Assembly: GCF_004762035.2 (NCBI RefSeq)
Contig: NZ_SIJK02000049.1
Location: forward strand, 1 to 38,405
DNA from: Candidatus Chloroploca mongolica
GTDB lineage: Bacteria > Chloroflexota > Chloroflexia > Chloroflexales > Chloroflexaceae
Direction of reading: 5' to 3'
Length of the DNA stretch: 38,405 nt
Shown piece after piece: positions 1-38,405 of this stretch (position 1 is its first letter; each line of letters begins with the position of its first letter). A program made the position numbers and the translations under genes. The notes below the pieces were generated by a model. It saw only the letters and a list, made by a program, of their open reading frames with translations, was not told the DNA's origin and did no database searches.

Positions 1-2
1 TG

Positions 3-608
3 GCGGTGGGCGGGGCCGATGACGAGGCGGCGGCGGTGGCCTGGTGGGCGGCCACCCCAGCCAGCAGTGCGCGTTTCCCGATCTCGTTTCCGCCGGCGGC
101 CTGGCTGCTGATGCACGCGATTCTCGCGGCCTTCTGGCACGATTTTTGTGCGGAGGCCCTCGTGATTGAACCGCAGCCGGACGCCGCCCCGCCCGCCCGC
201 CCGTCGGGGGCACGTGCGCCTGCGGGCCGTCGCCCCGGTGGAGGGCGCAGCGTGCGCTTGCCACCGGTACGCTACGTGGCGCACTGGGGCAGCGACGAAG
301 ATCGGGCACTGATCAATGCCTATGTCCTGGCAGGGCATGGCTATCGCCGCCTTCCGAGCGGATGGGAAGCGCGGCAGGACAGGCGCGACTTCCAGCGCCG
401 CACGACCGCCGCCGCCGACCGCGCCCACGCGCACGGGCTGGATGCCCCGCCGCCCGGCTACACGTATGTTGCGCCCCATCAGCGTCCTGCGGGGCGCAGC
501 CCGACCGACGAGGGCCTGGCGGCCCCCCGGCAGGTACAGGCGCGCGGGCTGTTCACACTGCGGCTCGGGCTGCGGCGGAACGACGACGAAGCTCCGCTGC
601 GAGCCTAG
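3..608 (+). CDS. Hypothetical protein, 5' end outside the window
   Basis: The open frame runs off the left edge, so the start is not visible; an in-frame GTG lies at 6. The visible part has a hydrophobic, tryptophan-containing stretch (about residues 12-45), an Ala/Pro/Gly/Arg-rich linker (about 55-80), and a C-terminal region rich in Arg, Asp and aromatic residues that looks like folded protein (about 85-200). No family was recognised. The two other forward frames over the same bases are much more Arg/Pro-biased and look like shadows of this one in GC-rich DNA. Being coding is likely, function unknown. Confidence 0.45.
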   Translation, partial: AVGGADDEAAAVAWWAATPASSARFPISFPPAAWLLMHAILAAFWHDFCAEALVIEPQPDAAPPARPSGARAPAGRRPGGGRSVRLPPVRYVAHWGSDEDRALINAYVLAGHGYRRLPSGWEARQDRRDFQRRTTAAADRAHAHGLDAPPPGYTYVAPHQRPAGRSPTDEGLAAPRQVQARGLFTLRLGLRRNDDEAPLRA

Positions 609-975
609 GGCGCGGTGGACAGGCACCGGTTTCGCGTGCCGACCCGCGCTCACGCCATCATGCGCAGCCCACCAGGATCACCGCCGTTGCGAGCGCAGGG
701 GGCCTGCGCTGGCTTCCAGAGCCGGACGTGGCGAGAGAGCGATGCCGCATCAGAACGGGTGAAACCCCGCCCATGGCGCGATGTTGCACGAATCGTTGCG
801 GTACCCCTTTTCGATGATTGGTATTTTCCGTTCCGATTCTACCGGGAGCCCATGTTGCGCTCCTCTTCAAGCGGCACGGCTCACCAGGCGACGATGGTGT
901 CGTACGAATGTTTGATTGTTAAGGGGCCAGCGAGGCGGTCATTTTGGCGAGAGTATTGAAACACGGGAGACGATT
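609..975. other. Intergenic stretch without a convincing gene
   Basis: Only short overlapping frames of shadow-like composition occur here. The last 50 bases become AT-richer just before the nucleotidyltransferase and may hold its promoter, but no clear -35/-10 pair could be assigned. Confidence 0.4.
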
Positions 976-1434
976 ATGGACCAAGCGAGCCAGTTAAAGG
1001 CGTCCACACGCCTGCTGGAACAGATCACGGCGTGGTTTCAGGCGCGCGAAGGAGTCGCTGCCATCGCGCTGGTGGGTTCACACGCTCGGGGCGCTGCCCG
1101 CCCTGACTCTGATATTGATCTGGTCTTGCTCGTTGACGATCCTCAGGCGTACCAGCACGGGCAGGACTGGCTTAGTTCTCTGGCCGTGAATGAGCTCAAC
1201 ACCCTGGTTGTTACCTCCCAGGACGAGGACTACGGTTCGCTCTGGTCGCGGCGGGTCTTCCTGTCCTCGGGGCACGAGGTAGAGTTTGGCTTTGCCAGAC
1301 CGACCTGGGCGTCGACCGAGCCGCTAGATAGTGGGACACAACAGGTGGTGCGAGATGGATGTCACGCTCTTTACGACCCTCACGAGATCATGAAGCGCCT
1401 CATCACAGCTGTCCACCAGCGGGATGTCACATAG
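976..1434 (+). CDS. Small nucleotidyltransferase-fold protein (152 aa)
   Basis: A single-domain protein of the polymerase-beta-like nucleotidyltransferase superfamily. The signature is visible: Gly34-Ser35 in a VGSHARG motif followed by Asp46-x-Asp48 in a DSDIDLVLL strand, the metal-binding pair that positions NTP. The ATG at 976 is chosen over upstream in-frame starts because GGGAG lies six bases before it. Family members include MNT antitoxins (usually next to a HEPN toxin), aminoglycoside or lincosamide nucleotidyltransferases and GrpB-like enzymes. No HEPN gene is adjacent, so the MNT/HEPN reading lacks support here. The substrate cannot be told from the sequence. Confidence 0.8.
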   Translation: MDQASQLKASTRLLEQITAWFQAREGVAAIALVGSHARGAARPDSDIDLVLLVDDPQAYQHGQDWLSSLAVNELNTLVVTSQDEDYGSLWSRRVFLSSGHEVEFGFARPTWASTEPLDSGTQQVVRDGCHALYDPHEIMKRLITAVHQRDVT

Positions 1435-2203
1435 CATCACCAGAAAGCTTACCCGCGACAACGAGGCCCTCACCCGCGCTGCGCGTCACCAGCCGCATCA
1501 ATCGCTCCCATGTCCCAAGGTGGAGATCGTGAACCCTGAGCATGTGGCCGTGACGCTCACCGAGCGACGCCGTCCGCATGCATGGGGGTCATCCCACGAA
1601 CCTCGGCGCAAGGCCGAAGCGCGGCATGAGCCGGGCGGGGGCGGCGTGGCGCGAGCGGTGCGAAGATCGTCAACGCACGCCCATGCTCTGCAGCGCATTC
1701 CAGCGCTTTCGCTGCATGCGCACCGCCCGGCCAGGCCCAGCGGGTCGCAGGATCTATCTATAAAGTACTACAGTTGTACATTACAATGTTCCGTACATAT
1801 GTTTGCCACAAAAGAACCCAAAGAGCGCAAAAGGGATGCGCAGTGGGCGGATTGCGGCGGTCTTTTGTGCGTTTTGGGTTCTTTTGTGGCCCATCTGAGG
1901 CTAGCTACGTAGTGTGTCACGTAAGTCTTCTGGGGTCGTTCGCCGACCACGAATGGGGGCCACGAAGAAACGAATACCGCACCGCCCATCTTCGTTTCTT
2001 CGTGCTCAGTCTTTGTGGTCGGCGGTGCGACCGGGAAACGTAGGTGACACACTCCTAAGCACAACCTACAACTGTAGTGCTAAGGGTGCCACGCGAGCGC
2101 GGGATACGCGATCACGCCGCCGCGACGACAAGGCGCGAGACCCATGGAGCCGATGCCAGGCCGTGCCGAGCCAGGCCGCCCCGCAGGCGCGGGCGGCTCC
2201 CGC
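1435..2203. other. Long intergenic stretch with a nested inverted-repeat element
   Basis: No convincing gene was seen between the nucleotidyltransferase and the minus-strand small genes. The middle is occupied by the inverted-repeat structure described separately (1764-2081). The flanks are GC-rich with only shadow-like frames. Confidence 0.4.
1764..2081. repeat. Nested inverted-repeat element with two internal hairpins
   Basis: The outer arms 1764-1778 and 2067-2081 pair over 15 bases with one mismatch, including a perfect 12-base core ending in TACAACTGTAGT. Inside lie a long imperfect hairpin with 28-base arms at 1806-1833 and 1862-1889, then a second enclosing pair (1911-1920 with 2044-2053, ten perfect bases), which itself encloses a hairpin with about 34-base arms at 1941-1974 and 1991-2024. 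Arms include motifs like TTCTTTTGTGG and TTCTTCGTG. Terminal inverted repeats, internal symmetry and lack of coding fit a MITE-like non-autonomous element or a multi-branched RNA; no target-site duplication was identified. Confidence 0.6.
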
Positions 2204-2314
2204 TCAGTACGATCCGCTGATCTGCCAGGTCTGCCGTACGATGCCCCGCCCGCCCGCGACGTTGATCGGCCACGATGTCGCGGGATGTTGGTTCGGGCAA
2301 CGTACGACCATCAT
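2204..2314 (-). CDS. Possible 36-aa minus-strand peptide (doubtful)
   Basis: Downstream of the 99-aa minus-strand gene a short frame starts at a double ATG (2314 and 2311) and ends with TGA at 2204. It contains one Cys and an INVAGGRGIVRQTW stretch. An alternative forward frame over the same bases encodes a CxxC-containing stretch (ICQVC near 2220), so at least one strand may be a remnant of coding sequence. Neither could be matched to a family. Confidence 0.15.
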   Translation of the reverse strand: MMVVRCPNQHPATSWPINVAGGRGIVRQTWQISGSY

Positions 2315-2364
2315 GCCACGCCCGGCCAAGGGTGCCGCTGCCTCTGCGGGGGTTCGCCAAGTGG

Positions 2365-2664
2365 TTATGGCGATACGGCCGCTTTGCGCCGCACGGCCAG
2401 TTCGACGGCGGCACGCAGATCGTCATGGGTGTAGCCCACACGCACCGCCGCATCAAGCACATCCTCAATGCGGTGCGCGAGGCTGCCGATCACGTCGTCA
2501 TGCTCCAACATGATCAGGGCGTCATAGGGCGCAATCTCTGGCCCGTGCAAGGTCATGATCACGGCCATCCGCCGGGGAGGGGTGTGCTCAGTGCTCATGA
2601 ACTCCCCAATCATCCGGCCTCCGAAGGCGTGCGTACGCACCCATACGTCAGTCGCTGTTGTCAT
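2365..2664 (-). CDS. Hypothetical acidic protein (99 aa)
   Basis: The ATG at 2664 is preceded on the minus strand by AAGGG seven bases away, which decides this start over a longer upstream extension. The product begins MTTATDVWVRTHAFGG and has hydrophobic strands (RMAVIMTLHG, YDALIMLEHD) followed by an acidic helical half (IGSLAHRIEDVLDAAVRVGY). No family was recognised. It lies ten bases after the stop of another very small minus-strand frame (2675-2818), and its ribosome-binding site overlaps that stop region, suggesting translational coupling. Confidence 0.55.
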   Translation of the reverse strand: MTTATDVWVRTHAFGGRMIGEFMSTEHTPPRRMAVIMTLHGPEIAPYDALIMLEHDDVIGSLAHRIEDVLDAAVRVGYTHDDLRAAVELAVRRKAAVSP

Positions 2665-2674
2665 CAACGTACCC

Positions 2675-2818
2675 TTATCGCTTGAGGTAACGGCGGGCAA
2701 ATACTGCCATGTCCAGTGGGTGACTCCGTTCCAAACCAAGGGCTGCCAGGAGTTGGTTGTGGGTGACTTGGCGCTGGCTATCGGCTGGCGTCAGCGGCGG
2801 CGGGTTGGGACGAGACAA
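2675..2818 (-). CDS. Very small hypothetical protein (about 47 aa, TTG start or truncated)
   Basis: A minus-strand frame reading ...VTHNQLLAALGLERSHP..., ending in the basic stretch AVFARRYLKR, closes at TAA 2675-2677, directly before the ribosome-binding site of the 99-aa gene. Its composition is protein-like, unlike neighbouring frames. There is no ATG at the front. A TTG at 2818 has GGAG very close upstream, at a spacing that is too short to be ideal, and the frame is closed by a stop at 2876-2878. It may therefore be a short gene with a rare start, or the 3' end of an older gene. Function unknown. Confidence 0.35.
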   Translation of the reverse strand: MSRPNPPPLTPADSQRQVTHNQLLAALGLERSHPLDMAVFARRYLKR

Positions 2819-2972
2819 AACTCCGAGAGCAGAAAAATGCTTGGGCGTAGGAAAAAGCCTGTAAGTCGCGCAGAATCACCGCCGTCCGCTGCACGCTTTG
2901 TTGGGCGCGATTTTTTACACAACACTTGGCTGGATAACAGAGCATAATCTCCCATGAGATTGATTTGTGGTA

Positions 2973-3461
2973 TTAATGCCAGCCAAAACTATTGCTTTCC
3001 CAACTTAACAAATCTCCTTCAATATGATCCTTCAATCCTGCTCTTTCCATCAAAAACATAATCTGAGCACGATGATGCATATTATGAGTGATTACATGCC
3101 CAATTGCGCCGCCAAAGGTTTTTTTCACAGGTGGGTTGTCAAGAGTATCCATGAAACAATCGTCATAACGTTTTTCTCGCGCAATATTACGCGCTAAATT
3201 GGCGAAATCTCTACTAACGACGGTTAAACGTTCAAGTAATTCTGAAATCGTGTTTCCAGTTTTTTCCTGAACGACTCGCTCATAAAGTAAGTCTGTCCAA
3301 ATTTCCATATTTTCAATAACATGGATGAAAGTTTCGCGAAGCGACTTGTGGTCAATATCAAATTCTTTATCTAGCAAATCATCAGGTAATGACTGGCACG
3401 CTAAAAGAAGTTGGCGAGTTGTCCAAGTATCATGACCAAGCAATCTATCAAGAATATCCAT
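2973..3461 (-). CDS. DinB-family protein (162 aa)
   Basis: A four-helix-bundle DinB/YfiT-like protein. Members are metal-binding; some are thiol-dependent S-transferases, many are damage- or stress-associated proteins of unknown reaction. The three likely metal ligands are His47 (in FIHVIEN), His126 and His130 in the HxxxHH-R-A-Q helix near residues 122-133. Length matches the family. The ATG at 3461 has GGAGA upstream at good spacing. The gene is strikingly AT-rich compared with its GC-rich surroundings and uses A/T-ending codons, so recent horizontal acquisition is likely. The neighbouring minus-strand gene (3477-3719) is only 15 bases upstream and may be co-transcribed, but shares no obvious function. 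Confidence 0.85.
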   Translation of the reverse strand: MDILDRLLGHDTWTTRQLLLACQSLPDDLLDKEFDIDHKSLRETFIHVIENMEIWTDLLYERVVQEKTGNTISELLERLTVVSRDFANLARNIAREKRYDDCFMDTLDNPPVKKTFGGAIGHVITHNMHHRAQIMFLMERAGLKDHIEGDLLSWESNSFGWH

Positions 3462-3476
3462 TAGGTCTCCGAAATT

Positions 3477-3719
3477 TCAGTAGATGATGATGGTAAATGC
3501 CCAGCGCCCAACAAGGTAGTAGAGGGTCGCTTCATCGTGCCCGCCATCGTTCATGTGATCAATGTAGTCTAGATAGCCGCTGCATAATCCGGTCAACCAT
3601 TCGACACGGAGCATCCAGGGTTCAACCCCAGAGCTACCGGAACGGCCACGCATCCAGCTTGTCGCGATGAGCAGGGCCACAACCCCGACGATCATGGCTC
3701 TGCCGATCAGCAGGCCCAT
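3477..3719 (-). CDS. Small putative membrane protein (80 aa)
   Basis: The ATG at 3719 is preceded by GAGGAG eight bases upstream on the minus strand, a strong ribosome-binding site. Residues about 3-21 form one hydrophobic segment (IGRAMIVGVVALLIATSW) followed by Arg residues, so a single N-terminal membrane anchor or uncleaved signal is likely. The rest (WMLRVEWLTGLCSGYLDYIDH...) is aromatic-rich, with a second hydrophobic patch at the C-terminus (RWAFTIIIY). No family was recognised. Confidence 0.5.
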   Translation of the reverse strand: MGLLIGRAMIVGVVALLIATSWMRGRSGSSGVEPWMLRVEWLTGLCSGYLDYIDHMNDGGHDEATLYYLVGRWAFTIIIY

Positions 3720-3877
3720 AGCGAGTGCTCCTCGTCAAACTGGCGGCATGGCATCCTGCATGCATCAGAAAGTATATCGCTCGCGGGAGAGAGGTGTCAA
3801 GCATGACCTGAGGGCTCGGGCCATGCCATCAGACGCTGTCGTGGAACTATTCACGTCGTCAGTTACCTAACCGGAAA

Positions 3878-3968
3878 CGGTTGGGCTTGTCGCTGGCGCC
3901 ACCAGTCCGAAGACTGGCATCCAAGACGTATGCCGTCTGACCACGGCCCTGTCGGGCGAACCCGACAG
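3878..3968 (-). ncRNA. Structured region with UUCG-loop hairpins, possible mobile-element RNA
   Basis: Read on the minus strand, three hairpins follow one another: 3968-3949 (8-bp stem, TTCG loop), 3939-3925 (5-bp stem) and 3917-3902 (6-bp stem CCAGTC/GACTGG closing a C-UUCG-G tetraloop), then a GGCGCC palindrome and a small AACC/GGTT hairpin near 3885. This dense structure overlaps the end of a short open minus-strand frame (3859-4053). By analogy it could be the 3' end of a decayed IS200/IS605-type tnpB with its omega-RNA scaffold, but no TnpB motif was recognised. A conserved hairpin cassette of another kind is equally possible. Confidence 0.25.
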
Positions 3969-4267
3969 CGGTTGCATCTGCCAAAGCAGACGACCTTGAA
4001 TCTGTTCCCCACCGGAGGTTTCCCCACTGAAACCCACAAGGCTCAGGTGGCAACGTGCATGGATCCCGGGTTCACCGGCTCGCGCCGGACGTGGGCCTTC
4101 ACACGTAGCACAATTGTATTATAAAAGACAGTTTGGCGCAACCCAATGGGCAAAAGCCGCTCAAGCGAAGTGCTTCCTTCCAAGGTGGAAACGACCTGGA
4201 CTTCCCCGCCTAAGGGTAAGCATCGGTGATGCTATGTCCAGGCGGGGGCGCTGAAGGAGTCCCCCTG

Positions 4268-4563
4268 ATGACTGACCGCCAGACGATCATCCCGCTGGCC
4301 GAGCGCACGGGTGACGTTTATGGCGACAAACTGCGGGCAGTGATCAGTGCCATCAACGATGAGCGCCGCATTGATGTGCCCGTGCGCCCCCTCTGTACAA
4401 ATCTCGGCTTGTCCTGGCGCTCGCAACGGAACCGCATCAACCGCGACGAGGTGCTGCGCGAAGCGCTCCGGGGGGGGTGTTCATCATAAACACCCTCGGT
4501 GTGGGCGGCGGGACACAGGAACTGCGCTGTGTGCCCATCGAGGTGCTCTCTGGGTGGTGCTGA
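4268..4563 (+). pseudogene. Frameshifted phage-antirepressor N-terminal domain (P22_AR_N-like)
   Basis: From ATG 4268 the frame reads MTDRQTIIPLAERTGDVYGD, then IDVPVRPLCTNLGLSWRSQR and INRDEVLREAL. This matches the layout of P22-antirepressor N-terminal domains (an 'xVPxRPLCxxLGLxWxxQxxRI' core), which bind or block phage repressors. The frame then hits a run of eight G (4470-4477) and stops at 4489. One frame over, the expected continuation GGGTQELRCVPIEVLSGW is readable until TGA at 4561. Further family-like residues (PELASDA) appear in another frame near 4580. The gene is thus broken at least once, by decay, sequencing error, or slippage at the G tract. Confidence 0.6.
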
Positions 4564-4706
4564 CCTGGCTCCGCCCATGGCCCACCGAACTGGCAAGCGA
4601 CGCCGCATCGTGACCTGATTCCGCTGCGCGGTGGGTGAGGAGAACCACGCACGCCTCGGCTCCCCAGCGCATGCAGCGGCAGCGCTGAATCAGCCGCCCT
4701 GGATCC

Positions 4707-4889
4707 TCAGGCCCCGCCACCCGGCGGCTCTTCGTCGTCCTCAACGGCCAGTTTCACCCGCTCATTGGCAATCACCGCCGCTTCAATGTAGCGGCGCGGC
4801 ATCGCCAGACTGCTCCAGCCCCCCGCTTCTTGCAAGGCCAGCGGATCCGTTCCGGCCCGCGCCGCCCGCGTCGCCCAGTCGTGCCGACA
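4707..4889 (-). pseudogene. C-terminal fragment of a tyrosine recombinase / integrase
   Basis: On the minus strand from 4889 to the TGA at 4707 the translation reads CRHDWATRAARAG, then LQEAGGWSSLAMPRRYIEAA, then a short acidic, Gly-rich tail. This is the catalytic end of a phage-integrase-family recombinase: the Arg-His of the HxxR-H box, the Trp in place of the third His, and the nucleophilic Tyr in RRYIEAA. Everything upstream is missing: in-frame sequence before Cys (4887) turns into poly-Arg with no family character, exactly where the forward HTH gene begins. The fragment marks a degraded integrative element together with the antirepressor remnant. Confidence 0.65.
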
Positions 4890-4906
4890 GTCTCGCCTAC
4901 GCCGCC

Positions 4907-5287
4907 GTGATCTGCGGGGCGCTGCATCTCGATGCGGCGCAGCGTCCCGTGGCCGTCGATCTGCTCCACCCGCTGACCGCCCTCACCCTGATCGAGCAGG
5001 CGACCCTGCGGAACCACCTGATCCAGCAGGCCTGGGCCCGTGCTCCGCACCATGTGCGCACCCTGCTCGGGTGTCCCGCCGCCCCGCTGCGCCTCGCGGA
5101 CGCCGCCCGCCAGCTCGGGTATCCCTTGCCCACGCTTGCCAAGGCCGCCGCGGAAGATCGGCTGCCCACCATCCACGTCGGCGACCGTCACCTCGTCTAC
5201 CTCGCCACCGTGACGGAGGCGCACGACCGGGGGCTGCTGCACGATCAGCGCGGGCGGCCCCCGCGCACGGCAACGCCGAGGCGCTGA
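4907..5287 (+). CDS. Excisionase-like helix-turn-helix protein (start uncertain, perhaps truncated)
   Basis: The C-terminal half (LADAARQLGYPLPTLAKAAA, then EDRLPTIHVGDRHLVY) fits the HTH_17/MerR-like excisionase fold: helix-turn-helix followed by a beta-hairpin wing. Such proteins bind short DNA sites and often direct excision or repression. The N-terminal part (about residues 15-60) is helical and Leu/Ala-rich. The open frame extends further upstream but there overlaps the minus-strand integrase fragment. The GTG at 4907 is an arbitrary choice, GTG 4949 is an alternative, and neither has a clear ribosome-binding site. The 5' end may have been lost at the integrase junction. A good terminator follows. 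Confidence 0.45.
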   Translation: MICGALHLDAAQRPVAVDLLHPLTALTLIEQATLRNHLIQQAWARAPHHVRTLLGCPAAPLRLADAARQLGYPLPTLAKAAAEDRLPTIHVGDRHLVYLATVTEAHDRGLLHDQRGRPPRTATPRR

Positions 5288-5330
5288 TGCGGGGAGCGCA
5301 GCACACTGCGCCTGTATGCGATTGGTATCA

Positions 5331-5356
5331 AAAGGGCGCATTTGCGCCCTTTCTTT
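5331..5356 (+). terminator. Rho-independent terminator
   Basis: The stem AAAGGGCGCA (5331-5340) pairs perfectly with TGCGCCCTTT (5343-5352) across a two-base loop and is followed by CTTTTC. It lies 44 bases after the HTH gene and would end its transcript. A-rich and T-rich flanks allow it to work on both strands. Confidence 0.75.
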
Positions 5357-5413
5357 TCAGTATACGAGAGAGAGACCAAGCGATGCCGCCCACGATCAGA
5401 AAGGTCACTCGTT

Positions 5414-5819
5414 ATGCATGCACCTATGCGCTTGCTCCTCTTGGTGACCCTCATCGCAGTCCTCACGGCCTGTGGCACGACTCTCCGCGCAGACCGAGGC
5501 GTCAGAGACAGCCCTTGACCCGCCATGCTCCGCATCCACACCAACACCCCTGCCGTTCACCACACTATGCTGCTCGGTGCGCAGCAGGGGTGCGTCAACA
5601 CGATGCACGAGCATCGCCATGTGACAGAGAAGCAGGGATGGGGCGAGCCGCTCAGATACCAGGCGGACACCCTGGGGCTGCCCCACCGAACGGCCAGCAA
5701 CGGTGCAAGGGATTGTGTATCCGCGACCTGCATTCCATCACAAGATCAGCGTGGAGGATGGTACTACAAAAGAGGAGTACTTCTATCGCATATTCGCTCC
5801 CACAAGCATAGCCTACAAT
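5414..5819 (+). pseudogene. Decayed lipoprotein gene
   Basis: ATG 5414 (or 5426) opens a clear lipoprotein signal, MRLLLLVTLIAVLTACGT, with a lipobox LTAC and lipidation Cys at codon 20 (5471). The frame stops after 34 codons (TGA 5516). A Thr/Pro/Ser-rich stretch typical of the region after a lipobox (SASTPTPLPFTT) continues in the next frame, and a protein-like segment (YPRPAFHHKISVEDGTTKEE) appears in a further frame near 5712-5810. The most economical reading is an outer-surface lipoprotein gene broken by frameshifts. The first 34 codons alone could still yield a short peptide. Confidence 0.4.
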
Positions 5820-6033
5820 AGAGGTATCGGATCAGCATCCGAAATGTGGTTATGGGGGAGTGGTATTACGCAAGAGAATCAGCGCAGCTACCCCGCCACG
5901 CAGGCGCCGACGATCCAAGGCGCACCGATCCGCAAAGAGCGTTAGCGCCACCTGTGCTCGGATGGCGTTGATCGCAAGGGGGCAGCGCACGCCACTGAAC
6001 ATCCGTGCAACCGCGCTCCCGGAGGAACCAGCC

Positions 6034-7863
6034 ATGACTCAGCCCCGTCTCTCCCCCACGCGCATGCTGCGCGTCACGCTGCTCACGCTGCTCACGCTCG
6101 TCCTGCTGCTCGACGGCTTGACCGCCGCCGCGCAGCCGTCCGTCAGTCGCCACCTGGCCCTCGGGATGCCCAGTTCAGCCGTCACCGACGTCAATTCCCC
6201 CGCCGACTACCTTATCGTGCGCGATCAGTACGCGCTGAGTTACCACCGCGACCGGGGTATCCCAAACTGGGTCAGTTGGCACCTCCAGGCCAGCGATCTG
6301 GGGGACGTGCCCCGCTACAGCGGCCCCTTTATCACCGATGCCAGCCTGCCCGCGAGTTGGTACCGCGTCACCCACAACGACTACACCAATAGCGGCTACG
6401 ACCGGGGCCACATGACCCCCTCCGCCGATCGGAGCGCGACTGAGGCCGACAACGAGGCGACGTTTCTCCTGACCAACATTCTGCCGCAAGCCCCCGCCAA
6501 TAACCAGGGCCTCTGGGCCACCCTCGAAGAGCACGCCCGCAGCCTTGTCCGTGCGGGCAATGAGGTCTACCTCGTCGCCGGGGGCACTGGCAGTCGCGGC
6601 ACCCTCGCCAATGGTCGCCTCACCATCCCCGCGAACGTCTGGAAAGTCATGCTGGTGCTGCCCGCCGCCGACGGCGATGATCGCGCCCGCATCACGCCGT
6701 CCACCCCCGTGATCGCCCTCTGGACGCCCAACGATGCCACCGTCGACGGGCGAGCGTGGCAAGACTACCAAACCACCGTGCGCTGCCTCGAGGAGCGTAC
6801 CGGGCTGAATTTCTTCGCCGCCGTGGATCGCGCCGTCCAGGATGCGCTTGAGGGGCCTGGCTGTCGCGAGCCAGCGCCAGTGCCAGCGCCAGTGCCACCT
6901 CCACCCGCTGATCAGCGCTGTTTCCCGGAGACCGGGCAGTGCATTCACGGCCCCATCCGCGCCTATTGGGAACGCAACGGTGGCCTCGCCATCTTCGGCT
7001 TCCCCATCACCACGCAGCGGGCCGAGGCCGTCGAGGGCCAGACCCTCCAGGTGCAGTGGTTTGAGCGCGACCGCATCGAGATCCAACCGACGGGGGCCGT
7101 CACGACCGGACGCCTGGGGGTTGAGCGCCTGGCGCAACTGGGTACGCCCTGGCAGCCCGGCCCGGGAGCACCGGCTGGCCCTGGCTGCACCACGTTCGCC
7201 GTGACCGGCCATACCGTCTGTGAACCCTTCCTGCGTTCCTGGCAGAACCAGGGCGGGCTGGAGCGTTTTGGCCTCCCGGTCACTGGGGCCTTCACCATGG
7301 AACTGGAAGGCCGCCCCTACACCGTGCAATTCTTTGAACGGCGTCGCTTCGAGGCCCATCCCGAGCTTGGCCCGAGCACCGTGCTGCTCGGTCTGCTCGG
7401 CCGTGAGGTGCTGGAGGCCCAGCCGGGACACCCGGCGATGCCGCCACCCGCGCCCGCGCCACCGCCACCACCGCCACCCGCGCCCCAACCGACGACGGCC
7501 CCGCCACCACCACCGGCCGCACAACCGACCCCGGCCCCAGCGCAGCTCCCACCGAGCTTCAACAACTGTGCTGACGACCCCAACGCCGCCGCCGCACCGC
7601 ATGTCCCGGTGCGGATTCGGGCCATCGACAAACGGGCCGAGACGGTCACGTTGCAGAATGTCAGCGCCACTGCCGTCACGCTCGACGGCTGGATCATGTG
7701 TAGTGTGCGCGGAGCGCAGCGGCATCCCATCGGCGGCGTGCTCGCCCCAAACGAGAGTCGCGTCTTTCCAGGGCCACCCGAGAACATTTGGAACAATAGC
7801 TCTTCTGATCCAGGCTCCCTCTATGATCCGGCGGGCCGCCTAGTCAGTTACTGGCCGGATTGA
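6034..7863 (+). CDS. Secreted DNA/RNA non-specific endonuclease with repeat and lamin-tail-like domains (609 aa)
   Basis: The ATG at 6034 follows GGAGG eight bases upstream and starts a typical signal peptide (hydrophobic core about 10-30, cleavage near AAAQ at 33), so the enzyme is exported. Residues about 50-280 form a NUC1-type beta-beta-alpha-metal nuclease; the hallmark is Asp123-Arg-Gly-His126 with His126 as general base, plus the downstream metal-binding Asn-rich helix (NEATFLLTNILPQAPANNQG). Residues about 296-459 carry two copies of a Cys-bounded repeat (GxxxxYWxxxGGLxxFGxP...QxFERxRxE). A Pro/Ala-rich linker (about 470-510) leads to a C-terminal beta domain resembling a lamin-tail domain (about 525-609). 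It could serve nutrient scavenging, DNA degradation in matrix, or predation. Confidence 0.9.
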   Translation: MTQPRLSPTRMLRVTLLTLLTLVLLLDGLTAAAQPSVSRHLALGMPSSAVTDVNSPADYLIVRDQYALSYHRDRGIPNWVSWHLQASDLGDVPRYSGPFITDASLPASWYRVTHNDYTNSGYDRGHMTPSADRSATEADNEATFLLTNILPQAPANNQGLWATLEEHARSLVRAGNEVYLVAGGTGSRGTLANGRLTIPANVWKVMLVLPAADGDDRARITPSTPVIALWTPNDATVDGRAWQDYQTTVRCLEERTGLNFFAAVDRAVQDALEGPGCREPAPVPAPVPPPPADQRCFPETGQCIHGPIRAYWERNGGLAIFGFPITTQRAEAVEGQTLQVQWFERDRIEIQPTGAVTTGRLGVERLAQLGTPWQPGPGAPAGPGCTTFAVTGHTVCEPFLRSWQNQGGLERFGLPVTGAFTMELEGRPYTVQFFERRRFEAHPELGPSTVLLGLLGREVLEAQPGHPAMPPPAPAPPPPPPPAPQPTTAPPPPPAAQPTPAPAQLPPSFNNCADDPNAAAAPHVPVRIRAIDKRAETVTLQNVSATAVTLDGWIMCSVRGAQRHPIGGVLAPNESRVFPGPPENIWNNSSSDPGSLYDPAGRLVSYWPD

Positions 7864-8110
7864 GCCGCTTGGTTCCGCGCTGACCAGGCAGCCACACGAT
7901 GAATGAACGTGCGCGTTACGTCGGAAATCATGTCCCCGAGCCTCTTGAATGGTGCAGACAAGGGGGGCGAGCTGGGGGCTTGCCCGACGGCACGCGCATC
8001 TCCCGAAAGACCTGCGTACAACCATCTGGTAACGGTGTGGTAATCCGTTTGTCCCATAATTTTACTAGGCAACATGGCATCACATTCATCATCGAATGCA
8101 GGAGGATCCA

Positions 8111-8332
8111 GTGGCGACGACCAGTGTGACGCAACACCAGGAAATCCATACCAAATTCAACCTTGGCATGACACGCCTTGAGGCAGCAGCGCAGGATCAG
8201 CGAACCCTGGAACAAGCGCTCCTGAGTTTCCATGAGGCCCTTGAGGATCATCTCAGACTCGTCTTATCACAGAAGGCCATCCTTTCGGCAGAGACACGTG
8301 CGGCAGTCGGTGAAGCCCGACCCCGATGCTAG
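8111..8332 (+). CDS. Small hypothetical protein, probably C-terminally truncated (73 aa)
   Basis: GGAGG at 8101-8105 sits five bases before GTG 8111, which decides this start. The product is helical (MTRLEAAAQDQRTLEQALLS, then LEDHLRLVLSQKAILSAETR) and ends abruptly in ARPRC. The predicted helix register suggests that a longer helical protein was cut by a frameshift near 8305. It is 290 bases upstream of the large module and on the same strand, but the intervening spacing makes co-transcription uncertain. No family was recognised. Confidence 0.4.
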   Translation: MATTSVTQHQEIHTKFNLGMTRLEAAAQDQRTLEQALLSFHEALEDHLRLVLSQKAILSAETRAAVGEARPRC

Positions 8333-8622
8333 GTTGAGAGTGCCCCGCACGAAGAGGCTTGCCACAAGGTTTCGGTCATATCAGTGGCGTTGTTCACGCC
8401 ACGGGGTGGCTCGACAAAAAGCGTTGTCTTTCGGTCACACTCCCAGACGAGATGGTAATGCGATGGTAATTCACCATGATGATAATGGGAAGCATAGGGT
8501 GTCATCTCACGACGAACTCGCGTAAGTTCGGCACTTCGATCTCATACGTAACCAGGGCCGTGTTCATCACGCGTTACGCATCATACATTATGCACCACGA
8601 TGCACAATGAGGAATCAAAGCT
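8333..8622. other. Intergenic region upstream of the NERD-kinase operon
   Basis: No gene is apparent. The last 60 bases are AT-richer (for example CATACATTATGCACCACGAT near 8580-8600) and should contain the promoter of the three-gene operon, but no confident -35/-10 pair or operator palindrome was found. GAGG at 8610-8613 is the ribosome-binding site of the first gene. Confidence 0.35.
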
Positions 8623-11600
8623 ATGGCTGAATTGATCCAGGCCGGTGCGTTTGCAACCGAAGGGGAAAAGGTTACCGCCCAGACGCTACGCGATGGATTG
8701 CCTGATGACTGGATCATCATTACCAATACGCTCTTGCCGCTCCGTGATGGGCGCAGCTTCGAGCTTGATTTCATAGTGCTGGCACGACACCACGTCTTTG
8801 TGCTTGATGAGAAGGCCTGGGGTGGTACGATTACCGGCGATGCTCACGCCTGGCAGTGTGCTGATGGCCGGATTGAGCACAATCCCCTGAAGAAAATGGA
8901 GATGCTCGCGAAGGTAGTCGCGGGTGACCTGCGCCAGCGCCTCTGGCGTGCGCCCAATGACCGCTTTGTTGATAGTGCGGTTATCTTCTCAAATCCCAGT
9001 GTGCACCTGCGCATTGATGATGTCCGCCGCCACACGAAAATTATGCGGCTTGAGCAGGCTTGTGAGGTGCTGCGACAGTGCGATGCACAGGGCCGGGTGG
9101 ATCTGCGGCCTCATCGCGATGCCCTCCGTGCCGCATTCGCAGGTTTTGAACCACGTCCAATTGTGCCCCAGACCATCCAACTCTACCAGATCGATGAGGT
9201 TGAGTCTTCACGGGCGGGCGTACACATCCTCGCGGCGAGTCTGCACGGCCAGCGCTATCGCCTGATGGTCTACGATCTTGGCACCGACCCGTTCCAGCGT
9301 GAACAGCGCCAGGCCTGGTATATGCGTGAGTTTGAGGCACTGCGGGCCTTGCAGACGACCGGGAGCGTGGCCTACGCTGAAGCACCGATCCTCTGGGGTG
9401 AGGCGCAACTGGTTGTACCCGTGCGCTTGCCCGATGGTCAAGCACTGAGTCGGATTCCCTTTCCAAATGATTGCACCACGTTGATCGCTGATCTCCAGAT
9501 GGCTGAAGCTGCCTTCAGGTCATTGCAGCAGATTCATACCTACGAGGTGCTCCACCGGGCGCTCAATCCTTCGGCGATTTTCATCGTTGAACCCAAGCCG
9601 CTCACAGCGGTGTTGAGTGATTTCCACGCCGCCCGGATCGGCGACCAGTCGATTGCGGCCTCGCTCGATCTGCTCAAGCTCGCCGACCCCTATGCTGCAC
9701 CAGCGCTGGCCGCAGGCTATGGCAATGCGACCCCGGCAAGTGACTGTTTTAGCCTGGGCTTGATCTTCCTCGAACGCCTGAGTGCCACACACGTTGAACA
9801 GTTGCGGCTTGGCAGCCAGATCGAGTGGCCGAACTTGTTGCGCCGTTGGGCGGGCATGCCGATAACGCCCCTCGAACGCTTGCAAACCCTCTTGCAAACC
9901 GTGATCGCGCCTGAGGCCGGAGCAGAGCCGCTTGCCGCAGCGCAGATCACTCACGAACTGAACCAGATCATTCGCATGCTTCAGCAAGAAGCCACGCCTG
10001 CCCAGGAATTGATCTTTGATCGGCGCTACCGTGTCAAGCGCAAGCTCGGTCAGGGGGCCATGGCCCGTACCTTCCTCGTCACTGACATCAATTACCCCGA
10101 ACTCGGTTTCTTTGCCGTCAAGCAGTTTCGCAATCCGGCTATTGTGCTGGAGCAAGCTCGCACGGAGTTCCAAACCCTCCAGAAGCTCCGCAGTCGCCAT
10201 GTGCCGGCGATCTACGATATTTCGAAGCCCACCGATGATGTGCATCTCAAGCTGGAATATATTCCTGGGCCGACCTTTATGGAACTGGAAGCGCAGTTTC
10301 CGTTTCCCTTGACGACGTGGTGGGAATATGCGCGTCAATTACTTGATGTCCTCGCGGAGTTGGAACAACACCAGTTGCTGCACCGCGATATTAAGCCAGC
10401 CAATTTGATGCTCCACGAGGAGGAGAACCGCCTTGTGTTGATTGATTTTGGTTTTGCCATTTCACGTGAGCATCAAGGCGGCGCCGCTGGCACCTTGATC
10501 TACCAACCGCCCGAGGCCGCAACGAGCCCGACACCACCACCAGACAGTGATCGGTATGCGGCAGCGGTGGTGCTCTTTCGGATGTTGACCGGCGAACTGC
10601 CCTTTGAAGAGGGGGATCGTCAGCGACCTCGTGCGCCAGCCAGCCTTGCCCCGTTCGATCACGTGCAGCAGCGCGTGGCGGAAGCTTTGCTGTCCGCCGT
10701 CCAACCCCAACCCAGTCTGCGCCCCGCGTCGCTGGCCTTGTGGCGACAGCAGATCGAGCGCGCGATGCTGACCTTGTCTGAAGCAACGAGCGAGCATCGC
10801 AGCCCCCAGGTTAACCCCTGGGCCGCCGCGATCCGTGGGCTCTACCGCAATAGTGAGGGCGGCAATGCCGATAATCGCGGTCTCGATAGCCAATTTGTCC
10901 GCCAAACCTATGTACCGACGAAGCTCGATACCGACCTATTGCCACGGTTGCTGATGCGGCGGCCCCAGGCAATCTTTCTCTGTGGCAACCCCGGCGACGG
11001 CAAGACGGCCTTCCTTGAGCAGGTGCGAACGACGCTGCTGGTTCAGGGTGGGCACGAACAGCAGCACGACGCCAGTGGCTGGGAGATCGTCTTGGCAGGT
11101 CATACCTACCGTAGTTGCTACGATGCGTCTGAGGCCCACGCCGGACGCAGCGCTAACGAGCAACTGACCGCCCGCCTGACGGGGCTTGAGGGGGCCAGTG
11201 CGCCTCAGGTGGCACTTACCGTGCTCGTCGCGATCAATGATGGACGGTTGCTCGACTACCTGGATCATGTGCAAGCAACGTTCGCATGGCTCGCCGCCCA
11301 GTTACGTGCCGCGATGCGTCCGAACAAAAGCATCGATCAGCCGGTCTGGTACGTAGATCTCAAGCAGCGTGCGTTTGTAGCCTTGCCCGATGCTGCCCAT
11401 CCGTCGATTTTCCAGCAGGTGCTGGCCAGACTGGTCGATCCCGCCCAGTGGACGGTCTGCGCAAGCTGTGCCGTCCAGCACGTCTGCCCGCTGGTTCAGA
11501 ACGCCACCCGTCTGCGCCACCCGCACGTGAGCCAGCGTCTCGAAACGCTCCTGCTGCTGGTGCATCTCCGGCGGCAGCGCCACATCACGATGCGCGATCT

Positions 11601-12516
11601 GCGCTCGGCCTTGGCCTACAGCATCACCGGCAACCGCAGTTGCCAGGACATCCACGTCGCCGCTGCAGCGGCTGATGGGGGGGCCAGCCTGAACGCCTAC
11701 CACTACTGGCACCTCATCTTTGCGCCCCACGAGCAGGCCGATGAGGTGCTCCAAGATATACGCAGCCTCGACCCCATTCAGGTCAGCTTGCCGCAACTTG
11801 ATCGCTTCTTGCACGCCCGGCGACGGGCCGATCAGGGCGCGCAACGGCAGACGCTCTTCCATCCCGAGCTCGCCGACGACCTCGCGCCACAACGCTACCT
11901 CGAGCCGCGTGACTGGCTCGACGCGATGAAACGGCGGCTCTATTTCGAGAGCACGGCAACGCTCATACCAGGCTTAAGCTGGCTGCACCTGTTACCGTAC
12001 CGCTATGCAGCGGTATTCTTTGAAGTGCTAGCCGAACGACACCCACTCTACAAGATTCGGGCTCAGATCGCCAATGGAATCTGGCGCTCGGATCACGTGA
12101 CGGTAGACCTGCCCCGTGATCATCTCAACCTGGTGATTGACCACGCCAAGGCGCAACGCCTGATTGTCGCCAAAGAGTTTGAACTCGATGATTTCTTCCT
12201 CCAGATCCAGCAACCCAGGGGAGCCGAAGGAATCGAAGCGCTTCCCGAGGGACTGGTACTCGAACATCGTAATGGCACGCCCAAACTGAGTATCACGCTC
12301 GATCTGTTTGAACTGCTCCTCCGCCTTGACGAAGGCTTCCTGGCTGACACGCCAGAACTGCGTCCGCTGCTTGAGGATCTCGTCCCCTTTAAGAGCACTA
12401 TGTTGCTCGACATGGCAAAAAGCCTGGTTTTGATCGAATCAGGACGGTACCGCCATCGCCTGGAACAGTACCAGGGCTACCTTCGCCTCGTGACTGATGG
12501 GGAGCACCGCTCATGA
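8623..12516 (+). CDS. NERD - pseudokinase - Ser/Thr kinase - DptF-like ATPase fusion (1297 aa)
   Basis: Domains in order: (1) NERD domain, about 5-130, with the PD-(D/E)XK-like residues Asp49 (ELDFIVL) and Asp62-Glu-Lys64 before AW-GG; (2) a kinase-like domain, about 200-460, with HRA311-313 instead of HRD and DFH333-335 instead of DFG, so probably a pseudokinase; (3) a complete Ser/Thr kinase, about 465-720: Gly-rich loop, Lys500, His-Arg-Asp589-Ile-Lys-Pro-Ala-Asn, Asp608-Phe-Gly; (4) a P-loop ATPase, about 755-1297, with Walker A GNPGDGKT at 788-795, an AINDGRLLDYL sensor strand and a CxxC-x5-C cluster (946, 949, 955). Parts 1-3 recall PglW of BREX type 2; part 4 recalls DptF of phosphorothioate-dependent restriction. 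The gene overlaps the next by four bases (ATGA). Likely cytoplasmic; it plausibly senses attack, phosphorylates a partner, and loads the downstream nuclease/translocase. Confidence 0.85.
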   Translation: MAELIQAGAFATEGEKVTAQTLRDGLPDDWIIITNTLLPLRDGRSFELDFIVLARHHVFVLDEKAWGGTITGDAHAWQCADGRIEHNPLKKMEMLAKVVAGDLRQRLWRAPNDRFVDSAVIFSNPSVHLRIDDVRRHTKIMRLEQACEVLRQCDAQGRVDLRPHRDALRAAFAGFEPRPIVPQTIQLYQIDEVESSRAGVHILAASLHGQRYRLMVYDLGTDPFQREQRQAWYMREFEALRALQTTGSVAYAEAPILWGEAQLVVPVRLPDGQALSRIPFPNDCTTLIADLQMAEAAFRSLQQIHTYEVLHRALNPSAIFIVEPKPLTAVLSDFHAARIGDQSIAASLDLLKLADPYAAPALAAGYGNATPASDCFSLGLIFLERLSATHVEQLRLGSQIEWPNLLRRWAGMPITPLERLQTLLQTVIAPEAGAEPLAAAQITHELNQIIRMLQQEATPAQELIFDRRYRVKRKLGQGAMARTFLVTDINYPELGFFAVKQFRNPAIVLEQARTEFQTLQKLRSRHVPAIYDISKPTDDVHLKLEYIPGPTFMELEAQFPFPLTTWWEYARQLLDVLAELEQHQLLHRDIKPANLMLHEEENRLVLIDFGFAISREHQGGAAGTLIYQPPEAATSPTPPPDSDRYAAAVVLFRMLTGELPFEEGDRQRPRAPASLAPFDHVQQRVAEALLSAVQPQPSLRPASLALWRQQIERAMLTLSEATSEHRSPQVNPWAAAIRGLYRNSEGGNADNRGLDSQFVRQTYVPTKLDTDLLPRLLMRRPQAIFLCGNPGDGKTAFLEQVRTTLLVQGGHEQQHDASGWEIVLAGHTYRSCYDASEAHAGRSANEQLTARLTGLEGASAPQVALTVLVAINDGRLLDYLDHVQATFAWLAAQLRAAMRPNKSIDQPVWYVDLKQRAFVALPDAAHPSIFQQVLARLVDPAQWTVCASCAVQHVCPLVQNATRLRHPHVSQRLETLLLLVHLRRQRHITMRDLRSALAYSITGNRSCQDIHVAAAAADGGASLNAYHYWHLIFAPHEQADEVLQDIRSLDPIQVSLPQLDRFLHARRRADQGAQRQTLFHPELADDLAPQRYLEPRDWLDAMKRRLYFESTATLIPGLSWLHLLPYRYAAVFFEVLAERHPLYKIRAQIANGIWRSDHVTVDLPRDHLNLVIDHAKAQRLIVAKEFELDDFFLQIQQPRGAEGIEALPEGLVLEHRNGTPKLSITLDLFELLLRLDEGFLADTPELRPLLEDLVPFKSTMLLDMAKSLVLIESGRYRHRLEQYQGYLRLVTDGEHRS

Positions 12517-14213
12517 AGATTAAATTGCCGAAAGAATTGGTTGGCACGGTCTTTCCGAAAGTCTTTGCCGTTGAACTCAATGACATTGACATCGATATTT
12601 TCCTGCCCTCGCTCTACTTCAAGATTCTTGGTGAGGGCAAATATCGGGCCAAACGCCTCAATGATCCCCAGCAGATTACCCACTACATTAACAATTTAGC
12701 CCAGCACCACCGGATGCAAGGAACAACCACCCTCGAAGGGCGACGCGTGCTTGAGCGCCTGGTACGTACCAGTTTGATCAAGACCGGTGCGGTTGGGCGA
12801 GCGAAGAAGGGTGAGCAGATCCTCGCTGTTGCGCCCTACTCGATCCTAGCCGCTAAGCCTGGTTTTCCAACCGAGAGTCGCCGCCAGCGTGGAGCCGATA
12901 TTTTTCTCTATTTTGCCCTGAAGCGTGTAACCAATGATAAAGATGTTCTCCGCGATCTTATGCGTAACTTTTTCGGGCGTGGGGTGAAATTGCTCCGCTT
13001 ACCAGATATCGGTGGAAGCTACGATGGGAGCATCGAGCTGGATATCCTTTCACACTTGACCATCACCTTTCTTGATGGGTTTGAAGGAACTCGTGTTGGC
13101 AAACAAGGTGATACCGACACGCACCCGGCCTGCCCACGCCAGGAGCGCGAATTAGCTGAAGATCTGGTCAAATACCTCTTTGCCTACAGTGAGCGCATAC
13201 CGACTCAGGCTCTGATTACCTACCTCAAACCGCTGATCAACCTGGAACTTTTTAGCTACTCGTTACGCCTCGTCCATGCGATCAATGCGCTGGTGCGCGA
13301 TCCGAGCCAGTTGCCCCCAGCAATGCGCGAGGATGGTGTTGCCTCGCCGCCTGAGCTTTACCTTGATTTTACCGGCGAAGTTGGTGGCCTGAGCCACCAG
13401 ATGGCGGCTGAGGCGGTGCGTCGCGATATTGAGGCCTACCAGCAGTTCTTTGCCGCTAACCTGCGCCTGCGCCAGCTTGATGTCTACGCTAGAAAGCTCC
13501 AGGGTAGTCTGCGCTACAAAACACCGGCAAGCCAATTACTCCCCACGTCTGCTGATGGGCCTGCGTACCTGCAAGCCATCCTGATGCTGACTAAAAATCC
13601 GGTGTTGAGTTCAGTTGTCGACTCTTATGCCTATGACGACTACGAGAAGATTCTCAAAGCGAATTTCACCGAAGATGCGGACGAGCGAGATGCGGAAGAA
13701 CTCGATCAGTTTGAGCGGTTAACCACTGCTGCGACGAGTGACCTCGATAAGCTGGTCATCCTGCTTGATCTTGGTCAGCGCGGCAAAATGCTGGGCAAGT
13801 ACATGCAATGGTTCGCCAGTGTTGGCGGCATCAACCGCAGCGATGGCCTCCTGCACGGGGTACAACGCAACCGACGCAGTTGGCGCTATGCGCCGAGCAA
13901 CGATCTGCTGGCGGTGTTGGTGCAACTGGCGGCGGTGCGCCTGGCTCCACCCAAGGCTGAAACTGACCAGAAGGTGGTCGCAGAGCTTGGCCTACGTGAT
14001 TTTCTGACCTTCCTGGGACAGCGCTTTGGCATCATCGTTGATCGTCCGCCGCAGCATCTCACCGGGGCTGAGTACCACGCTGCTGCCCGCGACAATCTGC
14101 GGGCCATGCTGGCCCGGCTACGTCAGATGGGCATCTTCACTGACCTCTCAGACGATTTTACCGCCCAGCGGCTTCAGCCGCCCTATGCGAAGAGTCGCGT
14201 ATGCCAAGCGTAA
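12513..14213 (+). CDS. DptG/MAD7-position protein (566 aa)
   Basis: A soluble protein without a recognisable catalytic motif. It starts at an ATGA overlap with the NERD-kinase gene and itself overlaps the following gene by 13 bases, so the three products are translationally coupled and probably form a complex. The N-terminus (about 1-100) begins with KIKLPKELVGTVFPKVFAVE and a Tyr/Arg-rich segment, then an IYF-type helix bundle. The middle and C-terminal parts are long helices with Arg/Leu repeats (AVLVQLAAVRLAPPKAETDQ, then RDFLTFLGQRFGIIVDR), with a winged-helix look at about 515-545. Size and position between a DptF-like and a DptH-like gene match DptG in dnd restriction loci and, from memory, MAD7; this is positional inference. 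Confidence 0.65.
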   Translation: MKIKLPKELVGTVFPKVFAVELNDIDIDIFLPSLYFKILGEGKYRAKRLNDPQQITHYINNLAQHHRMQGTTTLEGRRVLERLVRTSLIKTGAVGRAKKGEQILAVAPYSILAAKPGFPTESRRQRGADIFLYFALKRVTNDKDVLRDLMRNFFGRGVKLLRLPDIGGSYDGSIELDILSHLTITFLDGFEGTRVGKQGDTDTHPACPRQERELAEDLVKYLFAYSERIPTQALITYLKPLINLELFSYSLRLVHAINALVRDPSQLPPAMREDGVASPPELYLDFTGEVGGLSHQMAAEAVRRDIEAYQQFFAANLRLRQLDVYARKLQGSLRYKTPASQLLPTSADGPAYLQAILMLTKNPVLSSVVDSYAYDDYEKILKANFTEDADERDAEELDQFERLTTAATSDLDKLVILLDLGQRGKMLGKYMQWFASVGGINRSDGLLHGVQRNRRSWRYAPSNDLLAVLVQLAAVRLAPPKAETDQKVVAELGLRDFLTFLGQRFGIIVDRPPQHLTGAEYHAAARDNLRAMLARLRQMGIFTDLSDDFTAQRLQPPYAKSRVCQA

Positions 14214-17200
14214 GCCCTCATCTGGTTGAGACGATCCTTGCCGAGACGATTGCCCACCATTTCACGGGAACCGAGCCCGGGCATTGTGTGCGGGTGGATT
14301 TCTTTGAGTTGCCCCAGATTCGCGCCATCTGCACTGCGTTGCAGGCACACGCTCCACAGGTAGCCATTCACGTCCTGGGTACCCAGAACGACGCGCTCAC
14401 GATCACGACCGATCGGGCCATTGAACTGCGCAACCGTAAGCAGGTGCAACTCTGCCTCTTTGTGCCCACCGATCTGGTCGATGCAGCCTTTAGCTCACTC
14501 GCCAATTCGTTTGCCATCCTTGATGGGCGCGCATTGCTGCATACCGCACTCCAGTGCGTGCGCGAACGGCTCTCGCCTCCCGTCCGGGCGATGGTCAACG
14601 ATGTGGTGAGTTGTCTGCGCCTCCCACTACGGGTGAGTGAGAGCCAGAAGATCGCTTTCTGTCAGGCCTTGATCGAACTCGAGGCCCAGGAGCGCCTCGA
14701 CGAGGCGGGGACAGTGCTCTGGCACGTCGGCCTGATCGCTGATCGTGGCGCGGATTTCCGGGCGCGTTTGGATCGCAATCGCCGCTGCGTGATCAAGCTC
14801 GCCATGCCGCTCAAACTGCAAGCTTCGCTGATGGAGCGGATAGCAAGCACCAACGTTGACCCAACGACCACGGCGCAATTGATGCTCTTCTTCCGCGATC
14901 GGGTCATGAACGATCACGTGGCATGGTCACAGGCAATGGCCGCAGGGCATGGGCCAACCTTTGAGCAGTGGATCTTTCCGGTTGAGGAACGCAGCGATTT
15001 GCGCAGCGTGACGTTGCAAAGTTTCGTGGATCGCCAGGGCAAAGTAACGACTCACTCGAAGCTGAAACAACCCGACGGCCCCGGCGGGGCGTTGATTGCT
15101 GAGTATGGCGATCAGGCGAAAGGACTCAGCGTCAAATGGGTGACCGATCCGCCAAAGCCCAAGAATATTGGTGGCTGGCGCGTTGAGCTTGTCCCCGTAG
15201 CCAACCCCGACGATCACGACCTCGATCTGCCCAGCCGCGATCTCCCCGCGAGCCGGGGCAGTGCTACGCTCAAAATAGAGCTCGACTTTAGTGGTGATGA
15301 AGAGAGCCTGCCCGACGAGAGTTTCCAGGTGCGCTTGACCGCGCTCGATCACACTGGGGATGTCCTCCCGAGTGCTGAGGATGGGCAGGATCTTATCGCC
15401 CTCAGTGAAGAGTTTTTCATCGCCAAAGCCGATGAACCGATCAGTCAGGGCAACAAGCGCGAAACGCGTCCTCGCACCGTAGCAAACCTGGCCTTGGCAC
15501 GGCTTGAGGTCGCAAGCGAAACCAAAGCCGACCAGCTTGATGAACAAGAGCCGCTCTGGACAAGCCGCGATCTCGAATATTTCAGCTTGCGGCTTGATCC
15601 ACGGCGCAAAATTATGCTCGGGATGAGCCGTTTGCTCAAGCAATTGGAAGAGCGCACGCTGGCCGAGCCACTCACTTTCGGACGCTACAGCCTCCACCTC
15701 AGCGAGATTGACGAGGCAACCAGTGAACAGATCGAAGTTCTCGCGCCCCCAGCACTCAGTCCAGCGGTCTGGCAGAAATTCCGAAGTCAGCGCGAGCAAC
15801 TCTGTAAGCAGTTGAAGGGAGCCGAGCCGCGTCACCTGGTCTCGGTAGCAGGCTGGAATCTCGAGCTCGCCCGCCGTGCAGAACGCTATGCCAAAGCCTA
15901 CAGCGAGTTGATCGCGAGCCTATCAAGTGATCCGGCGCTCCAAACCGAACTTCAGGTGGCCTTATCGGTAGATACGCTGTTGATCGTGACCCCCAAACGG
16001 GGCGGCGGTGACGAAGTAGCGGTCGTGACCCTGCCTACCCATCCGTTACGGATGCTCTGGTACGCAGCCTACCATCAACTGCTCGGTGAATGGGAACGCA
16101 ACCTGTTGACCTTGAAAGCCAACGACCGCAAGACAGTCCTCGATCTCGATCAACTCAGGTCAATGTCGCCCGCCAATATGCCCATGTTCATCACGCATCC
16201 CCTGGTGGACAAACCACTGCTCCATAGCGCGAACCTCCGCTTTTTCTACGGAATAGCCTTGCCACCGATGCTGGAAGATCCCCAGCGTCGGTTGGCCGAC
16301 CTGGCCGTCATTCTTGGAGATCGCTACGGTCTGGAGCAGCACAGCGATCCGAGTACCCTCCAGTTGGCGGCCCATATCAAGCATTTCCGCGAATTGCACC
16401 CCTACCTGCGCGGCTTAAGCATCACCCAGATCAATGCCGACCGCGGCGATCTGCTAACCGAGAGCCTAGCACGCGTCTTTGCCCAGCCAGATTCGACCGA
16501 AGAGGAGGAACGCGAAGCAGGCGACTTGCCCAAACTCAGCATCTATGCTTACGTGGCAACGGAACAGACTGGTACGGCCCAGGACGTGACGGAACTGCGG
16601 CGGCTCGTGGATGATCAGGTGCGCTTCAATGGGCACGCCTACTTGACGCCAGCGCTGAGCTACGTGCAACGATCGCTGGCGGTGCTGAAGCACGAAACAC
16701 CGCCGGCAGCGCACCTTGCCATTGCCAGTGATCTGATGCAGCCCGAACCGGTCGCACTTGATCGGGCCGATCAGGCTCTGCTTGGCAGCAGCTTCAGTTT
16801 CTATGGGTTGATCTGTCGCCTGATACCCACGTTCACACCCCAGGGCGACCGGCTCTACTGGCAGCAACATCTAATTGGCGACGGGGTGAAAGCCGATCGT
16901 CACCCAATTGACAAAGCCTTCACCGATACACTTGTGAGCACCCAGATCCAGATAGCCCAGGCAAGCAGCCGCAGCCTGGGGGGGAACGCGGATCAGCGGC
17001 TTGGGTTGTGTGTTGAACTCGTCCCCTTCCAGCAGAAGTTGCTCGAACAACTTCATATGCACAGCAGTTGGGTCATTACGATTGATCGCTTCTTTGCGCT
17101 CGACTACTACGATATGCCGCATAACCCCCAGTTGCAGCACCTGGCACGCAAGTATCTCATCGACTACAGCCCCGAATTCACCGACGGAATCGCCCATCGG

Positions 17201-19396
17201 CTCGTTGTCACCACGATGTGGCGCGACGAGATCGAGGAACTCCTTCGTCGAGCGATGGACGAGTTGGGTTTTGCGCAACTGGAGCAAAGTGTTGGCAAGG
17301 TCTTAGATGCGCTCAAACTGGTCTCGGGGCAGTTGGCACTTCATGTCAGTGATCGCAACAACAATGCCGCCGCCGCCGTCGGCTTAGGGATCGTCGTGCG
17401 CCATTTGCAACAGAGTGGACGGTTACGGAACAGTATTCTGGTGCCGGTGGACAGCGCACCTCAGATCTTCCATCGCACCCTTCCGGGTCAGCCGCGCAGC
17501 GAACGACGCTGTGACCTGGCACTCTTTAGCTTCAAGCGTGGCGGAGTCGTGGAGGTGACGTTTATCGAGGTGAAGTGGCGACGTGGGGCGGTGCCCTTCG
17601 AGAGCCTGGCGAGTGATATGCTCATCCAGATGCAAAGTTCGGCGGCGTTGGTGCGCGCCTGCTTCTTCGCTGAGCCGGATCGGGTGGATGGCGTTCTGCA
17701 GCGCGCCCGCCTGTCCAATGTCCTGCGCTTCTACCTTGCGCGGGCCCAGCGCCACGATGCAGTGGCACCTGAAAGCGTGGCTCCCATCCTGGAACACCTG
17801 GGCAAGCTTGAGCGCCGAGAGGTTGAGTTTCACCCACGCTACGAGGGGTACATCATCACGCCGGACAACATCCCTGAGCGCATGCTGCACCCGCAGGAGG
17901 CCACCATCATCGTCCGCAGCATCGCGTCACTGGCTGAGGGCTTTGTCCTGGAGCATGGCCTGCCCGCACGTGATCGCCACGCTGGCGGCGGGAGTTCGAT
18001 GGCTCACGCCACGCCGGTGGAGGCTCCGGCTGCTCCGGCTGCGCCTGCCGCACCCATGGATGGCCCGGTGGCTCACGGCAGTGACCGAGCCTCCCCTGCT
18101 CCTTCAGTGGTTAGCTCGGTGGTTAATGATCCAGGCTTGGCACGGTCAGTCACGCCCGTTGATAGTTCAGAGGCTCACAGGACTGGTGTGGTATCGCATA
18201 CCACACCGGTAGATGGCGCAACGGCCGTCGGCAGTGACCCAGCATTCCCAACTACACCGGTAACTGGTTCAACTACACAAGCTGGATCAGTGAACAACCC
18301 TGCATCGCCAGCCACGCCCGTTGATGGCCCGGTTCCACCCACCATGATCAGCGTCGAACTCGGCACGACCGACGAGCAACCAATTATGTGGCACCCCTCG
18401 GTCAAAGGCAGCCCGCACCTCTTCATCATCGGCATTCCCGGCCAGGGCAAATCGGTCGCAATAAGCAACGTGCTCAGCGATGTGCTCACCCAGCACGTCG
18501 CGCCGCTGATCTTCGATTTCCACGGCCAATTCGCCGACAAGAACGGCCCGCTCGTGCGCGACCACGGCCTCCAGATTCTCGACGCGGCCGATGGGCTCCC
18601 CTTCAATCCCTTCGAAGTGCTGATCCGCAACGGCAAACCAGACTGGCGTACCAACAGCCAGGAGACCGCCGAAGTCTTTGCCCACGTGGTCGAACTTGGC
18701 GGCATCCAGCAAGACGGCCTCTCGCAGGCGATCATGGACGCCTACAAAATCAAAGGCTTTCACGCCACAATGAGCGCCGACGATCTCCCCGAACTTCCCA
18801 CCCCCAGCGATGTCCTGCACTGCATCGAGCGTCGCGAGGCCCAACGCAAAGTCAAAAACCTGGCTGCCCGCTGCCGCCCACTGCTCGAAATGGATCTCTT
18901 CCAGCCAACGCTAACGCCCTTGAGCCTACGCGACGAGATCCGCCACGGCATGGTGCTCGATCTCCATGCCATCCCGTCAGAGAGCGTCCAGATGGCCGCC
19001 GGAGCCTTCGTCTTACGCAAACTCTACCGCGAGATGTTTCTCTGGGGGGAAGCAGATCGCATTCGCCTAGTCATCCTGCTCGACGAAGCCCATCGGCTCG
19101 CCAAAGACAAGACGCTGCCGAAGATCATGAAAGAAGGGCGCAAATACGGCATCGCCGTCGTCGTCGCCAGCCAGGGCATGAAAGACTTTCACCCGGATGT
19201 GTTGAGCACCGCCGGAACGAAAGTACTCTTCCGGGTCAACTACCCCGAATCACGGACCCTCAGCAAATACATCGCCTCGCCACCCAACAAACGCATTGAC
19301 GCGATTGTCGAACAACTCCCCGTGGGCCAGGCCTTTGTCCAGACCCCAGAGATGCTTTTCGGGCGTCAGGTGCGCATGCGGCCACCGGTGGAGTAG
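14201..19396 (+). CDS. DptH/MAD8-like giant ATPase with PD-(D/E)XK-like motif and HerA domain (1731 aa)
   Basis: The first 1050 residues are a large region of unknown fold containing THPLRMLWYAAYHQLLGEWE near 625-650. At about 1085-1160 a beta-rich segment offers Asp1105 ... Glu1123-Val-Lys1125 (CDLALF, then TFIEVKW), a good fit to a PD-(D/E)XK nuclease core. Residues about 1264-1380 form a disordered linker of imperfect 'TPVDG'-type Pro/Thr/Ala repeats. The C-terminal 350 residues are a HerA/FtsK-like ATPase: Walker A GIPGQGKS 1411-1418, a FDFHGQF strand, and Walker B LLDEAH with Asp1628-Glu1629, ending in a motif-rich YPESRTLSKYIA sensor region. DptH and, from memory, MAD8 share size and C-terminal domain. 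Probable role: DNA translocation coupled to cleavage. Confidence 0.8.
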   Translation: MPSVSPHLVETILAETIAHHFTGTEPGHCVRVDFFELPQIRAICTALQAHAPQVAIHVLGTQNDALTITTDRAIELRNRKQVQLCLFVPTDLVDAAFSSLANSFAILDGRALLHTALQCVRERLSPPVRAMVNDVVSCLRLPLRVSESQKIAFCQALIELEAQERLDEAGTVLWHVGLIADRGADFRARLDRNRRCVIKLAMPLKLQASLMERIASTNVDPTTTAQLMLFFRDRVMNDHVAWSQAMAAGHGPTFEQWIFPVEERSDLRSVTLQSFVDRQGKVTTHSKLKQPDGPGGALIAEYGDQAKGLSVKWVTDPPKPKNIGGWRVELVPVANPDDHDLDLPSRDLPASRGSATLKIELDFSGDEESLPDESFQVRLTALDHTGDVLPSAEDGQDLIALSEEFFIAKADEPISQGNKRETRPRTVANLALARLEVASETKADQLDEQEPLWTSRDLEYFSLRLDPRRKIMLGMSRLLKQLEERTLAEPLTFGRYSLHLSEIDEATSEQIEVLAPPALSPAVWQKFRSQREQLCKQLKGAEPRHLVSVAGWNLELARRAERYAKAYSELIASLSSDPALQTELQVALSVDTLLIVTPKRGGGDEVAVVTLPTHPLRMLWYAAYHQLLGEWERNLLTLKANDRKTVLDLDQLRSMSPANMPMFITHPLVDKPLLHSANLRFFYGIALPPMLEDPQRRLADLAVILGDRYGLEQHSDPSTLQLAAHIKHFRELHPYLRGLSITQINADRGDLLTESLARVFAQPDSTEEEEREAGDLPKLSIYAYVATEQTGTAQDVTELRRLVDDQVRFNGHAYLTPALSYVQRSLAVLKHETPPAAHLAIASDLMQPEPVALDRADQALLGSSFSFYGLICRLIPTFTPQGDRLYWQQHLIGDGVKADRHPIDKAFTDTLVSTQIQIAQASSRSLGGNADQRLGLCVELVPFQQKLLEQLHMHSSWVITIDRFFALDYYDMPHNPQLQHLARKYLIDYSPEFTDGIAHRLVVTTMWRDEIEELLRRAMDELGFAQLEQSVGKVLDALKLVSGQLALHVSDRNNNAAAAVGLGIVVRHLQQSGRLRNSILVPVDSAPQIFHRTLPGQPRSERRCDLALFSFKRGGVVEVTFIEVKWRRGAVPFESLASDMLIQMQSSAALVRACFFAEPDRVDGVLQRARLSNVLRFYLARAQRHDAVAPESVAPILEHLGKLERREVEFHPRYEGYIITPDNIPERMLHPQEATIIVRSIASLAEGFVLEHGLPARDRHAGGGSSMAHATPVEAPAAPAAPAAPMDGPVAHGSDRASPAPSVVSSVVNDPGLARSVTPVDSSEAHRTGVVSHTTPVDGATAVGSDPAFPTTPVTGSTTQAGSVNNPASPATPVDGPVPPTMISVELGTTDEQPIMWHPSVKGSPHLFIIGIPGQGKSVAISNVLSDVLTQHVAPLIFDFHGQFADKNGPLVRDHGLQILDAADGLPFNPFEVLIRNGKPDWRTNSQETAEVFAHVVELGGIQQDGLSQAIMDAYKIKGFHATMSADDLPELPTPSDVLHCIERREAQRKVKNLAARCRPLLEMDLFQPTLTPLSLRDEIRHGMVLDLHAIPSESVQMAAGAFVLRKLYREMFLWGEADRIRLVILLDEAHRLAKDKTLPKIMKEGRKYGIAVVVASQGMKDFHPDVLSTAGTKVLFRVNYPESRTLSKYIASPPNKRIDAIVEQLPVGQAFVQTPEMLFGRQVRMRPPVE
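17991..18340 (+). repeat. In-gene imperfect repeats encoding a Pro/Thr/Ala/Ser linker
   Basis: Within the 1731-aa gene, variants of 'TPVDG/S...GS(D/N)(R/P)A' recur about six times (TPVEA, VTPVDSS, TPVDGA, TPVTGS, TPVDGP). Codon-level similarity is partial, so the array seems old or under selection for composition. It separates the nuclease-like part from the HerA ATPase, as a flexible tether would. Confidence 0.7.
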
Positions 19397-19624
19397 AGGG
19401 TAAAGTGATCGATAGATGGTAGTTAAGAGGTTGCTATGAATACTTAGCAAACCTAAACCGTCAATACAAAAAGTCACACCCAAAATTACGAGCACGGATG
19501 GTACCATATCAGTATGGGATCTGCTCTCTCAACAACGGTACTCCCAGCCTACAACCCGCTCTTTCGCGGGCAGCAGAAGATGTAATAGTTGAAGATCGCC
19601 CCCATGACGAGCAAGGATCGTAGC
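19397..19624. promoter_or_regulatory. Spacer between the two modules, probable promoter of module 2
   Basis: This 228-base spacer is AT-richer than the flanking genes and contains a small hairpin TTGCTA/TAGCAA (19431-19450), a palindrome ATGGTACCAT near 19499-19508, and a CCCGC/GCGGG hairpin near 19555-19572. None has a T-tract, so none is a clear terminator. Read-through from module 1 is possible, but the length suggests a separate promoter here. Confidence 0.35.
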
Positions 19625-20755
19625 ATGCCATCCGAGCAGAGCCAACACGTACTCACTGCCAAACGCCGCCACCTTAATGCCCTGGAACTTCAAGCCGCCA
19701 AATTTGGCCTTCACTGTCCGGCCCACATTACCATTGAGATCGAAGATCTGCGCCGTGAGTTAGGCGCCCCACTACCATCTGAGGAGGAGTCACAACCTCA
19801 ACAGAACGCAGCGCAAAGCCCTGGGCCAACCCAAGCCACCGACTCGGCTCGGCCTACAACCGCGCATGAATCAGAACCGGCTGTTGCAGCAAACCAAGAT
19901 AATGACCCCGCTCAGCATTTGAGCGCGTTGCTCGCCAATGCAAAAACACCAAATGCCCTGCGTGAACCTTGCCTCCCATCACTCATCACCCCGCCCCTCA
20001 TCCACATCCCGGCTGGCTCTTTCCGCATGGGCAGCAGCGAAGCGCATCGCCGCTTCACTGAAGCGTGTGAACAACCCCAACATTCCTTGTCGTTACCCGA
20101 CTACTGGATTGGTCAAACGCCTATTACTAACGCTCAATTCCGGCCCTTTGTTGAGGGTGGTGGCTACACCACCCATGCATATTGGACACCACTAGGCTGG
20201 CAGTGGCGTGAGCAGTACCAGATTTTTCAACCGAGGTACTGGGAACATGACCAATTCAACCAAGCCGACTATCCAGTGGTTGGAGTGAGTTGGTTTGAGG
20301 CGGTGGCCTACTGCAATTGGCTCAGCGCTCAGTCTAGCCACCTATTCCGCCTGCCGACAGAGGCTGAGTGGGAGAAGGCCGCCCGTGGCCCTGATGGCTG
20401 GATCTGGCCGTGGGGCAACACCTGGCAGGCAACGGCTTGCAATAATAAAGAATCGGGTTATGATCGACCTACGTTGATCAATCAACACCGATCTGGGGCT
20501 AGTCCCCACGGTGTGTTAGACATGGCTGGCAATGTCTGGGAGTGGTGTTCTACCCAGACCCACAAACCCTATCCGTATGAGCTTGAAGATGAGTGGACGG
20601 AAGCGTACCTTGCAACGCATATCGGGCGTAGCTTACGCGGTGGATCATGGCGTTCGTCCCGCAACCAAGTGCGGGGAGCCTATTGCCACGCAATGGGGCA
20701 GAGCTACCGTTTGGTAGATTTTGGATTTCGGGTTGTGAGTGATTTGAAGGTTTGA
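19625..20755 (+). CDS. SUMF1/FGE-fold protein with short N-terminal helical domain (376 aa)
   Basis: The ATG at 19625 is preceded by AAGGA seven bases upstream; earlier in-frame starts (TTG 19589, ATG 19604) lack such a site. Residues about 5-48 form a short helical domain (RRHLNALELQAAKFGLHCPA, then HITIEIEDLRREL), which I recall at the front of many STAND-associated proteins in Chloroflexi and cyanobacteria. After a disordered linker, residues about 120-375 are a SUMF1/formylglycine-generating-enzyme fold: IPAGSFRMGS, PVVGVSWFEAVAYCNWLS, LPTEAEWEKAARG, GNVWEWC, SLRGGSW, DFGFRVV. The Cys pair that true FGEs carry shortly after RGGS is absent, so it is probably a binding or scaffold module. 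Related domains are frequent DGR targets. Module 2 seems to start here. Confidence 0.85.
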   Translation: MPSEQSQHVLTAKRRHLNALELQAAKFGLHCPAHITIEIEDLRRELGAPLPSEEESQPQQNAAQSPGPTQATDSARPTTAHESEPAVAANQDNDPAQHLSALLANAKTPNALREPCLPSLITPPLIHIPAGSFRMGSSEAHRRFTEACEQPQHSLSLPDYWIGQTPITNAQFRPFVEGGGYTTHAYWTPLGWQWREQYQIFQPRYWEHDQFNQADYPVVGVSWFEAVAYCNWLSAQSSHLFRLPTEAEWEKAARGPDGWIWPWGNTWQATACNNKESGYDRPTLINQHRSGASPHGVLDMAGNVWEWCSTQTHKPYPYELEDEWTEAYLATHIGRSLRGGSWRSSRNQVRGAYCHAMGQSYRLVDFGFRVVSDLKV

Positions 20756-20836
20756 GTGGCATCGCAATCGTTGATGGCTCATGCACAAATCGTTAGGCAT
20801 GGAAGACCAACTAATCGCTTATGTAAGGTGTAACCG

Positions 20837-22285
20837 ATGACCGCGCAATCCACCCCCCATTTTGTTAATCGTGACAATGAAATTCGTCGTATTATCACTA
20901 TTGTTCGATCAGATATCCGAAAATCTACGCTAATCAACGCGCCATCTGGGTTTGGTAAGAGTGCATTGCTTGAAAAAGTTATTGAAAAGCTCCAAGGAGA
21001 ACATCGAGATTACGCCTACGCACTTGTCAGTGCTCATTCCATAGCTACAATCGAGGAAATTGCACGCTTATTTTTACAAGAATTTAAAATACCCGAATCA
21101 GAGGATTTACCAAAAAATCCAGGCCGTGAATTAGCTCGTTGTCTGAATAAGCGGTTTTTCAACTCCAACACACTCGATGTTAATATCACACGTGTTGTGT
21201 TGATAGTAGATTTTGATGTGTTCCCGGAAGATATTAATAAAATTATTGTTGATTTCATTTCTGATATACGCGAAAACTTAAAACACCTGGAAAAATCGCC
21301 TAAAGTCGACTTGATTGTTGCTGGAAAAATATTAAAAACCGTAGAACTCTTGTCTTACCCAGAGCTTGTTACGCTTTCACCGCTTACCTACGAGCATGTT
21401 TATGCAACAGCAGCACAATATCTCAGAGGGCACCATAGTCAAGCCATAAGCGAAGCGGCGGCCCATGTCTTCTATCTAACTGGTGGCCATCCGCAATGTA
21501 TGGCTGCCTTACTGAATGCTTTGGCTGACAGTAGAGACGCACCAGACATCTATTTTGACCCGAAAAGCAACCGACAGCACTGGGACACGCAAATCCAACC
21601 CGTCTTTGAGAAAGTCGAACGGGAGATACCGAGTAATTTATCTGATTTCGCTGATGTGATTACGGCTTTAAGTGTTTATCGTTATCTTGATAACGCAATT
21701 CTGACAAATCATTGTGATTCTTACCCTCTTACTGGCTGTCCTACCTGTGAGGATCTAAAACAGAAACTGACTGCAGCTTACATATACCCAACAAATAATC
21801 GCGGCGTATATCTGTGTGATGGTGTCTATCGCAGATTACTTACGATTAAACTGCGCTACGAGCAACCGGAACGACTGCGAACTCTCTGCGAAACATCTGC
21901 CACCAGATGTTTGGAGAAAATTGCGACGGCGAACGAACCAAAACTTTGGGCGCTTGAATATCTGTTTCAACGCCTCCAGGTGTTAAGCTTGGAACCATTG
22001 GAGGATGCCGCTGATCGTCAAGCTGCGCTCGAAGGTTTTTTGTTCGATGAAGTGAAACAAGTTGTTGACGCCCTGTATCAGCACCAACGAAATTGGCACG
22101 ATTTCACGGAACTGGTTGCGTTGGTTACGCAGCAACTATCTCAGCCGAGCGAATCCGATCAAATGGGACATTGGGAGCTTAGCTTCTTGTTCAATTATGT
22201 CTTTCGTGAGAAAGCATATAATGAAGAACTCATTCGCAAACTCACGCATGCGCTTGAGCAAGAGCGTGATCGTTACCGTTCATAA
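20837..22285 (+). CDS. AAA/STAND-like ATPase (482 aa)
   Basis: AAGGTG lies a few bases before ATG 20837. The N-terminal 230 residues form a P-loop ATPase: Walker A APSGFGKS 35-42, Walker B VVLIVDFD with Asp125, a sensor strand DLIVAGK near 157, then a helical lid with HVFYLTGGHPQ around 215, typical of STAND/MNS-type ATPases. The C-terminal half is helical (winged-helix plus bundle), without TPR periodicity or a recognisable effector. The gene is markedly AT-richer than its neighbours, with A/T-ending codons, so it seems to have joined the cluster from another source. It lies 81 bases after the SUMF1 gene and 48 before the next ATPase, consistent with an operon. A partner or regulator of the larger STAND protein is a fair guess. 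Confidence 0.7.
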   Translation: MTAQSTPHFVNRDNEIRRIITIVRSDIRKSTLINAPSGFGKSALLEKVIEKLQGEHRDYAYALVSAHSIATIEEIARLFLQEFKIPESEDLPKNPGRELARCLNKRFFNSNTLDVNITRVVLIVDFDVFPEDINKIIVDFISDIRENLKHLEKSPKVDLIVAGKILKTVELLSYPELVTLSPLTYEHVYATAAQYLRGHHSQAISEAAAHVFYLTGGHPQCMAALLNALADSRDAPDIYFDPKSNRQHWDTQIQPVFEKVEREIPSNLSDFADVITALSVYRYLDNAILTNHCDSYPLTGCPTCEDLKQKLTAAYIYPTNNRGVYLCDGVYRRLLTIKLRYEQPERLRTLCETSATRCLEKIATANEPKLWALEYLFQRLQVLSLEPLEDAADRQAALEGFLFDEVKQVVDALYQHQRNWHDFTELVALVTQQLSQPSESDQMGHWELSFLFNYVFREKAYNEELIRKLTHALEQERDRYRS

Positions 22286-22333
22286 GCATGATCGCAGTAC
22301 AGCCCGGTTGAATATCCAGAAAGAAGCCATAGT

Positions 22334-25300
22334 ATGAGCAAGCAAGTACCTTTCATTGGACGGGCGGAAGAACTAACGATAGCCAAGCAACTCTTGCTTG
22401 AGTTTGGTGTCACGAACTTTCTCTTTCTAGTTGCTGATGGTGGTATTGGTAAGACACGTTTCCTTGAAGAGTTTGGTAACCGTATACGTAATCGAGCGTT
22501 TGAATCCTCAAATCTGGATACAGCGTATCGGATTACCGTCGTACAAGAGTTTACCGACTCGGAATGGTCTAGCGAATTTCAGCGCGGCATTCATACGATG
22601 GCGCAAGAACTTGGCATACACATTACTCAAACTGACGCTGAGCACAGCGCCGACCGTATGGCGTCTGATCTGGCAGGTGCCATCGCAGAGAAACCTGATG
22701 CGATCATTGTCAGTCTAGGCTCTTACCAAGGAGTAGAAGCACAAATTCAGCAGGCCCTTGCCCAGAATATCCCGGTACTCACCTTTGATAATTATCTGAA
22801 AAGTATTGAAGGGGCAGCTGTAAAAGTTTTTCAGGAAGATCTTCAGGGTATTCAACAGATTGCTAATCCTATCCTGAAAGAGATGAATTATACAGGTAAA
22901 TTAGCTATTGTTTGGACACAGCAAAACAAAGTTCAAAAGCGACGGGTTGATGATTTAAGGCGTATTTTGTTGAATTATAATCAAATTGAACTGCTTGATG
23001 TTGATTGTGAGCTCAATGAACGATCAGCAGAAAGTTCAACTGAACAGACCATTGTTCATTTAGAAAAACATCCCGACACCAAAGCCATCTGGTGTGTTTT
23101 CGATGAGTATGCCCGTGGTGTGATTAAAGCACTCAAAGCATTGAAGCGCACTGATATTAAAGTATACAGTCTTGATCTTTGTCCTTCTGATCGCACCTTA
23201 ATGTTGGAAGAGGGGAGTCCTTGGCAGGCTTGTGCCGCTATCGATCCAGCCGAGGCTGGTCGCTTAATGGTTCGCTTGGCTTTGCAGGAGATTGTGGTGA
23301 CCCCAACCCCTCCGGATCGTTACCATTCAATTCCTCTCAAACTTGTAACCCAGAAAGATCTACGCCAGTTAACGCTTGAACCAGATCGAACTTGGTATAG
23401 TCTCGATGATCGCGGATGGAGTTCTGAACTCCGCGCCATTGTTGCGCATCGTCAAAACCCACGACAATCACTCTTTACTGTAGCCGAAGTAATTGATTTT
23501 GCTGACCCGGATGTAGCGATTGAGGGTGCCATTGAGCAGCGCCTTGCTGCTTTGACTGGCCAGATGATGGCCCCAGAAGATTTGATCGCACTTCTGACTT
23601 TGGAAGAACGCTCACGATTGCTTCAGCATGAGGCAACTGAACGTCAGCATTACAAGGTACAACAGGCGCTAATCGATGCAATCAATCAACGGTGTCAGAC
23701 CCAACGCCTTGTGCTCTGCTTTGATACGACTGAGCGGGCAACTCAAAAACTGCTAGGAAGCAATCTGATTGATATTCTCTGCCAGTGCAAAAACCTGCTG
23801 GTGATCTTTGCGGGTCGACCTGAGCCACCAATCATGGCTTGGTTGATAGACCAGATCAAGGACAAGCAGCAGCGTGGTAAGATCATCCGTTGTGAATTAC
23901 CAGCCTTCGATGCGACGTTGAGTCGCCAATATTTGCAAGAAAAGCAGCAGAACCTGGCAATTGAGGCTGATGATGAGTTCTTAGATCGCTTAGCTAAACT
24001 TGCGCTTGGTAAGCCAATTCTGCTTGATCTGGTCATTGAATATATCTATCGCAATTTGGAGTTTGACCCAATTCCATCATACGCTACGCTGGAAGCGATG
24101 GATCAACAGGAACTACACGAAGCTGCCACCGCCTTTGAATCCAACCTCGTGCAGCATATCCGACGCCTGCAGCAAAAGATGGATCTGGTCGTCTTGCGCC
24201 TCTCGCGCATCTACCCACTCTCACAATCTGGCCTCGCCACTCTGTTTAAGCTATCTGAGAATGAGGCGGCTTCGCTTTTTGCAAAAGCCTGTACCTATGC
24301 TTTTATCCGCATCATCCAGCGATCTGATAGTCCTGAGATCGAGTTGCACGATGAGATGCGACGCCTCATTGAGCACCACTTCTGGCCCATCTTTGATCCT
24401 GATAAGGCGCAACGCCGTCGAGATAGCCAACTCGCCTATAGATTTTATCAAAAACAGGATCAAGCGTTCAATGTTGGCATAAAAGCCGTAGATGCTCAGT
24501 TGCGTTCAATCGATGCACAGTTGCAAAAACTTGAGACACAAACTGTACCTGACGAGCGCCAACTCAAGGAGTTGGAAGCCAACAAATTGCAATTAAAGTT
24601 TGAGCAGTTAGCTATCCGACGCCGACGCCAGACCGTGACCGAAAACTGGGTCAAGCATATGCTCTTTGCCCAGCAAGAGGATGCCTTTGAGCAGTGGGTT
24701 GCCCTTGTTGAAAAAGTACGGAGCGGACGGCACTATCCATTCATAGAGCGCCTCTGCAAGATACTTGAGTCATATCGATCTCAACTAAGCCTCACTGAGC
24801 AGCGCGATTTTGATTTTTACTATGCTCGTACCTTGCTTGATTTGGGGCAAACGAGCGAAGCGACTCAACGACTAGAGGAATTACTTGTCACCCATGCCGA
24901 TGCCGATGCAAAATTTCGCTCCAACATCTACAATCAACTTGGGGTTGCCTATCAACGCACGAATCAACTGACGAGGGCGATAGAAAACCAGCAGCAATGT
25001 CTCGATCTGATCGACTCTAGCAACCTACGTGATCGAGCAAGCGTGCTTAACCAGATTGGATACTACTACCGACTCCTGTCAGAAGCAGATCCGTCACGTC
25101 GGAATGATGCCCAGGTTAGATATGAGCAGGTGATTGCGCTGGCTCATGAAGCCTTGCCTTCCGATGATGAGGTTGGGCAACGTCAAATGCTTGATTTGAT
25201 CGCCAGTACCAACAATAACCGCGCTTTTCTTTATGGCATGAGTCACGATTATGATCGGGCCGAAATCTTGCTTCAGCAGGCTTTGGCAACTTGGCGTAGA

Positions 25301-26200
25301 TTAGAGGTAGAGCTACAGGACGAGCGTGGCCGTGCCGAGCGTGCCCGTGCGGAGATTACGCTAGGCATTTTGGCGCGTGAACGTGGACGTTACGAAACCT
25401 CACGTCAGCATCTTGAGCGGGCAATTACCTTGATTCCTCGTAGTGATACGAGCGATAAACCACATCAAGCGTACTTCCAACTGGGTTGGACCGAGTGGTT
25501 TGACGCTGTTGATCGTAACGATGAAATACGCCTCGAAGGACTCGAACGGGCTGCGCGGCTTCTCGAACGCAGCCGAGAGTTAGCTGAAAAACATGGTCTG
25601 GAACGCGATCTTCCAGGTATCTATCATCAATGGGCCAGCGTAGTGTGGCGTATCGGCATGGAGACAGATAATGAGGAGTGTCGGCAACGTGCCCGCCAAC
25701 TGAATCAGACTGCCCGCGATCTGAGTGAGCGGTTGCAAGATCATCGTTACTATGTGGATAGCTGGATCGGCGAAGCCGAGTTCGACTTTGAACTCAAAGA
25801 CGACAGCCGTCTCGATGAGTATGTTGCACGTTTAGCCAAGTACGAGCAGCAATACTTCTTTCCGCTCTACTATGGGCGTTTGCGTCGCATACGCGCTGAA
25901 TTTGCCTTACTACGCGATGATCTCGATGAAGCGTTTGCTCTCTTTACTAAGGCAATTCACCAGATCAATGAGTATGGGGGGGTTGGGCCCTACAGAATCG
26001 AAAAAGAGTTGCAGCAACTCTCAAAGCATCTACAAAATCTGCCGTATGAAGCTGCACAACGCTACTTGCAACAGTTCCGTGATCAATGGGCGCAATGGCA
26101 ATATGGCGAAACCAAAATGCCCCGGTATGACCTCGTGTTCTGGTGTGAGCAAGAGTTACTCCAGCTTACGCTGCAGATAATGAATAACAATGAAGGATGA
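22334..26200 (+). CDS. STAND-like ATPase with inserted periplasmic-binding-protein domain and C-terminal TPRs (1288 aa)
   Basis: It starts FIGRAEEL-like, then Walker A ADGGIGKT (Lys40, Thr41). Residues about 65-335 interrupt the ATPase with a complete type-1 periplasmic-binding/LacI-like fold: RITVVQEF, PDAIIVSLGS, IPVLTFDN, GKLAIVWTQ, DTKAIWCVFDEYARGVIKAL, DIKVYSLDL, PAEAGRLMVRLAL. The ATPase resumes with VIDFADPD (about 378-385), Walker B RLVLCFDTTE (Asp464) and a VIFAGRPEPP sensor, followed by a winged-helix-like segment. A coiled coil (about 715-765) leads to some 500 residues of TPR-like helical hairpins. There is no signal peptide, so the sugar-binding-type domain is cytoplasmic. This suggests a ligand-triggered oligomerising switch. 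No C-terminal enzymatic effector was recognised. It nearly abuts the radical SAM gene. Confidence 0.85.
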   Translation: MSKQVPFIGRAEELTIAKQLLLEFGVTNFLFLVADGGIGKTRFLEEFGNRIRNRAFESSNLDTAYRITVVQEFTDSEWSSEFQRGIHTMAQELGIHITQTDAEHSADRMASDLAGAIAEKPDAIIVSLGSYQGVEAQIQQALAQNIPVLTFDNYLKSIEGAAVKVFQEDLQGIQQIANPILKEMNYTGKLAIVWTQQNKVQKRRVDDLRRILLNYNQIELLDVDCELNERSAESSTEQTIVHLEKHPDTKAIWCVFDEYARGVIKALKALKRTDIKVYSLDLCPSDRTLMLEEGSPWQACAAIDPAEAGRLMVRLALQEIVVTPTPPDRYHSIPLKLVTQKDLRQLTLEPDRTWYSLDDRGWSSELRAIVAHRQNPRQSLFTVAEVIDFADPDVAIEGAIEQRLAALTGQMMAPEDLIALLTLEERSRLLQHEATERQHYKVQQALIDAINQRCQTQRLVLCFDTTERATQKLLGSNLIDILCQCKNLLVIFAGRPEPPIMAWLIDQIKDKQQRGKIIRCELPAFDATLSRQYLQEKQQNLAIEADDEFLDRLAKLALGKPILLDLVIEYIYRNLEFDPIPSYATLEAMDQQELHEAATAFESNLVQHIRRLQQKMDLVVLRLSRIYPLSQSGLATLFKLSENEAASLFAKACTYAFIRIIQRSDSPEIELHDEMRRLIEHHFWPIFDPDKAQRRRDSQLAYRFYQKQDQAFNVGIKAVDAQLRSIDAQLQKLETQTVPDERQLKELEANKLQLKFEQLAIRRRRQTVTENWVKHMLFAQQEDAFEQWVALVEKVRSGRHYPFIERLCKILESYRSQLSLTEQRDFDFYYARTLLDLGQTSEATQRLEELLVTHADADAKFRSNIYNQLGVAYQRTNQLTRAIENQQQCLDLIDSSNLRDRASVLNQIGYYYRLLSEADPSRRNDAQVRYEQVIALAHEALPSDDEVGQRQMLDLIASTNNNRAFLYGMSHDYDRAEILLQQALATWRRLEVELQDERGRAERARAEITLGILARERGRYETSRQHLERAITLIPRSDTSDKPHQAYFQLGWTEWFDAVDRNDEIRLEGLERAARLLERSRELAEKHGLERDLPGIYHQWASVVWRIGMETDNEECRQRARQLNQTARDLSERLQDHRYYVDSWIGEAEFDFELKDDSRLDEYVARLAKYEQQYFFPLYYGRLRRIRAEFALLRDDLDEAFALFTKAIHQINEYGGVGPYRIEKELQQLSKHLQNLPYEAAQRYLQQFRDQWAQWQYGETKMPRYDLVFWCEQELLQLTLQIMNNNEG

Positions 26201-26207
26201 CATATTT

Positions 26208-27710
26208 ATGGACGAGCTACATGTTGTATGTCCAGTCATCCTTTATGCCCACGATGATTATCACTCGTCAACAGCAGATTGTGGCGGCGGTGATTGTGCC
26301 TGTAGTCTCCCCCTACTTAACCCAATCGAACCGTATGCGGTCACGAGTTTAGCCCTGGACAGCCTGAAACGCTCACCTGGATCCCAGGAATTGCGCCTCG
26401 ATGCTCAACATCAGGTTCTCTTCGGCCCTTTTCATCGCCCCGTGGTGATCAATGAACCCACGGGAACCATCCTTCGTGCGTTTACCCAAACCAGCAACCG
26501 AGAAAGCATCTTCCAGGCTTATATGGCTCAGCGCGACAATGCCTACTTGCAACCTACCGTGCAAGCGCTCTATGCACACCGCGTGCTTGTTCCAGCAGAT
26601 GTGCAACCAACGCTCCTACCCACCGCGCAGACGCTGAGTGTCTGGATGCATGTGACGGATCGTTGTAATTTGCGCTGTAGTTACTGTTACTTGCCCCATC
26701 TGCGCCAGGACATGTCGGTTGAGGTTGGGCGTGCGGCAATTGATGCCGCATTCCGCTCTGCCGTCAACCACGGCTACCGTGAACTCAAGCTCAAATATGC
26801 GGGTGGTGAACCGCTCCTCTGCTTTGAGCGCGTGATCGAACTCCATCGTTATGCCTGTGAGCAGGGTGCAACGCATCAGATTGCGGTTGATGGCGTAGTA
26901 CTAAGTAACGGAACCTTGCTTACCAGGGAGCAAGCCCGTATCCTGCACGAGCATAACTTACGCCTGATGATCTCGCTTGATGGCCTGGGCGAAATCCATA
27001 ATGCACAACGCCCCTATGCAAGCAGTCGCGGAACCTTTGATGATGTGGCGCGTGGCATTGAAATTGCGCGTGCAAGTGGCATCACCCCGGATATTTCAAT
27101 TACTGCAACTGGCAAGAGTGCCACCCATTTGCCCCAGGTTGTCGCGTGGGTTCTTGAGCGTGCGTTACCCTTTAGTCTTAATTTTTACCGTGAAAACGAG
27201 CTTTCAGCAACATTTCAGGATTTACGGCTTGAAGAGGAAACGATTATTAATGGGATGCTAGCAGCTTACGCTGTGATTGAACAGCATCTGCCTGCCCGTA
27301 GCGTCTTAGGTTCGCTGGTTGACCGTGCCAATCTTGCGGGTGCGCACCTGAAAACATGTGGGGTCGGCGATCATTACTTGGTTTTTGATTATAAAGGGCG
27401 GGTTGCCAAGTGCCAAATGCACTTGCATAAACCAGTAACAACTGTCGAGGCATCCGATCCGTTGAGCTTGATCCGTGCTGATCAGATTGGTTTGCAAAAT
27501 CTTTCGGTTGAAGACAAAGAGGGTTGTAAGGGTTGTGAATGGAAATACTGGTGTGCTGGGGGATGCTCGTTAGTAACCTTCCGTGCGACTGGTCGCTATG
27601 ATCTCAATTCACCTAATTGCAACATCTACAAGGCGCTCTACCCAAAGGCTATGCGGTTGGAAGGGTTAAGAATCCTGCGTTATGGTCTCAGTGTCGACCT
27701 ACTGGCTTAG
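26208..27710 (+). CDS. Radical SAM/SPASM peptide- or protein-modifying enzyme (500 aa)
   Basis: ATG 26208 has AAGGA ten bases upstream; the in-frame ATG 26190 lies inside the previous gene and lacks such a site. Residues about 140-330 are a radical SAM barrel with Cys153-x3-Cys157-x2-Cys160 (CNLRCSYC) binding the SAM-cleaving 4Fe-4S cluster, and AGGEPLL as SAM-binding turn. The C-terminal SPASM domain provides further ligands: Cys384, Cys402, Cys440, Cys443, Cys449, Cys453, Cys471 (CKGCEWKYWCAGGC...NSPNC). This places it with anSME-, FxsB- and peptide-cyclase-like maturases. The N-terminal 140 residues hold an unusual Cys/Gly-rich patch (about 22-33, CGGGDCAC) before a region like a peptide-recognition element. 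No precursor peptide was found nearby. Coupling to the STAND gene suggests that a module-2 protein is modified. Confidence 0.88.
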   Translation: MDELHVVCPVILYAHDDYHSSTADCGGGDCACSLPLLNPIEPYAVTSLALDSLKRSPGSQELRLDAQHQVLFGPFHRPVVINEPTGTILRAFTQTSNRESIFQAYMAQRDNAYLQPTVQALYAHRVLVPADVQPTLLPTAQTLSVWMHVTDRCNLRCSYCYLPHLRQDMSVEVGRAAIDAAFRSAVNHGYRELKLKYAGGEPLLCFERVIELHRYACEQGATHQIAVDGVVLSNGTLLTREQARILHEHNLRLMISLDGLGEIHNAQRPYASSRGTFDDVARGIEIARASGITPDISITATGKSATHLPQVVAWVLERALPFSLNFYRENELSATFQDLRLEEETIINGMLAAYAVIEQHLPARSVLGSLVDRANLAGAHLKTCGVGDHYLVFDYKGRVAKCQMHLHKPVTTVEASDPLSLIRADQIGLQNLSVEDKEGCKGCEWKYWCAGGCSLVTFRATGRYDLNSPNCNIYKALYPKAMRLEGLRILRYGLSVDLLA

Positions 27711-27728
27711 AGGCAATAGCTTTACCTT

Positions 27729-27794
27729 ACACGCAAGATATCGTTGCCGTGTATGTACCAAACACGCAAGATATCGTTGCCGTGTATGTACCAA
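27729..27794. repeat. Two perfect 33-bp tandem copies
   Basis: The unit ACACGCAAGATATCGTTGCC... (33 bases) is present twice without a mismatch at 27729-27761 and 27762-27794, 18 bases after the radical SAM stop codon. Its length is a multiple of three, so both strands keep an open 11-residue repeat (forward TQDIVAVYVPN, reverse GTYTATISCVF). No credible start or ribosome-binding site makes it a gene. The rest of the stretch up to 28036 holds no recognisable feature. Confidence 0.8.
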
Positions 27795-28036
27795 TTGCCT
27801 TGGACGAGCATCGCAGGGCCAGGCCCTGCTGCTTGCCGTGCCTGCGCGTCCTGGCGTCAATCTGAAAGCCATGCACCACACGACGAGCACGCGCCTGGTG
27901 CAACGGGAGTGCTCGCACGCCGATGATCGCTGATCTATCATCGCGCGACGCGGTGGAGGTATGCAAGGACGCAGATCGGATCGCTGGCCTCGTGAGCACT
28001 GAGGTGTGGCACAGCACCTCGCCCCAATGCACACCG

Positions 28037-28453
28037 CTATGTGCGTAACAATGCTTGAAAACCTGCCTGTTCAAAGTGCTGATCAGTGGTCAAGGCTTCG
28101 GTCAACATCCGTTCGCGCATAACGACAAACGACAGGCAATCGACCAGGCCCCATTCCTTGTCCATCCGTGAGCGATAGAGGATCAGCGCTTGTGCATAGA
28201 GATCATTCGTCAGTGGGACAATCCCCACCGTCGGGTCTGCTTCGAGGGCGTCTAACAACTGCACCGCAGCCGTCCGAAAGCGTTGGCTTGCCAAAGCATT
28301 GCCAATCTCCAGCAGCACGGCACGTGTGGTTACCAGTTTCGTCTGCTGGGCGCGGAGGTCTTGCGCCACCTGTACGGCTTTCGGATGCAACGCATCCCGC
28401 ACATTCGCAAGGGCAATCGCGTAGGCGGTGTCCAAAAACACCTCATGGTTCAT
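28037..28453 (-). CDS. PIN-domain toxin (138 aa)
   Basis: A single PIN domain, the fold of VapC-type RNases that cleave tRNA or rRNA when released from the antitoxin. The four acidic metal ligands are visible: Asp8 (FLDTAYAIA), Glu49 (LLEIGNALAS), Asp105 (LVDCLSFVVM) and Asp124 (TTDQHF). Length is typical. ATG 28453 overlaps the stop of the upstream antitoxin gene by three bases (ATGA-type), so the pair is translationally coupled with antitoxin first. Confidence 0.85.
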   Translation of the reverse strand: MNHEVFLDTAYAIALANVRDALHPKAVQVAQDLRAQQTKLVTTRAVLLEIGNALASQRFRTAAVQLLDALEADPTVGIVPLTNDLYAQALILYRSRMDKEWGLVDCLSFVVMRERMLTEALTTDQHFEQAGFQALLRT

Positions 28454-28671
28454 TGCGGCACCTTGCCGCCATATAAATAGGCATCGAGGTGAAGCGACCA
28501 ATCGGCTGGCCCTTCCAGCGCTAAGGCTTCAGCGACATCGAGGAAGGAGCGAGCCGCTGGCGGCGCTTCGGCAATGATGGAGAGTTGAACCCGAGTGTTT
28601 GGGGGTAAGTTGATCGGCTGCGTCGGTAAAAACACGTGGCCATCAAACACCGCATCAATGGTCGTTGTCAT
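28450..28671 (-). CDS. DUF104-like antitoxin (73 aa)
   Basis: The N-terminal half (MTTTIDAVFDGHVFLPTQPI, then NLPPNTRVQLSI) matches DUF104/AF2212-type antitoxins, small beta-barrel proteins found before PIN toxins. The C-terminal half (FLDVAEALALEGPADWSLHL, then DAYLYGG) is a helix and tail likely to thread into the toxin active site. ATG 28671 is preceded by GGGAGG at six bases spacing, which decides the start over a longer frame to 28809. Confidence 0.75.
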   Translation of the reverse strand: MTTTIDAVFDGHVFLPTQPINLPPNTRVQLSIIAEAPPAARSFLDVAEALALEGPADWSLHLDAYLYGGKVPQ

Positions 28672-28848
28672 CGCATCCTCCCTGCTTGCTTTCCATGCCA
28701 CCCACATACGGAAACACCGTTCCAGAAGCCATTGTAGCATAGAAGGGGGGGACGGAACGACAAGCTCATGGTCTGGCACGAGCCTGGAGCAGCGGGGGTG
28801 CATGGACACGATGAAACATCATGGCAGAAGATTGCTGCTCGCTCAGTA

Positions 28849-28903
28849 CCGCCTGCGTTGGGGTGGCCGCCGCCCGCTGGCGCACTCACCCCAACGCAGG
28901 CGG
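28849..28903. repeat. Perfect 17-bp inverted repeat
   Basis: CCGCCTGCGTTGGGGTG (28849-28865) pairs perfectly with its reverse complement at 28887-28903 around a 21-base GC-rich loop. There is no T-tract, so it is not an ordinary terminator. It lies in a gene-free stretch (28672-29216) beside a tandem array. Confidence 0.8.
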
Positions 28904-28921
28904 CGCGGTCAGCTTGACAGG

Positions 28922-29044
28922 AACACCGTTCATACGCAGCACGATGCTGTCATGTTGACCGCAACACCGTTCATACGCAGCACGATGCTGTCATGTTGAC
29001 CGCAACTCCGTTCATACACAGCGCTTTGCGGTCAATGTGACCGC
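28922..29044. repeat. Three tandem 41-bp units
   Basis: Units start at 28922, 28963 and 29004 (AACACCGTTCATACGCAGCA...TTGACCGC). The first two are identical; the third diverges in its middle (CAGCGCTTTGCGGTCAATGT). Each unit ends in TGACCGCA. A short hairpin CCTGAAAT/ATTTCAGG follows at 29203-29226. No gene is apparent in the stretch. Confidence 0.8.
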
Positions 29045-29216
29045 AAGCCCCGCATCGGCTACGGTGATCACTCCGCGTGGCGAGCCGACCCTGCCCGTGC
29101 ATGCCCCCCTGACACCGCAACACCCCCACCGTCCCCCACGCCATGCAGCGCGGTGAGCAACACTGTGGTGACAGCGCAGCGGCAAAACCCTATCCTCTGT
29201 CGCCTGAAATTCGATC

Positions 29217-29522
29217 TCATTTCAGGATCACTGGTCTGTATGGTGCCTGGTGATCACCTTGATGATCGTTGGTTCGCGTTGGCACTACTCCACCCCAAGG
29301 CCAGATGACGCCTCTTCTGCCCTGATACGCCCGTCTGTTCCAGGCAATGCTGCGTTTCTGGTGCGACGACGTTTTTGGGCACGAGGATGCGAGGTCGTAG
29401 GCGGCGGCGGTGGCACCCAGCAGCAGCAGGGCGCGCAGCCCGGCGCTCGTGTTCGGGCTGACGTCGGTGTCCAGGCGCTGGAGCGCGGGGCTGAGGCGGA
29501 GTCTTGTCGGTGTGGCGCTCAT
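29217..29522 (-). pseudogene. Small hypothetical gene with decayed 3' half
   Basis: From ATG 29522, preceded by GAGGGA at good spacing on the minus strand, the product reads MSATPTRLRLSPALQRLDTD, then SAGLRALLLLGATAAAYDLA, a coherent helical start of a small protein that I recall from Chloroflexi accessory DNA. From about 29387 the translation turns into Arg/Trp/His-rich text (SCPKTSSHQKRSIAWNRR...), suggesting a frameshift or junction. The frame remains open to 29217. Function unknown. Confidence 0.35.
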
Positions 29523-29728
29523 AGCGTCCCTCGCCCGAGTCGGCGGGCTAACCTGGCGTACCCACGTGCGATCGCGATAAATCACCGCCCTGAGCAGGGT
29601 CATTGATTGGCCCGATCGGCGGGCCGCTGGGGTGGGCGTGGGAGTAGAGCAGAAGGTCGTTGCGGTAGCTGGGTGCCAACTCGCGCAGCAGCACCTCGCC
29701 GCGCAAGCCGAGGGCAACGGTGGTGCGC
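29523..29728. other. Short stretch with ambiguous frames
   Basis: Several frames stay open on both strands because of high GC. A minus-strand segment (VALGLRGEVLLRELAPSYRN near 29640-29715) looks protein-like but has no start with a ribosome-binding site and no family match, so it is not called a gene. Confidence 0.25.
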
Positions 29729-30955
29729 TTATTGTCCCCACTTCCAGCCGCCCAGGGCCGCCCAGGTATGCGCACCGACAATGCCATCGACCGCAAGGTT
29801 GTTGGCTTGCTGAAAGGCCCGCACGGCGGCCTCGGTGGCGGGGCCGTAGATGCCATCAATTGGGCCAGGATCGAAGCCGCGATTTGCCAGCATGGTTTGC
29901 AGTTCGATCACCGCGCAGCCGCGCATAGGCGAGGTACTCAGCGCCAGCGTAGGTGTACGTATCGGGCCAGGGGCCCAGGCACTTGGCATAAGATCGCCGC
30001 GAAAACGAGCCACCGAGGTGGAAGCTTCTGCCACTCGTGGACCCTGAAACGCACTTTCAGTCATCTGGACACGCGCCTCACTGCCCGTAAACTGCAAAAA
30101 CAGGTCTTCGAGCACAACGTCAAGCTCAACGCCAGACGCGATCGTGATGGTCCCGCGGCCAGTCGCTTGGAATGTGCCCATGCAACGGTAGGGCAGGATG
30201 CCGCCAGGCAAGGGAGGGAGTGCAACCTGATCCCCAGATCCTGAACCACTGCCATCGATAGGTGTCTCTAACGTGATGAGCGAATGCTTAGGCACCGTGG
30301 TTCCGCTGTCATCGATAGGTGTCTCTAAGCTTCCGACGAACCCATGTCTTGCAAAGCGAAGACGCGTACTATCCTCGCTCCACTGCAACATGGTGCGGTC
30401 AGCATACCAATCGTCACCAAGGTCGTCGGGCGAAATGAGGCGGCGTACCTCGCCCCCAGATGCTGGTACCACAAAGATACCACCCATGGAAGTGTAGGCA
30501 ACCCGCTGGCTATCAGGCGAAAAAGCAACGGCTTGTAGCGGCGATATGACATCACGGCTGTCCGGCGTAGCGCCCGAAAAGAAGATACCGACCTCACTGA
30601 GCAACGTCTCTTTGCCGGTCGCCAGCTCAAGAACGGTAAGCCCCTGGTGATTGTTTGTCGCCAAGAGTTGGCCATCGGGCGAGAAGGCCAGGGCTGAGCA
30701 GGCGTACTCCTGGCACTCTTTCAGTACGCGTGGGTTTCCAAGGTCGCTCGGCGAAACGAGCATAAGACGATCAGGCATGCTCACCGCCAGGACCTGACCA
30801 TCGGGCGACCAGGCGAACGAAGCAGGATCAACGATGCCTGCGACAGCGTACGCTTCGAGCGTTGTACTCTTCACCAGGCTGATTGGCTCGCCCATCCCAT
30901 TTGGACAAGCAAGCCATTCGCCCTGTGGCGACCATACCGCTTCGCTCGTTCCAGT
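29729..30955 (-). pseudogene. 5'-truncated WD40/TolB-like protein with peptidoglycan-binding domain
   Basis: On the minus strand the frame carries repeated 'WSPxG(E/Q)(W/V)LA' blades (AVWSPQGEWLAC, FAWSPDGQVLAVS, LAFSPDGQLLATN, VAFSPDSQRVAYT), a TolB/WD40 propeller signature, followed by a linker and beta region and then a C-terminal PG_binding_1 domain (VIELQTMLANRGFDPGPIDG, IYGPATEAAVRAFQQANNLA, GAHTWAALGG). Such proteins are normally exported, but no signal peptide remains: upstream of about 30950 the frame becomes shadow text of the opposite-strand acetyltransferase. Both genes seem to have lost their 5' ends at the same junction. The surviving part could only be expressed from a fortuitous start. 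Confidence 0.6.
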
Positions 30956-31410
30956 TCTATGCCATCCGGGCCGGTGTGAACGGTCGCGCCTGTGGGCTCG
31001 CCTGCTACCTGCGCATCGCGCCGACTGCGGGGAGCCTTGAAGTGGCACATGTTGCGTTTGCGCCTGAGCTTCAGCGTACGCCAGCCGCGACGGAAGCCCT
31101 CTTCTTGCTTATGCAACGGGCTTTCGCGCTCGGCTATCGTCGCTACGAGTGGCGCTGTAATGCGCTCAATGCGCCCTCACGCGCAGCGGCCCAACGCATG
31201 GGCTTGTCGTTTGAAGGCGTCTTTCGTCAAGCCACAGTGGTCAAGGGTCATAACCGCGACACGGCCTGGTATGCCGCCATCGAACTGGAATGGCCGCAGA
31301 TCGAGGCTGCCGTTACCCGCTGGCTCGACCCGGCGAATTTTGATGCTGCTGGACGACAGTTGGTGCGCCTCGCGACCCTGACCGAGCCGTTCTTGTATCG
31401 CAAAGGGTAG
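30946..31410 (+). pseudogene. 5'-truncated GNAT acetyltransferase
   Basis: The visible part has the GNAT core: a strand pair (FYAIRAG...RACGLACYLRI), the EVAHVAF strand before the acetyl-CoA loop, the helix ATEALFLLMQRAFALGY, and the final RCNALNAPSRAAAQRMGLSF...FRQATVVKGHNRDTAWYA region typical of RimJ/RimL-like protein or amine acetyltransferases, here with a C-terminal extension. The N-terminal quarter of the family is missing. The open frame continues to 30883, but that part is the reverse complement of the WD40 gene and has no ribosome-binding site. Activity is doubtful unless an internal start is used. Confidence 0.65.
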
Positions 31411-31523
31411 GCTTAGCGTGTAAGTTAGTCAGCGCATATCACTGATCGCGACCAGGGAGAGTCGCCCGCTTTGCAGATGAATCTACGAACCCCACGGACT
31501 ACGCAACGAGTTCCCCGAGCTTG

Positions 31524-31575
31524 GTAGTGCCAACTTCAGTTGGCTGAGCGAGAAGCCGACTGAAGTCGGCACTAC
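31524..31575. repeat. Imperfect 22-bp palindrome, probably a dispersed repeat
   Basis: GTAGTGCCAACTTCAGTTGGCT (arm 31524-31545) pairs with 31554-31575 with two mismatches and an eight-base loop. GTAGTGCCGACTTCAGTCGGC-type palindromes recur in intergenic DNA of several bacterial groups, to my recollection. No T-tract follows. Confidence 0.65.
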
Positions 31576-31639
31576 GATCACCACAAACTGTCAAGCTCGT
31601 TTGAAACATGCCTAAGGGAACTGATAGCTGACTCTAGGG

Positions 31640-31940
31640 CTGATGCAACGTCTGCCTCTGGCGGTGGGGTATGGGGCGCAACCCCAACGACGTTGCATCA
31701 GTCCTGGGAGATCGAGTAGGGCGATTGCATCATACGAAACCGGATAAAAAATACGCGCTCTGTGGCAGCATGGGCATGCAACCAGCGGCGCACACGGCGG
31801 CACCCGGCAACCACGAGGCACCCGGCAACCACGAGGCACCCGCAAGGGGTCGGGGGCCGGGGCCGGTGGTGTACGGGCACCCCTTGCGGGTGCCCTGGTG
31901 GGGTGCATGCACGGAAGATGCAATCGCCCTGGGAGATCGA
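31640..31940. repeat. Composite inverted- and direct-repeat element
   Basis: Several symmetries are nested: 31640-31651 with 31690-31701 (CTGATGCAACGT), 31719-31731 with 31917-31929 (GGGCGATTGCATC, perfect 13 bases), and 31836-31850 with 31879-31893 (GCACCCGCAAGGGGT, perfect 15 bases). A direct repeat CCTGGGAGATCGA lies just outside at 31703-31715 and 31928-31940. An 18-bp tandem GGCACCCGGCAACCACGA fills 31799-31834, with a partial third copy. No gene is convincing in 31411-32079, and the structure suggests a MITE-like insertion. Confidence 0.6.
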
Positions 31941-32079
31941 AGCCCCGGTGATGCGCATATTGCACGATTGTGGTAGCATGATGCAACCCCGCCGCACGCC
32001 TCCGTTGAGGAGGCCCTGGTTCTTTTCATCGCCAGGTGCTTTGCGGTGGAAGTGCAATCGAGAGGAAGGACGCAACCTG

Positions 32080-32319
32080 ATGACATCTCCAACCAAGCAT
32101 TTTTTTGACATTGATCTGCAGCATGGCGTGCTGCCGGTCTCAAAAGCGGCCAGTTCGCTGGCATCGATGATCCGGCGCTCTGCCCAGAACCAGCGCCCGG
32201 TCGTGATCACGCAGAAGGGGAAACCGACGGCGGTTTTGCTCTCCATCGAGTTGTTTGATACGCTGCGAGCGCGGGTGGCGGGGGCGGGCAAGCCCGCTGC
32301 TGAGCCGCAGGAGGGATAA
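32080..32319 (+). CDS. Phd/YefM-type antitoxin, orphan (79 aa)
   Basis: GAGGAAGGA upstream supports ATG 32080. The product has the Phd/YefM DNA-binding fold (LPVSKAASSLASMIRRSAQN) and the characteristic strand-turn (QRPVVITQKGKPTAVLLSIE), with a C-terminal tail that would wrap a RelE or Doc-type toxin. No toxin gene follows: 211 bases with a strong palindrome separate it from the pRiA4b-like gene. It may be an orphan regulator or have lost its partner. Confidence 0.75.
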   Translation: MTSPTKHFFDIDLQHGVLPVSKAASSLASMIRRSAQNQRPVVITQKGKPTAVLLSIELFDTLRARVAGAGKPAAEPQEG

Positions 32320-32335
32320 CGTAGGTTACAGACTA

Positions 32336-32380
32336 CTACGCTGAACATGGGGGAACTTGGTTCCCCCATGTTCAGCGTAG
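32336..32380. terminator. Perfect 21-bp hairpin, probable bidirectional terminator
   Basis: CTACGCTGAACATGGGGGAAC (32336-32356) pairs perfectly with 32360-32380 over a three-base TTG loop. It is 17 bases after the antitoxin stop codon. The downstream sequence is CCCTATTT, a weak T-tract, so it could end transcription or be a mobile palindromic repeat. Confidence 0.55.
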
Positions 32381-32529
32381 CCCTATTTCCTGTCGGGGAC
32401 TCTCTTCTCGAAATGCATGATGTACTGTATATTGTCATGTATATCTGGGAGGGGACAGGAAGCGCGTCCCTGATGGCGCGAGCATGTGGATCAGCGCTGT
32501 TGTGCTCGAAGTTGCCTATGGAGGGTCAG

Positions 32530-33090
32530 ATGCCGCGTAAAGCCGCTGCGGTTCCGAGCCGTATTTACCAACTGAAGATTAGCCTCAAGGATAGCAAGCC
32601 CCCGATCTGGCGACGGGTCGAGGTTGCCGACAACGTCACGTTGGCAACGCTGCACATGATCATCCAGACCGCAATGGGTTGGACAGACTCGCATCTGCAT
32701 ATGTTCAGCGTCGGACGGGTCGCCTACGGTGTGCCGAACCCAAACTATGACGAGGATGTCCGCGATGAGCGTCGGTTCAAGCTCAACGATCTGCTTACCG
32801 CGCCCAGGCAGAAGCTGAGCTACGAGTATGACTTTGGCGATAGTTGGACCCACGAGGTGCTGCTCGAGAAGGTGCTTGCCCCCGAGTCAGGGGTGAGCTA
32901 TCCTCGTTGCACGGCGGGGAAACGGGCCTGCCCACCCGAGGATTGTGGCGGGGTCTGGGGCTACGCCAACTTCCTGGAGGCGATCAGCGACCCGGAACAC
33001 CCCGAGCACGAGGATCTGTTGGAATGGATTGGCGGTGAGTTCGATCCCGAGGAGTTTGACCTCGCTGCGGTGAATGAGATGTTGCGCTAG
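32530..33090 (+). CDS. Plasmid pRiA4b Orf3-like protein (186 aa)
   Basis: The family core is clear: YQLKISLKDSKPPIWRRVEV, LATLHMIIQTAMGWTDSHLH, a FGDSWTHEVLLEKV strand, then the Cys pair region RCTAGKRACPPEDCGGVWGY and the acidic C-terminus (DPEHPEHEDLLEWIGGEFDP, EEFDL). The biochemical role of the family is unknown; it is common on plasmids and in accessory regions. ATG 32530 has GGAGGG just upstream; ATG 32518 is an alternative. A degraded piece of a second copy lies downstream (33664-33732). Confidence 0.88.
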   Translation: MPRKAAAVPSRIYQLKISLKDSKPPIWRRVEVADNVTLATLHMIIQTAMGWTDSHLHMFSVGRVAYGVPNPNYDEDVRDERRFKLNDLLTAPRQKLSYEYDFGDSWTHEVLLEKVLAPESGVSYPRCTAGKRACPPEDCGGVWGYANFLEAISDPEHPEHEDLLEWIGGEFDPEEFDLAAVNEMLR

Positions 33091-33280
33091 GTGAGCCGAT
33101 CGGGTAGAAGGGTCAGACGTAGTCGTTCAAGACCGTTCAGTGGCCCAGCCTCGGGTGCAGTTGCGCATCCAGATATTCGCCATCAGGCCGTAGAGCGTGG
33201 CGTTTGCGAGGCGGATTGGTACTGCATCGTCGCGTACCGGCAGCACTATCCGCTGGATGCCCGTTTGCGTGGGCATGCCA
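33091..33280. other. Intergenic stretch before the 62-bp array
   Basis: No gene with a start site was found. A REP-like hairpin (ATGCCC...GGGCAT) lies near 33258-33276, leading into the tandem array. Minus- and plus-strand frames here are short and shadow-like. Confidence 0.35.
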
Positions 33281-33429
33281 TGTCATGCCCGCGCACGCGG
33301 GGAAGTCAGGTTGTCCCAGCGCCGCTATGGTGTGCGCCTCGTTGTCATGCCCGCGCACGCGGGGAAGTCAGGTTGTCCAAGCGCCGCTATGGCGTGCGCC
33401 TCGTTGTCATGCCCGCGCACGCGGGGAAG
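33281..33429. repeat. Tandem 62-bp repeat containing a REP-like palindrome (not CRISPR)
   Basis: Units begin at 33281, 33343 and 33405 with TGTCATGCCCGCGCACGCGG, a palindromic core with GGGGAAG; the third copy stops after 25 bases. The intervening 37 bases of units one and two differ at only two positions. The hairpin core resembles widespread REP-type elements and, read on the minus strand, superficially a type I-E CRISPR repeat. Confidence 0.8.
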
Positions 33430-33663
33430 CGGCCGCCTGGGCGTCCGAGATGAACGCGCACGATGCCGCGAGTATCGGGGCGGGGATGATCATCGGCGAT
33501 GGGCGCAGCGCCATGCACCGTGCCGCTGCGAGTCGATCAGCGGTGACGGGTGCAGCGTGGCCCCATCGGCTCTGCGGATGGTTGGCGCGTGCTTCGGCCT
33601 GACGGTGGCTCTGCGGATGGTACTGGCTCTGTCTTGCGATCCCGTGGTCTTTTCCAAAGGCCT

Positions 33664-33732
33664 GATTGTAGTGTATAGTGTCATATGGGTTCTGCTTGGC
33701 GGCGATCAGCGATCCGGAGCATCCCGAGCACT
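33664..33732 (+). pseudogene. Deleted second copy of the pRiA4b Orf3-like gene
   Basis: Two segments match the upstream gene region. GATTGTAGTGTATAGTGTCA near 33664 resembles 32419-32442 in front of the intact gene. GGCGGCGATCAGCGATCCGG followed by AGCATCCCGAGCAC (33699-33732) nearly copies codons for AISDPEHPEH near 32975-33008. The body of the gene between them is missing, so this looks like an internally deleted paralogue that keeps its upstream region and a bit of its 3' part. Confidence 0.5.
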
Positions 33733-33803
33733 GCGTTGTGCCCAATCGCTAAGCACACATCTGTAATCGGCAAGCGCACTCGGTGAAGCTAGGGGAAGTG
33801 GCG

Positions 33804-35654
33804 ATGGACGAGAAGCCATTCGGAGGGGAGCAGGCTCAACGGCCTGCTTTGAGTGAGGCGCAGATTCGTCAATATGCGAGTGGAGAGTCGTTTGCGCGGG
33901 GGAGGCACTATGCGGAGGAGGGTGCCGTTGGTTCGCTGGTGTTGCGTGGCGATCTGTTGCGGGCCGAGGTTGAGGGTAGCGCATATGCGCCCTATCGGGT
34001 GACCGTCAGGATTGATGCTGGTGGGGTGCGTGCTGCCAGTTGTACGTGCCCCTACGACTGGGGCGGCTGGTGCAAGCATATCATAGCAACCTTGCTGGTG
34101 TATGCCAAGGCTGAGCCAGACGCGATCGAGGTGCGTCCGCCGCTGGCTGCGTTGCTTGCCAGGCTGGAACGCGATCAGCTTGAGGCTCTGGTGCTGCATC
34201 TGGCGGCGCAGGATGCCGAACTGACCGAGCAGATCGATGCGATGATTGGTGCGTCGGTCGCTGCACCAGTTGCGTCGCCCAGTTCAGAGGATGGTTCGGT
34301 TGCTGCACGGCGCACGGCCATTGATGCGACGGCCTTCCGCACGCAGATCCGTCGTATCTTCCGCGCCGAGCGTGCTGATGACTATGAGGCCTATGAACGC
34401 ATTCTGGCGAATCTGGATCCGCTGGTCGAACAGATCCGCAGCTTGTGCGATGACAACAATGCCCAGGATGCATTGCCATTGCTCGAGGCGCTGACCGACG
34501 AGTATACCGCAGCATGGATCGATTACGATGACTCCGACGGCGAGTTGGGGGCCTTCTTCTTCGATCTGGGCGAGCTCTGGGCCCTGGCGTTGCTGGGGGC
34601 ACCGCTGAAGAAGGCAGAGCTGAACACGTGGCGCGAGCGTCTGGAGGGGTGGGCCGCGAACGCCGAAGCGTATGGCTGCGATGGGCTGAATCTCGCGCTT
34701 CAGGCTGCGACTGAGGGCTGGAGTGAGCCGTGGATTGATGCGGCGATCCTCGGTGAGGCGCGGCCCGACGCACAGCCGACCGGCGCTCACGCTGGTGTGT
34801 TGTTGTCGATTCGCCTGCTGATCCTCGAGCATAGCGGCCACACCCAGGAGGCGTTGAATCTGGCGGCGGCGGCGGGGATGCATCGCGAGCAGGTGCTGCT
34901 GCTGGTGCGCATGGGCCGTGTCGCCGAAGCGGTCGCGTTGGGCCGCCAACACTTCACCAATGCAATGCAGGCGTTTAGCCTTGCCCATGCGCTGCACGAG
35001 CGTGGCGAACTGGAGCAGGCGCTGGCGATTGGTGAGCATGGGCTGAGTCTTGGGGCGGTCGAGCCGAGCAGCTATGCGCAGGAGCAGGCGCGGGCGCGTT
35101 GGGCCGCCTGGCTGTCCGATCTGGCTGCGGGCCAGGGGCGCATTGATCTGGCGCTGCGCACGGGCGCCGAGGCGCTGCGGGTCACACCCGAGTTGGGTCT
35201 GTACCAGCGCCTGGCGGAACTCGCAGGCGCACACCCTGAGGCCTTCAACGGAGGGTGGCCCGCGCTCCGCGAGCAACTTCTCGCGGCGCTGCGTACCAAT
35301 AAGGGCTGGATGATTGCGGGCAAGATCGACATCTTTCTTCACGAAGGACTGCTTGACCACGCGATTGCCGCCCTCGGAACGCGCCCGAGCAGCGACGACC
35401 TGGTGCGGGTGATGGATGCCGCGATGAAAACTCACCCAGACTGGGTCATCAGAGCGGCGACCTCCCGTGCGACCGAGATCATGGATGCGAGCAAGGCCCA
35501 ATACTACGAAGACGCCGTCGGATGGCTCGTTCGGGCGCGCGATGCCTACAAGGTGGCGGGCCGCATGCCCGATTGGAAGGCCTATCTGCAGAGTCTGCGG
35601 CTGAAGCATGGGCGAAAGCGCAAGTTGATAGGGCTGATGGATATTTATTTTTAA
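33804..35654 (+). CDS. SWIM zinc-finger protein with TPR-like C-terminus (616 aa)
   Basis: AGGGGA lies eight bases before ATG 33804, preferred over an in-frame GTG at 33783. The N-terminal domain includes a beta hairpin (YRVTVRIDAGGVRAASCTC) and the SWIM motif Cys80-x-Cys82-x7-Cys90-x-His92 (CTCPYDWGGWCKH), which binds zinc and may contact DNA or protein. A linker at about 150-175 is followed by 430 residues of helical repeats (LALAHALHERGELEQALAIG; WRERLEGWAANAEAYGCDGL) like TPR/HAT arrays. Bacterial SWIM proteins of this layout are uncharacterised scaffolds, often near SNF2 helicases; none is next door. It ends 42 bases before the LuxR regulator. Confidence 0.85.
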   Translation: MDEKPFGGEQAQRPALSEAQIRQYASGESFARGRHYAEEGAVGSLVLRGDLLRAEVEGSAYAPYRVTVRIDAGGVRAASCTCPYDWGGWCKHIIATLLVYAKAEPDAIEVRPPLAALLARLERDQLEALVLHLAAQDAELTEQIDAMIGASVAAPVASPSSEDGSVAARRTAIDATAFRTQIRRIFRAERADDYEAYERILANLDPLVEQIRSLCDDNNAQDALPLLEALTDEYTAAWIDYDDSDGELGAFFFDLGELWALALLGAPLKKAELNTWRERLEGWAANAEAYGCDGLNLALQAATEGWSEPWIDAAILGEARPDAQPTGAHAGVLLSIRLLILEHSGHTQEALNLAAAAGMHREQVLLLVRMGRVAEAVALGRQHFTNAMQAFSLAHALHERGELEQALAIGEHGLSLGAVEPSSYAQEQARARWAAWLSDLAAGQGRIDLALRTGAEALRVTPELGLYQRLAELAGAHPEAFNGGWPALREQLLAALRTNKGWMIAGKIDIFLHEGLLDHAIAALGTRPSSDDLVRVMDAAMKTHPDWVIRAATSRATEIMDASKAQYYEDAVGWLVRARDAYKVAGRMPDWKAYLQSLRLKHGRKRKLIGLMDIYF

Positions 35655-35696
35655 TTGACCTCAGCGCTGCTGGAAAGAGTTGAACGGAACTCATCC

Positions 35697-37967
35697 ATGG
35701 ATGCTTCGCTTCTGTTAACCAAGCTCTTTATTCCCTCGGTTCCTCCTAACATCATTCATCGTCCTCAGCTTATTGAGCGCCTGACGGCTGGTTTGCAGGC
35801 GGGGAAATTGCTGACGGTTGTTTCGGCGCCGGCTGGCTATGGCAAGTCAACCATGCTGGCTCAGTGGATCACCGCGTATCACGGTCAGGTGGCCTGGCTC
35901 TCGCTCGATGACCGTGACAACCATCCGCTACGTTTCTGGCGCTACTTTGTTGCGGCTCTCCAAACGGTGTCGTCAGCCTTGGGCCAAACCGCGTTGCCGC
36001 TGTTGGAAGATGCGCAAGATCTTGATGTCCAACGCTTTCTTACCGCTCTGGTGAATGATGTGGCCGTCAGGAATCAGACGCTCATCCTGATTCTTGATGA
36101 TTATCATGTGATTTCGAATGCGGATATTCATGCAGCGATGAAGACCCTGCTCGAACATGCGCTGCCTTCGCTGCATCTGGTCATTGCCACGCGAACGGAT
36201 CCGCCGCTCCCCCTGAGCCGTTTGCGCGTACGCGGGCACATGACCGAGGTGCGCCTTGCTGATCTGCGTTTCAGTACTGATGAAGCCACGGGTTTTCTCA
36301 ATGGTTTGATGAACCTGGCGCTGCGAGCCACTGATGTGCAGGCGCTCGAAATACGTACCGAGGGTTGGATTGCTGGCTTGCAGCTTGCTGCGCTTTCGCT
36401 GCAGGATCGCGCTGATGTGCATACCTTTATTCAAGCCTTCACGGGGAGCCAGCATCTTGTGCTTGAATATCTGGTCGAAGAGGTTTTGTCACGCCAACCA
36501 GCCTCATTGCAACAGTTTTTACTCGAAACCGCCATCCTCCAACGCATGTGTGCCCCTTTGTGCAATGCAGTAACCGAAGCTACCCAGAGTGACCATGTGC
36601 TTTCCGATCTGCAACGGCGCAATCTTTTCCTGATTCCTCTGGATAGCGAGCATTACTGGTTTCGTTATCATCATCTTTTTGCCGAATTTCTCAAAAGTCA
36701 CCTCAAACGCACGCGAGCCGACGAGGTGCCCGTGCTGCATCGCCGCGCTGCGGAATGGTTCCAGGCGAATGGCTATCCGGAAGAGGCGTTGCATCATGCC
36801 TTTGCCATTCCCGATTACGCCTTTGTGAGCCGACTTGTGGTTGACAATTGGCGGCGGATCTATCACACAGGCCGGTTGAGTACGGCGGTACGATGGCTTG
36901 AGTCGTTGCCGGGTGATTTGCTGCGTCAATCGCCCCCGTTGGGGGTCGCGTATGGCTGGACGCTCTTCATTCGCGGCGATTATGAGCAGATTGGGGCCTA
37001 TCTCGATGATATTACGCAAGCTTTTGAACGGATGGTTGCTGTTGGCACATTGCCCGTAGATCACCCTGAGTACAGTATTATTTTGCATCAAGTGATTCTG
37101 TTGCGCGCCGTTGTGATGCGGCATCAAGGCGATGTTGCCGCAGCCATTCAGGCCATCGAACAACTCTTGGCAACAGTTGCTGGGTTGCGTCAGGCCCTGG
37201 GCCAGATCGTTGTCGAGATGGGGTATACCGCGTGTTATTCGCAGTTGGGGTATGCCTATGCCGCTGCGAACGATCGCGAGCGCGCCGCTGAGTACCTGAG
37301 CCGGGTCAGCTCGCATGCACGCGCATGCGGCAATTTTTTTGCGCTCGCGCACGCGACCATGGAATGGGCCACGATCTGCCTTGCACAGGGCCAGATCGAG
37401 CAAGCAGAAAAGATCTGTCGCTATGAATTGTCACTTGCCGAACAACCCGCGTATGCCGCGTATCCGGCGTTTTGTTTGATTCAGTTGGCGCTGGCCGATG
37501 TCTTGCGTGCGAAGGGTGCCTGGGACGAAGCCGAAACGCTGCTCGCTCAGGGCTTAGAAACAGCCCGAAGAAACGGTCACCAATATTATCTTGCACACGG
37601 CTATCTGATTGCGGCGCGTTTGCATCACGCGCAAGGTAACCCGACCCAGGCGCAGGATGCTGTTCACCAGGCCGAAGAGATCGCGCTCAAGATTCGCAAT
37701 CGTTTCTTGGATGCTGCGCTTGCCGAGACTCAGACCGCCGTTGCCAGCACGGCCTTGCCAGGGCAGCCGTTGATCGAGCCGTTGACTGAACGGGAACTTG
37801 ACGTCTTGCGGCTGATCTGTGCGGGCAAATCAAACCAGGAGATTGCCGATGAACTCTTTCTTGCGCTCAACACCGTCAAGCGCCATGTCAACAATCTCTA
37901 TGGCAAGCTGGGGGTCAGCCGTCGTGCTCAGGCCATCATTGAAGCGCGCCGGTTAGCATTGGTCTGA
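35697..37967 (+). CDS. MalT-like LuxR-family transcriptional activator (756 aa)
   Basis: An ATP-dependent LAL/MalT-type regulator. Residues about 5-320: STAND ATPase with Walker A APAGYGKS 44-51, Walker B LILILDDYH with Asp134-Asp135, a RTDPPLPLSRLRVRG sensor segment, and a winged-helix DLQRRNLFLIPLD region. Middle, about 330-690: TPR-like helical repeats that would bind the inducer. C-terminus, about 695-756: LuxR helix-turn-helix (LTERELDVLRLICAGKSNQE, IADELFLALNTVKRHVNNLY, KLGVSRRAQAI). ATG 35697 is chosen because the family begins MxxxLLLTKL-FIP; the upstream TTG has no ribosome-binding site. A strong terminator follows. Inducer and targets cannot be inferred. Confidence 0.93.
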   Translation: MDASLLLTKLFIPSVPPNIIHRPQLIERLTAGLQAGKLLTVVSAPAGYGKSTMLAQWITAYHGQVAWLSLDDRDNHPLRFWRYFVAALQTVSSALGQTALPLLEDAQDLDVQRFLTALVNDVAVRNQTLILILDDYHVISNADIHAAMKTLLEHALPSLHLVIATRTDPPLPLSRLRVRGHMTEVRLADLRFSTDEATGFLNGLMNLALRATDVQALEIRTEGWIAGLQLAALSLQDRADVHTFIQAFTGSQHLVLEYLVEEVLSRQPASLQQFLLETAILQRMCAPLCNAVTEATQSDHVLSDLQRRNLFLIPLDSEHYWFRYHHLFAEFLKSHLKRTRADEVPVLHRRAAEWFQANGYPEEALHHAFAIPDYAFVSRLVVDNWRRIYHTGRLSTAVRWLESLPGDLLRQSPPLGVAYGWTLFIRGDYEQIGAYLDDITQAFERMVAVGTLPVDHPEYSIILHQVILLRAVVMRHQGDVAAAIQAIEQLLATVAGLRQALGQIVVEMGYTACYSQLGYAYAAANDRERAAEYLSRVSSHARACGNFFALAHATMEWATICLAQGQIEQAEKICRYELSLAEQPAYAAYPAFCLIQLALADVLRAKGAWDEAETLLAQGLETARRNGHQYYLAHGYLIAARLHHAQGNPTQAQDAVHQAEEIALKIRNRFLDAALAETQTAVASTALPGQPLIEPLTERELDVLRLICAGKSNQEIADELFLALNTVKRHVNNLYGKLGVSRRAQAIIEARRLALV

Positions 37968-37997
37968 GCGTTGTTTGGCCTGAGTGAGGACGTTTTC

Positions 37998-38028
37998 GCA
38001 CCTAACACCAAAGTGTTAGGTGCTTTTT
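37998..38028 (+). terminator. Rho-independent terminator of the LuxR gene
   Basis: GCACCTAACAC (37998-38008) pairs perfectly with GTGTTAGGTGC (38013-38023), with a CAAA loop and a run of five T. It lies 30 bases after the stop codon. Confidence 0.9.
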
Positions 38029-38087
38029 GGGGTACATCCCACCCTGGTGTGTTCCAGACCAGCCTTGCTTTGCGGTATCCTCGTGCT

Positions 38088-38309
38088 ATGAACACACCTA
38101 ACACAACCAAGCTGTACGAAATCCACCTCAAAGGTCATCTGGGCCAAACGACCCTGGTCTGGTTCGAGGGTTTCACGGTGGCCTATAGCCCCGCTGGCGA
38201 GACGATCCTCCGTGGTCCCCTTGTTGACCAGGCTGCCCTGGACGGGATGCTCCAACGCATCTGTGACCTGGGCCTGAGCCTCACGCAGTTTCGCCAACTG
38301 GATGCGTAG
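38088..38309 (+). CDS. Small conserved hypothetical protein (73 aa)
   Basis: The product (YEIHLKGHLG..LVWFEGFTVA..GETILRGPLVDQAALDGMLQ, then RICDLGLSL) is of a type I recall as a common small Chloroflexi/actinobacterial hypothetical: two beta strands with 'WFEG(L/F)T', a G-x-T-I-L-x-G-P-x-x-D-Q-A-A-L-x-G-x-L turn-helix and a final strand. ATG 38088 fits the family start, although no strong ribosome-binding site is seen. A TATCCT hexamer ends ten bases before the ATG, which might mean a leaderless or very short leader. Function unknown. Confidence 0.75.
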   Translation: MNTPNTTKLYEIHLKGHLGQTTLVWFEGFTVAYSPAGETILRGPLVDQAALDGMLQRICDLGLSLTQFRQLDA

Positions 38310-38358
38310 TGGCGGCAAGACGCTTTGTGTCGGTAAGTGTTCACACTTGTCCTGGGAG

Positions 38359-38405
38359 CGAGGGCGTCCCGCCCTCGGAATGCCTTCGAGGGCGGGACGC
38401 CCTCG
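38359..38405. repeat. Perfect 19-bp inverted repeat at the window edge
   Basis: CGAGGGCGTCCCGCCCTCG (38359-38377) and its reverse complement (38387-38405) are separated by nine bases. The arms themselves are near-palindromic (CGAGGGCG...CGCCCTCG). It may continue beyond the window; dispersed 'GGGCGTCCCGCCC' repeats are common in Chloroflexi intergenic DNA, to my recollection. Confidence 0.7.

Follow-up and report, generated by a model that had tools for sequence, protein, structure and literature searches.

A stand-alone three-gene locus of the DndFGH, SspFGH and MAD6-MAD7-MAD8 type in Chloroflexota: a candidate restriction complex, possibly licensed by infection cues

The window analyzed here, a stretch of 38,405 nt from the filamentous bacterium Candidatus Chloroploca mongolica, comprises one entire contig (G000:C104). 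Between positions 8623 and 19396 lie three overlapping forward genes, designated F, G and H and referred to below as the trio. Gene F (8623..12516; + strand, as are all features given below) encodes a protein of 1297 aa of the MAD6 or DndF-SspF type that consists of a NERD domain, a pseudokinase, an active Ser/Thr kinase, a P-loop NTPase core and a C-terminal domain. Gene G (12513..14213) encodes a putative DNA-recognition subunit of 566 aa of the MAD7 or DndG-SspG type, and gene H (14201..19396) encodes a nuclease-translocase of 1731 aa of the DndH or MAD8 type. F and G overlap by 4 bases, and G and H by 13 bases. The same three genes, with these sizes and overlaps, had been described in an earlier reading of the sequence alone, and the ORF coordinates agree with that description. 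A further ORF upstream of the trio (8232-8525) is shared with the sister species (G260, whose trio is identical to that of Candidatus Chloroploca sp. Khr17, L039). Since this ORF matches no Pfam family and has a pN/pS of about 0.65, computed from 65 synonymous sites, it was not counted as a gene.

Protein F combines a kinase-bearing half with a nucleotide-binding half. Pfam searches detected NERD (61.8 bits) and protein kinase (132 bits) domains. The NERD nuclease-related domain (8659..8991, residues 13-123) retains the E-x-D-F ... D-[ED]-K residues in all 13 sequences that cover NERD in clade S, the lineage of 16 genomes delimited below. The region that follows (9190..10002, approximately residues 190-460, with approximate limits) is taken to be a pseudokinase because HRD is replaced by HRA in 13/13 sequences. 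The next kinase (10027..10623, residues 469-667) is of the active Ser/Thr type, with HRDIK..N kept in 13/13. The SspF/DndF-type P-loop NTPase core (10918..12036, residues 766-1138) has the Walker A motif GNPGDGKT in 14/14 sequences and carries a C-x2-C-x5-C insert; the PADLOC SspF model matches precisely these residues, with 113 bits. As a whole, F passes the NCBIfam MAD6 model (497.6 bits, cut-off 460), and the PADLOC models for mad6, PglW (152 bits) and MkoA (115 bits) were matched as well. The NCBIfam DptF model (TIGR03238) was missed, with 15.3 versus 50 bits, and the NCBIfam PglW model by far, with 153 versus 990 bits.

Protein G passes the NCBIfam MAD7 model (484.9 bits, cut-off 410), and PADLOC likewise assigns it to mad7. 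In profile-profile comparisons, the clade S profile of G matched the profile of the MADS group described below (E 5e-36) and the SspG-type profile (E 1e-7). The AF2 model of G, for which the triple winged-helix fold of DndG was the point at issue, had a pLDDT of 37, too low for a structure search. A contig scan with the G protein gave three loci, every one from Chloroflexota. A tblastn search of 72,556 plasmid records at E 1e-5 gave no match to G, and plasmid-borne spread of the trio was rejected on these grounds. For IMG/VR viral contigs, pattern matches were present, none of which was confirmed as a relative.

For protein H, PADLOC reported DndH (119 bits, at the C-terminus), HerA and mad8. 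The NCBIfam MAD8 model matches the N-terminal region of H (14279..14845, residues 27-215) below its cut-off (51.9 versus 175 bits); two other clade S H proteins reached 73.1 and 45.5 bits, and the H protein of genome G089, used as a positive control, 232.5 bits. The top solved-structure match of an H profile made from 11 sequences was DptH (7es4, E 1e-14). In profile-profile comparisons, clade S H aligned over the full length with H of the MADS group (G089, G346, G062 and G027; E 4.5e-99) and over residues 557-1174 with the SspH type (E 6e-14). The catalytic parts of H are a PD-(D/E)XK restriction-endonuclease-like domain (17228..17920, about residues 1010-1240, with D1105...E1123-V-K1125) and a HerA/FtsK-type ATPase (18347..19375, residues 1383-1725, with the Walker A motif PGQGKS and the Walker B motif LDEAH). 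The nuclease D is present in 15/15 H proteins, the E and K in 14/15, and both Walker motifs of HerA in 15/15. The exception is H of G100 (L071:6410-11599), in which the nuclease E and K are gone and the motor residues are kept; the kinase lysine region of G100 F deviates, too. In G148 (L055-L056), H is split, and about 3.6 kb with other ORFs separate G from the rest of H, from codon ~263 on. An AF2 model of H residues 440-1240 was usable only from about model residue 620 to the end, with block pLDDT values mostly of 63-87. In keeping with a nuclease-like fold, this more confident end aligned to McrC (best Z 8.3) and, at Z values of 5.3, 5.1 and 4.3, to Bse634I, BsmI and FokI; Z below 8 may reflect a common arrangement only. 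A Foldseek search with the model found nothing at E <= 0.001, and the part of H in which inactive methyltransferase and target-recognition domains were sought was modeled with low confidence.

The sequence-only reading had likened the trio to DptFGH and to MAD6-MAD7-MAD8 and had seen PglW-like kinase parts in F. Profile searches with these families uphold the family call, with MAD6 and MAD7 above the cut-off and DndH/DptH matches for H, and the PADLOC PglW match upholds the likeness of the kinase part; the likeness does not reach as far as the MAD8, DptF and PglW cut-offs of NCBIfam, all of which were missed.

To delimit the lineage to which the trio belongs, a MAD7 profile search was run on 400 genomes of Chloroflexota, the genome of the window included; genome searches were confined to this phylum. 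Altogether, 34 genomes matched, 18 of them above the cut-off. Neighborhoods were examined in all genomes that scored above 150 bits, 21 in number, and in five with lower scores; the other eight of the 34 were weak matches outside this set. Sixteen of the 21, or 16 of the 400 genomes, constitute clade S, which spans nine genera (G000, the genome of the window, G260, G288, G364, G068, G059, G050, G148, G108, G132, G293, G358, G352, G043, G100 and G009; G364 is K. racemifer, L041). The trio is cut by a contig end in G288, G009 and G132. In two further genomes of the 21, G089 and G027, MAD6-7-8 is immediately preceded by MAD2- and MAD5-type genes. G089 (L043:6689-10713) represents a Chloroflexota MADS locus, with tandem MAD2 methyltransferases (1036 and 792 bits) followed by MAD5, all three above the cut-off; G027 is slightly below (MAD2 716 versus 720 bits, MAD5 359 versus 400 bits). 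G346, G062 and G150 are divergent and were left unclassed. In G346 (L047:5135-8998), a protein of 1287 aa without a Pfam or NCBIfam match at E 0.001 is encoded directly upstream of the divergent MAD6-7-8, at the position expected for MAD5. Among the weaker loci, G052 has SspB, SspC, SspD and SspF according to PADLOC, G134 and G012 have clustered SspB/SspC/SspD/SspF copies, and G281 has part of the set; SspG and SspH of these four were assigned from gene position. The fifth weaker locus, G375, was left unassigned.

In the tree of G, the 16 rows of clade S lie on one side of a branch with support 72/99, and a single origin was recovered in 67% of the bootstraps. In the tree of H, a quick tree of 14 clade S rows that leaves out the split G148 gene, the corresponding branch has an SH-aLRT of 100. 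G089, G027, G346 and G062 group together outside clade S in both trees, and G150, which has a long branch, is placed with them in the tree of G but not in that of H. The Ssp-type rows form a third group, and profile-profile matches connect all three groups.

In the window, Pfam and PADLOC scans of 20 further, longer ORFs detected neither a DNA methyltransferase nor a specificity subunit, and no gene of the dnd or ssp type, in line with what had been stated from the sequence alone; neither SspBCD nor BREX genes were seen. Genome-wide searches for N6_Mtase, Eco57I, N6_N4_Mtase, C5 methylase, PAPS reductase, MAD2 and MAD5 placed no match on the window contig (for N6_Mtase, among the 21 of 23 own-genome matches listed). 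The trio locus is stand-alone. This part of the earlier claim can be extended to the whole lineage: a comparison of neighborhoods across Chloroflexota revealed no linked methyltransferase-family match in 15 of the 16 clade S loci within the fetched flanks, which extend at least 8 kb on both sides in 10/16 loci and less than 1 kb upstream in four. The one locus with such a match is that of G358 (L063), where the trio is directly downstream of a BREX-like operon; this label rests on BrxL and a methyltransferase-like frame, since the PglZ match of this genome lies away from the trio. BREX as an obligate partner was rejected, as PglZ was found in only 4/16 clade S genomes, and the only match in the genome of the window is on another contig, C12. 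In K. racemifer, an Eco57I-type gene follows H at a distance of about 16 kb, outside the flank that was fetched.

Modification genes could also act in trans. Neither MAD2 nor MAD5 was found above its cut-off in any of the 16 clade S genomes in genome-wide searches. MAD2 matches below the cut-off were found in 15/16 genomes (best 186 versus 720 bits, in G352) and are read as generic methyltransferases; weak MAD5 matches, specificity-subunit-like and generic, were found in 11/16 (best 50 versus 400 bits). The PAPS-reductase family, to which SspD and presumably also DndC belong (the latter assignment being supported by the overlap of SspD and DndC in PADLOC), has no match in the genome of the window and is absent from 9/16 clade S genomes, this one included; the model recovered 14/14 controls, and an SspD scores 43 bits. 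Therefore, a phosphorothioate mark is very unlikely for this genome, and a phosphorothioate mark made in trans was rejected here, while 7/16 clade S genomes do have some match to the family. DNA methyltransferase families, by contrast, are widespread: matches to N6_Mtase, Eco57I and N6_N4 were each found in 16/16 genomes and matches to C5 methylase in 10/16, and the genome of the window has 23 N6_Mtase and 23 Eco57I matches in overlapping sets. G009 was considered as a methyltransferase-free member of clade S and dismissed, with two N6_N4 matches and one C5 match. Thus, a host methyl mark made elsewhere in the genome could exist throughout the clade. The sequence-only reading had concluded that a stand-alone version would need another signal to tell self from non-self. 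This step does not follow from the genome-wide searches in trans: generic methyltransferases are encoded elsewhere in this genome and in the other 15 of the clade, although no MAD2 or MAD5 passed the cut-off. For the genome of the window, the lack of a PAPS-reductase-family match makes phosphorothioation very unlikely.

The open frames of the trio were then compared between the window and G260. Both genomes have the same locus, with 91% identity for the upstream nuclease-LTD gene, 87-94% for the operon and 97% for the downstream PIN/antitoxin pair. The dN/dS ratios are 0.16 for F, 0.16 for G and 0.15 for H, and range from 0.10 to 0.33 for the other pairs tested. Judged by these sequence comparisons, the trio is intact, conserved and under purifying selection. 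The differences are not evenly spread along the operon. In a mosaic tract (11923..15677) that includes the C-terminus of F, all of G and the N-terminus of H, the synonymous difference is 0.54 versus 0.22 elsewhere in the operon, a value reached by 0/1000 block shuffles; minor synonymous peaks outside the tract are located at F 401-500 and H 601-700. The nonsynonymous signal is weaker (56/500 shuffles). In the genus g61, the synonymous peak is in G at residues 78-127 for G068/G050 and G068/G059, which gives positions only because a single-block best segment makes the shuffle uninformative (500/500), and for G059/G050 it is at G residues 326-425 (18/500 shuffles). For two more distant pairs, the synonymous peaks are at H 1477-1576 (G068/G108, 286/500 shuffles) and at F 551-850 (G108/G148, with H left out, 11/500 shuffles). 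DNA or invader recognition has been assigned to the corresponding domains of DndFGH (PMC10853773), and by analogy the tract from 11923 to 15677 probably holds the readers. No linked modification gene that could have changed along with the replaced tract was seen in the window or in G260. An enzyme that is licensed by a mark would presumably have to acquire a new, matching mark when its specificity changes. A swap of readers with no modification gene linked to them is more readily explained if no matching mark spares self.

The third genome of the genus, G222, has no MAD7 match. Instead of the window interval 7878-28322, it has about 3.7 kb with an ORF of 1063 aa (L088:258-3992) that matches no Pfam family at E 0.001; the join was inferred from one contig that ends at window position 7704 and another that starts at 7699. 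The trio is thus an accessory element in a variable slot, as the slot has other content in G222. The slot is flanked by the non-specific endonuclease/LTD gene and by the PIN/antitoxin pair. It also includes, at window positions 19404-27991, an 8.6-kb insertion with a GC content down to 44-52%, compared to about 60% around it, which is absent at the same place in G260. This insertion encodes an FGE-sulfatase (SUMF1-like), an ATPase, a protein of 1288 aa with a periplasmic-binding domain and TPRs, and a radical SAM protein with weak similarity to the viperin profile; in some conflict systems, variable sensors have been described to have FGE domains as their targets (PMC10907252). Further downstream (33783-35654), a SWIM zinc-finger protein of 623 aa matches the PADLOC candidate defence family PDC-S62 (57.7 bits, residues 23-151).

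We propose that the trio acts on its own, as a restriction-type complex against invaders that belongs to the DndFGH/SspFGH/MAD6-7-8 superfamily and is licensed by an infection cue. As a whole, this model, which is built on sequence comparison, seems to us somewhat better than an even bet. Recognition of invading DNA or products thereof would fall to G, to the C-terminal domain of F and to the N-terminus of H. ATP would power a switch, the P-loop domain of F, and a translocase, the HerA motor of H, and nicks or cuts would be made by the PD-(D/E)XK domain. The NERD and kinase domains of F might gate the complex via phosphorylation; alternatively, they might be a second effector, one that damages the cell itself. 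Self DNA would be spared because an infection cue, and not a dedicated host mark, triggers the complex; this is the step of which we are least sure. The MAD6 and MAD7 matches above the cut-off, the profile-profile matches of G and H, the conserved catalytic residues, the low dN/dS ratios, the lack of MAD2 and MAD5 above the cut-off and of a PAPS-reductase-family match in the genome of the window, the scarcity of PglZ and the swap of the tract with no linked modification gene seen all argue for the model. Against it stand the methyltransferases in trans in 16/16 genomes, the MAD2 matches below the cut-off, the smaller synonymous peaks outside the tract and the mark dependence of SspFGH, the nearest well-studied relative, which alone is toxic to cells without phosphorothioate (PMC8092258). 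More tentatively, and with somewhat less than even confidence, we suggest that clade S may have given up DNA marking in favor of an infection-sensing, kinase-gated F-G-H machine, in which a reader cassette of F C-terminus, G and H N-terminus could be exchanged as a unit, with no need to match a modification enzyme.

The main competing explanation is a split MADS, licensed by methylation: the trio would provide restriction, and the methyltransferase and specificity genes would lie elsewhere in the genome, be it a solitary or a type I/II enzyme in trans. G089 and G027, in which such genes are directly upstream of homologous MAD6-7-8, provide a precedent, and methyltransferase-family genes in every clade S genome, the weak generic MAD5 matches in 11/16, the BREX-like neighbor in G358 and the Eco57I-type gene of K. 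racemifer supply candidates. However, neither MAD2 nor MAD5 passes its cut-off in any of the 16 genomes, a linked match is confined to one locus within the flanks fetched, the putative reader tract was exchanged without a linked methyltransferase gene, and among the clade S genomes searched no single type of enzyme in trans was shown to track the trio. We consider a methyl mark in trans a possible but rather unlikely explanation and favor licensing by an infection cue over it.

The two other readings concern what the complex does and whether it does anything. If the trio were a hub of abortive infection, the kinase and NERD domains of F would be the main effector, killing or arresting the cell after detection of an invader, and restriction of DNA by H would be secondary. 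The retention of the kinase HRD and of the NERD residues in 13/13 sequences is consistent with this, and the NERD-pseudokinase-kinase module, which heads PglW in identical form, has been proposed to be a suicidal co-effector in DndF and PglW (PMC10853773, PMC12839542). The nuclease residues of H, kept in 14/15 proteins, and its motor residues, kept in 15/15, nevertheless argue that the attack on DNA matters, and we hold a primary role of the kinase and NERD domains to be improbable. Decay of a former MADS or Dnd system after loss of the modification genes might be suspected from the lost nuclease E and K in G100 and the split H in G148. The open frames, the dN/dS ratios of 0.15-0.16 between the window and G260 and of 0.10-0.33 for other pairs tested, and the occurrence in nine genera as a single lineage in both trees (H SH-aLRT 100 without G148; G 72/99) speak so clearly against decay that this is by far the least probable reading; as a pseudogene reading it was rejected on residue conservation and dN/dS.

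Studies of how DndFGH, SspFGH and MAD6-8 spare self have dealt with marked versions, and comparative genomics has led to the proposal of stand-alone ones. In Chloroflexota, homologous machines occur in three states: some have MAD2/MAD5, some have Ssp modification genes, and others have neither of these linked to them. This makes the question of self-sparing testable by swaps of parts between relatives. If clade S has indeed given up marking, it would be an unmarked sister of MADS and SspFGH within one phylum, and one machine could be compared in nature under a methyl mark, a phosphorothioate mark and no mark at all. If the unmarked state is real, infection cues alone can license a restriction complex.

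Neither the architecture nor the stand-alone idea is new in principle, as both are already present in Rakesh, Aravind and Krishnan 2024 (PMC10853773). There, a NERD domain fused with an inactive and an active kinase to DndF is described, DndFGH is proposed as a stand-alone system in a model with several sensors, and DndFGH is reported for 1798 taxa, of which the full set of eight dnd genes is found in only 316. The name MADS is not used in the main text of that paper, and the passages of PMC8569181 on the distribution of dndFGH hold nothing on clade S. What is new is that the lineage, within the flanks seen, consistently lacks a linked modification gene and that its putative reader tract has been exchanged. 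Neither a conserved MAD6-7-8 lineage without MAD2/MAD5 nor an exchanged tract was found in the open-licence literature, outside of which the original MADS paper falls.

Among the known systems, MADS shares with the trio the gene order, the MAD6 and MAD7 models above the cut-off and an H that aligns over its full length to that of the MADS group. In contrast to MADS, the trio misses the MAD8 cut-off, and MAD2 and MAD5 are absent from the locus and, above the cut-off, from the genome. With DndFGH/DptFGH in the broad sense (PMC10853773), it has in common the adjacent F, G and H in this order and of these sizes, the P-loop F with the same N-terminal fusion, an H with REase and HerA domains, and the lack of a modification module; it differs in that F misses the NCBIfam DptF model and that a link to phosphorothioate is very unlikely. 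SspFGH is similar in the SspF match of the F core (113 bits) and in the profile matches of G and H to the four Ssp-type loci, but the trio has no SspBCD in the window and no PAPS-reductase-family match in the genome, and it has an extra NERD-kinase half on F. The comparison with PglW of Type 2 BREX is the reverse: the C-terminal half of F is DndF-like, the NCBIfam cut-off for PglW is missed and no BREX genes were seen in the window, whereas the NERD-pseudokinase-kinase half, identical in PglW (PMC12839542), is common to both.
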